A stretch of DNA of 64,000 nt from Rufibacter tibetensis. Its GTDB lineage: Bacteria; Bacteroidota; Bacteroidia; Cytophagales; Hymenobacteraceae. Of this stretch, positions 1 through 64,000 are shown one piece after another. Location of the stretch: the NCBI RefSeq assembly GCF_001310085.1, contig NZ_CP012643.1, positions 62,001-126,000 on the forward strand, in the 5' to 3' direction. Both the position numbers and the translations under genes were made by a program. A model generated the notes under the pieces. The model was not told where the DNA came from and did not search any database. It saw only the letters and a program-made list of their open reading frames with translations. The first letter of the stretch is position 1, and each line of letters opens with the position of its first letter.

Positions 1-543
1 CAGGGTGATGGGCGAAAAAGTCTCCGCGGGGCCCTTTACTCCCTCGTACTCCCCTGCTATGACTCTGGTGCTTCCATTGCCGTCTCCTGTGTTAATTACA
101 GGAATTTGGTCGCTTCTCAGTTCTTGGTACCGGGGTGGGGCAAGTTTGTCTTTCTTAGGCACATTTACCCAAAGCTGGATCAGCTCCAGGGTGCCTCCCT
201 GCCGGGCGAATTCATTTTCGTGACGTTCTTCGTGCAGGAGCCCTGAACCAGCCGTCATCCATTGTACATCTCCCGGTCCCAGTTTGCCGCTGTAACCAGC
301 CGTGTCGCGGTGCGCCAGGTGCCCCTGGTACACAACGGTTACAGTTTCAAAACCCCGGTGCGGGTGCGGATCTGCGCCCAAAGGTTTTTCAGAAGGGTGC
401 ACCTGCATAGGACCCGTATGGTCAATAAGCAGAAAGGGGCTTAGTTGCCGGATTCTGGAACCCGGCATGGGGCTGGTTACCTCAAACCCCTCTCCTACCT
501 TTTTCTGGACTCCGTCAATTACCTGGAATATTCTTCTGTTCAT
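1..543 (-). CDS. Pirin family protein (partial, C-terminus beyond window)
   Basis: The reading frame is open from an ATG at 543 to the left edge (181 codons, no stop), so the C-terminal part is missing. The translation starts MNRRIFQVIDGVQKK and carries the pirin N-terminal cupin pattern: HPHRGFETVTVV around residue 50-60, then GDVQWMTAGSGLLHEE near residue 90-105. The two His-rich stretches and the Glu match the metal ligands of the pirin cupin. Pirins are cytoplasmic Fe-binding cupins; some show quercetinase activity, and others are redox or regulatory partners, so the substrate cannot be told from sequence. It lies downstream of aspA on the same strand, about 110 bases away with a hairpin between them, so it is probably separately transcribed. 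Confidence 0.85.
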   Translation of the reverse strand, partial: MNRRIFQVIDGVQKKVGEGFEVTSPMPGSRIRQLSPFLLIDHTGPMQVHPSEKPLGADPHPHRGFETVTVVYQGHLAHRDTAGYSGKLGPGDVQWMTAGSGLLHEERHENEFARQGGTLELIQLWVNVPKKDKLAPPRYQELRSDQIPVINTGDGNGSTRVIAGEYEGVKGPAETFSPITL

Positions 544-582
544 TCGTTTTGTTTTGAAAGGTACTTTAAGCCTGGGGGTACC

Positions 583-644
583 AAAAAAGGGAAAGTCCCG
601 CACTTTGCTTTAAGTTTCTTTAACAGAAAAGGAGCTTAAAGCAA
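583..644 (-). terminator. Candidate terminator region after aspA
   Basis: A 10-bp inverted repeat (605-614 with 635-644) lies just past the aspA stop. It is followed on the minus strand by a short GGGA/TCCC hairpin (589-599) and a run of six T. The T run directly follows only the short stem, so this is a moderate call. Confidence 0.4.
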
Positions 645-654
645 GAGTCCTCAT

Positions 655-2067
655 CTAGCCATTAATGTACACCGGATGAATCATATTCTCAAAAGAATAG
701 ATTTCATTCCATTTCTCCTGGGTAATGAGTTTCCGCTCCTCAATCACAATCTGGTGGATAGACTTACCGGTAGCCAGCGCTTCCTTGGCAATGGAGGCAG
801 CAGTTTCATAACCCAGAATCGGGTTTAAGGCGGTGACGATGCCAATGCTGCGCATCACTTCCTCGCGGCACACTTCCACATTAGCCGTAATGCCGTCTAT
901 GCATTTGGTGCGCAACGTAGTAATGGCATTGATCATGTAATTCATGGAAGTAAACAAACTGAACGTGATCACCGGCTCCATGACGTTCAACTGCAACTGT
1001 CCGGCCTCGGCCGCCATAGAAATGGTGACATCTGCACCTATTACGTAGAAAGCGGTTTGGTTCACCACCTCTGGTATCACAGGGTTTACTTTGCCCGGCA
1101 TAATGGAAGAACCAGGCTGCATGGGCGGCAGTTTGATTTCATTCAAGCCAGCTCGCGGACCAGAAGAAAGCAGGCGCAGGTCATTACAGATCTTGGATAT
1201 CTTGATGGCACTACGTTTCAGCATACCAGATATGAGCACGTAAGAGCCCATGTCTGATGTAGCCTCCACCAAGTCCGGGGCCAGGGTGATAGGTAATTTG
1301 GTAATCTGGGCGAGGTATTTCGTGCACAGCTCAGGGTACCCTTGCGGTGCGTTGATGCTGGTGCCAATTGCCGTGGCGCCCATGTTGCATTCGGTAAGCT
1401 TTCTTTGGGCTTCCCGGAGGTGCTTGATGTCATCATTGATGGTAGTAGCCCACCCATGAAACTCCTGACCTAAGGTCATGGGCACGGCATCCTGCAACTG
1501 GGTGCGACCCATTTTCAGCACATCTTTAAATTCTTTGGCTTTTCTCAGGAAAGACGCTTTTAGGTCAGCAAGTGCTTTCAGGTACACATCTACCTTGAGG
1601 TGCAGCGCCATCATGATAGACGTTGGATACGTGTCGTTAGTGGACTGGGAGCAGTTGACGTGGTTGTTGGGGTGCAGGAATTCATACTGACCTTTCTGGT
1701 GCCCCAGGTACTCTAACCCGATATTGGCGATGACCTCGTTGGCATTCATGTTCACGGAGGTGCCCGCCCCACCCTGGATCAGGTCTGTCACAAACTGGTC
1801 CTGGTATTTGCCCGCAATCAGTTCATCACAAGCAAAAATGATGGCTTCGGCTATTTTCGGGTCCAGCACGCCCAGGTCCCGGTTGGCCATGGTGGCGGCT
1901 TTCTTCACATAAGCGAAAGCAATGATGAAAAACGGCTCAGAGGCGTTGGTGATGCCCGTAATGTTGAAGTTTTCTAGAGCCCTGAGGGTTTGTACGCCGT
2001 AATATGCGGTGTTGGGAATCTCTTTCTCTCCCAGAAAATCGTGTTCAATCCTGAAGGTCGTGTTCAT
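655..2067 (-). CDS. aspA: Aspartate ammonia-lyase
   Basis: This 470-residue protein has the length and sequence of aspartase, which deaminates L-aspartate to fumarate and ammonia. It starts with the aspartase-like N-terminus (FRIEHDFLGEKEIPNTAYYG) and carries the fumarase/aspartase superfamily signature GSSIMPGKVNPVIPE at about residues 318-332. This is the flexible loop with the catalytic Ser of the family. The TSTND-like region (CSQSTNDTYPTS) and the GRTQLQDAVPMTLGQEF segment are also present. Fumarase C is the main alternative, but the signature followed by VIPEVVNQ and the N-terminus fit aspartase better. It stands alone, with 150 bases upstream before the next gene on the same strand. 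Confidence 0.93.
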   Translation of the reverse strand: MNTTFRIEHDFLGEKEIPNTAYYGVQTLRALENFNITGITNASEPFFIIAFAYVKKAATMANRDLGVLDPKIAEAIIFACDELIAGKYQDQFVTDLIQGGAGTSVNMNANEVIANIGLEYLGHQKGQYEFLHPNNHVNCSQSTNDTYPTSIMMALHLKVDVYLKALADLKASFLRKAKEFKDVLKMGRTQLQDAVPMTLGQEFHGWATTINDDIKHLREAQRKLTECNMGATAIGTSINAPQGYPELCTKYLAQITKLPITLAPDLVEATSDMGSYVLISGMLKRSAIKISKICNDLRLLSSGPRAGLNEIKLPPMQPGSSIMPGKVNPVIPEVVNQTAFYVIGADVTISMAAEAGQLQLNVMEPVITFSLFTSMNYMINAITTLRTKCIDGITANVEVCREEVMRSIGIVTALNPILGYETAASIAKEALATGKSIHQIVIEERKLITQEKWNEIYSFENMIHPVYING

Positions 2068-2217
2068 GCAGATAGGTTTTAATACGGATGGTGGGGAACC
2101 CCTAGTACTTACCTTATTTGCCTGAACTTTGTTGTAACCTCCCTTAATTGACAGCTTGAATTAATTAACTACCGGTTTCAAGCCGATTTTGACAAAACAA
2201 GCCTACAACCTAAAGGC

Positions 2218-2478
2218 CTACACTTTGGCGAATTTTACTTTGATGATGGTGGTAAGGAAGTCATATATCTCAGTCACTTCCTTATCATATAGGAACATGT
2301 TATAGAAATCAGCTTCCACTTTGCTTACCCGACAGCCATTGTCTACCATCTGAAAAACTACTTCCCTGATCCGGAGCGGGTGTCCCGCCAGGTTCAGCAT
2401 GCAGGTGGCATCCTGGGCCTCTACCAACAGGAAGAGGTGGTGTAGCGCGTCTTCTTCGTACTGATTCAAATCCGTCAT
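2218..2478 (-). CDS. Small hypothetical protein, 86 residues
   Basis: I do not recognise this protein. The start is set at the ATG at 2478 (MTDLNQYEEDALHHLF). An upstream ATG at 2529 would add 17 residues rich in Arg, Phe and Pro that do not resemble the rest. The protein is acidic and mostly helical, with no signal peptide or membrane segment. Central residues such as HPLRIREVVFQMVDNGCRVSKVEADFY look like a small folded domain. It sits between the EamA transporter and aspA on the same strand, with about 80 and 150 bases of spacing, so co-transcription is possible but not shown. Confidence 0.6.
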   Translation of the reverse strand: MTDLNQYEEDALHHLFLLVEAQDATCMLNLAGHPLRIREVVFQMVDNGCRVSKVEADFYNMFLYDKEVTEIYDFLTTIIKVKFAKV

Positions 2479-2558
2479 CTCGTGGTCTTTGTATAGCCTT
2501 GAACGCCTAAAAAAGGCGCATGGTGGCATTACTACGTCATTTTTTTGCGGAAAGTACC

Positions 2559-3446
2559 TTACAGAGCAGGCTTCCTGGGCTTACTTACCAGGTAAACTCC
2601 ACCAAAAATCATAGCTGCGTACAGCGCCTTCTGGAAGGTAAAAGCGTCTTTGCCAAGGCTTACCGCAATCAAAATGGCGAACACAGGTTGCAGATAGATG
2701 TACACGCCTACCAGTGACGGACTGGCATATTTCATGGCCCAAACATTTAGGAGATAAGCCAGAATGGTCATGCAGATGATCACAAACGCAATAGCTCCCC
2801 AGATAGAAGCCGGAAAAGAAGCATAGTCGGGCTTAATTACCTGCCCGAGTCCGAAGGGAATCACGCCTACAGAACCCACCAGAAAAACCCGGCTCACCAC
2901 CGTGATAGGATTGTAGCGCTGCATCAAGGGCTTCACCAACACCAGAAAAGCCCCGAAACACGCGGCATTCACCAGCATCAGAATATCACCCAGGATACTG
3001 CCTTGCGCGTTTCCGGCTTTGCTTGAAATCAGCATCATGGCACCCAGCCCTGCCAGCAAGATGCCCACCATCCGGAACACCTGAATTCGTTCTTTCAACA
3101 AAAAAGAGGAAAGCAGAACCACCACCACCGGCGACACCGTCTGGATCAACGAAGCATTGATGGGCGAGGTAAGATTCAATCCGCTGAAAAACGATAGCTG
3201 GTTTAAGGTAATGCCGAACAATCCGCAGAGGATAATGCGCACCCAGTCATTTTTGCTTTGGATTTTTTCTTTTACCACAAACAAAGACAAACCGCCAAAA
3301 ACCAGCACGGCACTCACCACCCGCAGGACTATCAACCCGAAAGGCAGCACATAATCTGGCATGATCTCTTTCGCAATGCTGTAGTTGGCACCATAAATCA
3401 GGGCCACTGCAAATAAAGCACCGTGCACCTGTACCTGTCTATTCAT
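2559..3446 (-). CDS. EamA/DMT-superfamily transporter
   Basis: This is a roughly 295-residue inner-membrane protein with about ten hydrophobic helices in two tandem EamA repeats, the usual size and layout for the 10-TMS drug/metabolite exporters. The first repeat begins near GALFAVALIYGANYSIAKEI and the second near LGDILMLVNAACFGAFLVLVKPLM. The tail YLVSKPRK is basic, as is common in the family. The substrate (amino acids, nucleotides or other metabolites) cannot be told. The ATG at 3446 is preferred over one at 3479, because a TACCTTTG promoter element lies directly between them, only four bases before the chosen start. This suggests a leaderless or nearly leaderless transcript. Confidence 0.85.
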   Translation of the reverse strand: MNRQVQVHGALFAVALIYGANYSIAKEIMPDYVLPFGLIVLRVVSAVLVFGGLSLFVVKEKIQSKNDWVRIILCGLFGITLNQLSFFSGLNLTSPINASLIQTVSPVVVVLLSSFLLKERIQVFRMVGILLAGLGAMMLISSKAGNAQGSILGDILMLVNAACFGAFLVLVKPLMQRYNPITVVSRVFLVGSVGVIPFGLGQVIKPDYASFPASIWGAIAFVIICMTILAYLLNVWAMKYASPSLVGVYIYLQPVFAILIAVSLGKDAFTFQKALYAAMIFGGVYLVSKPRKPAL

Positions 3447-3450
3447 GCGG

Positions 3451-3458
3451 CAAAGGTA
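3451..3458 (-). promoter_or_regulatory. Candidate -7 element (TACCTTTG) of the EamA gene
   Basis: On the minus strand TACCTTTG matches the Bacteroidota -7 consensus TAnnTTTG. It ends four bases before the ATG at 3446, so transcription would start at or next to the start codon. No clear -33 TTG at the expected distance is seen. Confidence 0.45.
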
Positions 3459-3479
3459 GGCAACAACCCAAAACCTCAC

Positions 3480-4004
3480 CTTATGACCACAAGACTTTTA
3501 AGTTACTTTAAAGAAATCAAGGGCTAACCAGAAACAGTACTCTCTTTTAGCGGCAGGTACCTTAAGAGGCAACTGCTTTATTTTACATTAGATTTTCTGA
3601 AAACAAGGCAAATAACCTTCTCAAAATTTTGCCGGTGAAGAAACGCTTTACCTCTATGGTATCCTAATGGCTACTATGTTACGTTTCTAAATCAGGTGAC
3701 CCAGCCCATTTACTTATAGAAGGAGAAGGATGGCGCCTCTAAGAAGTTCAATGGTATAAGCTTGTGGGGCTCACATGATCAGGTTATGAAGCAGTAACAA
3801 GCATACTATAACGCTCTCATTATCAATTCACTCAGCTTACAAGAACTATATTTAAGATAATCTATTATAGTGATTCTGAGGTGCAATGGTACCCTCCAAA
3901 GTAAATCTTTAAGCTTCTATATACCTCTGCAAAAACTTCTATTTAAACCACTGGATTTAAGGGGTAAAAAGGATTTTCCTATAGCAGGTACGTATTTTTA
4001 CTCT
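3480..4004. other. Intergenic stretch without a recognisable gene
   Basis: This stretch lies between the divergent EamA and purF genes. I see no conserved reading frame, tRNA-like fold or strong hairpin in it. An open frame at 3870-4064 runs through the purF promoter and looks spurious. Confidence 0.5.
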
Positions 4005-4012
4005 TACCTTTG
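4005..4012 (+). promoter_or_regulatory. purF: Candidate -7 element (TACCTTTG) of purF
   Basis: This is a match to the Bacteroidota -7 consensus TAnnTTTG about 80 bases before the purF ATG, giving a 5' leader of roughly 75 bases. The -33 region is not clearly conserved. Confidence 0.5.
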
Positions 4013-4094
4013 CATGCCCGTTTTGCCCCATACTTTTGGCAGGCTGGTTACCGAAAGCCATTGAACACGAGCTTTCGTTTAAAAACCTATTACA

Positions 4095-5987
4095 ATGAGT
4101 GATGCGATAAAACATGAGTGCGGAATTGCCTTGGTCCGCCTCCGCAAACCCTTAGAATATTACGCAGAGAAATACGGCACTCCCATGTACGGCATCCAGA
4201 AGATGTACCTGCTCATGGAGAAACAGCACAACCGCGGGCAAGACGGCGCTGGATTTGCCAGCATCAAGATCAACACCACGCCCGGCACTGAGTACATTGC
4301 CCGGTACCGCTCGGTCAAGACAAAAGCCATTGACGCTATTTTTGGAAGAATTAGCGAGAAATACGGCAAGACGAAGCGGAAATTTCCGCAGGAAGCTAAA
4401 AACATTGAGTGGCTCAGACAAAATCTACCTTTTTTAGGCGATGTATATCTGGGCCATTTGCGTTACGGCACCCACGGTGAGAACAGTGTAGACAACTGTC
4501 ACCCAATGGTGCGGGAAAATAACTGGCGCAACAGAAGCCTGGCCGTGGCCGGTAACTTCAACATGACCAACGTTGACGAGTTGTTCAACGTGCTCACCGA
4601 CCTGGGCCAGCATCCGCGCCAGAAAATTGACACCGTGACGGTATTGGAGAAAATCGGGCACTTCCTGGATGAGGAAAACCAACGCCTCTTTGATTACTTC
4701 AAACCCGATAACAACAACGAACAAATCACTGCCCTCATAGAAGAGCACCTTGATCTGCAGCGCGTACTGCGCCGGGCGTGCAAAGACTTTGACGGTGGTT
4801 ACGCCATGGCGGGTTTGACCGGTTACGGCGCAGCGTTTGTAGTGCGTGACCCTTCCGGTATCCGCCCGGCCTATTATTACATGGACGATGAGGTAGTGGT
4901 GATTGCCTCTGAGAAACCGGCTATCAAAACCGCCTTCGGAATTGAGTACAGCCAGATCAAGGAAGTGAGCCCGGGCCATGCCCTCATCATTAATAAAAAC
5001 GGCGAAGCTTCTGAAAAAGAAGTATTGCCTGCTCTGGAGAAAAAATCCTGCAGCTTTGAGCGCATCTACTTCTCCCGCGGAAACGACCCTGAAATCTACC
5101 AGGAGCGAAAGATGCTGGGAAGACTGCTTAGCCCCCGGGTTCTGGAAGCAGTAGATTATGACCTAGAGAACACCGTTTTCTCTTACATCCCGAACACCGC
5201 AGAATCTTCTTTCTTAGGAATGATGGAGGGCGTGGAAGATTATCTTCGTTCTTACCGCCGGAAAGCCATTGTAGAGGCCAACGGTGACGTAGAGAAACTG
5301 GAAAACATCCTCTCCTTCAGACCACGGGTGGAAAAGCTGGTGATCAAAGATGCGAAGCTCCGCACTTTCATCACCGATAATGACTCCCGTGATGACCTGG
5401 TAGCCCACGTGTATGACACTACCTATGAAGTGGTGAAAAAAGGCATAGACACAGTGGTTGTGATTGATGACTCCATCGTGCGCGGTACTACGCTGGAGAA
5501 GAGCATTATTAAAATGCTGGACCGGCTGGGACCTAAAAAGATCATTATTGTGTCTTGCGCGCCGCAGATCCGCTACCCAGACTGCTACGGCATTGACATG
5601 TCTAAAATGAAGGAGTTTGTGGCTTTCAGAGCCATGATGGGCTTGCTCAAAGACCAGGGCAAAGAAAACTTAGCCACTGAGGTGTACCAGAAATGCCTGA
5701 ACGCTTTGTCTACCGGTGAAGCAAAAGAGCGCAACTTCGTTCAGGAACTCTACAATGAGTTCACCCCTGAGGAAGTGAGCGGCAAGGTAGCCCAGATAGT
5801 GAAAGCCGCTAATGTAAAGGCAGAAGTAGATGTAATTTTCCAGACGGTGGAAAGCCTTCACGAAGCCTGCCCTAACCACATTGGGGACTGGTATTTCACC
5901 GGCAACTTCCCTACTCCTGGTGGTATGAAAGTAGTGAACCGTGCCTTCGTAAACTTCATGGAGAACAATAACGGACGGGCATACTAG
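4095..5987 (+). CDS. purF: Amidophosphoribosyltransferase (PurF), enlarged Bacteroidota form
   Basis: This enzyme catalyses the first committed step of purine synthesis, forming 5-phosphoribosylamine from PRPP and glutamine. Cys9 (MSDAIKHECGIALV) fits the class II glutaminase nucleophile after a short propeptide. HNRGQDGAGF at about residues 45-54 and GHLRYGTHG near 118-126 are typical glutaminase motifs. The PRPP-binding loop VVVIDDSIVRGTTL lies near residues 454-467. At 630 residues it is well over 100 residues longer than the 475-505 of Bacillus and E. coli PurF, with extra sequence in the glutaminase half (around residues 75-110 and 165-230) and an extended C-terminus. It is monocistronic, with its own promoter and a strong terminator. 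Confidence 0.9.
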   Translation: MSDAIKHECGIALVRLRKPLEYYAEKYGTPMYGIQKMYLLMEKQHNRGQDGAGFASIKINTTPGTEYIARYRSVKTKAIDAIFGRISEKYGKTKRKFPQEAKNIEWLRQNLPFLGDVYLGHLRYGTHGENSVDNCHPMVRENNWRNRSLAVAGNFNMTNVDELFNVLTDLGQHPRQKIDTVTVLEKIGHFLDEENQRLFDYFKPDNNNEQITALIEEHLDLQRVLRRACKDFDGGYAMAGLTGYGAAFVVRDPSGIRPAYYYMDDEVVVIASEKPAIKTAFGIEYSQIKEVSPGHALIINKNGEASEKEVLPALEKKSCSFERIYFSRGNDPEIYQERKMLGRLLSPRVLEAVDYDLENTVFSYIPNTAESSFLGMMEGVEDYLRSYRRKAIVEANGDVEKLENILSFRPRVEKLVIKDAKLRTFITDNDSRDDLVAHVYDTTYEVVKKGIDTVVVIDDSIVRGTTLEKSIIKMLDRLGPKKIIIVSCAPQIRYPDCYGIDMSKMKEFVAFRAMMGLLKDQGKENLATEVYQKCLNALSTGEAKERNFVQELYNEFTPEEVSGKVAQIVKAANVKAEVDVIFQTVESLHEACPNHIGDWYFTGNFPTPGGMKVVNRAFVNFMENNNGRAY

Positions 5988-6007
5988 CCTTACCATTTAC
6001 TTTATAT

Positions 6008-6048
6008 AAAAGAAGGGGTTGGTTCTAGTAGAACCAACCCCTTCTTTT
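6008..6048. terminator. Bidirectional intrinsic terminator, purF / T9SS protein
   Basis: A perfect 18-bp stem (6008-6025 with 6031-6048) has a 5-base loop and A/T-rich flanks on both sides. It sits between two convergent genes and can serve both. Confidence 0.9.
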
Positions 6049-6083
6049 ATAATGTCCTTTTTAGAAAAGTAGCTTAAAACAGA

Positions 6084-9000
6084 TTAAAGCTTTACAAACC
6101 GTTGCTGGAGAATTGTTCCGGCCTTTTGTATTCTCAAGATGTAGGTGCCTGATGACAAATGCTGCACCGGCACCACAGTAGCCTCGCCGGTCAGAACAGG
6201 TTTAATCTGGTTTATTCGTTTTCCTTTCGCATCCAGGATCTCTATCATAGTGGATGGTTCTATGGTTATATTCAACAGGTGCAGGAAGTCTTGACTAGGG
6301 TTTGGGTAGAGGGCCACTTGTGCCAAAGCTTCTTTTCCTGCTTTCACCGCCACTACTTTGCTGTACTCATACTTGCCATCAAAGTCAATCTGCTTAACTC
6401 TATAATAGGCAGTAGCCGTTTCTGGAGAGACATGCTGGAACTGGTACTCTTTAGTAATAATGCTGTTACCTGCCCCTGCTACCTCTCCTACCTTCAAGAA
6501 GTTTTTGCCGTCCTTTGAGCATTCTACCTCAAAACGGTCATTGTTGATTTCTGTGGCTGTTGCCCAAAGCACCTGCACCTGCTGGTTCTTGCGTTCTGCT
6601 TTTACGTGCAGCCAGGTAACCGGCAGAACGGTTTCAATGTTGGCAATGCCAACCTGTCCGAATGTAGTAATAAAGCTTCTTTTGGCATAGCCACTTGAAA
6701 CAGTACGCCCGTCTTTCCCGGCGTCTTCCAGGGTCCCGCCCCCGGTTGTCCAGTCTTTATTATTAATTGAGCCTATAGGTCTAACTAATAAAGCGAATCT
6801 ATTATCAGACAAATTGGTGAAACCGTTCAAAGAGGCAAGTGCAGTAAAATTCCCGTTTGCTGGAGTGGTGTTGGGCTCTACAAACCAAACTCCTTCACTT
6901 TCAATATGGGTGTAGGTAAGACCATTTTCCGTTAAGCTCATGTCACTCGCACTCTGTGCACTAGGAAGTGGCTTGAACCCCACCACTATACTCCTGAAGT
7001 CATTCCCGCTCAGCCCATTTGATATTATATCAAACTGCCGCTTTCCTGCTCCATTCCCCACCGGGAAGGAATAGGTGCCACTGCTCCCTACCGCTCTTCT
7101 CAGGTTACCTTGAATGTAGAAGTTGGGATCTGTCAATTGCAAAACACTTGTCTCCTCTTTCAAAAGAAACAATTCATGAACATCGGTTTTGAAAAGACCG
7201 CTTTTGTGGGTAAACACATGGGTCACCTGCACGGGTTTAGACAAGGTCACGCCTCCGCTAATTTTGGCTACCAACAAATTAGCTACTGTACCGGGTAGAC
7301 CATCACCCGTCACCATATCTGAGTTGCCTATAAATCCATAATTGGCTAGCGGAGAAAAAGAACGGGTGCCGCTTACCCGCACATTTCCGTCTAAGGTGCC
7401 GGTGCCGGTGAGCTTTATTCCCTGAGGTGACCCGTACAACAAGGTGGCGCCTGGTTCTACAATAAAGTTACCGGTTCCTCCTACTGCCCTGTTACTGGCA
7501 ATTTGCAAAACAGCCGGGGCTTTCACAGTTAAGGTTCCTGCCACATCAAAATTTGCACTGAATAATTGGTTACCAGTCTCATTTAGGGTGTTGGCCTCGG
7601 CGGCGGTTAGTAGCAGGTTGTGGTAAATAATTTTTTGGGAGGTTCCATAAGTACCCCGAATAGATTGGTTTTGGCCGTTGGTGGAACCATAGAATTCTAT
7701 GGTACCACCTGATAAATTGTAGGAAGTGTTCCTGCCCAATAACTCTGGCAAAGAACCACTTGTTCTGCTCGTCCTGAACAAGCCACCAGTCATGGTTAGC
7801 CCTGCATCACCTTTCAAAGATTTGTTGCTGATATCTAAAATGGCATTTGGTAGAATGGTCAGGTTCTGGTTGATGGTGGTAGTGGTAGAAATGGTCTTGG
7901 CGTTGGTTCCATTTTCATTAATGCCGCTTATGAGCACATTATAGTAAGTATAAGATGTTCCACCTCTTAGAATCTGCTCTCCGTTTCCATTTAGCTCAAT
8001 GGTACCACCAGTTAACTCATACGCACCGGTTAATTGGGGTACGATGGTGCCAAGCCTCGCGATTCTATAGGTTCCACCGCTCATCACCAGTCTTCCGCCC
8101 CCAGTTACATCAGCGGTAGGTGTTGTGATAAACGTTCCCTGCTTTATTTCCAACCTCCCTCCATGTGGGGAGACACTTGTATTCACTGAAAACCCAATGG
8201 TGTTGGTTAGGGTGACGGAGGCAGGATTATCTATGATAACCACTTTCCCGCTAGCCGTTGTAGGAAACGCATTACCGGTTTGTTGTGGCACTTTCCCGTT
8301 GTAAATGAAGGTCCCCAAGGTAGTAAAGGCCCTACGACTTTCGGATACCTGCACATTTCCTTCTGTTCCAGTAGTATTAATTCCCTGTGCGCTGGTGATG
8401 TATAAGGTTCCTCCCTGGTCCATTCTGAAATAGCCTTGTCCCTGCACTTGAAAGCCATTCCCCGTAGCATCTGTGCCAAAATCTAAATTGCCGCCGTTCT
8501 CCACTACCAACGTACCTGCGTACACAGAATTAATTGGGTTCAGCCTTAAGGAATGGCCTAATTTTACCTGGGCCCCAGCGCCTACAAACAAGGAGACGTG
8601 GTTTACCTGCCCGGCAACTTGTATTGTTTGCCAGGTGTTTCCATTAAACCGAATGCCACTGGCTTTGGTGTCTACCGTACTGCTGTTATGGATGATGGAG
8701 GTTGCATCTAAAGATAAATGACCTTTGAGGTTGATTGTAGTAATGGCCTCAGAACTGGAGGTTTGGTTTAAGGAAAGGGTAGCATTTTGTAAGGCAAGTT
8801 CCCCGGTAATAGAAAGCATTCCGGTGCCAGAACTTTGGTTTTGCATCACATATGTTCCGCCGCTCAAGCGTAAGTCCTGCCCAAATTGCAGAGACAATCC
8901 AGTTCCTGCCAGCAGAAGCAGGGAGGAACTAGCCGGCAGCGAAGTGCTAAAGGTTTGTGCTGCCAGCGGTGCAGAAGAATCGGTAAGGTGCCATTGCCCA

Positions 9001-9638
9001 TTCGTACTGGTTGGTGCTATGGAAAGTTTGCCAAACCAGTACCCATGTGGTTGAGCGGAAAGCTGACTGCTTGAAAATAAGACTGCATTGGATGCAGCAG
9101 AAACTATCCTTACCTCAGAAGTAGCATCAATTTCTTCCGTTCCAGCCCAAATAGGAGATGAGGCTTTATAGGTTGGTGATTTGATGGTAAGTTTTGAGAG
9201 GGGCTGCAGTTGCAGTAAACCACGGCTTTCAACACTCCCCTCCTGCACCATTTCAGCCGAGGCTGCAACAGTGAGTTTGTTGCCTGCTACAAGAGATGCG
9301 TTTGCAGAAACGGTGAAGACTTTGTTAGAGGCAATGTGCAGATTAGAAAGCTGTAGTGTTCCAGCTAGTTGAATGTCATGCTCTATGAAAAGGGTAGCGG
9401 TAGAAGGTAGCTGACTGGAGGCAACCACCCAGGTTCCTTCAGAAGTATACTGTTCCAACAACTTATTTTCAACTGTAGAGTTGAGGGTGCCGGAACCTGT
9501 AGTACGGTAATCTCCAACAACATAGGTCACTGGGTTTTGTGCGTATGCTTGAGTTGCATGTATCAAGATGATTAGTACAACCATCATCCACCCTCTACTT
9601 GAATTGTTCCTCTTTACCTTAGATTGTCCTTTCAACAT
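6084..9638 (-). CDS. Large secreted surface protein with T9SS type A sorting domain
   Basis: This 1184-residue protein has an N-terminal signal peptide (hydrophobic run WMMVVLIILIHA, cleavage probably after AYAQ) and a C-terminal type IX secretion sorting domain. The latter reads YPNPSQDFLHL, then GTYILRIQKAG, and ends in QQRFVKL. The middle is built of many degenerate beta-strand repeats rich in G, T, S and N. Phrases such as SGGTYRIARLG, TGGTIELNGNGEQ and SGGTIEFYGS recur, which points to a beta-helix or adhesin-like stalk. A more globular beta-sandwich follows before the sorting domain. It is probably exported across the outer membrane and anchored or released at the cell surface. The ligand is unknown and no catalytic domain is recognised. 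Confidence 0.85.
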   Translation of the reverse strand: MLKGQSKVKRNNSSRGWMMVVLIILIHATQAYAQNPVTYVVGDYRTTGSGTLNSTVENKLLEQYTSEGTWVVASSQLPSTATLFIEHDIQLAGTLQLSNLHIASNKVFTVSANASLVAGNKLTVAASAEMVQEGSVESRGLLQLQPLSKLTIKSPTYKASSPIWAGTEEIDATSEVRIVSAASNAVLFSSSQLSAQPHGYWFGKLSIAPTSTNGQWHLTDSSAPLAAQTFSTSLPASSSLLLLAGTGLSLQFGQDLRLSGGTYVMQNQSSGTGMLSITGELALQNATLSLNQTSSSEAITTINLKGHLSLDATSIIHNSSTVDTKASGIRFNGNTWQTIQVAGQVNHVSLFVGAGAQVKLGHSLRLNPINSVYAGTLVVENGGNLDFGTDATGNGFQVQGQGYFRMDQGGTLYITSAQGINTTGTEGNVQVSESRRAFTTLGTFIYNGKVPQQTGNAFPTTASGKVVIIDNPASVTLTNTIGFSVNTSVSPHGGRLEIKQGTFITTPTADVTGGGRLVMSGGTYRIARLGTIVPQLTGAYELTGGTIELNGNGEQILRGGTSYTYYNVLISGINENGTNAKTISTTTTINQNLTILPNAILDISNKSLKGDAGLTMTGGLFRTSRTSGSLPELLGRNTSYNLSGGTIEFYGSTNGQNQSIRGTYGTSQKIIYHNLLLTAAEANTLNETGNQLFSANFDVAGTLTVKAPAVLQIASNRAVGGTGNFIVEPGATLLYGSPQGIKLTGTGTLDGNVRVSGTRSFSPLANYGFIGNSDMVTGDGLPGTVANLLVAKISGGVTLSKPVQVTHVFTHKSGLFKTDVHELFLLKEETSVLQLTDPNFYIQGNLRRAVGSSGTYSFPVGNGAGKRQFDIISNGLSGNDFRSIVVGFKPLPSAQSASDMSLTENGLTYTHIESEGVWFVEPNTTPANGNFTALASLNGFTNLSDNRFALLVRPIGSINNKDWTTGGGTLEDAGKDGRTVSSGYAKRSFITTFGQVGIANIETVLPVTWLHVKAERKNQQVQVLWATATEINNDRFEVECSKDGKNFLKVGEVAGAGNSIITKEYQFQHVSPETATAYYRVKQIDFDGKYEYSKVVAVKAGKEALAQVALYPNPSQDFLHLLNITIEPSTMIEILDAKGKRINQIKPVLTGEATVVPVQHLSSGTYILRIQKAGTILQQRFVKL

Positions 9639-10114
9639 TGCTGCTAATTATAACTTACTTATTACTTTTTATTTAATTAATACCATTATTGATTGAGCCA
9701 ACCAGAAAGTAATGGCAGAAGTTCAAAGCAGATTTGAAGAGTAATCAGGAAAATCCCTCTTCTAAGTAAAGGAGTCTTACTTTTATATTATTTAGCCGGC
9801 AAGAAAAGTTTTTCTATCCCATTTAAAACCAAAAAGAGGAACAAATAGTACAATATAAATTTTTATTAAAATTTTTCTAAACCTGCTAATGGATATCCTA
9901 TGGTAGTGAGTAATCAGGTGAGGCTACTTTGGTTTTCAGATGCTAACTTTTCTACCACATTCCTTTACAAGAACATTCCCTCTTTCCTACCAATGTTATT
10001 TGGTAATAGATTTTATCCAAGGGCACCCGTTAAAACTCTCCCCTAGTATCAATACGTAAAGCAAGACCCTTAAAAGTTTTGATGTTTCAAATCCTGTTGT
10101 ACTTTTGATTTAGA
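9639..10114. other. AT-rich intergenic region between divergent genes
   Basis: It separates the T9SS surface protein and the phytochrome gene and presumably contains both promoters. Only one consensus-like -7 element (for the phytochrome) could be picked out. No gene, RNA or repeat is seen. Confidence 0.5.
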
Positions 10115-10122
10115 TATTTTTG
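10115..10122 (+). promoter_or_regulatory. Candidate -7 element (TATTTTTG) of the phytochrome gene
   Basis: It fits TAnnTTTG, with a TTG at 10097-10099 as a possible, slightly close -33 element. It would give a leader of about 115 bases. Confidence 0.35.
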
Positions 10123-10242
10123 CCTAGCCAATCCTGTTTTTATTTTGTGATTTCAAGGGGTTTCGGCTATGTTTTTTCAGTGTATGCTCGTCTTACGCTG
10201 TCTTCTTTTAGCTTACAGATTGCCCTTACCTAACACTACACC

Positions 10243-11799
10243 ATGGAAATAAAGCAGGCCCCCATTAGCTTCACTATTGAGAAGAACTATGATTCTGAAT
10301 TTTGCGGGAGTATTCCGCTGCACCTGGTCAACCTGATTCAACCTCATGGGGTCCTTCTCACCTTAGATAAGGCAGATCTCAGGATGGTGCAAGTGAGCGA
10401 AAACGTGGAGCAACTATTAGGTATTCCGGCCGAAGAAATTCTGGATCAGCCTATTTCTAGCTACCTCCCGCAACCACAGTTTGAAGAGCTAAAAGCTAAA
10501 ATCCAGGGGCAAAACACCCAGGTTAAAATTCCTTTTAGTGTCACTTTTTTGGTAAATGGCCAGGAAGCTACGTTTACGGCTTTGGTGCATCCTAAAGAAG
10601 ATTATGTGCTGATTGAGCTGGAAGACAACCAGGACACTTCTCAAAAGGATTCTTTTCTGGGATTATACCAGCAGATCAAATACTTCACGTCCTTGGTGAA
10701 ACAAGCAAGCAGCACCAAAGAAATAGCACAAATTACCGTTCAAGAAATCAAGAAACTAACCGGGTTTGACCGGGTATTGGCGTACCAGTTTGATCCGCAG
10801 TGGAATGGTATTGTGATTGGCCAGGCCAAGGAAGAAGACATGGATGATTACATGGATCTTCGTTTCCCGGCATCAGACGTACCTAAGCAATCCCGCGATT
10901 TATACTTCAGTAACCCCTATCGGCTCATTCCAACCAGGTCCTATACCCCGGTAAAGCTGAGGCCGCTCATCAATCCGCTTACCCAACGGTTTACGGATCT
11001 TTCTGACTGCAATTTAAGGAGCGTAGCTACGGTGCATTTAGAGTACCTGGCCAACCTGCAGATCATGGCTTCCATGTCATTGCCCCTTATCATTGAAGAT
11101 AAATTGTGGGGTCTTATCTCCTGCCACCACAAGACGCCCATGAACCCCAGCTATGAGTTACGGTCAGCGTTAGAATTACTGTCTGGCATTGTGTCTGGGC
11201 AGTTGGCAGCAAAAGAACGGGAACAAACCATTCATTTGCGGGCTCAGTTACGTGGCATTCATGCGCAACTGCTGGAGCAACTCTATACTACGCCTAATTT
11301 CACAGAAGGCCTTTTAACGGGTCCCACGAACCTGCTTCATCTGTTAAACCTTTCAGGGGCAGCGGTGTTGTTTGAGGGCGGAGTTTTGACCAGTGGCGAA
11401 ACTCCTACTGGACAAGATATAAAGGAACTGGTGTATTGGTTGCGCAGAAACAAAACTGAAAAAATCTTTACTACAGATACCTTGCCTCAACTGTACATGC
11501 GGGCCCGGGACTACAAAGAAGTAGCCAGTGGCCTCATTGCTCTGCCCATCAATGCTGAGCAAGGCGAGTATATCTTAGGGTTCAGGCCAGAGGTGCTGCA
11601 AACGGTTAGTTGGGGAGGAAACCCCAACCAGGCCATCCAGATGGAAACAGATGGCAAAACCTACCATCCGCGTAATTCTTTTGATATCTACCAGGAAACC
11701 GTAAAACAAACATCGCTCCCGTGGCTGGAAGAGGAACTGGAAGCCGCTGAAGCTTTAAAAAGCGCTGTCTTAGAAAAAATCATCAAGGAAAGATATTGA
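10243..11799 (+). CDS. Bacteriophytochrome photosensory core (PAS-GAF-PHY), no output domain
   Basis: The 518 residues correspond to a complete PAS-GAF-PHY light-sensing module and then stop. Cys21 (EFCGSIPLHLVNLIQPHGVLL) aligns with the biliverdin-attaching Cys of bacteriophytochromes such as DrBphP Cys24, with the same spacing to IQPHG. The GAF domain (about residues 145-325) has PASDVPKQSRDLY (DVP in place of the usual DIP), LRSVATVHLEYLANL and the chromophore-pocket CHH. The PHY domain ends with a tongue-like WGGNP...PRNSFDIYQETV stretch. There is no kinase, GGDEF or other effector, so signalling must pass through a partner. The next gene, 50 bases downstream on the same strand, is a CheB/CheR/PAS histidine kinase and is the obvious candidate. 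No heme oxygenase gene for biliverdin is in the window. Confidence 0.88.
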   Translation: MEIKQAPISFTIEKNYDSEFCGSIPLHLVNLIQPHGVLLTLDKADLRMVQVSENVEQLLGIPAEEILDQPISSYLPQPQFEELKAKIQGQNTQVKIPFSVTFLVNGQEATFTALVHPKEDYVLIELEDNQDTSQKDSFLGLYQQIKYFTSLVKQASSTKEIAQITVQEIKKLTGFDRVLAYQFDPQWNGIVIGQAKEEDMDDYMDLRFPASDVPKQSRDLYFSNPYRLIPTRSYTPVKLRPLINPLTQRFTDLSDCNLRSVATVHLEYLANLQIMASMSLPLIIEDKLWGLISCHHKTPMNPSYELRSALELLSGIVSGQLAAKEREQTIHLRAQLRGIHAQLLEQLYTTPNFTEGLLTGPTNLLHLLNLSGAAVLFEGGVLTSGETPTGQDIKELVYWLRRNKTEKIFTTDTLPQLYMRARDYKEVASGLIALPINAEQGEYILGFRPEVLQTVSWGGNPNQAIQMETDGKTYHPRNSFDIYQETVKQTSLPWLEEELEAAEALKSAVLEKIIKERY

Positions 11800-11849
11800 G
11801 GTCTCCTCTTCCTCAGTTTACCTTAAGACAGTAATTTAGTTGATCTCCC

Positions 11850-14800
11850 ATGACAAGTTTGATACAGCCTGACACCCTTCCTAAAACAGACCACTACCTG
11901 GTAGGGATAGGAGCTTCTGCGGGCGGATTAGAGGCTATTCATAAACTGTTTGACCATTTTCCCAATAACTCCAGTTTTTCATTTGTCATTATTCAGCACC
12001 TTTCGCCAGACCACAAGAGTCTGATGGCGGAGCTGCTCACCAAACATACCCAGATGCGGGTGCAGGAGGCGGAAGACGACATGGTCACCCGCCCCAACTG
12101 CATCTACGTACTGCCCAGCGGCAAGCAACTGACCCTGAAAAGAGGCAGACTACGGCTGGTTGACCAGATCAGAAACCGGGAACCCAATTTTGCCATTGAC
12201 GTCTTTTTTGAATCTCTGGCAAAAGACCGCGGCCGCTACGCCATTGGCCTGATCTTGTCAGGCACGGGTACAGACGGCACCAAAGGGGTGAAAATGATCA
12301 AGGCCGCGGGCGGTATGGTCATGGTACAGGACCCTGTTACTGCTAAATTTGACGGCATGCCCCGCAGTGCCATTGAAACCGGCTCCGTGGATTTTGTTTT
12401 CCCGCCGGAGCGCATGCCGCATGAAATCTTGGACTACACCCGGCAACTTCCGCTGGTGCAGAGCCTGATTGAGCGCAACAATGGCATTGAAGAAGATGAC
12501 GAGGTACTGCAGGAAATCCTGGACCTTATCTGCACCCATACCCAAGCCAATTTCAAGAGCTACAAACAGGGCACGATCTACCGGCGCATTAAAAAGCGCA
12601 TGGACTTGCTGAAGGTAGCCAACATGCCAGCTTACCTGACCTATATCCATGAGAATCCCGCAGAGATAAAGTTGCTTTGCCAGGAGTTTTTAATTGGCGT
12701 AACCAGGTTCTTCCGAGACCAGGAAGCGTTTGAGGTGTTGGAACAGGAAATCATTCCTGATATCGTTGCCAATACCCCGCAGGAAGAAACCATCAAGGTT
12801 TGGGTAACCGCCTGCAGTACCGGTGAGGAAGTGTACTCCATTGCCATCCTGTTTCAGGAATGTTTTGACAATTTAGGGCAAGAACCAAGGGTAAAACTAT
12901 TTGCCACCGATATAGACCAGCGCGCCATCAAGCAGGCCTCTAAGGCAATATATCCCAACTCCATCAGCAAAGATGTACCCGATAAACGGCTGCAGCAGTT
13001 CTTCCACCACAAGAACAACCGGTACGTGGTGAAGGAAGACATTCGTAAGCTGGTGGTGTTTGCGCAACATGATTTGCAGAAAGATCCGCCGTTCAGCCGG
13101 ATAGATCTGATCACCTGCCGCAACATGCTCATCTACCTGAATCCTGGTCTTCAGAAAAAGGTGATGTCTGTGTTTCCATACGCTTTAAAGCAGCATGGGT
13201 ATTTGTTTTTAGGTCCTAGCGAGCACATTGGTGATTTAAAAACTTTCTTCGCTGAAAAGAACCGGAAGTGGAAGTTTTTCCAGAAAGTAAAGGAAAGCAA
13301 GGGAGTTCAGCAAACCTACGGAGTAACCCCACTCGCTCAAACTTCGCCTGAAACGAGTGCCCCTTCTTTCAGAAATGCGCAGGTTTTGCGGTACAATGAA
13401 CTGTTCCTGGATGCGGTGTCTGAGGACCTAAAAATGACGGGCCTCTACATTGATGACAACTACCAGGTACTGCACGGCATCGGTGATTTTAACCGGTTTC
13501 TGAAGCTCCCCGAAAAGCGTTTACAGCTCAATTTGCTGAAAATGGTGCCAAAAGAGCTGGGCGTCACCTTGAGCGTTGACATAAGAAAGGTGCTGAAGGG
13601 CCAGAAAACCATCTCGCGCCAGGTCATGGTGAGCAAGGGTACTAAAAGCCAGTTGGTGCAACTGACGGTGAAGCCTATCTCTGTAGAGAAGGACATGCCC
13701 AAGGTGTTGCTGGTGCTTCTGCAGGAAGTGGGCAAGGTCAACCCTTCTCTCAAGAACCTTCAGCCCTCGCTTGTTACTGAGTCAGATACTGAGTACTTCC
13801 ATCAGCTTTCCATTTTAGAAGCAGAATTGAAAGAAGCCCGCGAAAGCCTGCATTTGACGGTTCAGGACTTGAGTACCTCTAACGAAGAACTGCAATCTAC
13901 CAATGAGGAGCTCATGTCTTCCAATGAGGAACTGCAAAGCTCCAATGAAGAAATGCAGTCTTTGAACGAGGAATTGCACACCGTCAATTCTGAGCACCAA
14001 CTCAAGATCAGAGAATTGCAGGAACTGAATGAGGACCTGGACAACTACATCCGGAGCTCAAACATCGGGCAGCTCTTTCTGGACCACCATCTGGTCATCC
14101 GGAAGTTCACGCCTACGGTCATGGAGTTGATTAACATCATTGACATTGACCTGGGCCGACCTATCCACCACCTCTCCCACAATCTCAAATATTCCCGCTG
14201 GATGGAAGACATCCAGAAGGTGAACAATACCTCTGTGGAAGTAGAGGTGGAAGTAGAGACTGTTGACGGAAAATACTTCCTGATGCGGATTATTCCCTAC
14301 CAGAAGCACGATGGAAACAAAGACGGCGTAGTCCTCAGCTTTGTGGATGTTACTACCCTCAAAACCCTGAGCAATGTGGTGCAAGGGGTACTCAACAGCT
14401 CCTTAGACAACATCATGGCTTTTAAGGCGGTGCGCAACAATGAAAAGGAAATTGTTGACTTCAAGTGGAGCCTGTTGAACAAAGAGACCGAACAGCTCAT
14501 TGGCAAATCGCAGGACCAACTGCTGCACCAAAGCATTCTGCCCGACATGGGCTTTGTGAAGAAATCTGGCTTGTTCAAGAAATTTGTGCAGGTAGTGGAA
14601 ACCGGGCAGCCTTTACACCTTGAACAGAACCTGGAGTTGAACGGGTACCGGGGTTGGTTTGAGATTGCCGCCGCTAAAATGGGCGACGGGCTTACCCTCA
14701 CCATGGCCGACATCACTGAGAAGCGGGTGAGCGAGGAAAAAATCCTGATGGCGTACGAAGACCTGAAACGCGCCGAGGAAGACCTGCTCAAACTTAACTC

Positions 14801-15935
14801 ACAGCTAGAGATACGGGTAGCCAACAGAACCCAGGAACTCTCAGAAAGCCAGGAGCGCTTCAGGCTGGTATCCATGGCAACTAATGATGTGGTCTGGGAT
14901 TGGAACCTCATCACCAATGAACTATGGTGGAGTAACACCCTTAAACCCATTCTGGGCTATGAACCTGAAGAAATGGGTGATGGGATCAACTCATGGTTCA
15001 ATAAAATCCACCCCGATGACAAGGCACGGGTTATCAAGAGCATCAACGAGGCGATCAATACTGGTCAGGACCAGTGGGTGGGTGAGTTCAAGCTTACCCG
15101 TGCCGATGGCACGTACTCCTCGGTTTACAACCGGGCCTATATTCTGCATAATGAGTACCAGATACCGCACCGGGTGCTGGGTTCTTTTATTGACCTTTCT
15201 GATCTAAAAGACACCAAGCTAAAGCTGAAAGACACCAACGCGCATTTGCTCAGAGTCATTGATGACCTGGACAATTTTGTGTACACGGCCTCTCATGACT
15301 TGAAGGCACCCATTCATAACATTGAAGCCCTTTTGCGTGAGTTACAGTTAGAGCTTCCAAATGAGAAATCTAACCTGGAGGAGGTGCAGCAGATCATGAA
15401 CATGATGCAGGGGGCCATTGAACGCTTCAAAAAAACCATTGCCAACCTTACAGAAATCACCAAACTCCAGAACGACCACAGCACAGATGTGACTACTGTA
15501 AACCTGGCGAGGCTTGTCCAGGATGTGGCGCTGGACCTGGAACCCATGATGAAAGAAACCAATGCCCAGGTACAGGTAGAGGTTTCTAATTGCCCGGAGG
15601 TCTCCTTCTCTGAAAAGAACCTCAGAAGCATCGTTTATAACCTGATGTCAAACGCAGTGAAATACCGCTCCCCAGAGAGAACCCCTGTTATAAACTTGCT
15701 TTGCGAAAAAGAGGATAATAATGTAGTGCTCTCCGTAAAAGACAACGGCTTAGGCTTGACCTCTGAACAACAGGAACACCTTTTCTCTATGTTCCAGCGC
15801 TTCCATGACCACGTAGATGGCTCTGGTATAGGCTTGTACATGGTAAAGAAAATCCTGAATAACGCCGGAGGCAAAATTGAGGTGGAAAGCCAGATAGGAG
15901 AAGGAACAACCTTTAAAGTTTACCTGAAAGTATAA
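11850..15935 (+). CDS. CheB-CheR-PAS hybrid sensor histidine kinase
   Basis: This 1361-residue multidomain protein reads, in order: CheB methylesterase (about 15-195; GIGASAGGLEA with Ser23, QHLSPDH, GTGTDGTKG); CheR methyltransferase (about 210-480; GVTRFFRD, ACSTGEEVYSIA, ATDIDQRAI, TCRNMLIYL); a PAS-like stretch; a long heptad coiled coil with repeated SNEELQS units (about 660-730); two or three PAS domains; HisKA (TASHDLKAPIH, about 1150); and HATPase_c (LMSNAVKY, DNGLGL, GSGIGLYMVKKI). It lacks a receiver domain and membrane segments, so it is a cytoplasmic kinase. Such CheB-CheR-PAS fusions are a known family of unclear target. Its position 50 bases after the phytochrome suggests it transmits a red/far-red light signal, which is an inference. 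Confidence 0.88.
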   Translation: MTSLIQPDTLPKTDHYLVGIGASAGGLEAIHKLFDHFPNNSSFSFVIIQHLSPDHKSLMAELLTKHTQMRVQEAEDDMVTRPNCIYVLPSGKQLTLKRGRLRLVDQIRNREPNFAIDVFFESLAKDRGRYAIGLILSGTGTDGTKGVKMIKAAGGMVMVQDPVTAKFDGMPRSAIETGSVDFVFPPERMPHEILDYTRQLPLVQSLIERNNGIEEDDEVLQEILDLICTHTQANFKSYKQGTIYRRIKKRMDLLKVANMPAYLTYIHENPAEIKLLCQEFLIGVTRFFRDQEAFEVLEQEIIPDIVANTPQEETIKVWVTACSTGEEVYSIAILFQECFDNLGQEPRVKLFATDIDQRAIKQASKAIYPNSISKDVPDKRLQQFFHHKNNRYVVKEDIRKLVVFAQHDLQKDPPFSRIDLITCRNMLIYLNPGLQKKVMSVFPYALKQHGYLFLGPSEHIGDLKTFFAEKNRKWKFFQKVKESKGVQQTYGVTPLAQTSPETSAPSFRNAQVLRYNELFLDAVSEDLKMTGLYIDDNYQVLHGIGDFNRFLKLPEKRLQLNLLKMVPKELGVTLSVDIRKVLKGQKTISRQVMVSKGTKSQLVQLTVKPISVEKDMPKVLLVLLQEVGKVNPSLKNLQPSLVTESDTEYFHQLSILEAELKEARESLHLTVQDLSTSNEELQSTNEELMSSNEELQSSNEEMQSLNEELHTVNSEHQLKIRELQELNEDLDNYIRSSNIGQLFLDHHLVIRKFTPTVMELINIIDIDLGRPIHHLSHNLKYSRWMEDIQKVNNTSVEVEVEVETVDGKYFLMRIIPYQKHDGNKDGVVLSFVDVTTLKTLSNVVQGVLNSSLDNIMAFKAVRNNEKEIVDFKWSLLNKETEQLIGKSQDQLLHQSILPDMGFVKKSGLFKKFVQVVETGQPLHLEQNLELNGYRGWFEIAAAKMGDGLTLTMADITEKRVSEEKILMAYEDLKRAEEDLLKLNSQLEIRVANRTQELSESQERFRLVSMATNDVVWDWNLITNELWWSNTLKPILGYEPEEMGDGINSWFNKIHPDDKARVIKSINEAINTGQDQWVGEFKLTRADGTYSSVYNRAYILHNEYQIPHRVLGSFIDLSDLKDTKLKLKDTNAHLLRVIDDLDNFVYTASHDLKAPIHNIEALLRELQLELPNEKSNLEEVQQIMNMMQGAIERFKKTIANLTEITKLQNDHSTDVTTVNLARLVQDVALDLEPMMKETNAQVQVEVSNCPEVSFSEKNLRSIVYNLMSNAVKYRSPERTPVINLLCEKEDNNVVLSVKDNGLGLTSEQQEHLFSMFQRFHDHVDGSGIGLYMVKKILNNAGGKIEVESQIGEGTTFKVYLKV

Positions 15936-15995
15936 GGCTGGTGCAGGTTGTAAAAAGATCTAAGCTTTAAAGCTACTTTCTAGAAAAAGCCTTTA

Positions 15996-16044
15996 AAAAG
16001 CAGAACCTCTTTTCTCAACCCAAGAGAAAAGAGGTTCTGCTTTT
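15996..16044. terminator. Bidirectional intrinsic terminator
   Basis: A perfect 21-bp stem (15996-16016 with 16024-16044) has a 7-base loop. It lies between the convergent CheB-CheR kinase and membrane kinase genes, with T-rich flanks on both strands. Confidence 0.9.
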
Positions 16045-16071
16045 AAGCAAGATTGGCTGGAGTTTACCTCC

Positions 16072-17532
16072 TCATGCTTCTTCCTTAATTCCCTCTTTGT
16101 TTGTTGAAGCAATCAGGTGATTCTCCTGCTGTTGAGGCAATGTAAAGGAGAAGCAAGTGCCTTTTCCTTTTTCACTCTCTACACTCATCTGTCCCCCATG
16201 TTTCTCTACAAACTCTTTGCAAAGAACTAACCCAAGGCCAGATCCTGCTTCATTATCAGTACCCAAAGAGGATGTTTTTAGCCCGATGTCGAACAAGTGG
16301 TTGATGGCTTTCTCAGAGATTCCTACCCCGTTATCACGCACCTTGATTTGCAGGAAAGGCGTTTCATTTTCTGGTGCAGGTAAAGAGTGGGCCTCAATAG
16401 CCACCGCTCCTTCCTGCTTGGTGAACTTTATGGCATTAGTGAACAGATTCCTGAAGATGGTGCCTAACAATTCTTTGTCTGCCCAGGCAAACAAGTGAGC
16501 GGCAACCTGGTTCTGAATGGTAATGTTCTTGCTGCTTGCCATGCCCTGCAAAAAGTCAATACTCTCCTGCACTTGTAGCCGCAGGTTTACAGAAACTGGC
16601 TGAAAAGGAATCTGCTCAGTTTGGCTTCTGGCCCACAGCAGCAGGTTCTCCATCAGCTTAGAGGTATTCTGCAGGCTTTTGTGCAGCAACTGTGATAAAT
16701 GCCTGCTCTTTTCCTCTGAAAGAACAAGGCTACTGTCGGCCATCATTTTTGAGAGCTGAACGGTAGACTGAAGGGGGCCGCGCAAGTCATGAGACACAAT
16801 AGCAAAAAGCTTATCCTTGGCAGAATTAGCCTCAGCCAACCGCTGCGAGGACTGGCGTAAGCTTTGGTTGCTTTTTTCCAGTTCTGTTTTCTGGGCTTCA
16901 ATTTGCCTGTCTTGCCTATAATTAAGCATGTTGCTGCGCCAAAGCACCCAACTGAGTCCCCACCCAAGGGTGGCCGCTGAAATTCCATTGACCTGCATGG
17001 TCAACAACAGCGCTTCATTGGGTTGGGTATAACTAAGCCCCAGGTAAAAGATGGCATAAGAGATCAGGAACAGGAAAAGCGTCTTCAAAGGCCTTACCTG
17101 CAAGACCAAAGCCGGCGCAATGCACGAAACCAGGAAGGCATTGATGGAGGCGTTAACCAATTGGTCAATGGAGGCCAAAATAGCCCCGAAAACCGGAACA
17201 ATCAGAAACATGACAGTCCCAAGTGCCTGGGTTACTTTATTCTTCCTAACTGGATTCTTTTTTATCCAAAAGGTAAGACCAGCAATACAGGCGTTGAGGA
17301 TTAAGAAGGAAGCATGAGCATAAATAATTCCCTTTTTCCAAAGGTACTCGGTAGCACTTCCCTCCTTTAACTGAAGATAGAATAACAAGACGTGGGCAGC
17401 ACTAACAGGTAAAATCAATAAAGAGGTAAAAGAGATCCGCTGAAGGTTGATCTGATTAACTTCGGTCTGAAGAATTGATTTGTCTGTTTGAGAAAGGAGG
17501 AAATGTTTCCTGAAGTATTGCCTGAAATCCAT
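16072..17532 (-). CDS. Membrane-bound sensor histidine kinase
   Basis: The N-terminal half (about residues 33-200) contains five or six hydrophobic helices. A short coiled linker follows (QIEAQKTELEKSNQSLRQ), then HisKA with His248 in FAIVSHDLRGPLQ, and HATPase_c with N-box NLFTNAIKFTK, G1 DNGVGIS and G2 GSGLGLVLCKEF. There is no receiver domain, PAS or large periplasmic loop, so the signal is probably sensed within the membrane. No response regulator gene is adjacent, so its partner is encoded elsewhere. It converges on the CheB-CheR kinase and shares its terminator. The stimulus is unknown. Confidence 0.85.
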   Translation of the reverse strand: MDFRQYFRKHFLLSQTDKSILQTEVNQINLQRISFTSLLILPVSAAHVLLFYLQLKEGSATEYLWKKGIIYAHASFLILNACIAGLTFWIKKNPVRKNKVTQALGTVMFLIVPVFGAILASIDQLVNASINAFLVSCIAPALVLQVRPLKTLFLFLISYAIFYLGLSYTQPNEALLLTMQVNGISAATLGWGLSWVLWRSNMLNYRQDRQIEAQKTELEKSNQSLRQSSQRLAEANSAKDKLFAIVSHDLRGPLQSTVQLSKMMADSSLVLSEEKSRHLSQLLHKSLQNTSKLMENLLLWARSQTEQIPFQPVSVNLRLQVQESIDFLQGMASSKNITIQNQVAAHLFAWADKELLGTIFRNLFTNAIKFTKQEGAVAIEAHSLPAPENETPFLQIKVRDNGVGISEKAINHLFDIGLKTSSLGTDNEAGSGLGLVLCKEFVEKHGGQMSVESEKGKGTCFSFTLPQQQENHLIASTNKEGIKEEA

Positions 17533-17751
17533 TCTTCTTTGCGCTTCTTCTTACTACACCAGGTTTGGAAATAGGCTTAAAAGAAGAATTTTATGCAAGT
17601 TAATTGAAAGCAAGCACATCGCCAAGGTTGATATCTGCTGTCACATTGAAGTCAAAATGGAGCCGCTTTCCTTTGTGAACAGACGGTTAAGTTTTACAAG
17701 ATGAAACTTTCCTATTTTCGACTTCTCAGGTATACTGAAGAATATAACCCT

Positions 17752-18579
17752 CTACTTTGATCCGTTTCTGAAAATTTTTACCGGAAACAGACGATAGTCA
17801 TTCAGGTTAATAGCATACAGACACCCTTCCCAATGAATGACAGGCACCACACCAGTGGGTTGGATGCCGTTGTTATTAGGGATGGTCACCAAGGCATTGC
17901 CCACGTAAGAAGTGTCTTGAAGCCCAGTACGGTTAGTAAGATGATTCAAAAAAGCTTCTTTCTGGTCTTTAGATGAGGTGAACCCTACCTCTCTAGGCAC
18001 CAATTCATCTGACTTCCCCTCTGCGTAATAGATAACTTTCTCTACGGTATTGATGGAGATTTCTGGCAAATAAAGGCGCGGAACCGCCGTCTTGGCTTCG
18101 TCTGCATAGTAGAACCTGACCGAATTCTCAATCGGTTTTATCAAATCTGGCAGGTTGGCAATTTTTTCAAGACGCTTTAGTTTTTCAGCCTTAATCTTCT
18201 GCACGGACGTTTCCATAGAAGAACTTGCCTCAGAGGCTCCGTGGGTGAGCAGGTAATGTTTCTGGTGAACGTCAAGAATGGTAGTGAAAGTGGTAATGAA
18301 ATGGTCTGTGTTCTTCAGGTGGAACATCTCCAGCTCGTGCGCCTTCTTTCTGGATACTAGATACGAATGAATGTTTCTGGTCTTCTCTAAAACCGCTTTC
18401 ATTTTAGACGCCTGCGGGGTGCCTTTGTACCGGTGACTTAGTTCCTGCAAAAGGGCAAGTCGGCGGTTAGATTCAGCTATGTAGCCAATCTCTTCAATAC
18501 CTAAATCTCCTGTGGCACCCACCACTACCCTTCTGCCCTTCTTTTTCACTCCAAACAAAGAGCGCATGAAATCCATCAT
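17752..18579 (-). CDS. Unknown protein, last gene of the TelA operon
   Basis: I do not recognise this 275-residue protein. It has a basic N-terminus (FGVKKKGRRVVVG), a helical, partly coiled middle (about residues 35-160), and a C-terminal part of about 100 residues with beta-like segments (NALVTIPNN, VVPVIHWEGCLYAINLNDYRLFPVKIF). There is no signal peptide or membrane helix. Its ATG overlaps the stop of the preceding 56-residue gene as ATGA, so translation is probably coupled. A role together with the TelA-like protein, possibly in envelope stress or membrane handling, is inferred from the operon only. Confidence 0.65.
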   Translation of the reverse strand: MMDFMRSLFGVKKKGRRVVVGATGDLGIEEIGYIAESNRRLALLQELSHRYKGTPQASKMKAVLEKTRNIHSYLVSRKKAHELEMFHLKNTDHFITTFTTILDVHQKHYLLTHGASEASSSMETSVQKIKAEKLKRLEKIANLPDLIKPIENSVRFYYADEAKTAVPRLYLPEISINTVEKVIYYAEGKSDELVPREVGFTSSKDQKEAFLNHLTNRTGLQDTSYVGNALVTIPNNNGIQPTGVVPVIHWEGCLYAINLNDYRLFPVKIFRNGSK

Positions 18580-18746
18580 TCAGAGAGTATCTTTTTAAGG
18601 TGGAGCGTTTCAATTTCAACCTTCAACTTTTCGGCTTTTTTCTGGTTTTCGAAGAAATTGTCCAGGTTGTTTAGGTACAAGTCTAAAAGGGCGTCCTGCT
18701 CTTGTGTCAGGATCCCGTTCAGAGCTTTTGATACTTCTTCAGCCAT
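18576..18746 (-). CDS. Small acidic/helical protein, 56 residues, in TelA operon
   Basis: This short gene fills the gap between the TelA-like gene and the 275-residue gene exactly. Its ATG (18744-18746) shares one base with the TelA-like TAA stop, and its TGA stop overlaps the next ATG. The translation begins MAEEVSKALNGILTQEQ and ends KKILSE. The whole chain looks like two amphipathic helices, the second Lys/Glu-rich (ENQKKAEKLKVEIETLH) and suited to coiled-coil pairing. The perfect overlap at both ends is the strongest evidence that it is real. I know no family for it; a small adaptor for its neighbours is a guess. Confidence 0.65.
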   Translation of the reverse strand: MAEEVSKALNGILTQEQDALLDLYLNNLDNFFENQKKAEKLKVEIETLHLKKILSE

Positions 18747-19831
18747 TATTCTATTTCAATTTTCTTGGACTTGCTTAAGGTGCCCAGGATTTTGCTGTTG
18801 AGTTCTTCCTGCACCAGCGCGAGCTCTTTTACGGCTTCGGCCCGTTTACGGCTGCCTTCTTCTGAGATCTTGATCACGGCATCCAGGGTTTCCACCATGT
18901 CTTTGTTTACCTTTTTGAGGGTGTCCACGTCTACAATGCCCCGCTCGTTTTCCTGCGCGGCGGTCACCACGTTAGTTTTGAGCAACTGTGAATTTTTTAA
19001 GAGCATCTCATTGGTGGTATCAGTGACCTTTTTCTGGATTTCCAGGGCTTTCCGCTGTTTCTCCAGTCCCAGGGCAATGGCCACTTGCTGGCGCCACACC
19101 GGAATTACGGTCACAATGGAGTTCTGGATTTTCTGGGCCAGCACATCATTGGTAGTCTGGATCATCCTGATCTGCGGCATAGACTGCGTGGCAATGGTAT
19201 GCGACAAGGTGAAATCATGCACCTTTTTCTCTAAACGGTCCTTAAACGCCACCATATCGGCGAGCCGCTGCACTACCAGTTCATCCTGTCCGCTGCTTTC
19301 CACCTCAGACTGCAATTGTGGTATAAGCTGGTTCTCGATCTCATCAATCTTCATTTTGCCGGCGGCAATCAGAGAGCGCACCTCATGGATGTACTCCACT
19401 ACCTGCTTGAACATCACCTCCAGCCCGGTAGTATCTTTCAGAACGCTTTGGCGGGTTTTCTCAAGTTTCACCACCACATCATCTACGTTCTCAGACACCG
19501 AGTTGTACTGGCTGGCCAGCTGCTGGGTCTTGTTCTTGATCTTACCCACAAACGGCAGGCGCGAGAAGAAACCCGGTTTCTCGGTTTCGTCTACCTTGAT
19601 CATGTTGATTTGGGTCAGTAACTCGTTTATGGCGGCACCGGCGTCACCTGAGTCTTTGGCTTTGACCTTGGTGAGGAGTTCATTGGAATAATACCCCAGT
19701 TTACGCTGCGTCTCTACCCCAAAGGAGCTGAGGCTTTCCGGCTTGGTGGGATCTATGGTCTTAGAGATTTCCAGGGCTTTCTGCTGAACCAACTCTTTGT
19801 TTTCTGACAGGGTAATTTCCTTATTTTCCAT
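18746..19831 (-). CDS. TelA family protein (toxic anion resistance)
   Basis: The 361-residue, almost wholly alpha-helical protein matches the TelA/toxic anion resistance family. Recognisable segments are GFFSRLPFVGKIKNKTQQL (about 87-105), a long central helix region with IIPQL-like and DELVVQRLADMVAFKDRLEKK stretches, IRMIQTTNDVLAQKIQNSIVTVIPVWRQQVAIAL (about 225-258) and a C-terminal coiled coil. Family members are linked to tellurite and antimicrobial tolerance, but the biochemical role is not established. It has no membrane segment and is expected to be cytoplasmic or membrane-associated. It lies 5 bases after the 147-residue membrane protein and overlaps the next gene, so all four form one operon. 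Confidence 0.82.
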   Translation of the reverse strand: MENKEITLSENKELVQQKALEISKTIDPTKPESLSSFGVETQRKLGYYSNELLTKVKAKDSGDAGAAINELLTQINMIKVDETEKPGFFSRLPFVGKIKNKTQQLASQYNSVSENVDDVVVKLEKTRQSVLKDTTGLEVMFKQVVEYIHEVRSLIAAGKMKIDEIENQLIPQLQSEVESSGQDELVVQRLADMVAFKDRLEKKVHDFTLSHTIATQSMPQIRMIQTTNDVLAQKIQNSIVTVIPVWRQQVAIALGLEKQRKALEIQKKVTDTTNEMLLKNSQLLKTNVVTAAQENERGIVDVDTLKKVNKDMVETLDAVIKISEEGSRKRAEAVKELALVQEELNSKILGTLSKSKKIEIE

Positions 19832-19836
19832 AGTGC

Positions 19837-20280
19837 TTAGTTTATTCCGATGTGGGGTTTCTGTTCGGTGTCTAACTCTTTTACAAACTCTTTGAGGTTA
19901 GCATGGCGGCCGTTGACCTCATACCATTCTATTTCATTTTTGGGCAGGTACTCCCCTAACAAGTCATACACCTCCTGCAGCATTTCAGCTTTCTTTCTGG
20001 TCCTAAAAACCGGGTTCTTGTAGTATGCGCTCAGGTATTCCACTTTCACCTGCCCACCCTGCGTTACCGCCAGTTCTTTCACCTCTACCACCAACTCAGA
20101 CGACTTCTGGTTGTCGGTGACAATGGTTTTATAAACCCCTTTCTTCTCGTCCTCCAGAATGGCAGCGGCCCTGCTCTGGAAGTCCCGCAAGGCTTTCTGC
20201 AACTTTAAGTTGGGTCTGATGCGGTGGCCATAAATATATCCTAAGAACGCGGCCAATATAAATGCGAATACGAATGCCAT
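19837..20280 (-). CDS. Single-pass membrane protein, first gene of TelA operon
   Basis: This 147-residue protein has one N-terminal membrane helix (FVFAFILAAFLGYIYG) followed by a basic, then helical cytoplasmic domain. I do not recognise the family. The middle (VVEVKELAVTQGGQVKVEYLSAYY) looks beta-rich and the end acidic. It is the promoter-proximal gene of the four-gene TelA operon, five bases before the TelA-like start. It could be a membrane anchor for the soluble TelA-like protein (inference). Confidence 0.7.
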   Translation of the reverse strand: MAFVFAFILAAFLGYIYGHRIRPNLKLQKALRDFQSRAAAILEDEKKGVYKTIVTDNQKSSELVVEVKELAVTQGGQVKVEYLSAYYKNPVFRTRKKAEMLQEVYDLLGEYLPKNEIEWYEVNGRHANLKEFVKELDTEQKPHIGIN

Positions 20281-20721
20281 AGTTGTGGTTGTTTTTTCTA
20301 AAAACGCAGAAACTGCTCCATTCTATACGCACGCTCAAATCAAAATGCCAAGGTTCTTCAATCCGGGTCACTCAAAGTTTTTGATACTCAAAAACACAGC
20401 ACCTACCAAGCCCATCGTTTATCACCTGTTTTTGCTATATCTGTCGCAAAACGTCCCTAATACTTACTAATTCTTTCTCTATTTTTAGTAGCAATGCTAT
20501 GTACTCTGCGTTGACCTAGGCACAAGGTAAACAACTGGTTCATATTTCACTGACTTCCATAAAAAGAAGCACTAGCATTGGGTGTAATCAGGTTGAGTTT
20601 TGGAAGAGGGAATTGGGTTAGCTTTTGCAGCTAAAGGATGTCCTTCAACACCTACATTGCCTTTGCTCCGTATTTGTTTTACCCTTTCTCTCGGGCTGGG
20701 AAGGCTAACTTTTTAAATACC
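20281..20721. other. Intergenic region between TelA operon and RNA helicase
   Basis: It holds the divergent promoters of the TelA operon and the DEAD-box helicase. No further gene or RNA fold is recognised. Confidence 0.45.
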
Positions 20722-20729
20722 TATCTTTG
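20722..20729 (+). promoter_or_regulatory. Candidate -7 element (TATCTTTG) of the RNA helicase
   Basis: It is an exact TAnnTTTG match 20 bases before the ATG at 20750, implying a very short leader of about 12-15 bases. No clear -33 TTG is seen at the expected position. Confidence 0.45.
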
Positions 20730-20749
20730 CCGAATACCACCCAATCAAG

Positions 20750-22048
20750 ATGATCCAGAATATCCTAAACACCCTAAAGATTGCCAGCCTGAACGAGATG
20801 CAGGAACAGACGCTGGCGGCCGCTCAGAAAAGCGATGTCATCTTGTTATCGCCTACGGGGTCTGGGAAAACCTTGGGGTATTTGTTGTCGGTGTTGCCTC
20901 GGCTGAAGCCCGAGGTTCAGGAAGTGCAGGCACTCATTTTGGCTCCCTCCAGAGAGCTTGCCATGCAAATTGAGCAGGTCTTCAGAAGCATGGCCACCGG
21001 CTTCAGGGTAGACAGTCTCTACGGCGGACATGCCACCAACCCAGAGAAACGCAGCCTGACCAATCCACCAGCTCTGCTAGTGGGTACTCCCGGCCGGATT
21101 GCCTATCACCTACGGGAAGAAAACTTCTCCACCGCGGCCATCAAAACCCTGGTCCTGGATGAGTTTGACAAATCTTTGGAGTATGGATTTCAGGAAGACA
21201 TGGCCTACATCATTGGACAACTCAGAGAGGTAGACAAACGCCTTTTAGTTTCAGCCACAGCTATGCCGCAGGTTCCTTCCTTTACCAAACTTAAGAACCC
21301 CATCACTGTGAACTTCCTGCAGGAGGCAAATAATGCCCCGGATTTGCAGGTGAAGGCCGTAGAGGTACAGAAAGGAAACAAGATGTCGGCTCTTATGGGT
21401 GTGTTATGCTCAATTGGAACCGCTTCCAGTATGGTTTTCTGCAACCAACGCGACACGGTGGAAGCAGTAAGTGATTTCCTGCGCGACAAAGGCCTTCCTC
21501 ATGGCATCTTCCACGGAGGCCTAGAGCAACCAGACCGGGAACGCACCCTCATGAAGTTCCGGAACGGCACCTACCGCACCTTAGTAAGTACTGATCTAGC
21601 TGCCCGGGGCCTGGACATTCCCGAGGTGGAATTTGTTATCCATTTCCAGGTGCCTGATCAAGAAAATTTCACGCACCGCAATGGCCGCACCGCCCGCATG
21701 AACGCAAAAGGCACCAGTTACCTGCTCCTACAACCCGGTGAAAAGCCGCCTTACCTTCCCAAGATCCCGCCCTTGGAGAACTTGCCAGCCAAAGCGGTCT
21801 TGCCTCCTCCTTCACCCTGGGAAACCATTTACATTAGCGCCGGCAAAAAAGACAAGGTCAACAAAGTAGATATTGTAGGCTGGATGCTGCAAAAAGGTGG
21901 CTTAGACAAATCTGAGCTGGGCCGGATAGAACTGCTGGACAACGCCGCTTTCGTGGCCGTTTCTAAAAAGAAGCTTGAAAAAGCAGTTCAGCTCCTACAA
22001 AATGAAAAGCTGAAAGGGAAGAAAGTGAAGATTGAACAGGCCTCTTAA
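20750..22048 (+). CDS. DEAD-box-family ATP-dependent RNA helicase with DEFD motif
   Basis: The 432-residue protein has the two RecA-like domains of DEAD-box RNA helicases: PTGSGKT (residues 35-41), PSREL (66-70), GGHATN, TPGRI (113-117), VLDEFD (135-140), SAT (168-170), then STDLAARGLD and HRNGRTAR. Motif II reads DEFD rather than DEAD, an unusual variant. The last 75 residues (from about ETIYISAGKKDKVNKVD to KGKKVKIEQAS) look like the DbpA-type RNA-binding domain, which in E. coli DbpA targets a 23S rRNA hairpin. A role in ribosome assembly is therefore plausible but not proven. It is monocistronic, with a hairpin terminator directly after it. Confidence 0.88.
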   Translation: MIQNILNTLKIASLNEMQEQTLAAAQKSDVILLSPTGSGKTLGYLLSVLPRLKPEVQEVQALILAPSRELAMQIEQVFRSMATGFRVDSLYGGHATNPEKRSLTNPPALLVGTPGRIAYHLREENFSTAAIKTLVLDEFDKSLEYGFQEDMAYIIGQLREVDKRLLVSATAMPQVPSFTKLKNPITVNFLQEANNAPDLQVKAVEVQKGNKMSALMGVLCSIGTASSMVFCNQRDTVEAVSDFLRDKGLPHGIFHGGLEQPDRERTLMKFRNGTYRTLVSTDLAARGLDIPEVEFVIHFQVPDQENFTHRNGRTARMNAKGTSYLLLQPGEKPPYLPKIPPLENLPAKAVLPPPSPWETIYISAGKKDKVNKVDIVGWMLQKGGLDKSELGRIELLDNAAFVAVSKKKLEKAVQLLQNEKLKGKKVKIEQAS

Positions 22049-22062
22049 AGCCCCCATTATGT

Positions 22063-22116
22063 ACAAAACTGCCCTTCACTTTGGTCTACTAAAACCATAG
22101 CGAAGGGCAGTTTTGT
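22063..22116. terminator. Intrinsic terminator between convergent helicase and NUDIX genes
   Basis: A perfect 15-bp stem (22063-22077 with 22102-22116) has a 24-base loop, 15 bases after the helicase stop. The outer end of the stem has A/T runs on both strands. Confidence 0.75.
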
Positions 22117-22257
22117 ATCAGGTCTATGGACCTATTTATAACACTTCGGGACTCAGTAAATCTTTGGAAATTCAAAGTACAGACTCTGTCAACAGATCCT
22201 ATTTCCATCCCCCTTTTTCAAAAGGAACATAAAAACGTTTCACTAAAAAGAAAGAAC

Positions 22258-22656
22258 CTACTTTAGCAACTTCTCTTCCTTCAACCAGTCAAATATAATT
22301 TGGTCCACCGGCGAAACTTTATCCCGGTCAGAATAGCCTAGCCATACTACTTCTTCTATCTCGTTTGCGGGTTGGATGTTGCCCTTGTACGCTCCGGTAT
22401 AACACGTCATTTTCACCTCCACTCCTTCTGGATGACTATCGGCTTGGGCCTGAAACGTCCCGAAGTAATTTACCGTCTCTTCTACCAAATCTACTTCCAG
22501 CTCCTCCTTGATCTCCCTGGACAAGGCCGCAAAGTCATTTTCATCTGCCTCCCGCTTTCCACCCGGAATATAGTACTTCGTACGGCCCACACTACGCGTA
22601 CTCAATATTCGCCCATCATGGATTTCAATCCAGGCTAGTTTATCTATGGTTTTCAT
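22258..22656 (-). CDS. NUDIX hydrolase
   Basis: The protein is 132 residues, the standard length for a stand-alone NUDIX domain. The NUDIX box starts at Gly33 and reads GKREADE...REIKEELEV, so Gly, both catalytic-region Glu pairs and the Arg are present. The usual Gly near its end is replaced by Glu54. The metal-binding REIKEE is intact, so it should hydrolyse a nucleoside-diphosphate-linked substrate such as an oxidised nucleotide, NADH or a sugar nucleotide. The substrate cannot be told from sequence. It stands alone, convergent with the helicase. Confidence 0.88.
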   Translation of the reverse strand: MKTIDKLAWIEIHDGRILSTRSVGRTKYYIPGGKREADENDFAALSREIKEELEVDLVEETVNYFGTFQAQADSHPEGVEVKMTCYTGAYKGNIQPANEIEEVVWLGYSDRDKVSPVDQIIFDWLKEEKLLK

Positions 22657-22956
22657 GGAAGAAAATTTTGGTAAGCTTTAGGATGAATATACACAAACTA
22701 CCCTAATGTTTTCTCATGGGGGAAGTACTTTTTCAGAAGGTGCTCTTCTCTTGCCACCTGAACAAAGAAAAGCGGATTTGAACCTGCTTTTGTGAAATTA
22801 CCCTAAAAGATAAACCTGTATTTGCTTTTACCTACGGGAAAGTAATAGACCCGCATATTGGAGAGAACGCCTAAGAAGAGGTACCTTCCCAAAAGGTATT
22901 ATTTCACTTATCAAAAATAAAATTTTACTTTTTCTAGGTAACCTTGAACTAATGTC
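22657..22956. other. Intergenic region between NUDIX and cold-shock genes
   Basis: This divergent promoter region has nothing else recognisable in it. It becomes very AT-rich just before the cold-shock promoter. Confidence 0.4.
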
Positions 22957-22964
22957 TACCTTTG
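22957..22964 (+). promoter_or_regulatory. Candidate -7 element (TACCTTTG) of the cold-shock gene
   Basis: This exact TAnnTTTG match lies 30 bases before the cold-shock start. An ATG at 22952 lies upstream of this element and so cannot be on the transcript, which fixes the start at 22994. Confidence 0.5.
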
Positions 22965-22993
22965 AGGGTAGTAGATGTATAATAAACAATATC

Positions 22994-23185
22994 ATGAATC
23001 AAGGAACAGTAAAATTCTTCAACGACTCTAAAGGGTTCGGTTTTATCAAAGACAACAATTCAAATCAGGAGTACTTCGTACACGTATCTGGCTTGGTAGA
23101 TGAAATCAGAGAAAACGACGAGGTAGTCTATGATCTTCAAGAAGGAAGAAAAGGACTAAACGCCATCAACGTAAAACGCGCTTAG
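22994..23185 (+). CDS. Cold-shock domain protein (CspA family)
   Basis: The 63-residue protein is a single cold-shock domain of standard size: MNQGTVKFFNDSKGFGFIKDN carries RNP1 (KGFGFI) and QEYFVHVSG carries an RNP2-like motif (YFVHVS, where VFVHFS is usual). Such proteins bind single-stranded RNA/DNA and act as RNA chaperones, in cold shock or in ordinary growth. An in-frame ATG 42 bases upstream is rejected because it precedes the promoter element. The gene is monocistronic with its own terminator. The leader of only about 25 bases is much shorter than that of E. coli cspA, so a long thermosensor leader is absent. Confidence 0.93.
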   Translation: MNQGTVKFFNDSKGFGFIKDNNSNQEYFVHVSGLVDEIRENDEVVYDLQEGRKGLNAINVKRA

Positions 23186-23210
23186 TCTTTAGACATAAAG
23201 ACATAGTACA

Positions 23211-23241
23211 AAAAAGCCTCTCCGATTGGGAGAGGCTTTTT
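23211..23241. terminator. Intrinsic terminator after cold-shock gene
   Basis: A perfect 13-bp stem (23211-23223 with 23229-23241) has a 5-base loop and a T-run on the plus strand and A-run on the other side. It is shared with the convergent oxidoreductase gene at 23314. Confidence 0.9.
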
Positions 23242-23313
23242 TTATGCTCTAATGTGAGGACGTTTTTAGTTCTGTTTTCAGAAAGCTGGTTAGAGATATC
23301 TAAAAAAACTAAG

Positions 23314-24696
23314 TCAGGAAACACCAAACACATACTTCTCCATAAACTCATTCCGGAACTTCCCTTCCAGGTCATGATGAAGAAGCAATTGCCTGAAATC
23401 CTCCATTCTCTCATACTGCGCCTGCAACACCTTGGGCTCCATGGTAAACAGTTTTCCCCAGTGCGGCCGCGCATTGAAAGGAGCTAGCTTCTCCTCAATG
23501 AGAGGCAGCAGTTGCATCACCACTTCCTCATCCTGTTTCCAAGTAAAGTGAAAGGCCACAGTAGTTTGCTTGTATTGTGGACTTAGCCACAACTCATCTG
23601 CCTTAATGGTTCTGATTTCTGACACAAAGAGATGCGGTGAGATCTTCTCGTGCAGTGATTCAATTGCCATAATGGCTTCATAAGCATGCTCAATGGCCAC
23701 AAAATATTCACTCTGCAACTCTGCCCCTGCACTCGGTTTGAACCCCATTTTAAAGTGCGGCAAACGCTCGTACCACTCACCAACTTCTCCCAATTGCTCA
23801 GTCGTATTCTCCGCAGATTCACTCTCAATAGGGTGCAACTTTTGAGTAGCCAGTTTTGCTCCAAACACCTCAGGTTCAATAATGGCCGGCACATCCTCCT
23901 CTACTTTACTCTTTACCCAAACCTGGTTAATGTTTTGGTTTTCCCAATGGGTAAACAGGCTCACGCTATACCCTTTAGACATGATTTCTACAAAATGATC
24001 TTGCAATGCGCGCATGGGTAGATTGCGGTACACCACTTGCGTCATTTTGAAGGAGGGCACCAGATCAAGGGTAATCTTAGTTACTACTCCCAAGCCTCCA
24101 AGCGCTACTACTGCTCCGTTGAACAATTCTCCATCCTTCTGCCGGGACATAGTTACCTGTTCACCCGCAGCATTTACAAATTCAATCGCAGAGACAGAAG
24201 TAGCAAGATTGCCGTTTTGTATTCCAGAGCCGTGGGTGGCTGTGGAACAGGCTCCAACTACTGTAATGTGCGGTAAGGAAGCCATGTTAGGAACTGCATA
24301 GCCATGTTGCTGCAGAACTTCGGCTAATTCTCCATACCGCATCCCTGCTTCTACGGTGATTTTAAAGGCTTCTTTGTCCAGTGAAACAATTTCGTTCAAA
24401 CTCTGAAGCGAAATAAGAGTGTCCCTACTGTCAGCGATTGTGTTGAAGGAATGCCTAGATCCTAAGGCTCGTTGGTTTCCGCCATTATTTACCAAGATTT
24501 GTATCTTACCGGTAGATTTAGGGAAATGCACCTTCTCGGCACTGTAAGTAAGATTACCAGCCCAATTAGTAAAACTCTTCGGCTGAGAGAAGGAAACTTT
24601 CCCCTTTTTCCAGTGAGCTGAGAAAAACCTTGACAAGAATACACCACCTGCAACAGCGAGAGAGAATGAAATTAATGCTCTTTTAACCATGGACAA
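23314..24696 (-). CDS. FAD-linked alditol/sugar-lactone oxidase-like protein
   Basis: This 460-residue flavoprotein of the VAO family has an N-terminal FAD-binding domain and a C-terminal ALO-type (D-arabinono-1,4-lactone oxidase) domain. RALGSRHSFNTIAD near residue 75-88 is the alditol-oxidase motif whose His is the covalent FAD attachment site in Streptomyces AldO. HITVVGACSTATHGSG (about 143-158) is the FAD-pyrophosphate region, and ARPHWGKLF near the end is typical of the ALO domain. A hydrophobic segment near the N-terminus (ALISFSLAVAGGVFLSRFF) suggests membrane anchoring or export. The likely reaction is oxidation of a sugar alcohol such as xylitol with release of H2O2; the substrate is inferred from motif similarity only. 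Confidence 0.82.
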   Translation of the reverse strand: MSMVKRALISFSLAVAGGVFLSRFFSAHWKKGKVSFSQPKSFTNWAGNLTYSAEKVHFPKSTGKIQILVNNGGNQRALGSRHSFNTIADSRDTLISLQSLNEIVSLDKEAFKITVEAGMRYGELAEVLQQHGYAVPNMASLPHITVVGACSTATHGSGIQNGNLATSVSAIEFVNAAGEQVTMSRQKDGELFNGAVVALGGLGVVTKITLDLVPSFKMTQVVYRNLPMRALQDHFVEIMSKGYSVSLFTHWENQNINQVWVKSKVEEDVPAIIEPEVFGAKLATQKLHPIESESAENTTEQLGEVGEWYERLPHFKMGFKPSAGAELQSEYFVAIEHAYEAIMAIESLHEKISPHLFVSEIRTIKADELWLSPQYKQTTVAFHFTWKQDEEVVMQLLPLIEEKLAPFNARPHWGKLFTMEPKVLQAQYERMEDFRQLLLHHDLEGKFRNEFMEKYVFGVS

Positions 24697-25032
24697 CTTA
24701 TTGATAAGTCAATATAGACAAAGAGCTGTATCATTCCTAAACATCGTACCCATTCGTAAGGGAACTTGAGGATAAGGAGTAATTTGGATGGATGGTTCTA
24801 CCCAAATCTTAAGAATTCAAGAGGTAGTAAATAAATTACATTAGCAAGTAGCTATCTAAGAAAGTGAACCCATATAAGGTGGTGGCGATTGGTACCGTTA
24901 TTTAGGATGGTGTACCTACTAGTGAGGTAAATTAAGTTCTGAAGATAGACTGAAAAGATTTTTACATAGCAGATGCTTATTGAGAACTTTATTAGAACCA
25001 ACAAGCAAAAATCAAATTGGTAAACTAACATT
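24697..25032. other. Gene-free stretch at the left edge of the AT-rich block
   Basis: No reading frame, RNA or repeat is recognised. Composition shifts here to the AT-rich style seen up to about 37.9 kb. I found no direct repeat shared with the right edge and no integrase gene. Confidence 0.45.
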
Positions 25033-25782
25033 TTACATAAAGCTTAAAAAACGCAAAATTCTTTGCTTTAAAATGAAATATGTTCTAAAAGGAAGGCTAT
25101 TTAACGATGAACCAAAAAATAAAAAAACAACCCCAAGGTAAGAACCAATTGTAACGCCTAATTGATTACCTAATATAAACAAGCAAATGGCACCTAATAA
25201 GCTTATATAGAATGGTACTAACCCATTGCGCTTTTTCGCACCCACAAAAAGAGCGTAGAGATTAACTCCCGTTATTATACCAAATATGGGTAGTAGCCAT
25301 GGGCTGTAAGGAATGGATTTAAGACTCGCAATTCCAAACACACTTAGGTAAGCCGCCCAACAAGCAGGACATTTTGGAAAGAAGGCAATAACAATGGGCG
25401 GAACAACATTAATTACATTCTTAGAAACTTTAATGGTAATGGCAGGTAAATTTATATTTACATTAGACTTTTTTAGCAGTTCTTTAACAGCTTTTATGAC
25501 TTCCGCTTCATTCCACTGTAAGTGAGTAAAACACTGGGCTATTTTGCCTTCTTTATTTAATAAGAATAGCTCTATTCTGTGGTTATTCACAATAGAACCG
25601 GCATAATTTACTCCAAGGTTGAAATACTGCTGAAGTCTTTCGTTTATTTTTCCCTCTGCCCTAAAAAAACGATTTTGATCGTCTATTTTGAAGCCCCTTA
25701 TTTCTGCATACGCATTTAATCTTAAGGGCAAGTCATAAGCTGGATCGTAAGTAATGGCAACCATTTGCAGACTTGCACCCAA
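25033..25782 (-). CDS. C-terminal fragment: end of SCO domain plus MerC-like membrane domain
   Basis: This is the downstream half of the interrupted gene, readable from a TTG at 25782 but more likely untranslated. Residues 1-90 complete the SCO domain. From about residue 115 there are four membrane helices with CPACW at the start of the first, similar to the metal-site Cys pair of MerC/MerT-type transporters. Confidence 0.45.
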   Translation of the reverse strand: MGASLQMVAITYDPAYDLPLRLNAYAEIRGFKIDDQNRFFRAEGKINERLQQYFNLGVNYAGSIVNNHRIELFLLNKEGKIAQCFTHLQWNEAEVIKAVKELLKKSNVNINLPAITIKVSKNVINVVPPIVIAFFPKCPACWAAYLSVFGIASLKSIPYSPWLLPIFGIITGVNLYALFVGAKKRNGLVPFYISLLGAICLFILGNQLGVTIGSYLGVVFLFFGSSLNSLPFRTYFILKQRILRFLSFM

Positions 25783-25788
25783 GTCCTC

Positions 25789-26640
25789 TTATGCTAAAGC
25801 TTCCTGAAGTTGCACTAGTCTAGTAATTGTTAAAGAACATTTATTTGGGTTATCGCACCGGGTGTAAAAGAAGGCTACAATTGTTGGGGCTCTATGAAAG
25901 AATTTGTTAAAGGCAAGTTTCTGCCCATTTTGATCCTCTAAAGTTAATTCTGAAACATCTATTTCGCTTGTATGGGTATTCAAACAATTGGTAGAATTAC
26001 TTAAAAAGCTATAATCACAACAGCTATCCATTACATTTCGATTATCCTCCTTAATGCAATAAATAGCTTTTTCGAGTTGTAGTTTTATGTCTGAATTAAT
26101 ATGATTTAATTTACCATCCCTTAACTGCTCAAGTTGTGCAATAGCAACTTTGGCGTAGGCCCCAAGCCATTGAAATGTAGTAAATATTTCATTTAAGGCT
26201 GTGGTATAATCTTTTAAAGCTCCCTTTGGTTTATATGATGCAAAAGAAATCCCATCATCCATGCCCCAAATATTTCGGATAGCCTTCAAAAGAAAAGGCA
26301 CTACTTGTATACTTGGGTTCTCCATACCCCTTAGGGCTTTAGCTGCGGCGGCAACACTATAGGCTTTACGGCTACTTTCCAACTCCTGTAATACATAAAC
26401 TAAGGCATCCTTAGGTAGGCCAACCTGTTCAAAAGCGGCCAGAATATATCCTCTCATTCGGATAACTTGGTTTGTGCCCCGGTTTTTATATAAGGGGTGT
26501 TGTTCCGGCAATAATCTTACAAGTAAATCTCTTTTTTCCGGAACAAGCAGTATCCTGTCAACAAAGGCCGCAAACTCTTCTTCTGGAGTTTCGCTGTTGT
26601 AGCTTTTGATAGCTGAGGCCAAATCTTTAAAAACCGGCAT
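25789..26640 (-). CDS. N-terminal fragment: HEAT-like repeats plus start of SCO domain
   Basis: The 283 residues run from an ATG two bases after the HEAT-repeat gene's stop to the in-frame TAA. The first 170 residues are helical repeats (for example SVAAAAKALRGMENPSIQVVPFLLKAI), followed by the first half of the SCO domain including both Cys. Without the second half the SCO fold would be incomplete, so the fragment alone is unlikely to bind copper normally. Confidence 0.6.
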   Translation of the reverse strand: MPVFKDLASAIKSYNSETPEEEFAAFVDRILLVPEKRDLLVRLLPEQHPLYKNRGTNQVIRMRGYILAAFEQVGLPKDALVYVLQELESSRKAYSVAAAAKALRGMENPSIQVVPFLLKAIRNIWGMDDGISFASYKPKGALKDYTTALNEIFTTFQWLGAYAKVAIAQLEQLRDGKLNHINSDIKLQLEKAIYCIKEDNRNVMDSCCDYSFLSNSTNCLNTHTSEIDVSELTLEDQNGQKLAFNKFFHRAPTIVAFFYTRCDNPNKCSLTITRLVQLQEALA

Positions 26641-26642
26641 TA

Positions 26643-27629
26643 CTACTTATTTTTCTTGATTTGTTCAGCAGCCGATTTGTACTGAGAATAAACAGCTTTA
26701 AAATTTGGGGATGCTATTTGCTGTTTGGCGTTCTCGAGCTTATGTTTAAATTCGGAATCATTCAGCGCATTTGTTTCAACAGAATAAGTTAGGGTATTCA
26801 ACATAGCCGTTTTCAATTCCTCATCCTCGTTCTCATCCAAAATAATTGCTTTGGCATAAGGCTGCGCATCGCCAGGCAAAACTGTTTCCAGGGCTACTGC
26901 ACAAACATGCCGTGTTTCGGGGTCTACTGTAGGGTCCTGTAGGTTCTGCAATAATAAATCTCTTGAATCCGGATCAGCAGCCAGATTGCGTAGTGCTTCT
27001 TTTTTACTGCGGACATTAGGAGGATTTTCAGCAATTTCACGGAGAATAGGAAAGTGCTCCGCATGCAAATCATAAGATAAAAGTTGTATAGCTACCTCGG
27101 GCGGAGTAATTTCCTTATCCGGTTCTTTTAAACCCTCTACCAGGCGCGACTGTATATAGGAGTCATTGTTCATTGCCAAATGCTCCATCGCCGATTGCTT
27201 TAGTATTGGATCAGCTGAATCTATTAAATCCCGTAAAGCGTTAAGATAAGCTGGTCTTTTAACCGGGAAAATGGAAGAACTAAAGCTACTGGCCTGTAAA
27301 ACAGTTAATGCCGCTCTTCTTAATTTTACCGGTGCCGATGCATCCCTTAAAATAACAATAACCTCATCCATTAATTTTTCATTACGGCTTACTTCATTAA
27401 TCAACCCCTCCAATATCGCCGCCCTAAGGTCTTCCGGTTGTGTATCATCATGTAAAATTTCCATACCTTTTCGGATGTGCTCTTCTTCATTAAAAGTTCC
27501 GAAGTTTTTAAAGGCCTCTAGCCTGTCCTGAAGAGATTTGGAGGCATCAAAAAAAACCTCAGTTGATCCGGCCATTCTAGCTTGAGCATCTTCTAATTGT
27601 TTCCGATATGCACTTTTATAATCAGTCAT
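26643..27629 (-). CDS. HEAT-repeat protein
   Basis: The 328-residue soluble protein is made of repeated helix pairs with the HEAT pattern: LRAAILEGLINEV, VKLRRAALTVLQAS, PILKQSAMEHLAMN, VRSKKEALRNLAAD and PETRHVCAVALETVL recur every 35-45 residues. Such solenoids bind partner proteins. It has no signal peptide and no enzyme motif. It lies 19 bases after the tyrosinase stop and 2 bases before the HEAT-SCO gene, so all are probably one transcript. A scaffold role in assembling or loading copper into the tyrosinase is inferred from this context. Confidence 0.78.
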   Translation of the reverse strand: MTDYKSAYRKQLEDAQARMAGSTEVFFDASKSLQDRLEAFKNFGTFNEEEHIRKGMEILHDDTQPEDLRAAILEGLINEVSRNEKLMDEVIVILRDASAPVKLRRAALTVLQASSFSSSIFPVKRPAYLNALRDLIDSADPILKQSAMEHLAMNNDSYIQSRLVEGLKEPDKEITPPEVAIQLLSYDLHAEHFPILREIAENPPNVRSKKEALRNLAADPDSRDLLLQNLQDPTVDPETRHVCAVALETVLPGDAQPYAKAIILDENEDEELKTAMLNTLTYSVETNALNDSEFKHKLENAKQQIASPNFKAVYSQYKSAAEQIKKNK

Positions 27630-27648
27630 AATAATTTTCGTTTAGAAC

Positions 27649-28941
27649 CTAAGCAACCTGGCCTGGGTGGTCAAATGGTACATCATCGTAAGCAAAACAT
27701 AAGTTCGAAGCAAGGTTGTGTTGCCCCTGATAATCAATCATACTTTTTAAGTCCGGATTTAGACCAGGTACTTGCACAATTGGTGAATCAGGAAATGTTC
27801 CTCTGGGTCCGGTAGTGGGCCTTGGTGCAATAAAATCTCCATTCCAGGGCCACATGGTATCATCTGTAAAATTTCCAATGCCAAATTCCCCGGCAGTTCC
27901 GGTGTTCCCATTTCCTTGGTGCGGATAAGCATCCTGACTAGAAAAATCAAATCGTTGTCCATCCATCACCCATTGCCACTTTGCCCATAACCGGTCTACA
28001 TTAGCATGTAGCATAAAAAATAGTGGATCCGCTGGCGCCCTGTCAATTTCAGAAACAGGACCATCAAAGCTCAGGTGGGCTCCGCCATGGGGATCCCCCT
28101 CCATTCTTCTAAATATTCTAAATTGACTTCCAAGGCTAATAGTTTCCATTTCATCATTTTGAACCATTGCTGCCTTTTCATTGCGTGTATCAAAAAAAGG
28201 CACTCTTCTTATTCTGCCGGTTCCTTGTCCGAAAATTGTTGGCCGCCAATTTATTAAGGGATTGGTATTACTAAATTCTATCAATCCTGTACGATCAGGT
28301 ACTCCTACAAAATCTCCAGAAAACACATTTGGTGCAGGTTTATCAAAGCGCCAGTAAGGTAGTGTAACGCTAGGGTCTATTTCCTGCAGTTTACGCTCAA
28401 AATCTAGTAAATATGCCCGATGCCAAACCAGGAACGAACTTCGTCTATGAATTTCCGGATCAGCCTGAGCAGTATGCATGTTTTGAAAATCAACATATCT
28501 GCCAAGTTGGGTCAACCGGACAATGGCCGCAAGATACCGGTCTCTTTCAGATGGGGTAAGGGTATTTGCATCTTTTCTGACCCGCACCATTAAAGCTTTG
28601 CTGCCAATTTGCGCGGACGAGCTCCTATCAATTACCGCAATAATACAGTCCTTATCTCTGATGCTTGCGTGGCCTATTCCGGTATTCCGGTCAAACTTTC
28701 CGGCTATATAAAAACTTACCGGATCTCCGCTACCGCCAGTTTCCAATTCAATTGAATTGGAAACTGGGTCAGTTAAATGTTGTTTAAAAACAACCTGACC
28801 ACCCGTAGCAGCATTAACATTTTGGAGAACCACGCGTTTATTAAGTCCATCGGTAGATGAAATGGTGCATCTGGATGGAGTCCAGGTTATGTAATCCGCA
28901 TCTGGATTTACAGAATTGCCTATCAGTATTTGAACGCTCAT
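27649..28941 (-). CDS. Tyrosinase-family type 3 copper protein
   Basis: The 430-residue protein has the paired copper sites of tyrosinases and related oxidases. For CuA these are His156, His165 and His174 (MHTAQ, then EIHRRSSFLVWHRAYLLDFER with the typical H-x8-H spacing). For CuB they are His285, His289 and His312 (DPHGGAHLSF, then DPLFFMLHANVDRLWAKWQ). All six expected ligands are present. Such enzymes hydroxylate phenols and oxidise catechols to quinones, giving melanin-like products. The first 120 residues form an extra beta-rich domain of unknown role. No signal peptide is seen, so cytoplasmic folding and later release or retention are both possible. It leads an operon with HEAT and SCO/MerC-like genes that look like maturation factors. 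Confidence 0.88.
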   Translation of the reverse strand: MSVQILIGNSVNPDADYITWTPSRCTISSTDGLNKRVVLQNVNAATGGQVVFKQHLTDPVSNSIELETGGSGDPVSFYIAGKFDRNTGIGHASIRDKDCIIAVIDRSSSAQIGSKALMVRVRKDANTLTPSERDRYLAAIVRLTQLGRYVDFQNMHTAQADPEIHRRSSFLVWHRAYLLDFERKLQEIDPSVTLPYWRFDKPAPNVFSGDFVGVPDRTGLIEFSNTNPLINWRPTIFGQGTGRIRRVPFFDTRNEKAAMVQNDEMETISLGSQFRIFRRMEGDPHGGAHLSFDGPVSEIDRAPADPLFFMLHANVDRLWAKWQWVMDGQRFDFSSQDAYPHQGNGNTGTAGEFGIGNFTDDTMWPWNGDFIAPRPTTGPRGTFPDSPIVQVPGLNPDLKSMIDYQGQHNLASNLCFAYDDVPFDHPGQVA

Positions 28942-28980
28942 CTGGATAAATTTTAATATTACATAACAATAAAGGTTTAC

Positions 28981-29295
28981 CTATTTGATGATTATTTGGA
29001 CCACCTCCACAGTGGGCAAACCATCTATACTTTGAATACTACAAAAAGGGTAATAAACATAGTTACCTGAAGAAAGCTTTACCGTAACATAATCATTTCC
29101 AACTTTAAAAATCTTACATTTCGTTAAAGATTTATTATTCACGATAACGATAATATTACTTTTCAAATAAAGATTAAGCACTTCTTTAAAAGAAGTGGGT
29201 GTTTGCTGTATTATCAATTTTAGAGAAGACCCAAAATCAAATAAGTTTAAATTAAACAGTGAAATTAATCCTGAAATCAAAAAACAATTTAACAT
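28981..29295 (-). CDS. Small protein with Sm-like/DUF2642-like segment
   Basis: The 104-residue protein has a hydrophobic N-terminus and a C-terminal segment (about residues 47-100; NIIVIVNNKSL, KIFKVGNDYVTVKLSSGNYVYYPFCSIQSI). That segment resembles the small beta-barrel DUF2642 proteins described from Firmicutes (strand, glycine turn, VGxDYVxL, YIPFxxIxSI). The match is by eye and moderate. The start at 29295 is preceded by a GAGGGTGG ribosome-binding-like stretch. It ends 39 bases before the tyrosinase start on the same strand and is probably co-transcribed. A regulatory or RNA-related function would be speculation. Confidence 0.6.
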   Translation of the reverse strand: MLNCFLISGLISLFNLNLFDFGSSLKLIIQQTPTSFKEVLNLYLKSNIIVIVNNKSLTKCKIFKVGNDYVTVKLSSGNYVYYPFCSIQSIDGLPTVEVVQIIIK

Positions 29296-29689
29296 AGGTT
29301 TCCACCCTCATAAATTTATAATTAATACACTTTGTGTCTTTACAACTAATTATCTGTAACATAATCCATGTAAACTTCAAACTTAGTTAGAAATACTAAT
29401 TATAATTAATTTATTAAGTATCGAAACAACTTACATAAACCTGAGTAAAACATGTTACAAATTTTACCAAATTTAACTACTTATTCAGGGATTTTCTTTT
29501 TTACTTCATAATATACTCAAAGTATAAATCTTTGGTTTTAAAGTAATTAATATCAAACAAAAATAATTGGCGACTTACATAACAAAGGAATTTATAAGAA
29601 CAAATTCCAACTATTACTTTCAACTTACTGATCTAGATTTATATTTTCAAGAATTAGCAACTAACTTTACTATTTATTAATCAAAAAAA
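29296..29689. other. AT-rich intergenic region
   Basis: It is extremely AT-rich. It contains a candidate TAAGTTTG promoter element for the tyrosinase transcript and the downstream end of the lipoprotein gene set. No coding potential is seen. Confidence 0.45.
29378..29385 (-). promoter_or_regulatory. Candidate -7 element (TAAGTTTG) of the tyrosinase operon
   Basis: This TAnnTTTG match on the minus strand lies 83 bases before the ATG of the 104-residue gene. No -33 TTG is clear. The region is so AT-rich that chance is a real possibility. Confidence 0.3.
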
Positions 29690-30244
29690 CTATAAAGGCT
29701 CAACAAACCCCTTTTTAGCGTAAACTGCCAACATTTTCCCTTCGAGCTTCCTAGAAGAACGCCTTCCAGGTTTCAATGTTGCTTGTAAATTAACAGTAAT
29801 ATATGTATCGAAAGCGGTTTTTGAACCCATATTAATTTGATCAGAAATGCTCGCTGTTAGATTATAACTTTTATCCCGTTCAAATGCATTAACAGTTGCA
29901 CTTTTCATAATAAAATTTGACGCATCTTTACTTAGAACAGTAAAATTTATTATTACAGCTGCCCTTACATTATCAAAACGGATAGTATCAGAATATGAAA
30001 TTTCATTGGCTTGCTTCCATTCACCTTGTAAATCAGTGGGCAAATCCCATTCCCTTGTAGCTAAGATATTTGCAGAATCATCAATATTATCCCTTATTTC
30101 AGATGCCTGGTTTCCATCAATGGCATGGATCTCTGAAGTTGACTTTGTCTCTTCTGACTGGACAGATGATTTATTACAACTTAAAAGCATTACAAATAAT
30201 AAAAAAGATAAGCGAGATTTATTTTCTGGTTTCATAAAGATCAT
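29690..30244 (-). CDS. Putative lipoprotein, 184 residues
   Basis: The N-terminus (SRLSFLLFVMLLSCNKSS) is a lipoprotein signal with the Cys at about residue 23, so the mature protein is probably lipid-anchored in the periplasm or at the outer membrane. The rest begins with a Ser/Glu-rich linker and ends in a beta-rich domain (IINFTVLSKDASNFIMKSATVNAF, YITVNLQATLKPG). I do not recognise the family. It is the last of a minus-strand series that starts with the two-component system near 37.5 kb. Confidence 0.7.
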   Translation of the reverse strand: MIFMKPENKSRLSFLLFVMLLSCNKSSVQSEETKSTSEIHAIDGNQASEIRDNIDDSANILATREWDLPTDLQGEWKQANEISYSDTIRFDNVRAAVIINFTVLSKDASNFIMKSATVNAFERDKSYNLTASISDQINMGSKTAFDTYITVNLQATLKPGRRSSRKLEGKMLAVYAKKGFVEPL

Positions 30245-30366
30245 TTATAACTTAACTACATTGATGAACAGCATTTGAATAAAAAAGAAAAATCATTATA
30301 ATTTATAAGCCTAGGATTCCTTTAATTACTAGATGGCTAAGAATAAATTTTTTTGAAAATTACCTA

Positions 30367-30693
30367 CTATTTGATGAATATTTTAAACCTTGCTTCAATT
30401 TCATTTGCCTTTAAGCCTTTAATGACATAGTTCTTCTTACCAACTATCTTTTTACAGTTAATAACTACTTTGCCACCTTCTTTTCCTGAACTTTCAAAGT
30501 CAAATACTGTCTTATCCCCAAACTCAATAGCATTAGCATATATTATCAAATCATTAGCCCCGATTTTAAAGGTCCCTTTTAACTTTCCATTGTTAACTGC
30601 ATAATATTGATCTTTATCAGTTCCAGTTATCTCTCTAGGTACACAAGCTGTAAACAAACTGATTAAGGCTATAAAAACAATATTTACTTTCAT
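30367..30693 (-). CDS. Small putative lipoprotein, 108 residues
   Basis: The signal MKVNIVFIALISLFTACVPRE has a lipobox ending in Cys17. The mature part is about 90 residues, mainly beta (KLKGTFKIGANDLIIYANAIEFG, GGKVVINCKKIVG), and carries a second Cys. The family is unknown. Its start lies six bases after the stop of the 554-residue secreted protein, so the two are surely co-transcribed and may act at the same membrane. Confidence 0.72.
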   Translation of the reverse strand: MKVNIVFIALISLFTACVPREITGTDKDQYYAVNNGKLKGTFKIGANDLIIYANAIEFGDKTVFDFESSGKEGGKVVINCKKIVGKKNYVIKGLKANEIEARFKIFIK

Positions 30694-30699
30694 TAAGCT

Positions 30700-32364
30700 T
30701 TACTTTTTGGTGTTAATATTAAAGTTTAAGCCCAGGTATAACTTAGGAGTTGAATCGAATTTCCACCTAATTAGGTTTTGCAATTCAGCATCCCCACCAG
30801 TAATAATATCTCCTTCTTTCTTTTCTGATAATTGCCTATTCCAAGTAAGCAGTCCTCCAATTGAAAAAGTAATATTATAATCAGGAAGGTTAAAGCATAA
30901 ACCCGAAAGGAACATTGGATAATTTTGGCCTGCTGCAACGCCAAACTGAAGACCAGGCAAAAAATGGCTATTCCTTATATTTGGAAAAAGATTTAAACCA
31001 GCTCCAAAATTAAAATAGTCCTTTTCTTCTTTGGTTTTAACAATTGTAGCATTTCCACTAGCATCATTAGCTGTACTAAATTGATTATAATTCACATCAG
31101 TATAAAACCCACCTGTAGATGCTACCAAAATTACATTGCGTATTCGTTTAACTGAAAAATTTCTATTTATAACAGATTTTTCTTCTACTGTAACTAAACT
31201 TGGATTATTTTTATTAAAGGTTAAATGATTTATTTTTAGGCTTATAGTCTGAAAATTTTTTCTATCGATAGGAAGGCTTTTTATAAGCTGATAGTATTCA
31301 CCTTCCCAGTCGTTCGAATTTTGATAGGCCTCTAGTTTTTTATAACAGTTCAGCAATTCTTCCTGCTGCTTTTTTCTTTTGGCAAGAATGTCTTGATATT
31401 TTTTGAGAAGACCCCGCAAATGGACAACAACTAGATTTCTTGCAAAATCATGTTTATTTTTATCAAAGCTCCTTTGGTTATTTGGATCCGAAAAGCTGAT
31501 ACTATCAACATTAATAATTTCTTCAGGATGATCAATCTTGTCGGTTACATCGATAATTGATGTCTCCATTGATGATATTAAATATGCTAATGATGTAGTT
31601 ACCTCTTTTTCAACTATTCTTCCATTTATATCCTTTAAATTATCCTTTAATGAAGCTATAGTTTTTAATCCTTTCATTTCTTCAAAAACTTCTAAGCTTG
31701 TCGTTTCAAATGAATTTTGCATAAAAGCCTCTTCCGCACTAATCAGAATATTTAACAATTCCTTTTTAGTTTCAGGTTTTGAATACAAGCTTAACTCATC
31801 CGAATTCAACCAAAGATACAATTCTATTGTCTCCAAATTTTGAAGGGATTTGAAATCCTTTATTTCTGTTGCTGTCTGCCCTAATTGTGTAGGGGAATGA
31901 ACAAACACCATCTGATTTCCCCCTTTTAATATGTCACCAAATGCTGTATTGATATTAGTACCTGAAGCAGATGGCAATCCAGCTAATAATGCGCCGGTAG
32001 CATTCAAAGCAGTAATAAAATTAGAAGTAGCATTATTTAAATCCTCATCTACTTCTTCTTTAGTTTCTACATTTACCTTATATACTAAAGGATTTAAAAA
32101 TTGTAACCAAATATTCACATAGGAAGATTTAGCGGAGAGATTAGAATTATTTCGTAATACTTGTTTTTTTAAACGATTATCTTTATAAGATAAATCTTTA
32201 AAAAACACTATATTAGTATCACCGCTAATGGATAATTCAAGTGCCAAAATATCATCAATCCTTTCTGATTCTACATTCTTAATGATATAGTCTTGAGCAT
32301 TTGCTTTATTTATAAATAAACAAAAGCAGAAAATTAAACAAGTCGATTTATAGAGATTTATCAT
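30700..32364 (-). CDS. Secreted/outer-membrane protein of unknown function, 554 residues
   Basis: A signal peptide (STCLIFCFCLFINKANAQ) precedes a long helical region (about 60-370) with coiled-coil character (KYQDILAKRKKQQEELLNCYKKLEAY). The C-terminal 180 residues alternate hydrophobic and polar residues and end in a beta-barrel-like pattern (YLGLNFNINTKK; PGLQFGVAAGQNYPMFLSGLCFNL). It may be an outer-membrane protein with a periplasmic helical domain. No known family is recognised. It has the same strand and AT-rich base composition as its neighbours. Confidence 0.7.
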   Translation of the reverse strand: MINLYKSTCLIFCFCLFINKANAQDYIIKNVESERIDDILALELSISGDTNIVFFKDLSYKDNRLKKQVLRNNSNLSAKSSYVNIWLQFLNPLVYKVNVETKEEVDEDLNNATSNFITALNATGALLAGLPSASGTNINTAFGDILKGGNQMVFVHSPTQLGQTATEIKDFKSLQNLETIELYLWLNSDELSLYSKPETKKELLNILISAEEAFMQNSFETTSLEVFEEMKGLKTIASLKDNLKDINGRIVEKEVTTSLAYLISSMETSIIDVTDKIDHPEEIINVDSISFSDPNNQRSFDKNKHDFARNLVVVHLRGLLKKYQDILAKRKKQQEELLNCYKKLEAYQNSNDWEGEYYQLIKSLPIDRKNFQTISLKINHLTFNKNNPSLVTVEEKSVINRNFSVKRIRNVILVASTGGFYTDVNYNQFSTANDASGNATIVKTKEEKDYFNFGAGLNLFPNIRNSHFLPGLQFGVAAGQNYPMFLSGLCFNLPDYNITFSIGGLLTWNRQLSEKKEGDIITGGDAELQNLIRWKFDSTPKLYLGLNFNINTKK

Positions 32365-32490
32365 ATTAAAAATTGGTTACAACAATACATTCTTAGTTTA
32401 AATAATAATTTTATGTTTATAAAATAATTCATAAACTTCCTTTGTATAATAAAAAACAGGAAAGTTTAGATAAAGAATAAATTCAGTAGC

Positions 32491-35400
32491 CTATGGAGGC
32501 ATTGGCCCTCGGTAGGTAGTATCACGAACTTCTTGACTCCATAGTTCTTTAGAAGTTTTAAGGTCTAATGCACGAACTTTTAATGGTTCTTTTTTTAAAC
32601 CCTCCTTAGTTCTTATAGTATAAGGCTGGGTTTGATAAATTACAATGTTATCCTTTACAATAAAGTTTACAAATGGAAAAGGGCTTTTAAATTCTCCTAA
32701 CTGCTTTTTACTATCGCGCTCGTAAATTCTCAAAGTGTATCTTCCTGATACCGCATTGTTATTTGTGGGTTGACTTACTAATATATGCAGGCCATCTGCT
32801 GATATAAATTGGGGACTTGAGCTTCCTGAAATAAGCTTTGAAGAAAAAGAAGCTTTATTCTTTAGGCTATTTAAATTATTTAATTCAGCAGGTTGATCTA
32901 TAGGAGTTGTTTCACCATTTGAAAGCTTTAACCGAAAAGCACCACTTTTAATATTTGTTAATGAAGTATCGCCTTTAGGTAAAGTAAAATTTATTTCCTC
33001 TTGGGCAGGCATTTTACCTCTCGTACGTTCCAGCACGCCTCTTTTAATATTTCTGCTTTTGTCAGGTTCGACAAACTGCCAGGCCACTATTAAATCATTG
33101 TTAACCAGATACGAATTAGCAACAAACTCACCTTTTGATGACTTTATAACAGAGGCGTTTACATCAGAAGGCAGTTCCTCTTGAGCGGAAACTATTGTAT
33201 GGCCATTTGCAGGGTTTAGTGCAACTATTTTTAGGTTGTTGTCTGGTTTCAAATTTTCAACTTGGCTTATTAAACGTTTTTTTACAACTCCTAAAGGCTT
33301 TGTTGCTGCTGCTGTATACCACATCTTTTCACCAGTTGAAAGTTTTACTGCTTCAATACCCCCATTTGGGCTCATAATAAAAGCACGACTTTTATTCGGT
33401 TCTATAATTACACCAGGAAAAAGTTCAAATGAATTTTGTTTACTTGACTTCTGAATATTGACATCTTCCACTATCAAGGGCTTATTAGTTTGATAATTGG
33501 TTCTGTTTACCAGATTACCATGCACCAGTAAAGGTTCCGGGAATTTTAACGTGAATGCACCTCTACCTAACGTTCCAGCCAGCAAAATTCTATCAACAGC
33601 ATCATACTCTAAGCTCATTACTGGCACCTTAGGAAGCTTTGCACCCAGTGAAGTCCAATCCGTGTAGTTTGAACCAGAAGCCATGTAAACTCCATTCTCG
33701 GTTCCAATTATAATTGCTCCTTCAGGAGTATGATTGCTATAGGTAATGGAAAAAAGTTCTCCAGGAGAAAATTTGGGTAAGTTGCCGGTGATTTCCGTCC
33801 ATGAAGTATCGCCGTTTGCAGTGTGGTAAACTCGGGTAAAATCAACTACAAAAGCAGAATTGGGATTATTTGGGTCAATTGCGATACCAGCTACCCAACC
33901 ACCGTTATAAGAAGTTGATCTTCTTAATGGCTCTGGGGAAGCAGATTTCCTTATATACAATGAGTTTCCTGACCCAACATATAGTACCTCTGGATTTCCA
34001 ACTGCACCATAAGCAATAGAGCTAGTGTAAGTTGCGTTTACTACAAGCCTTTGGCCATGTTCATCAAAAATCTCTTCAGCAAAAGCTCCTTCGTTAAACG
34101 ACTCATAAACAGAATGTTCACCACCAATAATCATGCGGTAAGGCTCAACATTGTTTAGCTTTATAGGAGTATATAATCTCCCAATAATTGAGTCACCGCT
34201 TGTTGAAGTTGGAAAAATTGTATATGAAAGCTGCAAATTATTTTTAGCATCAAAAATATCGCGTACTAAAAAAAACTTATTATTTTGCTCCAATTGACTT
34301 GAGAAACGTGTAGAGGTATCCGGCACACTAAAATCATTAATCGCTACTACCCCACCGTCGCCCAATAAAACACTGTTCCACTTTACATTATTAGGTTGTT
34401 CCTGTTCTGAAGAACCTGTATCTTGCGCTCCACCAATGATAGTATTTGTATTTGCATCCCAGGCAATGGAATGGAACTCCGTTGTTTGAATATTACCGTT
34501 CATGGAAAACCAGTCGCCTTGGTTAGTTTGTGGGCTCGTCCTACGGTAAATTCCCCCATCATTAACCTCAATAAGTACACCATTGGCTGCTATAGCCATA
34601 TCTCTTGAGTCTGCATGAGGCGCACTGTTATTTCTAGTTCCACCTCCAGAAGCTCCTAATAGGTTCGAATGGGTAAGATGTACCCATTGTTTGTCCAAAG
34701 GCTTAGATACATCTCCTCTAAATAAAAGTCCAGTATATTCCTTTGCACCTATGGAATTCCCATTTGTGAAACCTTGTGGTCCAGGTTCTTGCCTATCACC
34801 TCCTAAATATACAATATCAGGACTTTTAGGATCTGCTATAAGTGAGAAATGTATATTCCCCTGTCCTCCTGGATGTAAACCTCCTTCAGCCGTTTTAGGT
34901 AATGACACAGTCTTCCATTGAAAATAATTTTTATCAGAATAAAAGAAGCCTACCAAAGCATAGGGTGGTCCTTTTTCGAGGGATGGTGTTACAACTGCTA
35001 CAAAGATATTCTTACTGCCCCCCACTGAAATTTTGATATTTGCAGCATCGGCTATCATATTATCCATGGCAACATTGCTTATTTTGCTCCAGGTTGTTCC
35101 AAAGTTCAAACTCTGGTAAATACCTGCTTTTCCTGCATTGGTAAATAAGCGCTTCGGATTGGTGGGATCTGAAGTAAGGCCAAAAGATGCACCAGAAGGA
35201 AGGCCAGTTTCTTTTAATCGGCCAGATACTTTCCTCCATGATTTACCAGTATTGGTACTCCGCCAAATGCCTACAAAGGCTGTGTCTAGATAATTAGCTG
35301 ATTTATATGATTTATTTACAGAAATAAGAATTGTATCTCCACGAGAGGCGACACCTGATATATTTAGATTATTCAGAGTATCCTTACCATTTATAGCAAT

Positions 35401-35865
35401 CCAGCTTTTGCCATTGTTTGTGGTGCGCAGCAAACCTGAGAGAGCGCCACCTATATTCTCAAAACTACTGAAACGACCAATACCAGCTATAAGAGTTCGA
35501 TGTGTTGGATCCTTGGTATCATATTCCAAAGCACCTATCGATAAGGAACTTTGATTATCAGTATTAGTTTCCCAAGTAGGTTTTGCTGCCATTGCGTTGC
35601 TTGTTTTCCATATTCCACCGTTAACGGTTCCCACAAAAACAACATTGGAGTCGGTAGGATGTACTGCAACGGCATTAATGGCACCAGATACCTCTCCATC
35701 TTTAATGTTTTCTACTTGACCATTAATAGTAGGACCTGGGGCATGAGGCATCCAAACCATCTGTTGCGCTTTGACCCTACCATTAAATAAAAGTAACAAA
35801 ATAAATAGAGCTCTTAATATTCTCCATCTATAACCTTTTAGCTTTATTTCTACTCTAGTCATCAA
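32491..35865 (-). CDS. Secreted beta-propeller (BNR/sortilin-like plus PQQ-like) protein
   Basis: The 1124-residue protein starts with a signal peptide (ILRALFILLLLFNGRVKAQ). The first 760 residues carry repeated BNR/Asp-box-like elements (GGIWKTSNAM, GLLRTTNNGKSWIAI, GIWRSTNTGKSWRKVS, GIYQSLNFGTTWSKIS), the pattern of sortilin/Vps10-type or exo-sialidase-like propellers. The last 300 residues resemble PQQ-type propeller blades (GIEAVKLSTGEKMWYTAA, KVRALDLKTSKELWSQEV). No T9SS sorting tail is seen. Such double-propeller proteins in Bacteroidota are often annotated as glycosyl hydrolases, but I see no catalytic motif to support an enzyme. It may bind polysaccharide or protein at the surface, or be controlled by the upstream two-component system. 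Confidence 0.78.
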   Translation of the reverse strand: MMTRVEIKLKGYRWRILRALFILLLLFNGRVKAQQMVWMPHAPGPTINGQVENIKDGEVSGAINAVAVHPTDSNVVFVGTVNGGIWKTSNAMAAKPTWETNTDNQSSLSIGALEYDTKDPTHRTLIAGIGRFSSFENIGGALSGLLRTTNNGKSWIAINGKDTLNNLNISGVASRGDTILISVNKSYKSANYLDTAFVGIWRSTNTGKSWRKVSGRLKETGLPSGASFGLTSDPTNPKRLFTNAGKAGIYQSLNFGTTWSKISNVAMDNMIADAANIKISVGGSKNIFVAVVTPSLEKGPPYALVGFFYSDKNYFQWKTVSLPKTAEGGLHPGGQGNIHFSLIADPKSPDIVYLGGDRQEPGPQGFTNGNSIGAKEYTGLLFRGDVSKPLDKQWVHLTHSNLLGASGGGTRNNSAPHADSRDMAIAANGVLIEVNDGGIYRRTSPQTNQGDWFSMNGNIQTTEFHSIAWDANTNTIIGGAQDTGSSEQEQPNNVKWNSVLLGDGGVVAINDFSVPDTSTRFSSQLEQNNKFFLVRDIFDAKNNLQLSYTIFPTSTSGDSIIGRLYTPIKLNNVEPYRMIIGGEHSVYESFNEGAFAEEIFDEHGQRLVVNATYTSSIAYGAVGNPEVLYVGSGNSLYIRKSASPEPLRRSTSYNGGWVAGIAIDPNNPNSAFVVDFTRVYHTANGDTSWTEITGNLPKFSPGELFSITYSNHTPEGAIIIGTENGVYMASGSNYTDWTSLGAKLPKVPVMSLEYDAVDRILLAGTLGRGAFTLKFPEPLLVHGNLVNRTNYQTNKPLIVEDVNIQKSSKQNSFELFPGVIIEPNKSRAFIMSPNGGIEAVKLSTGEKMWYTAAATKPLGVVKKRLISQVENLKPDNNLKIVALNPANGHTIVSAQEELPSDVNASVIKSSKGEFVANSYLVNNDLIVAWQFVEPDKSRNIKRGVLERTRGKMPAQEEINFTLPKGDTSLTNIKSGAFRLKLSNGETTPIDQPAELNNLNSLKNKASFSSKLISGSSSPQFISADGLHILVSQPTNNNAVSGRYTLRIYERDSKKQLGEFKSPFPFVNFIVKDNIVIYQTQPYTIRTKEGLKKEPLKVRALDLKTSKELWSQEVRDTTYRGPMPP

Positions 35866-35979
35866 TTAAAATCACTTATTATTTTGCGATTTTATTCTTC
35901 AACCTCATTCCTCAGCTTCAACGTAGTTTCAATGTATTATTATAGATTTGAGGCCCATTGGCTAAATGTTCTGGAAATC

Positions 35980-36624
35980 TTACTCTCCCAATCTTTTTAA
36001 AATTGCTCCTTTAGCAGAATGCACATGCAACTTCTCATAAATATGTTCCAAGTGTTTCCGAACTGTTTTGCTCGCAATAAATAATTCTTCTGAAATTTGT
36101 TTTACTGCCAATCCACGCTTCAAACACTCTAATACTTCTTTTTCCCGCTTACTAAGGACATCCAAAGCCGCTATTGTTGGTTTAGGCATTACTTTTTCCC
36201 CCTTCAAATAACTTAGTACCATACCAGCTAAGCTTGGTGAAAGTGGCAACCCCCCGTCCAACACATCATAGATAGCATTAAGCAACTGGTAGGGCTTAGC
36301 ATCTTTTAACAGGTACCCTGAAGCACCTGCCTCCATAGCATTAAAAAGTTTTTGCTCGTCGTCCATCACTGTCAGCATTACAATCTTCAAATCCGTACAT
36401 TTTTGCTTAGCTAATCTGGTGGCTTCAATACCATCCATATCTGGCATTTGTATGTCCATGAATATTACTTCCGGTATAATACCTTTTGCTAATGTTTGTA
36501 ACAGTGTCAGCCCATTTGGTACTTCAAATAGCACTTCTACATCTTCGCTTAACGCGAGCTTATCTCGAATATCTTGCCCCAATTGGACATTGTCTTCCAC
36601 TATCCCGACGGTAACTTTTTGCAT
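35980..36624 (-). CDS. NarL/FixJ-type response regulator
   Basis: Residues 1-120 are a receiver domain with acidic pocket ED (10-11), phospho-acceptor Asp57 (VIFMDIQMPDMDG) and Lys in YLLKDA. Residues 150-214 are a LuxR-type helix-turn-helix (LSKREKEVLECLKRGLAVKQISEELFIASKTVRKHLEHIY). It is of standard length (214). It follows the HisKA_3-type kinase gene with an 80-base gap and the same direction, so the pair is almost certainly cognate. The target genes are probably the downstream secreted proteins, but no operator could be picked out. Confidence 0.92.
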   Translation of the reverse strand: MQKVTVGIVEDNVQLGQDIRDKLALSEDVEVLFEVPNGLTLLQTLAKGIIPEVIFMDIQMPDMDGIEATRLAKQKCTDLKIVMLTVMDDEQKLFNAMEAGASGYLLKDAKPYQLLNAIYDVLDGGLPLSPSLAGMVLSYLKGEKVMPKPTIAALDVLSKREKEVLECLKRGLAVKQISEELFIASKTVRKHLEHIYEKLHVHSAKGAILKRLGE

Positions 36625-36704
36625 CCAAATTAGATATAGAATTTGCTCTATAATTGAAAGGTACAGTGTAAAATTCAGCTTGTAAATACGTCAAATGACG
36701 TATT

Positions 36705-37478
36705 TTAAGCACTTAAAGGGAGTATAACCTTGATGCAGGTACCTGAAGCAGTAGAATTTATAAGGAAAGTGCCTTTTACTTCCTCCGCACGTTTGCGCAA
36801 GTTAGTAAGTCCAAAACCGTTTGTTGAAGAAGAAGCATGCAAGCCTCGTCCATTATCTTCAATGGTAAGAGATGCATTTGCTTTTGATATTTGCAACGTC
36901 ACACATACCTGCGATGCTAATGCATATTTTAGCGCATTGTTAGTACCTTCTTGAGCAATGCGTAATAAGTGCATTGCAACTAAAGGCTCCACCACTGATT
37001 TATCCTTATTATGATACAAATTCCAATTGAGGTTTGGCACCTCACGGTCTTCCCAAATCTTTAGCAACAATCCATGCATTCGCCCCCCTAATGCTTCGCC
37101 TGTGACCTGTTCCTGATCAAGTAGCCAGATTGTTTCTCTGAGAGTATGATTCATCTCCCGGGTGAACTCACTTAGGCGGAGAAGTTGCCTAGAATCTGGT
37201 ATTTTATGGTAAGCAAGTAATTCTAGACGTGAGATAAGGTGAGTGAGTTGAGAACCAAATCCATCATGTAAGTCACGCCCCAACTTTTCACGCTGGACCT
37301 GCAACTCTTTTTCCAAATGGACTGCTTTCAGTTCTGCGTCACGCTGTTTTTGTTCGGCTTCTACTAAGGATTGTAGCAATACATTATAAGAACTAAGTAT
37401 TTCTACCTTTCTAGTTAAGTATTGGATATGATAATTGGTCCAACTGAGAATATTGCTCAGCATGTTAGCTACAATCAT
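36705..37478 (-). CDS. NarL-system sensor histidine kinase (HisKA_3 type), short
   Basis: The 257-residue kinase has a short N-terminal helical segment, a dimerisation/phospho-acceptor domain with His71 in GRDLHDGFGSQLTHLISRLELL, and a HATPase_c domain (EGTNNALKYA, DNGRGL, GFGLTNLRKRAEEV). It has no periplasmic sensor domain and no clear membrane helix beyond a weakly hydrophobic N-terminus, so it probably senses a cytoplasmic signal or relies on a partner. The short form may be an N-terminally reduced version of the usual TPR- or membrane-linked Bacteroidota kinases. Two in-frame ATGs (37478 and 15 bases further in) are possible starts. Confidence 0.88.
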   Translation of the reverse strand: MIVANMLSNILSWTNYHIQYLTRKVEILSSYNVLLQSLVEAEQKQRDAELKAVHLEKELQVQREKLGRDLHDGFGSQLTHLISRLELLAYHKIPDSRQLLRLSEFTREMNHTLRETIWLLDQEQVTGEALGGRMHGLLLKIWEDREVPNLNWNLYHNKDKSVVEPLVAMHLLRIAQEGTNNALKYALASQVCVTLQISKANASLTIEDNGRGLHASSSTNGFGLTNLRKRAEEVKGTFLINSTASGTCIKVILPLSA

Positions 37479-37795
37479 AATATATTAAATAAAATATTAT
37501 ATTGTTATTTCAAGTATATAAGCAAGGAGCATGCAGAGCTTCTTAGAAAAAGCTTCTGAAACGGGAAGAAGAAAAACTTAAGATAGGTAAATAGCCATTT
37601 ATGACTGTAAAATAGTCGGGCGTTTACCCTTGATGATTACTAAAGAGATACTATTTTATATCAAGTCTTAGTGTTTATACTAAATAGATTGGAATTACTT
37701 TTTTTATATTTTCTTTGTCACTAAACTAAAAGAACAATACTTCACCTTCAATACTTACTATTAAGTATTTATACAGAAGTGTAAGGTTAAAGCAA
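37479..37795. other. AT-rich gene-free stretch at right edge of accessory block
   Basis: This is upstream sequence of the two-component genes. No reading frame, RNA or boundary repeat is recognised. Confidence 0.45.
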
Positions 37796-37830
37796 AAAAG
37801 GCCTTCGTAGAAGTACTACGAAGGCCTTTT
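37796..37830 (-). terminator. Intrinsic terminator after sigma/anti-sigma operon
   Basis: A perfect 15-bp stem (37796-37810 with 37816-37830) has a 5-base loop and is followed by T's on the minus strand. It lies 120 bases past the anti-sigma stop and insulates the AT-rich block from it. Confidence 0.8.
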
Positions 37831-37951
37831 ATAAGAAGAAATAAAAAGTAAGTAATTGTGAGTTTAGAAGCTTACTATCAAATCCTATAATAAAAGAATC
37901 ACAATCTTTTTGACTACAAACTTCTTGTTAATCAAAGACTATTATCAAGCA

Positions 37952-38563
37952 CTACGCCGCCAACCGTTGCAAAATCACTTTACAAGGCTCTTTTGAAGTC
38001 ACCTTCACCATATGGTTCTTATGCAACGGAATGGCAAAGAAATCTCCTGGCTTCAACGAATTCACCTCCCCATCAACGGTTATGTCACAGCTGCCTTCCA
38101 AAATCAGGAAGCGCTCGTGTTCATCATGGTGAATTTCCTCCTCGGCTATGCCTTTGAGCCAGACAATGGCGGTGGTTACACTGGGGGTGTAGCCAATAAT
38201 CTTCACGTAAATATCCTCGGCATCAGGAGCTAATTGCATATCATCCCGGGTATACCAGGTGGCGTAATCCTCTACTTTAGACGTAGGGGTAAGTTCTGGA
38301 GGGGAAGAAACGGGCTCTCCATTTTTCATCCGCTCCATGTAATCTATGGTTGCCAGTACAAGTGGTTTAAGTGTGCTGGGCGGTTCTACAGCATGAGCCA
38401 AGGCATACGCTTCTATGCTTTGACGAATGGCGTCGATCTCTTTGCGGATCTCAGGGTGAGCGGAAGCCATTTGCTCTACCTCCTGCGTTTCTTCTGGCGT
38501 AGTGGCGTCCATGACGTACAGCTCTAAAATCCCGGATTCTATGTAGTCTGTAATGGGGTTCAT
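37952..38563 (-). CDS. Cupin-domain anti-sigma factor (ChrR-like arrangement)
   Basis: The N-terminal 80 residues look like an RskA-type anti-sigma domain (IESGILELYVMDATTPEETQEVEQMASAHPEIRKEIDAI). The C-terminal half is a single cupin barrel with metal-ligand pattern HHDEHERFLILEG and PGDFFAIPLHKNHMV (about residues 140-190). No membrane helix is present, so it is a soluble anti-sigma factor whose cupin could sense a metal or oxidant, as in the ChrR/SigE pair of Rhodobacter. Unlike ChrR it lacks the N-terminal HxxxCxxC zinc motif. Its ATG overlaps the sigma factor stop by four bases (ATGA), which indicates translational coupling and a direct partnership. Confidence 0.82.
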   Translation of the reverse strand: MNPITDYIESGILELYVMDATTPEETQEVEQMASAHPEIRKEIDAIRQSIEAYALAHAVEPPSTLKPLVLATIDYMERMKNGEPVSSPPELTPTSKVEDYATWYTRDDMQLAPDAEDIYVKIIGYTPSVTTAIVWLKGIAEEEIHHDEHERFLILEGSCDITVDGEVNSLKPGDFFAIPLHKNHMVKVTSKEPCKVILQRLAA

Positions 38564-39105
38564 GCTGTTCTTTCCGCTCCTATGTGTTTGAAGGCCATTT
38601 TCAAGTGGCTCTTAATTTGTGTTTCTGATATCCCGAGGGCTTCAGCGGCCTGTGTACAGGTATATCCTTTCAGGTAGATTAAATCAATGATGGCTTTTTC
38701 CTGAGGTTCTAATTGGCAAAAGGTTTCTTTCACCTTGGCCTCCTCTACTTGTTTGGCTCGCTCTTCTTCCTGCCGGACAACAGCATCCTTTTCAGTGGTA
38801 TGGAGCAGGTTTCCGTACATTCCGGTTTTTTTCGCCTCCAAGGCAATGCCTCTGGCCATAGCCAATCCCCAGGTCAGGAACCCGGATTTGGAAGGGTCAT
38901 AGATATGGATGCGGGACCAGATGGCTAAAAATGTTTCTTTTAATACTTCTTCAGCCACATCGGTATGCTGCACAATACGGGTGATCATGCCCATTAATAC
39001 TGGGGCATACGTATCATACAAAAGACCAAAAGCTTCTTGTTTTCCTTGCCGAATGGCTTCTATGAGGCGCTTCTCGCTTTCTCCCCCTATCCTACTTTCC
39101 ACCAT
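38560..39105 (-). CDS. ECF-type RNA polymerase sigma factor
   Basis: The 181-residue protein has sigma region 2 (AFGLLYDTYAPVLMGMITRIVQ...VLKETFLAIWSRIHIYDPSK) and region 4 (LEPQEKAIIDLIYLKGYTCTQAAEALGISETQIKSHLKMAFKHI) separated by a short linker. This is the plain two-domain layout of extracytoplasmic-function sigma factors. It is the first gene of a two-gene operon with a cupin anti-sigma factor, so it is probably held inactive until the cupin senses its signal. Autoregulation would be usual, but no promoter motif was identified upstream. Confidence 0.92.
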   Translation of the reverse strand: MVESRIGGESEKRLIEAIRQGKQEAFGLLYDTYAPVLMGMITRIVQHTDVAEEVLKETFLAIWSRIHIYDPSKSGFLTWGLAMARGIALEAKKTGMYGNLLHTTEKDAVVRQEEERAKQVEEAKVKETFCQLEPQEKAIIDLIYLKGYTCTQAAEALGISETQIKSHLKMAFKHIGAERTA

Positions 39106-39294
39106 AAAACTCGATTAGCATAGATCTACCTCTTTGAAACCACTTCAGGAGATTTGACCCTAAGATACAGCAAGGCCACGGCTTACGCAAGTGGCTAAAT
39201 AGAGGGTAAAGAGACTATTCTGTTTGATTCATTTTTAGGGGTACTTTTTAAAAACAGGAAGGAAAACCTTCTGCTTTAGTAGACGAATCTCAAC

Positions 39295-40215
39295 CTACTT
39301 AGGTAATTGCAGCACGTACTCTTTTCCCGGAGCCACCGTAAGTTTGAAAGCTTTAATCCAGGGGTTGTACAGGCGCAGGGTTTTGTAGTTGGTGCCCTGG
39401 TCTTTGGCATATTGAGCCAGATCTGGAATAGTAGAAGTAACCTTCAACGTACGGGTAGGCAGTGGATCATAACCTTGTTCTTTGGGTAATTCAAAGCCAT
39501 ACTTTTGAGGGTTGCCCAGCACCTCTTTCAAGGCCAAAATGCGGAACATGTACCGTGAAGTCTCATCGTTCAGGTACAGATCATAGTAAGAATCTACCTT
39601 CTGTTTTTCCAGGGCACGGTCTATGCCTCCCACCCCCCGGTTATAAGCAGCAGCAGCGTTGGTCCAGGAACCGAACTTCTTTTTGGCCGACTTCAGGTAC
39701 TTACAGGCGACCAGGGTAGATTTCTCCACATGGAAACGTTCATCCACCTCAGCGTTTACCTGAAGTCCGTAACCCCTGGCCGTATCGGGCATGAGCTGCC
39801 AGAATCCTGAGGCACCAGCCGGGGACGTTACCTGGCTAAACAAGCTTTCGGCGAGGGAGAGATACACGAAATCGGCGGGAATGTCATTTTCCTTGAGTAA
39901 CCGTTCAATCTCGGGTTGGTAGCGCTGCATTCGCTTTAAACCCATTAAGGTAGTCGCCTGCAGATAAGAATTTACCAGTAATTCCCTATCCAAACGCTCC
40001 GCCACATCAGGGACATCTAGCGGCACTGGTTCTCCGGCAAAAGACATAGTAGTAGGCAAAGCAGGCGCTTTGATGACTCTTCCGTTCGTAAAGCTGGCCC
40101 CAGTGTCTCCTCCTGCAGCGGCTCCCCCACCTGGTATAGATTGCTGGCTGCACAGGTTCAACGTGATGGCTAGAAAGCCCAATCCGCCCAAGTATTTCCA
40201 AATGTTATCTGTCAT
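39295..40215 (-). CDS. Membrane-bound lytic murein transglycosylase, lipoprotein
   Basis: The start at 40215 is preferred because AGAAAGGAG lies just before it; a longer start at 40266 adds residues lacking a signal. The N-terminus (LGGLGFLAITLNLCSQQ) gives a lipobox with Cys near residue 22. The SLT domain (about residues 95-235) shows the catalytic Glu in LSLAESLFSQ, then ASGFWQLMPDTARGYGL and NAAAAYNRGVGGIDRAL, as in MltD/Slt enzymes. The last 60 residues (from PLPTRTLKVTSTIPDLA to GKEYVLQLPK) look like a LysM-type wall-binding module. It cleaves peptidoglycan glycan strands to 1,6-anhydro-MurNAc ends and should sit in the outer membrane facing the wall. Confidence 0.87.
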   Translation of the reverse strand: MTDNIWKYLGGLGFLAITLNLCSQQSIPGGGAAAGGDTGASFTNGRVIKAPALPTTMSFAGEPVPLDVPDVAERLDRELLVNSYLQATTLMGLKRMQRYQPEIERLLKENDIPADFVYLSLAESLFSQVTSPAGASGFWQLMPDTARGYGLQVNAEVDERFHVEKSTLVACKYLKSAKKKFGSWTNAAAAYNRGVGGIDRALEKQKVDSYYDLYLNDETSRYMFRILALKEVLGNPQKYGFELPKEQGYDPLPTRTLKVTSTIPDLAQYAKDQGTNYKTLRLYNPWIKAFKLTVAPGKEYVLQLPK

Positions 40216-40266
40216 GATCTTCTCCTTTCTGGCTGATTCCGGTAAAAGAATAACCCATCTGAGCAC

Positions 40267-40664
40267 ACTTTTAGTCTATCCCACAAATCAAACTACACCT
40301 ATTTACGTGCTTCCTCCCCTGTAGAGTACAAGATACGTTCCAAAAAAATCAGATGCCACCAGAGACAGTCACAGTTTTGAGTCAATTTGGCTTTAGGGTA
40401 CTTCTTCAGAAATGAGGTAAAAACCTTGTTGCCTACTTTTAAATGCAAGTCGGGTTTCTTTCAGAACCAAGTGAGTTCAAGGCTGAACCCTTCCGCCGAA
40501 TACTTTAAATTAAACAGTCCTAACCTCTAGGCATTTAAGTTGAAGGCTTTCAAGCATATCTAAAAACATCCGGTTTCACCCGGAAATTGCGGGATGTTTC
40601 TTAACCCTTCGCTTACCCCAGCGTATAGACGTTGTAAATACTAACCAACAGAATAAATAATACT
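40267..40664. other. Intergenic region between divergent transglycosylase and YciE-like gene
   Basis: It holds the two promoters. No consensus element, gene or RNA is recognised. Confidence 0.4.
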
Positions 40665-41156
40665 ATGGCTAAGTTAAAAACATTAGAAGACCTGTTTGAG
40701 CATCAACTAAAGGACCTATACAGCGCTGAAAAACAAGGCGTTGCAGCGCTTACCAAAATGATTAAAGCTACAGAAGATCAAAAGCTGAAGCAAGCGTTAG
40801 AGACTCACCTGGAAGAAACCAAAGCCCAGAAAGACCGCCTGGAGCAGATCTGCGAGTTAGTAGGTACCAGCCCAGGACGCATGAAGTGCAAAGCCATGGA
40901 AGGCTTGGTAGAAGAAGGCGAAGAAACCATTGAGGAAGATGCTACCCCAGAGGTGAAAGACGCTGGCTTAATTGCTTCTGTGCAGCGCATGGAGCATTAT
41001 GAAATTGCCGGTTACGGTACTGCCGCTCACTTTGCAGAGCGTTTAGGTCATGCTGAGGCCGCGAAACTTCTAAGACAAACGTTGGAAGAAGAGCAAAAAA
41101 CAGACACCCTGTTGAACGACCTAGCGAAAAGCTACATCAACGAGAAAGCAGAATAG
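40665..41156 (+). CDS. Ferritin-like YciE/DUF892 family protein
   Basis: The 163-residue all-helical protein matches the YciE/DUF892 family. It starts with LEDLFEHQLKDLYSAEKQGVAAL, then ETKAQKDRLEQICELVG, CKAMEGLVEEGEE and VQRMEHYEIAGYGTAAHFAERLG. The Glu and His in LYSAEKQ, LEETKAQKDRLE and MEHYEIAGYG correspond to ferritin-like di-metal ligands. Members are stress-induced and associated with general or osmotic stress; the exact reaction is not known. It is monocistronic, with a strong terminator directly after it. Confidence 0.9.
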   Translation: MAKLKTLEDLFEHQLKDLYSAEKQGVAALTKMIKATEDQKLKQALETHLEETKAQKDRLEQICELVGTSPGRMKCKAMEGLVEEGEETIEEDATPEVKDAGLIASVQRMEHYEIAGYGTAAHFAERLGHAEAAKLLRQTLEEEQKTDTLLNDLAKSYINEKAE

Positions 41157-41165
41157 CTTCTGGTT

Positions 41166-41221
41166 GCCTATAAACAGGAAAGCCTGTTCCTCTTGGGGAG
41201 CAGGCTTTCCTGTTTATAGGC
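41166..41221 (+). terminator. Intrinsic terminator after YciE-like gene
   Basis: A 21-bp perfect stem (41166-41186 with 41201-41221) has a 14-base loop and is followed by ATTTT. It starts nine bases past the stop and separates the gene from hrpB. Confidence 0.88.
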
Positions 41222-41300
41222 TATTTTCTAAAAACTACCCCAAAAATTATCTTCGCAGCACACAGGAGGTTACCCGAAGATTGCAGAAATTTGACCTCGC

Positions 41301-43850
41301 ATGTCACCTACTTTCTCAATTTCTCATTTACCTGATTTACCCGTCAAAGAAGCCCTGCCGCGGCTGGTCTCTTCTTTAGAAAACAGCTCCCGGGCAGTCT
41401 TGGAAGCGCCTCCGGGCGCAGGTAAAACCACCCTGGTTCCCTTAGCCTTGTTAGATACCTCATGGCGTAACGAGGGCAAAATCATCATGCTGGAACCCCG
41501 CCGGTTAGCGGCCCGGGCAGCAGCCCAGCGCATGTCTGACCTGCTGGGCGAGGAAGTGGGCCAGACGGTAGGCTATTGGGTGCGGATGGAGCACATTGTA
41601 TCTGACATAACCAAGATAGAAGTAGTTACAGAAGGAATTCTAACCCGCTTGCTCCAGAGTGACCCAGGCTTGGAGGGAGTGGCTGCTATCATTTTTGACG
41701 AGTTTCACGAAAGGAGCCTGCAAGCCGATGTGGGGTTAGCCTTGGCCTTGGATGCGCAGGCGGTACTACGGCCTGACCTTCGGCTGTTGGTCATGAGTGC
41801 GACCTTAGATGCTACGTCTGTGGCTAATTGGCTGGAAGCTCCCGTGGTCAAAAGCGAAGGTCGGCAGTTCCCGGTAGAGACGCACTATCTCTCCCCCGCC
41901 GAGATGGCTTCGGCCGGACAAAGACCCGCCGAGCGTTTAACGAACCTTTTACCGAAATCCATCCGGAAAGCCCTGGAAGAAGAACCCGAAGGAGATGTGC
42001 TGGTCTTCTTACCCGGCATGGGCGAGATGCGTCGGGTGGCGCAGGCTCTGGAGGGAAAACTAGCCTCCACCATAGACCTTCACCTGCTGCACGGAGATCT
42101 GAACCTCACGCAACAACTTGCCGCCATCAGGCCTGCTCCCGCGGGAAGGCGCAAGATAGTATTGGCCACAAGCATTGCCGAAACCAGCTTAACCATTGAA
42201 GGCGTGAAAGTGGTCATTGATGGAGGATACTCCCGCGTGCCTAAATTCGTGCCCCGCATCGGGCTGACCACCCTGACGACCATTCCAGTTTCCAGAGCCG
42301 CCGCTGACCAGCGCCGAGGCCGGGCTGGCCGGTTGGGACCCGGCGTTTGTTACCGCATGTGGTCCTCCGCCGACCAACTGCAACTAGCCGACCGACAGAC
42401 ACCTGAAATATGTGAGGCAGATTTAACTGGTTTGGCCCTGGAGTTATCTATCTGGGGAGCTCAGGACCCGAATGATTTGAAGTGGCTGGATACGCCTCCC
42501 CCAGCAGCTTTGGGATTAGCCCGTGATCTTCTGATCCGGTTAGAAGCCCTTGATAAAACCGGAAAACCCACCGCCCACGGGAAAGCCTTAGCCGCGCTCG
42601 GACTTTCTCCCCGCTTAGGCCATTTGGTGGTGCGGGGGCATGCGTTAGGCCTGGGTACCACCGCCTGTGATTTAGCTGCCCTGCTTTCAGACCGCGATGT
42701 CTTAAAACCCATGCAGATTTCCTGGGCAGATCCGCTGCCGGACCTCACGCTACGGTTAGAAATACTAGACGGACATAACCCTCCAACGCCCGGCTACGTG
42801 GTAGATGCCAATACTGTCCGCAAAATCCGGGAGCAGGCCCAGAACCTGCGACAGCGCATCCGGGAGAAAAGAAGTCCCATCAACTTTGGCGCGGTGGGAC
42901 TCTTAACCGCCCTGGCGTATCCTGACCGACTGGCCCAGCGGGAAACCTCCGGCCGCATTCGCCTCATTTCTGGTCAACGCGCCACCTTGCAGACGGAGCT
43001 GTTCGGCGAAGCGGAGTTCTACGCCATTGCCCACATGGAACTAGGGTCCAAACCCAGGGTATTGTCTGCGGCTCCGGTAAGTAAAGAAGAACTGCTCACC
43101 CACTTTGCGGGCCAACTGGAACGGGTAGAGGAAGTTCGGTATGATGCTTCCACGGAAAAGGTCATCGCCCGGCAGATTACCCGCATGGGGGCACTGACCC
43201 TGGAGGAAACCACCATTACGAACCCTAACCAGGAGTTGGTTGCCCAAGCCCTATTACAAGCTTTAAAAGAAAAAGGCATTGAACGGTTTCCCTGGTCAGA
43301 GGAAGCCCAAAAGACTTTAAAACGGCTGACGTTTCTCCACCAACTTTTTCCGGAACAATGGCCTGATGTCTCCGAAGAGGCTATGGACAATACCATGGAA
43401 GAATGGCTGTTACCGCATTTACTAGGTCTACGCACCCTGGAACAGGTAAGCAAACTTGACTTCAAGGAAATTCTTCTGGCTGATCTTTCCTGGGAGCAAC
43501 GGCAGGAAATGGACCGCTTGGCTCCTTCGCACCTGGAGGTTCCCAGCGGCTCCCGGATTGGTGTGGATTATACAGACCCTGCTACTCCTGTATTGGCGGT
43601 TCGACTACAGGAAGTCTTCGGAATGCTGGACACGCCGAACGTTGGTGGTGGAAAGGTGCCAGTCCTGATGCATCTGCTCTCCCCTGCTTCCCGGCCTGTG
43701 CAAGTGACGCGGGACTTACGGAGTTTCTGGAGCACCGGGTATTTTGACGTCCGCAAAGACCTGAGGGGCCGCTACCCGAAACACCACTGGCCGGATGATC
43801 CACTCTCAGCGCCTCCCACCCGAGGAACTAAAAAGAGGCCTCAACCATGA
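41301..43850 (+). CDS. hrpB: ATP-dependent helicase HrpB
   Basis: The 849-residue protein is a DEAH/DExH helicase of the HrpB type. It shows APPGAGKTTLVPLALL (Walker A, about residues 36-51), MLEPRRLAARAAAQRM, IIFDEFHERSLQADVGLAL (DEFH box), VMSATLD, VLVFLPGMGEMRRV, IAETSLTIEGVKVVIDGG and QRRGRAGRLGPGVCYRMWS. The long C-terminal half carries the HrpB-specific region ending in DLRGRYPKHHWPDDPLSAPPTRGTKK, which is diagnostic. The length is typical for HrpB (about 820-850). Its biological role in bacteria is poorly known. It is probably monocistronic, with a shared terminator downstream. It is GC-richer than the accessory block. Confidence 0.94.
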   Translation: MSPTFSISHLPDLPVKEALPRLVSSLENSSRAVLEAPPGAGKTTLVPLALLDTSWRNEGKIIMLEPRRLAARAAAQRMSDLLGEEVGQTVGYWVRMEHIVSDITKIEVVTEGILTRLLQSDPGLEGVAAIIFDEFHERSLQADVGLALALDAQAVLRPDLRLLVMSATLDATSVANWLEAPVVKSEGRQFPVETHYLSPAEMASAGQRPAERLTNLLPKSIRKALEEEPEGDVLVFLPGMGEMRRVAQALEGKLASTIDLHLLHGDLNLTQQLAAIRPAPAGRRKIVLATSIAETSLTIEGVKVVIDGGYSRVPKFVPRIGLTTLTTIPVSRAAADQRRGRAGRLGPGVCYRMWSSADQLQLADRQTPEICEADLTGLALELSIWGAQDPNDLKWLDTPPPAALGLARDLLIRLEALDKTGKPTAHGKALAALGLSPRLGHLVVRGHALGLGTTACDLAALLSDRDVLKPMQISWADPLPDLTLRLEILDGHNPPTPGYVVDANTVRKIREQAQNLRQRIREKRSPINFGAVGLLTALAYPDRLAQRETSGRIRLISGQRATLQTELFGEAEFYAIAHMELGSKPRVLSAAPVSKEELLTHFAGQLERVEEVRYDASTEKVIARQITRMGALTLEETTITNPNQELVAQALLQALKEKGIERFPWSEEAQKTLKRLTFLHQLFPEQWPDVSEEAMDNTMEEWLLPHLLGLRTLEQVSKLDFKEILLADLSWEQRQEMDRLAPSHLEVPSGSRIGVDYTDPATPVLAVRLQEVFGMLDTPNVGGGKVPVLMHLLSPASRPVQVTRDLRSFWSTGYFDVRKDLRGRYPKHHWPDDPLSAPPTRGTKKRPQP

Positions 43851-43987
43851 GTCATCTTAGGCCAATTAGATAATTGGTTTGAATCGCCCTCAGTAAACTT
43901 CTGATACGAAGTTCATAGCTGGCAATTTCAACTGTCTTACCATCAAATAAAAGAGAGCTTTAAAGCTGTTTTCTTTAAACCAAGCTT

Positions 43988-44029
43988 AAAACAACAAAGG
44001 GAAAGCAAATGCTTTCCCTTTGTTGTTTT
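43988..44029. terminator. Bidirectional intrinsic terminator, hrpB / small membrane protein
   Basis: A perfect 19-bp stem (43988-44006 with 44011-44029) has an AAAT loop and A/T flanks on both sides, between convergent genes. Confidence 0.9.
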
Positions 44030-44044
44030 TGTAGATCAGCCGAA

Positions 44045-44371
44045 TTACTTTCCAGCGTTTCTTACCTCAGCATTGGCACCTTCAGGGCGCTCTGGTCCGT
44101 CTTTTTCGCCGTCAGATCCTTTTACTTTTACCAGTTTGTTGTAAAGTCCTAATAGCAGGAAAGGAGCTGGCCACTGTCCGACGAACAGCGCTTCGTCATC
44201 CTTTTTCATGATTTTCAAGGTAGCCGACACCGCCATAGAGCCAAGTGCGGCCCATAGGAAAAGGTCAGAAGGTAACTTGGCAGTATACTCTTCAATACTA
44301 CGAGCTACTGGTCCTTCTTTATGGTCTGGGTTGTAGTTATCAGCTGCTTCTTTGATGCTTGATGCGTCCAT
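44045..44371 (-). CDS. Small membrane protein, 108 residues
   Basis: The protein has a charged N-terminus, two hydrophobic segments (about residues 37-53, LFLWAALGSMAVSATL, and 68-80, APFLLLGLYNKLV) separated by KKDDEALF, and a charged C-terminal tail rich in Gly, Glu and Pro (GSDGEKDGPERPEG). It is probably an inner-membrane hairpin protein. I do not recognise a characterised family. It stands alone, convergent with hrpB. Confidence 0.7.
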   Translation of the reverse strand: MDASSIKEAADNYNPDHKEGPVARSIEEYTAKLPSDLFLWAALGSMAVSATLKIMKKDDEALFVGQWPAPFLLLGLYNKLVKVKGSDGEKDGPERPEGANAEVRNAGK

Positions 44372-44763
44372 AGTTTTATTAGATTAAAATTTGTGGTACA
44401 TGAGTATCAAAACGTAGGAAACATTTATAGGGTTTGATAAAATGCACAAGAAGTGGAGTAGAACTAATTATTAAAGTATAGGCCACTTAGCTGAAGGAAG
44501 GGGATATTGCTGATGTTACCTTATTGAACACTCAGTTCTTTGCAATCCCTTTTATAAGAAATGGTCATAGAACCTGGTAGGAGTTCATAAACAAGCCACG
44601 TGAAGAAAGGCATACTTCAATAGCCTCAAGTGGTGTTCACGTCTGAAACCAAAATGAATGCATTTCAAGAGATAAGATAATCCGCTTCAAATTTCAAGTC
44701 GTGATTTGAAGCCGTTTCACAAAAAACAGCTTCAAAAACCACAAGAAGTCACCAGCGTTATTT
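44372..44763. other. Intergenic region between small membrane protein and MBL hydrolase
   Basis: A 9-bp inverted repeat (44684-44692 with 44704-44712) is present but lacks a T-tract. Nothing else is recognised. Confidence 0.4.
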
Positions 44764-45630
44764 TTAGAACAGCTCCAGGGAAAGCTGGCTTGTTTGTGGC
44801 TTCTGTTTAGAAACGGCTTTCAGTTTTGGGGTATATACTGGAGCACTGGGGACAGCCACTGGTTCACCTTTTATATGATACACGGTTGTTTCTTCATAGC
44901 GGGAGGCAACCACCACTTGGGTAGTCTCGGCGTGGGCTGTAAACAACTCCTTTACCAGTTTAGGACAGTTATTGTCTTTGGAGAGGTGCCCTAACAGCAC
45001 ATGGCTCATAAAGGCGGGTTTATAAGCGGTGAACAGCGCCAGCGCTTGACGGTTTGAAAGGTGACCGTAGTTTCCTCTTATGCGCACTTTAAGGTGGTAA
45101 GGGTAATGGCCCTTGTCCAGCAGATCATCATCGTAGTTTGTTTCCAAGAACGCGGCATGGCATTGCTGAAACTGGTGGATGACGTGGTCACAAGGAGATC
45201 CTATATCGGTGAACACACCCACGTTGATGCCCATGCAGGAAATGATGAAGCTGTGCGGATCTGCGGCATCATGGAATTTTGGAAAACCAGAGATTGACAA
45301 GTTTCCTACCTGAATGGGATCGTACGCCTGAAATGGTCTGACCAACTGTCTATCTACTCCAACCCGCATGTTGCCCAACGTAGCCGTTGTGATATAAACC
45401 GGCAACTGGTACTTCTTGGCTAATACCGGAAGGCCTTTGATGTGATCAGAATGCTCATGAGAAATGAAAATGGCTTTCACCTTCTCCATGGAAAGCCCCT
45501 GCCGCTTCATCCGGGTCTCGGTTTCACGGCAAGATATGCCCGCATCTACCAATACTGCTTCCTCCTCATTGCCAATGTAATAGCAATTTCCGTTACTCCC
45601 CGACGCCACTGATGAAATGATCAACCCCAT
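44764..45630 (-). CDS. MBL-fold metallo-hydrolase (YycJ/WalJ-like)
   Basis: The 288-residue protein is a metallo-beta-lactamase fold hydrolase with the ligand motif SHEHSDH (about residues 57-63), a further Asp in GVFTDIGSP and His in YGHLSNRQAL and MSHVLLGHLSKDNN. The start GLIISSVASGSNGNCYYI is characteristic of the YycJ/WalJ family. That family is proposed to act as a nuclease and, in Firmicutes, is linked to coordination of replication and cell division. The last 45 residues (from AVPSAPVYTPKLK) form a basic, low-complexity tail not needed for the fold. It is monocistronic on its strand. Confidence 0.87.
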   Translation of the reverse strand: MGLIISSVASGSNGNCYYIGNEEEAVLVDAGISCRETETRMKRQGLSMEKVKAIFISHEHSDHIKGLPVLAKKYQLPVYITTATLGNMRVGVDRQLVRPFQAYDPIQVGNLSISGFPKFHDAADPHSFIISCMGINVGVFTDIGSPCDHVIHQFQQCHAAFLETNYDDDLLDKGHYPYHLKVRIRGNYGHLSNRQALALFTAYKPAFMSHVLLGHLSKDNNCPKLVKELFTAHAETTQVVVASRYEETTVYHIKGEPVAVPSAPVYTPKLKAVSKQKPQTSQLSLELF

Positions 45631-45776
45631 AGACTTACAAAATTAAGGTAAGTTTATTTGATTTTCCCTGCTCTTTTAAAAGCAATTCAAATTTTCAACA
45701 GAGCTTATTGATTAACATATTTTCTAAACTAAACACTATGGAGGATGAAATAAGATTTTACCTAATGGATTCAACT

Positions 45777-46808
45777 TCACTTAGCCTGAGAAGATCCGCG
45801 GGGAAGCAGGATTGGATCCAGGACTAAGCGTTCAGGGGTAGCACCGTAATAGTCTTTGGTCCCGATGAGCTTCAATAAAAGATGAGCCGTTTCCTCTCCC
45901 ATCCTAATGGTTTGTTGGTCTACGGTAGAAAGCGAAGGCGTCACAAAAGCGCCGAAAGCCTCATTCGCGAAACCCATAATCCCTATTTCTTCCGGTACTT
46001 TCACGCCTTTTTCCAGCAGAACCTGCAGTGCCCCCATGGCCGTATAGTCCTCTGCCGCAAACACTGCATCAAACGGCACCTGCTGGTCTAATAACTGTTG
46101 CACAGAGGCTTTCCCAAAGTCCAAAGACAACTTGCCTTTGAAGATCATGTTTTCCTGCAGCGGTAGATTATACTTTTGCAGCGCATCATGGTAGCCCCTG
46201 TAACGCTCCTTGAAAATGGTCAGGTTTTGATCTGAGGTAAAGTGCGCGATGCTCTTGTAGCCCTGGCTGATTAAGTGCTCGGTGGCTACAAAGCCTGCCT
46301 GGTAGTCGTTGATGGTAACAGAAGGCACCGGTAAATCATTGATGGCCCGGTCGAAAAACAACAGCGGCACCTGACGTTTGCTGATCTGCTCATAAAACTC
46401 CCGTACTTCCACTTCACCAGACACTGAAGAGATAATGGCATCTACCCTGGACTGGAGAAACGTTTCAATACCCTTTTTCTCCTGTGAAAGCGACTCACCG
46501 GTTTGGTACAAGAGCATGCTGTATCCATTCTCATTCATCACCCGCTCAATGCCGTGCACCACAGAACTGAAGAAACTGGTGTCCAGACTAGGCACAATAA
46601 TCCCGATGACGTTGGTCCGCCCCGACCGTAGAGAGGAAGCCAATTTGTTTTGCTGGTAATTCAATCGCTTGGCGGTCTCCAGCACAGCTACTTTGGTGGC
46701 TGCACTAATAGCGGGATGGTCATTCAAGGCCCGCGCTACCGTGGAGAACGTTACATCCAGTTCCCGGGCAATATCGTGTATAGTGGTTTTCTTCTGTTTC
46801 TCTGCCAT
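45777..46808 (-). CDS. LacI-family transcriptional regulator of the xylose/xylan locus
   Basis: The 343-residue protein has an N-terminal LacI helix-turn-helix (TTIHDIARELDVTFSTVARALNDHPAISAATKVAV) and hinge (RSGRTNVIGIIVP), then a periplasmic-binding-protein-like effector domain. The layout and length are standard. It is divergent from xylBAE, with a 14-bp perfect palindrome (47089-47102) between them of the kind bound by LacI dimers, so it most likely controls xylBAE and perhaps the rest of the locus. The effector, xylose or an oligosaccharide, is an inference. It could repress or activate. Confidence 0.9.
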   Translation of the reverse strand: MAEKQKKTTIHDIARELDVTFSTVARALNDHPAISAATKVAVLETAKRLNYQQNKLASSLRSGRTNVIGIIVPSLDTSFFSSVVHGIERVMNENGYSMLLYQTGESLSQEKKGIETFLQSRVDAIISSVSGEVEVREFYEQISKRQVPLLFFDRAINDLPVPSVTINDYQAGFVATEHLISQGYKSIAHFTSDQNLTIFKERYRGYHDALQKYNLPLQENMIFKGKLSLDFGKASVQQLLDQQVPFDAVFAAEDYTAMGALQVLLEKGVKVPEEIGIMGFANEAFGAFVTPSLSTVDQQTIRMGEETAHLLLKLIGTKDYYGATPERLVLDPILLPRGSSQAK

Positions 46809-47186
46809 GCTAGGATTTAGGCTCTACCTGCTCCTTTAAAAGTTCTTAAAGTTATTTAGAATACTTTGCTTTTTCAGCACCTTTTATAACAAAGCACTGC
46901 AAACCAGCAGGGTAAAAAGGAAGCTTTTACACAAGGTTGGAAATGGAGTTGAAAGTAAATACCTAACATTAAAAGAGTTAGATATTTGATGATTTAGTTC
47001 TTCTGAACATAAAATCAGTTCTTTTTACCAAAAAACGCCTCTTTTTAGGCTTAAAATTTTCTAATCTGGAAAATAAACCCTAAACTTATGCCAACGTTGG
47101 CACAAAGACTTATCTGATCTACACTCGTAAGAATGATTTATTCTTTGCCCACAGTCAGAATTGGTCTTTTAGTAACATAGCTTTAT
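46809..47186. other. Divergent regulatory region, lacI-type gene / xylB
   Basis: It contains the palindromic operator at 47089-47102. A TATTCTTTG stretch at 47139-47147 loosely resembles a -7 element with one extra base and is about 40 bases before xylB. Confidence 0.6.
47089..47102. promoter_or_regulatory. Perfect palindrome TGCCAACGTTGGCA, likely LacI-family operator
   Basis: This 14-base perfect dyad with a central CG is the hallmark of LacI/PurR-type operators. It lies about 85 bases before xylB and 280 before the regulator gene. Its position upstream of the candidate xylB -7 element could fit repression or activation. Confidence 0.7.
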
Positions 47187-48668
47187 ATGCTCTTATTAGG
47201 AATAGACGTAGGCACCTCCTCCATCAAAGCCTCAGTGGTAGACGCAGCCACCCAAAAGCCACTGGCTTCTGCCCAGTATCCCGAAACGGAATCCAAAATC
47301 AATTCGCTGCAGCAAGGTTGGGCCGAACAGTCCCCTGAAATGTGGTGGGAGCACGCCCAGAAAGCCATTCAGAAAGTAAATGCCACCGGCGCTTACAACC
47401 CACAAGACATTGGGGCCATTGGAATTGCCTACCAGATGCACGGGCTGGTGATTGTAGACCAGAACCAGGAAATGCTGCGTGAATCCATCATCTGGTGCGA
47501 TAGCCGTGCCGTGCCATACGGCCAGAAAGCACTGGAGCACATTGGACAGGAACAAAGCCTTTCACGCCTGCTCAACTCACCGGGTAACTTCACTGCCGCC
47601 AAATTGGCCTGGGTGAAGGAAAACGAGCCCGAAACGTTCAGCAAAATCCACAAGATCATGCTGCCTGGCGATTACATTGCCATGAAGCTGACCGGCGAGA
47701 TCACCACCAGTGTATCTGCCTTGTCAGAAGGGATCTTCTGGGATTTTCAGAAAGACGAGGTTTCCCAAGATGTGATGAACTTCTTCGGCTTCAGTCCTGA
47801 CATCATTCCGGAGGTACGGCCTTTGTTTACTTCGCACGGGGAGGTAAAACCGGAGATTGCTTCTGCTCTGTCCTTGAAGGCAGGCATACCAGTAGCTTAC
47901 AAATCTGGTGACCAACCCAACAATGCGCTTTCTTTGAACGTGCTGAACCCCGGTGAAGTAGCGGCTACGGCAGGTACTTCGGGTGTGATTTATGGGGTGA
48001 GCGACCAATTGGTGTATGACCCGCAATCCCGCGTGAACACTTTTGCGCACGTGAACTACACGCCAGATTCTAAGAGGGTAGGCGTGCTCATGAACATCAA
48101 CGGTACGGGCATCATGAACAGCTGGATAAAGGAAAACATGGGGCAAGGCCTCTCCTATCCGCAAATGAACGAGGAAGCGTTGAAAACTCCGGTGGGCAGC
48201 AACGGGCTGCGCATCTTCCCTTTCGGAAATGGGGCCGAGCGCGTGTTCAACAACCGGATTATCGGGGCGCAGTTCCACAACCTGGATTTTAACCTACATA
48301 CCAAAGCCCATATCTTCCGGGCAGTGCAGGAAGGCATTGCCTTTACGTTCCGCTACGGCTTAGACATCATGCGTGAAAACGGCATGAACCCTAGCGTCAT
48401 CAGAGCAGGAAACGCGAACATGTTCCTGAGCGGACTGTTCTCTGAAGCTTTTGTGAATGCCACGGGCGTGCCAGTGGAATTGTACCAGAACGACGGTAGC
48501 GTAGGCGCTGCCTTAGGGGCCGGTATCGGCGCCAAAGCATTTGCCTCGGCGCAGGAAGCTTTTAGCCGTTTTGAACGATTAAGAGTGATTGAACCCACCC
48601 AGACCGAAATCTACGAAGCAGCTTACCAGGATTGGAAAGCTTTATTATTAAAACAACTGAGTAACTAA
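47187..48668 (+). CDS. xylB: Xylulokinase
   Basis: The 493-residue FGGY-family sugar kinase phosphorylates D-xylulose to xylulose-5-phosphate. It shows the ATPase phosphate-1 loop [18 protein letters not shown] at the N-terminus, [11 protein letters not shown] and [10 protein letters not shown] in the first half, and [10 protein letters not shown] plus [12 protein letters not shown] in the second. The family signature region is seen further on ([57 protein letters not shown]). Immediate neighbours xylA and xylE, with 28 and 36 bases of spacing, confirm the substrate. It is the first gene of the xylBAE operon, probably controlled from the upstream palindrome. Confidence 0.94.
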
Positions 48669-48696
48669 TTTTTTTACCACCATACATCCAAAAATT

Positions 48697-50028
48697 ATGG
48701 CAAATCTCACCTTAGGAGACAGAGAATACTTTAAAGGAATTGGACAAATTAAGTTTGAAGGTCCGGAGTCTGACAACCCATTGGCATACCGTTGGTATGA
48801 TGAGAACCGCGTAGTAGCGGGCAAAACCTTGAAAGAGCATTTCAAGTTTTCAGTAGCCTACTGGCACTCGTTTAACGCTAACGGTACTGATCCATTTGGA
48901 GGTCCTACCTTGAACTTCGCCTGGGACGAAAGTTCAGACGTGATCACACGCGCCAAAGCCAAAATGGATGCTGCGTTTGAGTTCATCACCAAATTAGGTT
49001 TGCCGTATTACTGCTTCCACGATGTAGACGTGGTAGACTATGGCAATGACATCAATGAAAACGACCGTCGCCTGCAAACGATGGTGGAATATGCCAAGCA
49101 GAAGCAAGCCGAAAGCGGCGTGAAATTGCTTTGGGGAACTGCCAATGTCTTCTCACACGAGCGTTACATGAACGGAGCCTCTACTAACCCAGATTTCCAT
49201 GTGTTGGCCCATGCGGCAGCGCAGGTGAAAGGTGCTTTAGATGCTACTATTGCCTTAGGTGGCGAAAACTATGTGTTCTGGGGAGGTCGCGAAGGTTATA
49301 TGACCTTGTTGAACACCAACATGAAACGTGAGCAAGAGCACTTAGCTCGCTTCCTGCACTCGGCGAAAGATTACGCCCGGGCGCAAGGCTTCAAAGGTAC
49401 CTTCTTCATTGAGCCTAAGCCAATGGAGCCAACCAAACACCAGTATGACTATGACTGCGCTACCGTGATCGGGTTCCTGCGTCAGCATGACTTATTGGGG
49501 GATTTCAAAATCAACATCGAGGTAAACCACGCTACTTTGGCGGGCCACACCTTCCAGCACGAGTTACAAGTTGCCGCTGATGCCGGTGTACTGGGTTCTG
49601 TAGATGCTAACCGTGGTGATTACCAAAACGGCTGGGATACGGACCAGTTCCCGAATAACCTGAACGAACTGACTGAGTCCATGCTGATTTTCTTAGAGGC
49701 CGGTGGCTTGCAAGGTGGTGGTGTGAACTTTGACGCAAAAATCAGAAGAAACTCTACTGACCCAGCTGACTTGTTCTACGCCCACATTGGCGGTGCCGAT
49801 ACTTTCGCCCGTGCGTTGATCACGGCCGATAACATCCTGCAAAATTCAGACTATCGTCAAATCCGTCAGAACCGCTATGCGTCTTTTGACAGCGGCAAAG
49901 GCCAGGAATTTGAGCAAGGTAAACTGAAATTGGAAGACCTGCGCGCGTACGCCATAGAGCAAGGGGAGCCAACCCTACAAAGCGGTCGTCAGGAGTACCT
50001 GGAGAACTTAATCAATCGGTTTATCTAA
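48697..50028 (+). CDS. xylA: Xylose isomerase
   Basis: The 443-residue TIM-barrel enzyme interconverts D-xylose and D-xylulose. Diagnostic motifs are [10 protein letters not shown] (active-site His), [18 protein letters not shown] (metal Glu and Lys region), [18 protein letters not shown] and [17 protein letters not shown]. The length fits the longer class II enzymes (about 440). It follows xylB by 28 bases and precedes the transporter by 36, in one operon. Confidence 0.96.
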
Positions 50029-50064
50029 GCAAATCAAGGGATCTTACTCCTTTCCCAGTAACAT

Positions 50065-51510
50065 ATGATAAAGAACAATAAAGAAACAGCGGGGCAGAAC
50101 CTACCATATATTGCTGGGATAACCTTGATTGCCACCTTAGGGGGGTTACTCTTTGGGTACGATACAGCCGTTATCTCTGGCGCCGAAAAATCAGTTCAGG
50201 CGTATTTGATCACGGGTCAGGGGCTTAGTACTTGGGTGCATGGGGTTACCATTTCCAGTGCCCTTATTGGCTGTATCCTTGGGGGTGCCGTTTCAGGGGT
50301 CTTTTCCTCCAGAATGGGCCGGAAGAAGACGCTGATTATTGCGGCAATTCTGTTCTTGCTTTCGGCCTTGGGGTCTGGGTATCCGGAGTTCCTGTTCTTT
50401 GAAGAGGGCAACCCTACCATGGGGCTCCTGTACATGTTCAACTTTTACCGGATCATTGGGGGGATAGGCGTTGGGTTAGCCTCTGCCGTTTGCCCGGTCT
50501 ACATTGGAGAACTTGCCCCAGCCAACCTAAGAGGCAGGCTGGTTTCTTTGAACCAGTTTGCTATCATCTTTGGTATGCTGGTAGTGTACTTTGTGAACTG
50601 GGGAATTTCTAACGGGCAATCACCCGAATGGCTGAACGAGATTGGCTGGAGGTATATGTTTCTTTCTGAAGCAATTCCAGCCGCTCTGTTCGGGATTCTG
50701 ATGTTTTTCGTTCCAGAATCGCCCAGATATCTGAGCATGGTAAACAGAGACGAAGAGGCCTTGCAAATTCTGACCAAAGTAAACGGTCCGGATACTGCCA
50801 GAAGAATCTTCAGTGACATCAAGAACACGGTGGAGCATCATTCAAGCAACCTATGGTCTTACGGAAAAACGGTGATCTTCATTGGTATCCTTCTTTCTGT
50901 TTTCCAACAGTTTGTGGGTATCAATGTGGCGCTCTATTACGCTCCCAGAATCTTTGAAAGCATGGGAGCCGGTAAAGATGCTTCCATGCTGCAAACTGTG
51001 GTGATGGGGTTAGTGAACGTATTCTTTACGGTACTGGCCATCTTAACTGTTGACCGGTGGGGAAGAAAACCTTTGCTGATGGTAGGTTCCATAGGCATGG
51101 CCATTGGTATGTTTGCCATCTCAGCGCTTTCCTATTATGAAATCATAGGCATCAGCACGCTGGTGTTTATTATCATCTACACCGCTTCATTTATGATGTC
51201 CTGGGGACCCATCTGCTGGGTGTTGATCTCAGAAATTTTCCCTAACAAGATCAGGGGGAAAGCCGTGGCAGTTGCGGTGGCCGCTCAGTGGGCAGCCAAC
51301 TACTTCATCTCGGCTACTTATCCTTCCATGATGGAATACAGTGGTGCGGTTACTTATGGCTTCTACGGGGTCATGAGTGTGCTGTCTCTCTTATTTGTCT
51401 GGAAAATGATTCCAGAAACAAAAGGAAGATCCCTAGAAGATCTGGAAGCCCTTTGGCTTCCAGATTCTGAAGTACCTACAGAAAAAGCTTCCTTGGTTTC
51501 TAACCACTAA
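50065..51510 (+). CDS. xylE: Sugar porter family MFS transporter, xylose:H+ symporter-like
   Basis: The 481-residue protein has 12 membrane helices and sugar-porter signatures: LGGLLFGYDTAVISGAEKSV, SSRMGRKKTLIIA (MFS motif after helix 2), GIGVGLASAVCPVYIGELAPANLRGRLVSLNQ, VPESPRYL and PETKGRSLEDLE at the end. It closely resembles E. coli XylE-type transporters in layout. Its place directly after xylB and xylA makes xylose the likely substrate, although glucose or arabinose transport cannot be ruled out from sequence. It is the last gene of the operon, followed by a terminator. Confidence 0.88.
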   Translation: MIKNNKETAGQNLPYIAGITLIATLGGLLFGYDTAVISGAEKSVQAYLITGQGLSTWVHGVTISSALIGCILGGAVSGVFSSRMGRKKTLIIAAILFLLSALGSGYPEFLFFEEGNPTMGLLYMFNFYRIIGGIGVGLASAVCPVYIGELAPANLRGRLVSLNQFAIIFGMLVVYFVNWGISNGQSPEWLNEIGWRYMFLSEAIPAALFGILMFFVPESPRYLSMVNRDEEALQILTKVNGPDTARRIFSDIKNTVEHHSSNLWSYGKTVIFIGILLSVFQQFVGINVALYYAPRIFESMGAGKDASMLQTVVMGLVNVFFTVLAILTVDRWGRKPLLMVGSIGMAIGMFAISALSYYEIIGISTLVFIIIYTASFMMSWGPICWVLISEIFPNKIRGKAVAVAVAAQWAANYFISATYPSMMEYSGAVTYGFYGVMSVLSLLFVWKMIPETKGRSLEDLEALWLPDSEVPTEKASLVSNH

Positions 51511-51536
51511 AATTTTACTTCATGTGATTAAAACCG

Positions 51537-51570
51537 AATGGCTGTCTCTTTTGGAGGCAGCCATTTTCTT
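51537..51570 (+). terminator. Intrinsic terminator of xylBAE
   Basis: An 11-bp stem (51537-51547 with 51555-51565, one G-T pair) is followed by a T-rich run, 27 bases past the xylE stop. Confidence 0.82.
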
Positions 51571-51677
51571 TTTTCGGTACAGAATGGGTTTATGTTTTAG
51601 AAATAAAAAAGAATTTGTCCGGTGGTTTCTAAGCTACTTTCCAGATTTTGCTTCAAAAACCCTCTATACTCCAACAA

Positions 51678-51708
51678 AAAAATCAGGCCCTGAAAGAACC
51701 TGATTTTT
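51678..51708 (-). terminator. Intrinsic terminator of the transaldolase gene
   Basis: A 10-bp stem (51678-51687 with 51699-51708) has a T-run on the minus strand, 55 bases past the transaldolase stop. Confidence 0.7.
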
Positions 51709-51762
51709 ATTTGTTTTACGTGCCTTTTACAAAAAATAAGCAGGAAATAGGTAAGAAGCAGA

Positions 51763-52437
51763 TTACGCCTGCTCCTGCATGATCTCTTTCATCTTCTCAG
51801 CATCTGCTACGAACTTAGCTAAGCCGCTGGCAGTAAGTGGGTGCGTCAAAAGACCCAGGATTGGCTCTAATGGGCAGGTACAAACGTGTGCACCGGCTTC
51901 CGCACACTTCACGATGTGCATAGAGCTACGAATAGAAGCCGCCAGAATTTGAGTTTCATATCCTTGAATGGCATAAATGCTAGCGATTTGCTCAATCAGT
52001 TGAACCCCATCCCAACCAATGTCATCCACGCGGCCCAAAAAAGGAGACACGTAGGTGGCACCTGCTTTGGCGGCCAGAATGGCTTGTCCGGCTGAGAACA
52101 CCAGGGTACAGTTGGTTTTGATTCCTTTATCAGTGAAATACTTGATGGCTTTCAGGCCGTCTTTGATCATAGGTACTTTCACCACAATGTTCGGGTGCAG
52201 GGCCGCCAAGGTGTTCCCCTCCTCTATCATAGAGTCGAAATCAGTAGAAAGCACCTCGGCACTGATGTCACCGTCTACAATTTCACAGATAGCTTTATAG
52301 TGGTCAAGGGTAGCTTGCACGCCTCTGATGTTCTCCTTGGCCATTAATGATGGATTGGTGGTTACACCGTCCAAAATGCCCAAGTCGTGGGCTTCTTTGA
52401 TGTGGGCCAGGTTGGCCGTGTCAATGAAAAATTTCAT
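51763..52437 (-). CDS. tal: Transaldolase (FSA/TalC-type, small)
   Basis: The 224-residue protein belongs to the small class I aldolase group that includes fructose-6-phosphate aldolase and short transaldolases. It shows [34 protein letters not shown] with the Schiff-base Lys, [32 protein letters not shown] and a C-terminal [26 protein letters not shown]. The residue in VSPFLGR is Phe; in true fructose-6-phosphate aldolases it is Tyr, and transaldolases have Phe here, so transaldolase is favoured. It would connect xylulose-5-P from XylB to glycolysis through the pentose phosphate pathway. It is transcribed alone with its own terminator. Confidence 0.88.
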
Positions 52438-52581
52438 AGCAAATGGGTTATTGGTTTTTCTTTATAGGTTCACCAAAACTGTTGGCGAGCACTTCAGTTT
52501 AGAAGATTGATCTTGAAGTTAAATATAAATGTATTTTTGACAATTATAATCAACTATCTGAAACTAACCTCTTACTAATTC

Positions 52582-54339
52582 TTAGTTGGTGGTGTTATAC
52601 GCTTTTTGGCCCTTGGTAGAGGTCTCAAAAACAGAATCATTTCCGGTATAGTCAAACCAATCAAAGGTGGCCTTGTTGGTGGACGGCTGCCCATTAGATG
52701 TAGCATATAATCCCAAGACTACACCTACAAATCCACCGGCTACCCGCGTGCTCAGGTACTCACCGTCTACTTTATCTTTTAACAGTTGCCATTTGCCTTT
52801 CTGAGTTGCATAGTAAAAAGCGTAAGCACCTCCATTGAATTCAATTTTAAGGAAAAGTGGGTTTTTGCTCTCCTTTTTAGATAAGGCCTTGTGAGCTAAA
52901 ACCTTTTTATCAGCATCCAATAGCTGCACTACGGGTTCGTTGCCTTTCATGGTCTTGCCTAAAGCATAATAATGTTCACTGTTATGGAAAGCCACCAAGC
53001 CGGCAAACTCATTCTCCTTTTGAGGAATAAACTCCAGTTGGGTACTGGCGCTTCCGGTAACGTGCTGCTGCCTGCGGGCGATGAACGAAGGATTATCTTT
53101 CTTTGAGAATCTTTCCGGACGAACATCCAATGTCAGTTTTCCCTTGGGATTTCTTAAACTGTACCATTGGGACCGCGGCGTTCTCAGTTGCAGCCAGTAC
53201 ATGGGCAAAGTGCCCTCTTTGAAATCTTCACGGTAGGTGAAATTGCCAGATAGCGGAAATGCAGGTTTTTTCTGCGCAGGAAGGTTAGGTACAGGGTACG
53301 AGTACTGTACCAGGTCATGGTCTGGGTTTATGATAGGCCAGTTGTCTTTCCAGGTGACTGGAGCCAGGAAAGTCTCACGCCCGGTGTTATAATGATCACC
53401 GGCTCCATCATACGGCCGGGTAGCTAGGAAAACAGCCCACCAATCACCATTCTGGGTTTGCACCAGATCTGCATGGCCCGTGGCTGAAACCGGATTAGGA
53501 CGAGTTGCAGGTAAATGACGCTGGGTTAAGATAGGGTTCTTTTCATAAGGCACGTAAGGGCCGGTAGCTGATTTACTGCGCAGGATTACTTCAGAGTGGT
53601 TAACACTTGTTCCACCCTCAGCAGCCATGAGGTAGTAAAAGTCTTTCTCTTTGTAGATGTGCGGTCCCTCAATCCAGACTGGTTTTTTAGAAATGTCCAC
53701 TCCCCCGTTCACCAACAGATGCTGCGCCCCTATGGTCTTCATGGTTTTCACATCAAACTCATACATCCGAATGGTGCGGTGGCCGTCGTATTGCGGCTTG
53801 TTATCCGGCGCATCTGAGTTGTAGATAATGTACGATTTCCCGTTCTCGTCGTGAAACAGCGAGGGGTCTATTCCATTCACATTCGGAAGCCAGTGCGGAG
53901 TAGACCAAGGCCCCGCAGGATTAGTGGCTCTCACCACGAAGTTACCACCTTTATCAATGAGCGTGGTTACCATGTAAAACGTGCCGTCTTTGTACGAAAT
54001 GGTGGGTGCAAAAATCCCCCGGGAAACGTCATGGCCATCCAAGTTCAACTGCTCTGGTCGGTTCAGAATATTCCCTATCTGCTTCCAGTTCACCAGGTCT
54101 TTGCTGTGGAAGATGGGAACGCCCGGAAAGTACGCAAACGTGGAGCTGATGAGGTAATAGTCCTCCCCCACTCTGCAGATACTTGGGTCTGGGTAAAAAC
54201 CAGGTAAAATAGGGTTTTGAAACGTTTGCTTCTGCTGGGCTACTGCTACTGGACTTGCTCCCAGAAGAACCATAAGCAAGACCATTACTGCTATGATTCT
54301 CTTGTTCAGGAGCAACAGAGAATATCTTTTATTTAACAT
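52582..54339 (-). CDS. Glycoside hydrolase family 43 beta-xylosidase/arabinofuranosidase
   Basis: The 585-residue protein has a signal peptide (MVLLMVLLGASPVAVAQQ), a five-bladed GH43 catalytic domain (about 40-340) and a C-terminal beta-sandwich (about 380-570) as in GH43 enzymes of the XynB3 group. The three catalytic acids are visible: Asp in GFYPDPSICR (general base), Asp in VNGIDPSLF (pKa modulator) and Glu in VWIEGPHIY (acid). GH43 covers xylosidases and arabinofuranosidases; neighbours point to xylan side-chain or xylo-oligosaccharide release in the periplasm. It has its own promoter region, since a strong terminator lies just after the upstream GH115 gene. Confidence 0.9.
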   Translation of the reverse strand: MLNKRYSLLLLNKRIIAVMVLLMVLLGASPVAVAQQKQTFQNPILPGFYPDPSICRVGEDYYLISSTFAYFPGVPIFHSKDLVNWKQIGNILNRPEQLNLDGHDVSRGIFAPTISYKDGTFYMVTTLIDKGGNFVVRATNPAGPWSTPHWLPNVNGIDPSLFHDENGKSYIIYNSDAPDNKPQYDGHRTIRMYEFDVKTMKTIGAQHLLVNGGVDISKKPVWIEGPHIYKEKDFYYLMAAEGGTSVNHSEVILRSKSATGPYVPYEKNPILTQRHLPATRPNPVSATGHADLVQTQNGDWWAVFLATRPYDGAGDHYNTGRETFLAPVTWKDNWPIINPDHDLVQYSYPVPNLPAQKKPAFPLSGNFTYREDFKEGTLPMYWLQLRTPRSQWYSLRNPKGKLTLDVRPERFSKKDNPSFIARRQQHVTGSASTQLEFIPQKENEFAGLVAFHNSEHYYALGKTMKGNEPVVQLLDADKKVLAHKALSKKESKNPLFLKIEFNGGAYAFYYATQKGKWQLLKDKVDGEYLSTRVAGGFVGVVLGLYATSNGQPSTNKATFDWFDYTGNDSVFETSTKGQKAYNTTN

Positions 54340-54486
54340 AAGTAATACACTGAAAACATATTTTCTTTTTAAAGGCTCTTTTTGGAAAAGAGATGTTTAA
54401 ACAGATTTGGTGATCCTCTATCAGCCCCGCTAGTGAAGTATTATGACTTACTCGCTCTTGTCTGCATTCACTTTTTAATCCCCTTA

Positions 54487-54530
54487 AACTGTTTCAGGCC
54501 TGCTTTCTGGAAAACAGGCCTGAAACAGTT
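54487..54530 (-). terminator. Intrinsic terminator after GH115 gene
   Basis: A perfect 16-bp stem (54487-54502 with 54515-54530) has a 12-base loop, directly after the GH115 stop. It ends the uxuA-uxaC-GH115 transcript. Confidence 0.85.
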
Positions 54531-54532
54531 AC

Positions 54533-57466
54533 TTATTTTGCTTGTTTGGCGGGCAGAACAGCACTTTCAGGCGGACCTAAATAGCTTGGCTTTAACCCAC
54601 CGGCATCTACCACTATTTTCTGTAGCACAATACCAGAATCTACCATCCAGAACTTAAGGGTGTGTTCCCCTGGCTTTTTCAATTGGTGCTTAGAAACGGT
54701 GAGGTTGATGTTATTTGCTACGTTCTGGTTCCAGGCTCTATCAGATTTATCTTGATGGATGTTCACGATCTGCGGAGCCTCGTCGTCAAAGGAGATGGCG
54801 TAGCGAAGACCTTGGGTATTGTGGAAGTTCAGGGTTGGAGACACCATTACTTGCACATTCACCTCTCCCTCCTTCTGCAGATACACTTTGTACTGTAGAT
54901 GCGGGCTGTTTCCGCCGGGGGTTTGGCTTGGTGCTGTAACCGGCATGGTTGTCATGGCAGAAGCGGTGCGGCCCAGATCAGGAATCAATTTCCATTGAAT
55001 GTCATTCCCGTTCACTGCCCGAGTAAAGTGCTCCGCTTCCATAGAAACATACCCGTTGCTTTCCACTAACCCTTCGGGTTGGGTGGCCATTTGCAAAGCA
55101 GGCTGCACCACTGCCTGAACGGTTACTTTCTTCCCCTTCGGACCAGTAATGGTCAGCGAAGTACGCTGGGCACCTGCCGGAACTTTTTCCCAATCTACAC
55201 TTACCCAAACGCGCTGCTCTTTGGCAACTGTACCCTTCTCCTGAGACACCTTTAACCAAGGGGCAGCAGAGGTTATGGTATACTCAAATGGCTGTTGCCC
55301 ACGGTTAAAGATCTCCACGTAACGGCCTTGCTGCTGATAGGGAGATAAGTCAGGTAACACAGCAGCTTCTTTTGCTTGTGGCCACCATTGCGAAGAACCC
55401 TCTATTGCTACTCCCATGTCAGCGGTGGCAGGCACAGAAAGTTGTTTTAACTCTGGCAAAACGTCTTTCTCTGGCTGCTGCCAATACGTGTAGCTGATGT
55501 GCGTCTGCGACATCATGTGGTTCCACTTTCCGTTCGCAATGCCTTTATGAAAATGCTGGGTAAGCTCTGCATCCTTGTCAAACAGTTGTTTCACTCTGGC
55601 AGCCATGTCATTGGTGGTGTTTCTTCCTTGACTGGCATACAACCGGTTCAGGCCTGTAGTCACGTGCAGTTCGTTCAGGTTGGCACTGGCCTTGATGGGG
55701 AACAACACCAATTGGTAATAGGCATCACGGTATTGTGCTGGCAAAGCCGCATTTACCCGCTCTGCTTCATCCGCTAAGCGGTTGTACTCGGCTACAATTC
55801 TTTCGGCTTCCTGGTAGTTGGTGAGGCTGTAGGTGTCTGGGGCTAACAGTTCAGGCTTTCTGCGGCTGTTGTACTTGGCATATTTGGCCAACAGATCTGC
55901 AATAGTGGCAGCATGTTCTGCGCCAAACTGCCGTTCGGCCCAAAGTTTGGTGTATTCATCTAAGCGGTCAGCGGGCCATTTTTCTGGGTTCCAGGCATAA
56001 TCCAGGAAGAACTCGGTAGGGAATTCCATGGGTTTGATGTCGCCTACGTTTACAATCCAGATGCGGTCTGCCTTGTGTTGGTACGCCAGGTGCATCTGCT
56101 CCCAGATACGAGGCAGCGGATTGGTGTTGATCCATTTGTAGTTCCGCGGGCCGCCCACGTAGTCAAAGTGGTAGTAAATGCCGTACCCGCCAGAATGCTG
56201 TTTTTCGCCTACTTTTGGTAATTTCCTGATGTTTCCCCAGTTATCATCAGCTAGAAGCAAAGTCACGTCATCTGGTACGCGCATGCCTTTGTCATAGTAA
56301 TCCTGCACTTCTTTGTACAAGGCCCAAATTTGAGGGGTTTGAGAAGCAGGTTTAGCGGTAACGTCAGAGATAATCTTGCGCTGGTCGGCCACAATTTTTT
56401 CCAATAGGCCAATGTTGCTTTCCTCACTCATAGGTTCATCACCGTCGCCGCGCATCCCAAGGGTTACAATGTTTTCAAACCCGTTCATGCGTTTGATGCC
56501 GCCGGTCCAGAACTCGCGCAGTTTCTCTGGGTTGGTGTTATAGTTCCAGGGGCCTGAACCGTAACGGCGCCACTCGTCGTGGGCACGCGCCAGCGGCTCA
56601 TGGTGCGAGGTACCCATCACCACACCATACATGTCGGCTACTTGGGGGCTGATCTTGTCATCGTCGCTGAAGGCACTTCCCCACATGGCAGGCCACAGGT
56701 AGTTGCCTTTCATGCGCAGGATCAGCTCAAATACTTTCTCGTAGAATTTGTGGTTAAAGCCGCCAAATTGCTCTTTAGACCAGTTGGAAAGTGCCGGGGC
56801 CTCATCATTGATGAAAATACCGCGGTACTTCACGGCCGGAGTGCCTTTGGTATGACGGCCTTCTTCTACATACAGGTTCTCCTGCTGCTTAACCGGCACA
56901 TCGGCCCACCAGTACCACGGCGATACCCCAATCTGCTGAGACACGTCATAGATGCCGTAGATGGTACCGCGTTTGTCGCTGCCCACAATCACCAAGGCTT
57001 CGTCTACGCCTTTCATGGGTCTCTTCACGGTTTGCACCACAAATGTCTCCCACTTACCAGTAAGGTCTTTTACGTCTAGCTTTTTGCTTTTCACCAACTG
57101 GTCAATCAGCGGGCTTTTACCTAAGGTACCCACCAGCACCAAGGTTTTTTCCTTAGGAGCCTTTTTGCCAACGGTTAAAGCCGGCTCTGTCTTGGTTACG
57201 CGGTTCACATCGGCCTGCAAGTCTTTCAAGGCTCTGATTACTCCAGGAAAATCACTTTCGCTGATGTAAAAAGGTGCCGTTTTTCCAGCGGCGAACAGTG
57301 GGAAGGCGTTATTCTTCTTTTCACTTGAGATGTACCGAACATCATCCAGAGCGAAGGCGGCAGGTGCCAGCATCACTCCTATCAGAATCAAAAAGAGTTT
57401 TTGCCAGGATAGATGCAGGACAGATTTCCTTTTGTGGGTTGTTTGTGTTTGGGTAAGGTAACTCAT
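54533..57466 (-). CDS. Glycoside hydrolase family 115 alpha-glucuronidase
   Basis: The 977-residue secreted protein matches GH115, which removes (4-O-methyl-)glucuronate from internal xylose units of glucuronoxylan. A signal peptide (LFLILIGVMLAPAAFA) is followed by an N-terminal domain with TLVLVGTLGKSPLID and GSDKRGTIYGIYDVSQQIGVSPWYWWADVPV, then the barrel with RGIFINDEAPALSNW, LRMKGNYLWPAMWGSAF, VMGTSHHEPLARAHDEW, GMRGDGDEPM and DDNWGNIRKLP, and a C-terminal beta region. The length (about 950-980) is typical. It begins 15 bases after the uxaC stop and shares its operon, so released glucuronate goes straight to UxaC and UxuA. Confidence 0.92.
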   Translation of the reverse strand: MSYLTQTQTTHKRKSVLHLSWQKLFLILIGVMLAPAAFALDDVRYISSEKKNNAFPLFAAGKTAPFYISESDFPGVIRALKDLQADVNRVTKTEPALTVGKKAPKEKTLVLVGTLGKSPLIDQLVKSKKLDVKDLTGKWETFVVQTVKRPMKGVDEALVIVGSDKRGTIYGIYDVSQQIGVSPWYWWADVPVKQQENLYVEEGRHTKGTPAVKYRGIFINDEAPALSNWSKEQFGGFNHKFYEKVFELILRMKGNYLWPAMWGSAFSDDDKISPQVADMYGVVMGTSHHEPLARAHDEWRRYGSGPWNYNTNPEKLREFWTGGIKRMNGFENIVTLGMRGDGDEPMSEESNIGLLEKIVADQRKIISDVTAKPASQTPQIWALYKEVQDYYDKGMRVPDDVTLLLADDNWGNIRKLPKVGEKQHSGGYGIYYHFDYVGGPRNYKWINTNPLPRIWEQMHLAYQHKADRIWIVNVGDIKPMEFPTEFFLDYAWNPEKWPADRLDEYTKLWAERQFGAEHAATIADLLAKYAKYNSRRKPELLAPDTYSLTNYQEAERIVAEYNRLADEAERVNAALPAQYRDAYYQLVLFPIKASANLNELHVTTGLNRLYASQGRNTTNDMAARVKQLFDKDAELTQHFHKGIANGKWNHMMSQTHISYTYWQQPEKDVLPELKQLSVPATADMGVAIEGSSQWWPQAKEAAVLPDLSPYQQQGRYVEIFNRGQQPFEYTITSAAPWLKVSQEKGTVAKEQRVWVSVDWEKVPAGAQRTSLTITGPKGKKVTVQAVVQPALQMATQPEGLVESNGYVSMEAEHFTRAVNGNDIQWKLIPDLGRTASAMTTMPVTAPSQTPGGNSPHLQYKVYLQKEGEVNVQVMVSPTLNFHNTQGLRYAISFDDEAPQIVNIHQDKSDRAWNQNVANNINLTVSKHQLKKPGEHTLKFWMVDSGIVLQKIVVDAGGLKPSYLGPPESAVLPAKQAK

Positions 57467-57481
57467 GAGAGCGTTTTACAA

Positions 57482-58945
57482 TTATGATGGAAAGTAATTC
57501 TTGGCGTTGTAGTAGCAGATATCCTGCACAATTTTGCCAATCCAGGGAAAATCCATGGGCAGCAGACCACGTTCCATGTCTTCGCCCAGCAGGTTGCACA
57601 GCAAGCGCCGGAAGTACTCATGTCGCGAGTAAGAAAGAAAGCTTCTGGAATCAGTGAGCATGCCCACAAAACAGCTGAGGAGGCCCATATTGGAAAGGGC
57701 GTTCATCTGCTCCTTCATGCCGTCCAGGTTATCCAAGAACCACCAGGCAGAGCCGAACTGCATTTTGCCTTTGATGCCACCGCCCTGGAAGTTCCCGATC
57801 ATGGTGGCAAAAGCCGCGTTGTCAGCGGGGTTGAGGTTGTAGATAATGGTCTTGGTGAGGCAGTTTTCTTCTTCCAGTTGGTTGAAGAACGCAGCCATGT
57901 TGTGGATCTGAGGATAATCCCCAATGGAATCATAGCCCGTATCTGGGCCGTTTACCTGGAGCATGCGGCTGTTGTTGTTCCGGATAGCGCCCACGTGGAA
58001 TTGCTGCACCCAGCCTTTGTGGTAGTACATTTTGCAAAGCTCCAACAACAGGAAGGAAGTAAACCCCTCCTGGTGCTGAGCGGCTAGTTGGTCTCTTCCG
58101 GCCAACACGTCCTGAAAGACTTCTTCCAGGTCTACCGAAGCCGCCGAGAGGCTGGGCAGATTGGTTAACCCATGGTCCGCAATGCGGCAGCCATGGTCAT
58201 GGAAGTAATTCACTCGCTTTTCTAAGACTTCCAGCAAGGTGTCAAAGTTGAAGATTTCGGTGCCGGTGATACTGGCTAGCAACCGGATGTAGGCGCGGAA
58301 GGAATCACCGCCCGCCAGGTTGAATACTTTGTCTGGCCTGAACGAAGGCAGCACTTTCGTTTTGAAGCTACTTTCGGCTAACTGCCGGTGAAACGTAAGG
58401 TCATCTGCAGGGTCATCGGTGGTGCCTACCATCTCCACATTGAAGTGCGTTAATAGTCCCTGAGGGGTGAATTCTGGCTTTTGCAGCAGTTGGTTACAGT
58501 GGGCGTACACCTGCTGGGCATTCTGCTCGGTGAGAAGTTCATTCACCCCAAATGGGTTCTTCAACTCCATGTGCGTCCAGTGGTACAATGGATTTCGCAC
58601 CGTGTACGGAACTGCTCCGGCCCATTTCAGAAACTTCTCCTCGTCAGAGGCATTGCCGGTGATGTATTTTTCGTCAATGCCTAAAGTGCGCAATGCCCGC
58701 CATTTGTAATGGTCTCCGGCTAACCAGATGCTGGTGAGATTAGGATAGTTCTGGTTTTCGGCCATTGCCTGCGGCGATAAATGGCAATGGTAATCAATGA
58801 TGGGCAATCCTTTGGCAAACTCATGGTAGAGTTGTCGGGCCGCGTTGGTGTGCAATAAAAAGTCCTCCTGCAGGAAAGTTCCTGCAGGAGGTGGGGTGCT
58901 ACGAGAAGCAACGGGGGAAGTACTAGGATTGATGCTCTCTGCCAT
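57482..58945 (-). CDS. uxaC: Glucuronate isomerase
   Basis: UxaC isomerises D-glucuronate to D-fructuronate (and galacturonate to tagaturonate). The 487-residue protein has ADGP-like motifs of the amidohydrolase-fold enzyme: FAKGLPIIDYHCHLSPQAMAENQNYPNLTSIWLAGDHYKWRALRTLG, TDDPADDLTFH and a C-terminal MLTDSRSFLSYSRHEYFRRLLCNLLGE. An ATG at 58981 would give 12 more residues but lies inside the uxuA stop region, so the ATG at 58945, 10 bases after uxuA, is favoured. It is the middle gene of uxuA-uxaC-GH115. Confidence 0.92.
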   Translation of the reverse strand: MAESINPSTSPVASRSTPPPAGTFLQEDFLLHTNAARQLYHEFAKGLPIIDYHCHLSPQAMAENQNYPNLTSIWLAGDHYKWRALRTLGIDEKYITGNASDEEKFLKWAGAVPYTVRNPLYHWTHMELKNPFGVNELLTEQNAQQVYAHCNQLLQKPEFTPQGLLTHFNVEMVGTTDDPADDLTFHRQLAESSFKTKVLPSFRPDKVFNLAGGDSFRAYIRLLASITGTEIFNFDTLLEVLEKRVNYFHDHGCRIADHGLTNLPSLSAASVDLEEVFQDVLAGRDQLAAQHQEGFTSFLLLELCKMYYHKGWVQQFHVGAIRNNNSRMLQVNGPDTGYDSIGDYPQIHNMAAFFNQLEEENCLTKTIIYNLNPADNAAFATMIGNFQGGGIKGKMQFGSAWWFLDNLDGMKEQMNALSNMGLLSCFVGMLTDSRSFLSYSRHEYFRRLLCNLLGEDMERGLLPMDFPWIGKIVQDICYYNAKNYFPS

Positions 58946-58955
58946 AGTTGTGTTC

Positions 58956-60125
58956 TTAAGAAGGGTAAACTGTTCTTTCAATGCCCATTTCCAAACCTCT
59001 CAGTTCTGCCAAGCCTCGCAACCTGCCAATGGCAGAATACCCTGGATTAGTAACTTTATGCAGGTCATCCAGCATCTGGTGCCCATGGTCTGGCCGGAAC
59101 GGAATAGGCTCTTGGCGGGTGCGGTTAATGGCTACCAGTTCTTTCATGACCCCGTACATGTCCACGTCGCCGGCCAGGTGGTCAGATTCATAGAAGTTGC
59201 CGTTCTCATCCTTCAGCACGTTTCGCAAATGCGCAAAGTACACCCGGTGCCCTACAGACTTCAGGATCTCCACAGGGTTGTTGTGCCCTCCGGCGCCCAG
59301 AGAACCCGTGCAGAAACAAATGCCGTTCGGCTCCCGGTCTACTCTATTGATGATAAACTCCAGATCTTCTTTGTTGGAGGCAATTCTTGGCAGCCCTAAG
59401 ATTGGGTACGGCGGATCATCGGGGTGAATGGTCATGACTAGGCCGTTTTCCTCGCAAACGTCCATAATGGACTCCAGGAAGTACGCCAGGTTCTCGCGCA
59501 GTCCGGCATGCCCAATCTTCTTATAAATGCTGATGCTTTCGGTAAGATGCTCCAGCGTAATGAAGCCCTCCATGGGCACGCCCATCCGGATGATCTCACT
59601 CAACAACCCCAGTTGCTCTGGTATGAAGCTTTCAAAACGCTCTTTGGCCTGCTGCAACACAGCTTGGGAGTAATCCTGCTCGGCTCCTTCCCTTTTCAGG
59701 ATGTACAAATCAAAAACCGCCAAGTCTGCCCAGTCAAAATAAAGGGCTTTGGCGCCGTTTTTTAGTTCATACGCCAAATTGGTTCTGGTCCAGTCCAGCA
59801 CCGGCATAAAGTTATAGCAGATGGTTTTCAGGCCAGCAGCAGCCAGGTTGCGTAGCGATTGGCGGTAGTTTTCCAAATACTGCTCATAATCGCCGGTGCG
59901 GGTTTTGATGCTTTCATGAACCGGCACGCTCTCCACCACCGCCCACACAAGGCCGGCTTCTTCTATAATGCGTTTCCGTTCCTGGATTTCGTCTAAGGGC
60001 CACACTGCGCCATGCGCCACATGGTGTAAAGCACTTACAATACCGGTGGCACCGGCTTGTTTCACATCCTGCAGGGTCACGGGGTCATTGGGGCCGTACC
60101 ATCTCCAGCTTTGAAGTAATGACAT
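58956..60125 (-). CDS. uxuA: Mannonate dehydratase
   Basis: UxuA dehydrates D-mannonate to 2-keto-3-deoxygluconate in the glucuronate branch. The 389-residue protein starts SLLQSWRWYGPNDPVTLQDVKQAGATGIVSALHHV and shows MTIHPDDPPYPILGLPRI and GICFCTGSLGAGGHNNPVEIL (metal-binding Cys/His region) and a C-terminal RPDHGHQMLDDL. It is first in the uxuA-uxaC-GH115 operon. The 250 bases upstream contain several dyads and a tandem 10-base repeat that may bind a regulator. The reductase UxuB, needed between UxaC and UxuA, is not in this window. Confidence 0.93.
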   Translation of the reverse strand: MSLLQSWRWYGPNDPVTLQDVKQAGATGIVSALHHVAHGAVWPLDEIQERKRIIEEAGLVWAVVESVPVHESIKTRTGDYEQYLENYRQSLRNLAAAGLKTICYNFMPVLDWTRTNLAYELKNGAKALYFDWADLAVFDLYILKREGAEQDYSQAVLQQAKERFESFIPEQLGLLSEIIRMGVPMEGFITLEHLTESISIYKKIGHAGLRENLAYFLESIMDVCEENGLVMTIHPDDPPYPILGLPRIASNKEDLEFIINRVDREPNGICFCTGSLGAGGHNNPVEILKSVGHRVYFAHLRNVLKDENGNFYESDHLAGDVDMYGVMKELVAINRTRQEPIPFRPDHGHQMLDDLHKVTNPGYSAIGRLRGLAELRGLEMGIERTVYPS

Positions 60126-60146
60126 AGTTTTAGGTTTTATATCTGC

Positions 60147-60232
60147 GGTCTAAGACCATCTTTAGACTAAAGATAGAATAGAAAGTGCATGTTGAGTCAT
60201 GTTCAGTCATTCTATTCTTAGAGGTTCCTAAG
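60147..60232. promoter_or_regulatory. Dyad- and repeat-rich region upstream of uxuA
   Basis: It contains GGTCTAAGACC (60147-60157), GTCTAA...TTAGAC (60148-60167), an 8-bp inverted repeat (60175-60182 with 60211-60218) and between its arms a tandem 10-base direct repeat (60191-60200 and 60201-60210, one mismatch). This is a plausible regulator-binding region; no protein is assigned. Confidence 0.45.
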
Positions 60233-60262
60233 AGACAAGTTGTTTCCTTATCTTCTAAATAG

Positions 60263-60303
60263 AAAGGGCGACAAGTTAGAGTTCTAAACTTGCCGCCCTT
60301 TTT
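60263..60303 (-). terminator. Probable terminator between susD and uxuA
   Basis: A stem with one mismatch (60263-60277 with 60287-60301) lies about 80 bases past the susD stop. The T-run on the minus strand is broken, so some read-through is likely. Confidence 0.5.
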
Positions 60304-60383
60304 GTTTCTAGATCATTATAAGTTGTTCATATGAGGTTGGATGAATGATTCAACAGTAGCACCCATCCCTTCTTAATTCAACA

Positions 60384-62351
60384 CTATAAGTACCCAGGGT
60401 TTTGATACGTTGCTTTTACTTCTGCAGGTACATCCATCCGGTCAAGCTGCCCCTGTGGAATTGGACGCAGGTAGTGATGTGGCTGGATTGTGCGGGTAAC
60501 GGTTACAGGAGTATGGTCACCGTAGTTGTTTCCGGCAATGCGATACGTAGAGGCAAGCTCATTCCATTTCTGGGTACGTACCAGATCATACCAGCGATAT
60601 CCTTCGCCATAGTACTCACGTGAACGCTCTGCCAGGATATAGTTGATGTCTATAGTAGCTGGAGTAGCGGCTACCATTGCAGCACTATTGTCCTGTACCT
60701 TGGCCATGTTGCCGTTGTTGTCATAACGCCATTTACCAGCTCTGGCACGAATCACGTTTATCAATTCTCTTGCCGTCATACCGGCTTTAGTGGTGGCGCC
60801 TTTTACAGCCGCCTCAGCCGCTACAAAGTAAAGCTCAGAGAATTTAGCAATGTTAAACGGACGGGTGCTGCCCGCATTTGGCTGCCCCAGACCACCGGCA
60901 TTGTCAGTACGGTAAGGACCTAGCTTCCAAAGCCCCGGATAAACAATTCGGCTAATCCCGCGTGGAGAAATCACATAATCTGCTCTTCCTGGCAGTTCTC
61001 CAGCACCAACATTACTTTTACCTCCTCCGGTTGGGTAATTGATGGCTGTTGCTGGTTCCTCGTTCAGGAAAGTCAGGATTGGCTGACCTGGGCTAACAGG
61101 TAAATTGTTTGCGTTGTAGGCAACCGCTGGTTGGTTACCCCCTGCTTTTGGCCAGTTACCCCGGTAGACGGTGGTAAAGGTTCCATCGTAGCGGGAGTCA
61201 TTGGTTTTATCAGCAAAGGTATTCTCAACGGCACCAATGGTTGGCGCCATACGGGTCCAGGGACGTCCTAATGGCTGAGCTGCTTCGCGCTGAACAGAAG
61301 AGAATGGACCAGTTCCGTTTGGATTGGCAGCGCTTCTGATGTTAGTATAGTTCCAGGTCATCATCCAGCCGGCAAAGTTATCCGGGGAGTTACCGGTACC
61401 AAACGTAAGGCTACCGCCATTGTACAACTCACTGGTTTCGGTATGGTCAGCGTACAGCATTAACTCACTGTTGCGGTCGTTCTGAGCCAGATTCACATCA
61501 TAGTACGTTGCCTGCAAACGGAACGGACCTGGGTTCTCAATACCTGCTACTGCTAAATCATACGCCTGCTGATAATAATACTGTGCATTTCTTCCGTTCG
61601 GGTCGGTTCTGGGAGTTGCCGGGTAAGTTGGAATGTTATTAGGGTTTTCCAACCACCATGCATACGTCAGATACGCTTTTGCCAGATACAAGCGGGCAAG
61701 TGTCTTGGTGGCACCACCTATAACGCGTGGGTTTGTTGGTAAATCATTGACAGCTTGCAACAGGTCAGGGAAAATGGCTTTGGTGTAAACTTCAGGAACT
61801 GTGTTACGCACAGAAGTTCTGATTGGGTTGGTGTTGAACTTCAGTTCTCCAGCACCCAAATCCAAGGGCACCCCGCCAAATGTTTGTACCAGCAGGAAGT
61901 AATCAAAAGCACGGAAAAACCTAGCTTCAGCAATGAGGGCAGGTGAAATAGTGCTTACAGCAGTGCCATTCTCAATAATCCCACTTGCAGTGTTGATGTT
62001 AGGGAACGCGTTGGTCCATAATCTATCTGCCCGGCTGTTATTGGAATTGATCACCCCTCTGCCTGACAGGTCCATTACCAGGAAGTTCTCGTCGGCATCT
62101 CTGCCATAGGTAACTTCATCTGTTCCCGTTTGAGTAGTGTTATAATAGTAAGCATCTCCGTAGATATAGCGCAGATGAGCATACATAGACGTTAGACCTC
62201 CTTGTACACCTCTCTCGCTCTGGAAGTATTCAGGTGTATAAAGGCTGCGAGGCTCCTCCTCCAGGATATCTGAGCACCCTGCCGCGGACATAGAGATCAC
62301 GGCTGCTCCAATCAGAAACTTTATTTTAAAACTCTTCATTTTTGTCTTCAT
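60384..62351 (-). CDS. SusD/RagB-family nutrient-binding outer-membrane lipoprotein
   Basis: The 655-residue protein has a lipoprotein signal (LIGAAVISMSAAGCSDI, Cys at about residue 26) and a typical SusD start (ILEEEPRSLYTPEYFQSERGVQGGLTSMYAHL). TPR-like helices follow (LIAEARFFRAFDYFLLVQTFGGVPLDLG, YLAKAYLTYAWWL), and the C-terminal RagB/SusD region is LAERSREYYGEGYRWYDLVR and TYQNPGYL. It caps the SusC channel at the cell surface and binds oligosaccharide, here presumably glucuronoxylan fragments. The SusC stop and this ATG share one base (TAATG), showing translational coupling. Confidence 0.93.
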   Translation of the reverse strand: MKTKMKSFKIKFLIGAAVISMSAAGCSDILEEEPRSLYTPEYFQSERGVQGGLTSMYAHLRYIYGDAYYYNTTQTGTDEVTYGRDADENFLVMDLSGRGVINSNNSRADRLWTNAFPNINTASGIIENGTAVSTISPALIAEARFFRAFDYFLLVQTFGGVPLDLGAGELKFNTNPIRTSVRNTVPEVYTKAIFPDLLQAVNDLPTNPRVIGGATKTLARLYLAKAYLTYAWWLENPNNIPTYPATPRTDPNGRNAQYYYQQAYDLAVAGIENPGPFRLQATYYDVNLAQNDRNSELMLYADHTETSELYNGGSLTFGTGNSPDNFAGWMMTWNYTNIRSAANPNGTGPFSSVQREAAQPLGRPWTRMAPTIGAVENTFADKTNDSRYDGTFTTVYRGNWPKAGGNQPAVAYNANNLPVSPGQPILTFLNEEPATAINYPTGGGKSNVGAGELPGRADYVISPRGISRIVYPGLWKLGPYRTDNAGGLGQPNAGSTRPFNIAKFSELYFVAAEAAVKGATTKAGMTARELINVIRARAGKWRYDNNGNMAKVQDNSAAMVAATPATIDINYILAERSREYYGEGYRWYDLVRTQKWNELASTYRIAGNNYGDHTPVTVTRTIQPHHYLRPIPQGQLDRMDVPAEVKATYQNPGYL

Positions 62352-64000
62352 TAGAATGTAACGTTTAAGCCCACTAAGTAGCTGCGGGTGGCAGGTGCGT
62401 TCGTGCCAATCGTTAGCAGACGGTTTGGAGTACCTGTAGTTACTGCCACATTTTGGTCGGCGTAAGAGTTGGTTTCAGGATCCATACCAGATTCTCTGTG
62501 GTAAGGTGAGAACATCACAAATGGGTTCTGAGCAGTCACATAAAGGCGTAGTCTGTTCACACCAGCGTTTTTCAACCACGCGTTGTTGTCAAAGTTATAG
62601 CCAAGAGAGATGGTACGTACTTTCATGTAAGAGGCATCAAAGTAGCTAAGAGTACTGGCATACTTTGGGTTATCACCGCTCGCGATTCCACCTGGTTTAG
62701 GGAATCTGGCATCTGTGTTCTCAGGTGTCCAATAGTCCACTTTCACGTTTCCACGGCGGCCGTTCATCATGTTAAGGTAACCTGCTGACCCGTAAAGAGT
62801 ACTGATCAAAATACCGCCGTTCTGGAAGGCACCTACTGCGCTCAAATCAAATCCTTTGTAAGCAAGGCGGGTGTTGAAACCACCCTGGAAGTTAGGATTC
62901 ACATCCAGAATTTGCCGGTCCTGAGGTCCAATGGCTCTGGCAGGTGTACCATCAGGTTTGTATTCGCCGGTGTATTTCACTTTGATCATACCTACGTTTC
63001 CGCCTGGCTCAAGAATGTTTCTGTACGGATCTTCTTCCTGCCACAAACCTATTCTCTCGTAGTCATAGATTACGTTGATAGGCTGGCCAACAAACCACCA
63101 GTTTCCTTCGTCTCTCTGTTGCTCACCGGCAAGTGATACAATCTTGTTGCGGTTAGCATACATGTTGACACCAGCTTCCCATGTAAAGCCGTTCAGGTTA
63201 TCCAAGATCACGCCGTTCAAAGAAAGCTCCACCCCTTTGTTCTGGGTAGCTCCAATATTTGCAGTATAGCTGCTCACACCAGACGTGAAAGGCAAGGGAA
63301 GACCAAGCAGAATGTCTTCTGTGTTGGTGATGTAGTACTCCACTGTACCAGACAAACGATTGTTCAGGGCAGCGAAATCTAACCCGTAGTTCCAGGTTTT
63401 AGAAAATTCCCATCCTAAATTAGGGTTAGGCAATTGGGTAACAAAGAGACCAGTTTGGTAATTGGTAGGACCAAAGTTGTAAGGTCTGGTGGCTAGTAGT
63501 CCAAGAGTTGAATAAGGAGCAATAGATTGATTTGAAGTTCTACCGTATCCAACACGCAGTTTCAGCATGTTGATGGCAGAAACACTCTCCATGAATCTTT
63601 CTCTGGCAACGTTCCATCCTAATGAAAGGGCAGGATAGGTATGCCACTTATACCCAGGGGCAAGTCTTGAAGACCCATCAGAGCGAACGGTTGCGGTCAA
63701 CATGTAACGATCATCATACGAGTACATCACACGACCCATATAAGACAATAAACCACTCTTGAAATATTGCTGATCGCCTGGGCTCACCGTGATCTCTCCT
63801 GCGGCCAGTCCTAAATTGTAATACTGGAATCCGTCTGAAGGAATATCTCTGGCGGCAATGCGTGATCTGTTGAATTTTGTATCAGAGGCAGAATATAAAC
63901 CTACCGCATTTATATTATGCTTTCCAGCAAATGTGCGGTCATACGATACAATGTTTTCAATGGTCCAGTCTGTTGTGATCTGGTTGCTAACAGAGGCAGT
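62351..64000 (-). CDS. SusC/RagA TonB-linked outer-membrane transporter (partial, N-terminus beyond window)
   Basis: The frame is open from the right edge to its TAA at 62351-62353 (549 codons shown), so the signal, carboxypeptidase-like domain, plug and first barrel strands are missing. The visible part is the TonB barrel of the SusC family: GYKWHTYPALSLGWNVARERFM, KLRVGYGRTSNQSIAPYSTLG, LNPNLGWEFSKTWNYGLDFAALNNRLSGTVEYYI, and the closing RSYLVGLNVTF. It imports oligosaccharides with its partner SusD, using TonB energy. A start inside the visible part (63787) is not real, since the frame continues upstream. Confidence 0.93.
   Translation of the reverse strand, partial: TASVSNQITTDWTIENIVSYDRTFAGKHNINAVGLYSASDTKFNRSRIAARDIPSDGFQYYNLGLAAGEITVSPGDQQYFKSGLLSYMGRVMYSYDDRYMLTATVRSDGSSRLAPGYKWHTYPALSLGWNVARERFMESVSAINMLKLRVGYGRTSNQSIAPYSTLGLLATRPYNFGPTNYQTGLFVTQLPNPNLGWEFSKTWNYGLDFAALNNRLSGTVEYYITNTEDILLGLPLPFTSGVSSYTANIGATQNKGVELSLNGVILDNLNGFTWEAGVNMYANRNKIVSLAGEQQRDEGNWWFVGQPINVIYDYERIGLWQEEDPYRNILEPGGNVGMIKVKYTGEYKPDGTPARAIGPQDRQILDVNPNFQGGFNTRLAYKGFDLSAVGAFQNGGILISTLYGSAGYLNMMNGRRGNVKVDYWTPENTDARFPKPGGIASGDNPKYASTLSYFDASYMKVRTISLGYNFDNNAWLKNAGVNRLRLYVTAQNPFVMFSPYHRESGMDPETNSYADQNVAVTTGTPNRLLTIGTNAPATRSYLVGLNVTF

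Follow-up and report, generated by a model that had tools for sequence, protein, structure and literature searches.

A single in-frame TAA codon interrupts an accessory SCO gene that lies last in a conserved tyrosinase–HEAT–SCO gene trio of Rufibacter tibetensis

A gene for a SCO-domain protein in the Rufibacter tibetensis window (the whole 64-kb stretch of DNA that was analysed) is interrupted by one TAA codon, and we consider, with a probability of about 0.7, that this stop is a nonsense mutation of the ordinary kind that arose recently in an accessory gene for a probable copper-delivery protein. The break itself is nothing unusual; the relatives that were found point to a little-noticed conserved gene trio, in which the SCO gene follows the genes of a tyrosinase, a copper enzyme that forms pigment, and of a HEAT-repeat protein.

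Translation of the minus strand from 26640 to 25033 gives 536 codons, among which codon 284 is the sole internal stop, and a TAA terminates the frame. This confirmed the claim of an earlier note on this DNA that two halves lie in one frame (535 codons, one interruption) and are parted only by the TAA, as well as its reading of the residues E-D-L-G directly after it. The SCO1/SenC profile (PF02630) matches residues 233-365 of the read-through protein with 41.8 bits (cut-off 22.8), thus the SCO domain runs across the stop. The cysteine pair is encoded 5' of the TAA and the membrane domain 3' of it, as had been noted earlier, and the conserved histidine also lies 3' (Table 1). The minus-strand orientation and the tyrosinase cluster go beyond what the earlier note described. 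The TTG from which the 3' open reading frame starts is three codons past the TAA and is a possible re-initiation site. The G+C content of the broken gene is 0.36-0.38 versus 0.45 for the whole window. No other adjacent pair of open frames in the same frame, each of at least 130 codons, is present in the 64 kb. A chance juxtaposition of two open reading frames was ruled out by this uniqueness together with the full-length uninterrupted homologues described below.

Table 1. Features of the interrupted SCO gene, its trio partners and the surrounding accessory segment (positions in the window; residues of the read-through SCO protein where so marked)
Feature	Position	Strand	Remarks
FAD oxidase gene	23314-24696		flank of accessory segment
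Accessory segment with the trio	24697..37951	.	~13 kb; missing in two congeners
3' half of broken SCO gene	25033..25788	-	ORF 25782..25033 from TTG, 249 aa
In-frame TAA, codon 284	25791..25789	-	plus strand letters tta
5' half of broken SCO gene	25792..26640	-	ORF 26640..25789, 283 aa
HEAT-repeat protein gene	26643..27629	-	second trio gene; 328 aa, intact; PF13646, 28.2 bits (cut-off 27.7)
Tyrosinase gene	27649..28941	-	first trio gene; 430 aa, intact; PF00264
Cupin gene	37952-38563		flank of accessory segment
Helical HEAT-like N-terminal region	residues 1-205		5' half
Cys-Cys motif	C207-C208		5' half
Start of SCO domain with CX5C motif	C262, C268		5' half
Remainder of SCO domain with conserved His	H354		3' half
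MerC-like four-helix membrane domain with FFPKCPxC motif	residues about 400-530		3' half

Homologues were searched at the genus, family, order, class and phylum levels, the queries being the read-through protein or alignments built on it. A full-length copy was found neither among 15 congeners nor in the remaining genomes of the 204 searched in the family, and the sole full-length match in the order is a protein of Dyadobacter sp. CY326 (G716; 532 aa), which shows 40% identity over residues 23-531 and contains no stop. A scan of genome contigs with a single protein yielded no match; a scan with a two-sequence alignment retrieved the relatives from Dyadobacter and Ferruginibacter sp. HRS2-29 (530 aa), and plasmid records provided those of Paraburkholderia caribensis (526 aa), Bradyrhizobium barranii (400 aa), R. 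gallicum (398 aa) and Rhizobium sp. CIAT894 (339 aa). Each of these six distinct homologues is one uninterrupted open frame. In the seven-row alignment the column of the stop is variable and free of gaps, and every one of the six relatives has a sense residue there, which implies that the stop is particular to the R. tibetensis genome. The comparison of this codon in relatives, which the earlier note had proposed, therefore upholds its view of a gene broken by one stop; relatives carrying two separate proteins divided at the TAA site were also sought, and none was found among the six. C207-C208, the CX5C motif and a V-N-x-H motif are shared by the seven SCO proteins, in all of which C262, C268 and H354 are invariant.

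The proposal that the loss is very recent is supported by the single lesion and by the lack of excess divergence past the stop. We counted, for each of the sequences from the window, Dyadobacter and Ferruginibacter, the columns in which it is the odd one out while the other two agree; the counts were 21, 40 and 42, respectively, 5' of the stop and 20, 35 and 39 3' of it. The window sequence differs less than the intact genes do on both sides, hence the 3' part is not decaying, and conservation is as good 3' of the stop as 5' of it. No second lesion was found in the broken gene, and the two trio genes upstream of it are intact. The lack of decay and the intact neighbours fit a recent mutation or a sequence error.

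In an AlphaFold model, whose mean pLDDT of 64.6 is modest and which was used solely for locating the stop within the predicted thioredoxin fold, the TAA falls at the end of the helix formed by residues 265-284, after the CX5C motif, and the next strand comprises residues 292-297. The metal-ligand cysteine pair and H354 are on separate open reading frames, and with the ligands on different fragments the protein has most likely lost its SCO activity; a split within a thioredoxin fold would be expected to prevent the binding of copper. Re-initiation at the TTG might still yield the C-terminal membrane domain, which makes the loss of the entire 3' half uncertain.

The SCO1/SenC profile matches all seven trio SCO proteins (E at most 0.1, best 1.5e-15), and the cysteine pair and the downstream histidine of the trio proteins align with those of the Bacillus subtilis Sco protein (PDB code: 1xzo; E 1.3e-9). 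The trio proteins, however, carry a CX5C motif instead of the CX3C motif of SCO1/SenC, and have in addition the invariant upstream Cys-Cys and the helical HEAT-like N-terminal region, as well as, in four of the seven, the C-terminal membrane domain. Unlike SCO1/SenC, they lack a signal peptide or N-terminal anchor: by simple hydropathy of the first 70 residues none was recognized in any of the seven, the maximum 19-residue mean hydropathy being 0.99. The role for which SCO proteins are usually known is to equip cytochrome oxidase, outside the cytoplasm; while cytochrome oxidase is the gene partner of SCO1/SenC, that of the trio SCO proteins is a tyrosinase.

Between the end of the HEAT-repeat gene and the start of the SCO gene lie 2 bases, and between the tyrosinase and HEAT-repeat genes 19, spacings that are as expected for one transcript. 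The same order is found in Dyadobacter, Paraburkholderia, Bradyrhizobium and both Rhizobium species, and also in Ferruginibacter, where the tyrosinase and HEAT genes are fused; the trio with the SCO gene last is thus present in two phyla. The middle gene is annotated as a HEAT-repeat protein in R. gallicum only, while elsewhere it is a "hypothetical" protein that was placed by its position and length; the Dyadobacter protein shows 31% identity to that of the window. In the window tyrosinase, the only one found in the genome, all six copper-ligand histidines are conserved in the alignment, and none of the five tyrosinases examined has a signal or anchor by hydropathy. In the Bradyrhizobium barranii plasmid pBb323S2a (L066) the tyrosinase seems to be frameshifted (about 4700-6046), with the N-terminal part and the annotated C-terminal part in different frames, and another record for this strain (L084) likewise has no more than a short tyrosinase annotated. 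In Rhizobium sp. CIAT894 (L067, 5900-6130) the C-terminal ~50 residues of the tyrosinase are in a different frame. These two trios thus appear, from the records, to be damaged in the tyrosinase gene, or the records contain errors.

The trio lies in an accessory segment. In two congeners (G003 and G010) the cupin and FAD oxidase genes that flank the segment in the window are within 100 bases of each other, which means that these congeners lack about 13 kb, the trio included; a third congener (G002) carries other genes at the same site, and the neighbouring response regulator and histidine kinase genes are kept. Upstream of the tyrosinase gene, the stretch at 28942-30244 has a very low G+C content (0.285) and small open reading frames, of which one of 104 aa (28981-29295) had no Pfam match.

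The P-K-C-P-x-C motif is invariant in the four SCO proteins that have the C-terminal membrane domain. This domain resembles the mercury transport protein MerC (PF03203) weakly, with 16 bits, under the family cut-off of 27.6 (E 0.019 for the window protein, best 0.0045). MerC belongs to mer operons, whereas the window-type domain is linked to tyrosinases instead. Free-standing homologues of the domain adjoin a tyrosinase gene at eight of the ten Bacteroidota loci examined: a small FFPKCPxC membrane protein, often with a Cys-rich N-terminus, is encoded beside the tyrosinase in eight Bacteroidota genomes (L038-L040, L057-L061), and the neighbouring tyrosinase is mostly of another subgroup than that of the window.

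An accessory, acquired gene is a usual place for a recent inactivation, which fits the nonsense mutation that we prefer. We think it unlikely that the stop stems from a wrong base call in sequencing or assembly, the living strain having an intact gene. A single substitution-type lesion in an otherwise perfect frame with no decay agrees with such an error, from which the absence of a second lesion would also be expected; however, the genome assembly consists of 3 contigs, and the single long matches that the surrounding core genes give to congeners speak against an error-ridden local assembly. An error of long reads, moreover, would more often be an indel than a substitution.

We hold it improbable that the two halves are working proteins, the 3' one being translated from the TTG and serving mainly as a membrane partner. 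The 3' half is an open frame with undiminished conservation, and the free-standing membrane homologues of 160-240 aa that adjoin tyrosinases offer a parallel; but the stop falls within the SCO domain rather than at the boundary between domains near residue 395, which would leave ~110 residues of broken SCO ahead of the membrane part, and no relative found is split in this way. That a full-length protein is made by programmed read-through, which the earlier note had suggested, or by a leaky TAA is hardly credible. The frame is kept and the part downstream is conserved; nevertheless, the stop codon is a TAA, no signal can be seen, and with an ordinary sense codon at this variable site in all six homologues nothing conserves a stop. 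The window contains no other gene pair of this kind, and we know of no mechanism of TAA recoding in such bacteria.

We propose, with the nonsense mutation as the preferred reading, that the SCO gene comes third in a trio that moves laterally and that probably serves to load copper into a cytoplasmic tyrosinase. The HEAT-repeat protein, the SCO protein and the membrane domain may together bring copper to this tyrosinase, the SCO protein being the putative donor. A recent single nonsense mutation, probably real in the living strain, would have interrupted the SCO gene halfway through the thioredoxin fold, and the tyrosinase would now be poorly loaded with copper unless a different SCO protein in the cell takes over.

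In the Streptomyces melC operon (PMC2758597), the tyrosinase MelC2 is encoded with a dedicated helper (caddie) gene, MelC1. The window cluster is similar to MelC1/MelC2 in the pairing of a tyrosinase with a dedicated helper gene; the neighbours in the window are, however, SCO and HEAT-repeat proteins, neither of which matched MelC1 in the libraries scanned, and the window tyrosinase reaches 92 bits with the MelC2 model, far below the cut-off of 450. MelC1 itself is a small protein that is secreted and transfers copper, and to our knowledge the copper supply of bacterial tyrosinases without a helper of this type is not well known. Open-access titles and abstracts contained nothing specific on a link between tyrosinase and SCO or between tyrosinase and HEAT-repeat proteins. 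Tentatively, and with somewhat less than even confidence, we suggest that the trio with the MerC-like domain, fused or free, constitutes a previously undescribed system that loads copper into intracellular type-3 copper enzymes, of which the window would hold a natural SCO-null version. The gene order in two phyla ties a SCO protein to a tyrosinase that lacks a signal peptide, and the trio is thereby a direct candidate for the copper supply of tyrosinases that have no MelC1-type helper.

Follow-up and report, generated by a model that had tools for sequence, protein, structure and literature searches.

A recurrent three-gene cassette pairs a tyrosinase with HEAT-repeat and SCO-domain proteins and is predicted to function in copper loading

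A tyrosinase gene of Rufibacter tibetensis, located within a window of 64,000 nucleotides (the whole stretch of DNA that was analyzed), was found to head a set of three minus-strand genes that recurs in the same order across bacterial phyla. We predict that this set is a mobile maturation cassette, private to its class of tyrosinase, whose probable function is to load the enzyme with copper. The tyrosinase (430 amino acids [aa]; 27649-28941) is followed by a HEAT-repeat protein (328 aa; 26643-27629) and then by a third gene (25033-26640), for which read-through translation gives first a helical domain, next an SCO domain, and last a MerC-like membrane tail. Gaps of 19 bp (tyrosinase to HEAT) and 2 bp (HEAT to third gene) were measured, in line with the near absence of spacing described in the initial annotation. 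That annotation also took in a small open reading frame (ORF) of 104 aa at 28981-29295; no Pfam match was obtained for this ORF, and inspection by eye of the homologous cassettes that were read revealed no counterpart upstream.

The first protein was borne out as the type 3 copper enzyme with all six histidine ligands that had been proposed from the DNA. It matched PF00264 at 117.2 bits against a cut-off of 22.6 (E = 1.7e-33), and the copper-ligand residues H156, H165, H174, H285, H289, and H312 were invariant in 12 homologues. The solved folds nearest to its model were the tyrosinases of Streptomyces and Bacillus (Z of 18.2 over ~230 residues at ~30% identity); beyond residue 338 the model was poor. 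By both sequence and fold, the window protein belongs to the PF00264 tyrosinases, with copper binding and phenol oxidation as its predicted activities. Residues 1 to 117 form a beta domain in the model, for which no family was matched by sequence in Pfam or the PDB and which is duplicated in one further locus (L038). The residue after the first CuB histidine is glycine in 11 of 12 tyrosinases, a position occupied by asparagine in the B. megaterium tyrosinase, and given this glycine an altered substrate is possible.

The second gene product was identified as a HEAT protein, as initially annotated, with a PF13646 score of 28.2 bits against a cut-off of 27.7 and alphaRep/HEAT structures as its best PDB matches. 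HEAT scaffolds are frequent binders of protein partners. For the third gene, a fusion of HEAT, SCO, and MerC-like domains had been read, and this description survived in part. Its SCO portion was upheld by sequence, fold, two cysteines, and a distal histidine. The N-terminal portion is all-helical in the model, and no HEAT call was returned for it by Pfam or the other tools tried; the MerC-like portion was matched weakly, and the single open frame did not hold, as an in-frame TAA (25789-25791), with the same frame on either side, interrupts the gene. The idea that the HEAT protein and the N-terminal helical domain are duplicates of each other was discarded, since no profile similarity was detected between them.

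To characterize the SCO domain, the third protein was aligned with 11 homologues, and the uninterrupted 533-aa ORF from Arcticibacter (L030) was modeled (mean pLDDT of 77, with the SCO part mostly at ~75 to 92). Intact homologues scored 40 to 42 bits with PF02630 against a cut-off of 22.8, whereas the two halves of the window's protein, taken alone, scored 16.5 and 12.8 bits and fell below it. Among the residues invariant in the 12 sequences were a Cys-Cys pair in the linker ahead of the SCO domain (C207-C208; 26017-26022), F257-F258-Y259-T260, C262, N264, K267, and C268, as well as H354 and E357. The cysteine motif C262-x5-C268 (25837-25857) lies within FFYTRCDNPNKCS, and the cassette signature reads FFYTRCxNPxKC. 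In a sequence alignment to 4hde, the conserved histidine H354 (25579-25581), encoded 3' of the stop, falls on the distal histidine of SCO proteins. Solved SCO proteins, including copper-bound ones, were the best-ranking structural matches of the model (Z of 18 to 20), among them 4hde (Z of 19.7, root mean square deviation [rmsd] of 2.5, 163 residues) and copper-bound Arabidopsis ScoI (Z of 18.8, rmsd of 2.3, 156 residues); peroxiredoxins and ResA matched less well (Z of ~13 to 15). The SCO domain with its ligand residues is also the best-conserved portion of the third protein. The cysteine spacing is CX5C rather than CX3C, which was considered and rejected as a hallmark of the cassette because several ordinary Bacteroidota SCO proteins show it too (CPxPDFC). 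CxNPxKC lacks a proline after the second cysteine that is common in ordinary SCO proteins. As judged by hydropathy, 11 of the 12 third proteins have no N-terminal signal, and only that of the Saprospiraceae locus L036 looks exported. Sequence and fold together support the assignment of the third protein as a variant of the SCO domain, distinct from a cytochrome-oxidase SCO in its usual place.

The MerC-like tail (25036-25470) comprises about four membrane helices by hydropathy. It is present in the window and in L030, L034, L035, and L039, whereas seven of the 12 aligned copies lack it; thus, it is an optional accessory. A PKCPAC motif (C424 and C427; ~25360-25371) sits at the first tail helix of the window's protein, and PKCPxC is invariant in the five cassettes that carry a tail. 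The tail resembles the MerC mercury transporter in its approximately four membrane helices, the CxxC at the first of these, and a weak Pfam match that was seen in all five (16 to 20 bits; 18.2 for the window). It differs in being part of an SCO fusion and in scoring under the Pfam cut-off of 27.6; mercury genes were not seen in the vicinity of the cassette. Provided that the N-terminal part lies in the cytosol, the predicted position of the SCO domain would be at the inner membrane face, held there by the tail.

To assess linkage in other genomes, whose absence the initial annotation had named beforehand as a refuting outcome, we searched with the tyrosinase as the only seed, at one genome per species, and added a search of plasmids. 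Because the genome search was seeded with the tyrosinase alone, its neighbors constitute independent evidence. Together, the searches yielded 13 further tyrosinases of the same class, and HEAT and helical-SCO genes lay downstream, in the same order, in 12 of these 13 loci (one ended by the contig end), an outcome that does not refute the initial reading; cassette counts from strict pattern scans are a lower bound. Hosts of the cassette include Bacteroidota, Actinomycetota, Chloroflexota, Alphaproteobacteria, and Betaproteobacteria. Eight of the nine loci from the genome search had both partners in order, namely, those of Arcticibacter, Olivibacter, and Hyunsoonleella and of metagenome-assembled genomes (MAGs) assigned to Nocardiopsis, Chloroflexi, Alphaproteobacteria, Saprospiraceae, and Neomegalonema. 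In the Alphaproteobacteria MAG, the contig end falls before the SCO cysteines; the ninth locus, L038, had neither partner downstream on its contig. Phylum labels of MAGs carry the usual risk of mis-binning, and isolates and plasmids alone cover Bacteroidota, Alphaproteobacteria, and Betaproteobacteria.

The plasmid search returned 82 records with a tyrosinase match, only six of which matched over at least 80% of its length. The SCO partner was detected on exactly those six records and on none of the other 76. The six represent four nonredundant cassettes, from Paraburkholderia caribensis, Rhizobium gallicum, Rhizobium sp. CIAT894, and Bradyrhizobium barranii. No further cassette was recovered when the rhizobial and Nocardiopsis versions served as queries; the Nocardiopsis query gave only weak extra SCO matches in Sinorhizobium. 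In a sample of 395 genomes from the class, the cassette profile gave other tyrosinases no more than 107 bits, compared to 608 for that of the window, and no partners were found within ~1.5-kb flanks of other tyrosinases in this sample. The cassette-type SCO was confined to the window's genome among 395 genomes of the phylum (549 bits, compared to 75 for the next best), and none of the other 394 genomes contained the DNA-encoded signature FFYTRCxNxxKC. The rare and scattered occurrence of the cassette fits horizontal spread.

Ties between the three proteins were also evident within single cassettes. In Olivibacter (L034), the tyrosinase and HEAT protein are fused in a single 750-aa ORF with both PF00264 and PF13646, the latter at 41.8 bits. 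The initial annotation had noted that the tyrosinase lacks a signal peptide, with which hydropathy agrees, and had left its location as a question. This is now answered in part, as the partners match the export status of the tyrosinase in every complete cassette. Judged by hydropathy and reading, each of the three L036 proteins has an export signal, which in two cases is of lipoprotein type, and no signal was seen on any of the three proteins in every other complete cassette. The cassette is therefore predicted to be cytosolic in most hosts and exported in one. Correlations were found between the pairwise distances of the three proteins (r of 0.77, 0.58, and 0.85, values reached by 2, 28, and 2 of 5,000 permutations, respectively), which shows joint inheritance rather than contact.

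We favor copper loading because of this linkage, the fusion of tyrosinase and HEAT protein, the all-or-none export signals, the invariant ligand-type residues, the SCO fold, and the precedents of MelC1 and PpoB2 described below. From these features, we infer Cu(I) binding, copper transfer to the tyrosinase, a scaffold role, and membrane uptake. In the proposed mechanism, the SCO domain would bind Cu(I) through its two cysteines and distal histidine and would pass the metal to the tyrosinase, whose binuclear site is still empty, while the HEAT protein, probably with the helical domain fused to SCO, would keep apo-tyrosinase and donor together. Where present, the MerC-like tail may anchor the donor at the membrane and may draw copper from there. 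The set would operate where the enzyme is, that is, in the cytosol in most hosts and outside the cytosol in the Saprospiraceae version. Counted against copper loading were the lack of signals on most third proteins, unlike the periplasmic location of known SCO chaperones; the occurrence of a same-class tyrosinase without partners in L038; the stop in the window's SCO gene; the N-terminal helical domain, for which no HEAT match was returned, and the sub-threshold MerC match; and the ability of SCO-like proteins to act as thiol-disulfide oxidoreductases (PMC7558416).

The most substantial alternative concerns this genome only, whatever the family does elsewhere: here, the cassette could be a decaying pseudo-operon without a working copper-loading set, a possibility that we take seriously while placing it somewhat short of an even chance. 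The in-frame stop, which does not appear in the initial annotation, splits the third gene into ORFs at 25789-26640 and 25033-25782 and falls inside the SCO domain, between the cysteine motif and the distal histidine; in addition, the tyrosinases of two rhizobial cassettes are frame-broken. No decay was seen after the stop, however. The window and L030 are 56% identical in the segment preceding the stop, 52% over the remaining SCO sequence, and 45% in the tail, compared to 42%, 42%, and 32% between L030 and L035 over the same segments; conservation beyond the stop is thus as in intact homologues, codon-position composition is alike on both sides, and the other two genes are intact. The conserved post-stop sequence indicates that the stop is recent, is an assembly error, or is tolerated via read-through or reinitiation; a TTG lies two codons past the stop. 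TAA also terminates other genes in the window, so codon reassignment is not suggested. In this genome, the third gene may have been broken recently, may carry a sequencing error, or may be expressed as two separate polypeptides.

An unlikely alternative for the family as a whole is that the SCO-like protein donates no copper and instead serves in thiol-disulfide or peroxide handling, either shielding the enzyme, or the cell, against quinones and peroxide or reducing something that is needed before copper arrives by another route. SCO shares the thioredoxin fold, the model also matches peroxiredoxins and ResA more weakly, an oxidoreductase role instead of Cu(I) donation has been proposed for one Sco1 (PMC7558416), and the missing proline in CxNPxKC is consistent with such a role. 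Against this, the distal histidine is invariant and SCO structures rank at the top, and general protection would need no strict tie to one tyrosinase class, to a HEAT scaffold, or to a fusion. Less likely still is that the cassette forms a small operon for biosynthesis or protein modification, with the HEAT and helical domains presenting a peptide or phenolic substrate to the tyrosinase and SCO being secondary. The partner binding generally known for HEAT scaffolds would suit such a role, as would an unusual substrate, which the glycine after the first CuB histidine may signify; the Nocardiopsis MAG also encodes a VioB-type ferritin-like protein after its cassette. The flanks of the loci that were read, however, share neither a substrate gene nor another enzyme, and it is the SCO domain with its ligands that is most conserved in the third protein. 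Chance adjacency of unrelated genes, for which only the rarity of the cassette (1 of 395 phylum genomes) speaks, is ruled out to near certainty by the recurrence of the same order in 12 further loci across phyla, together with the fusion and the matching export signals.

Copper loading by dedicated partners has precedents among tyrosinases. In Streptomyces, MelC1 is an operon-encoded helper that loads copper into the tyrosinase MelC2 (PMC9454253), and a dedicated helper of this kind is what we propose for the cassette. MelC1, however, is small and rich in beta structure and has no sequence relationship to the cassette partners, whereas in the cassette the candidate donor is encoded downstream and consists of a helical scaffold bearing an SCO domain, together with a HEAT protein. 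No MelC1-type family was matched by the window proteins in Pfam at E values up to 1, nor was one matched in NCBIfam at E values up to 0.1. In Marinomonas mediterranea, the second gene of the PpoB1/PpoB2 tyrosinase operon encodes a membrane protein for specific copper transfer (PMC2855505), a layout that resembles the membrane-tailed versions of the cassette. PpoB2 belongs to COG5486, whereas the cassette proteins have matches to SCO and weak ones to MerC; their Pfam matches included no COG5486-type family, and on these scans membership in COG5486 is not supported. SCO proteins bind Cu(I) via two cysteines and one distal histidine, and SCO1/SenC/PrrC are periplasmic factors for cytochrome oxidase (PMC7558416). 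The cassette SCO shares with them the thioredoxin-like fold, the two cysteines and distal histidine, and PF02630 but differs in its fusion to a helical domain, the lack of a signal in most copies, its linkage to a tyrosinase, and the CxNPxKC motif.

Searches of the open literature (subscription papers lay outside this scope) turned up no paper that couples a tyrosinase to an SCO or HEAT partner, and the composition of the cassette is provisionally considered new. Our judgment is evenly divided on whether it represents a third way to load tyrosinase with copper, of independent evolutionary origin, in which an SCO domain was co-opted from cytochrome oxidase assembly for a type 3 binuclear site, acts in the cytosol alongside a HEAT scaffold capable of fusion to the enzyme, and has spread between phyla as a unit. 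Copper delivery to type 3 enzymes is understood for few bacterial cases. If copper loading is correct, the role of SCO chaperones would extend beyond cytochrome oxidase, the cassette would suggest how a copper enzyme can be metallated in a compartment where free copper is normally almost absent, and its genes would offer helpers for producing fully loaded tyrosinases.

Comparison with genomes of the same genus places the cassette in a variable stretch of the chromosome. In two of these, the FAD oxidase gene (23314-24696) adjoins the cupin gene (37952-38563), and the 13 kb that separates them in the window is missing; two others retain the two-component genes (35980-37478), with ~8 kb of other genes in place of the remainder. 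An anti-phage role was considered and dropped, as PADLOC gave no convincing match, its single one being 15 bits to a methyltransferase tail. The adjoining part at 29 to 33 kb is AT-rich, with a G+C content of 27.5 to 31.7% compared to ~40 to 45% nearby.

The cassette in Rufibacter tibetensis (25033-28941, minus strand) lies within a variable stretch of the chromosome, window 24697-37951, as determined by comparison with genomes of the same genus. The entire stretch was missing from two of these genomes (G003 and G010), while in two others (G002 and G004) other genes were found in place of window 24697-35979. The site of variation was constant across all four, with the FAD oxidase gene on one side and two-component or cupin genes on the other. 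Adjoining the cassette is an AT-rich patch (window 29000-33000, 27.5 to 31.7% G+C), in which the three proteins encoded at 29690, 30367, and 30700 returned no Pfam family match. A Sortilin-Vps10/BNR-type repeat protein of 1124 aa is encoded at window 32491-35865; several weak paralogues were detected within the same genome, and no close homologue was found among 14 relatives.

Among loci outside the window carrying a tyrosinase of the same class, the gene was split into two frames in two rhizobial plasmid cassettes (L041, 6001-7237; L042, 6001-7436), although the HEAT and SCO genes were still open in both. The tyrosinase of L038 (569-2449) displayed a lipoprotein-like start, a duplicated N-terminal beta domain, and Asn rather than Gly directly after the first CuB His, and no HEAT or SCO gene was present on its contig. 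In a Nocardiopsis MAG (L031), the genes that follow the cassette (11496-13787) encode one protein with no family assignment and one ferritin-like protein of the VioB type, neighbors that hint at a phenolic or indolic pathway in this organism.
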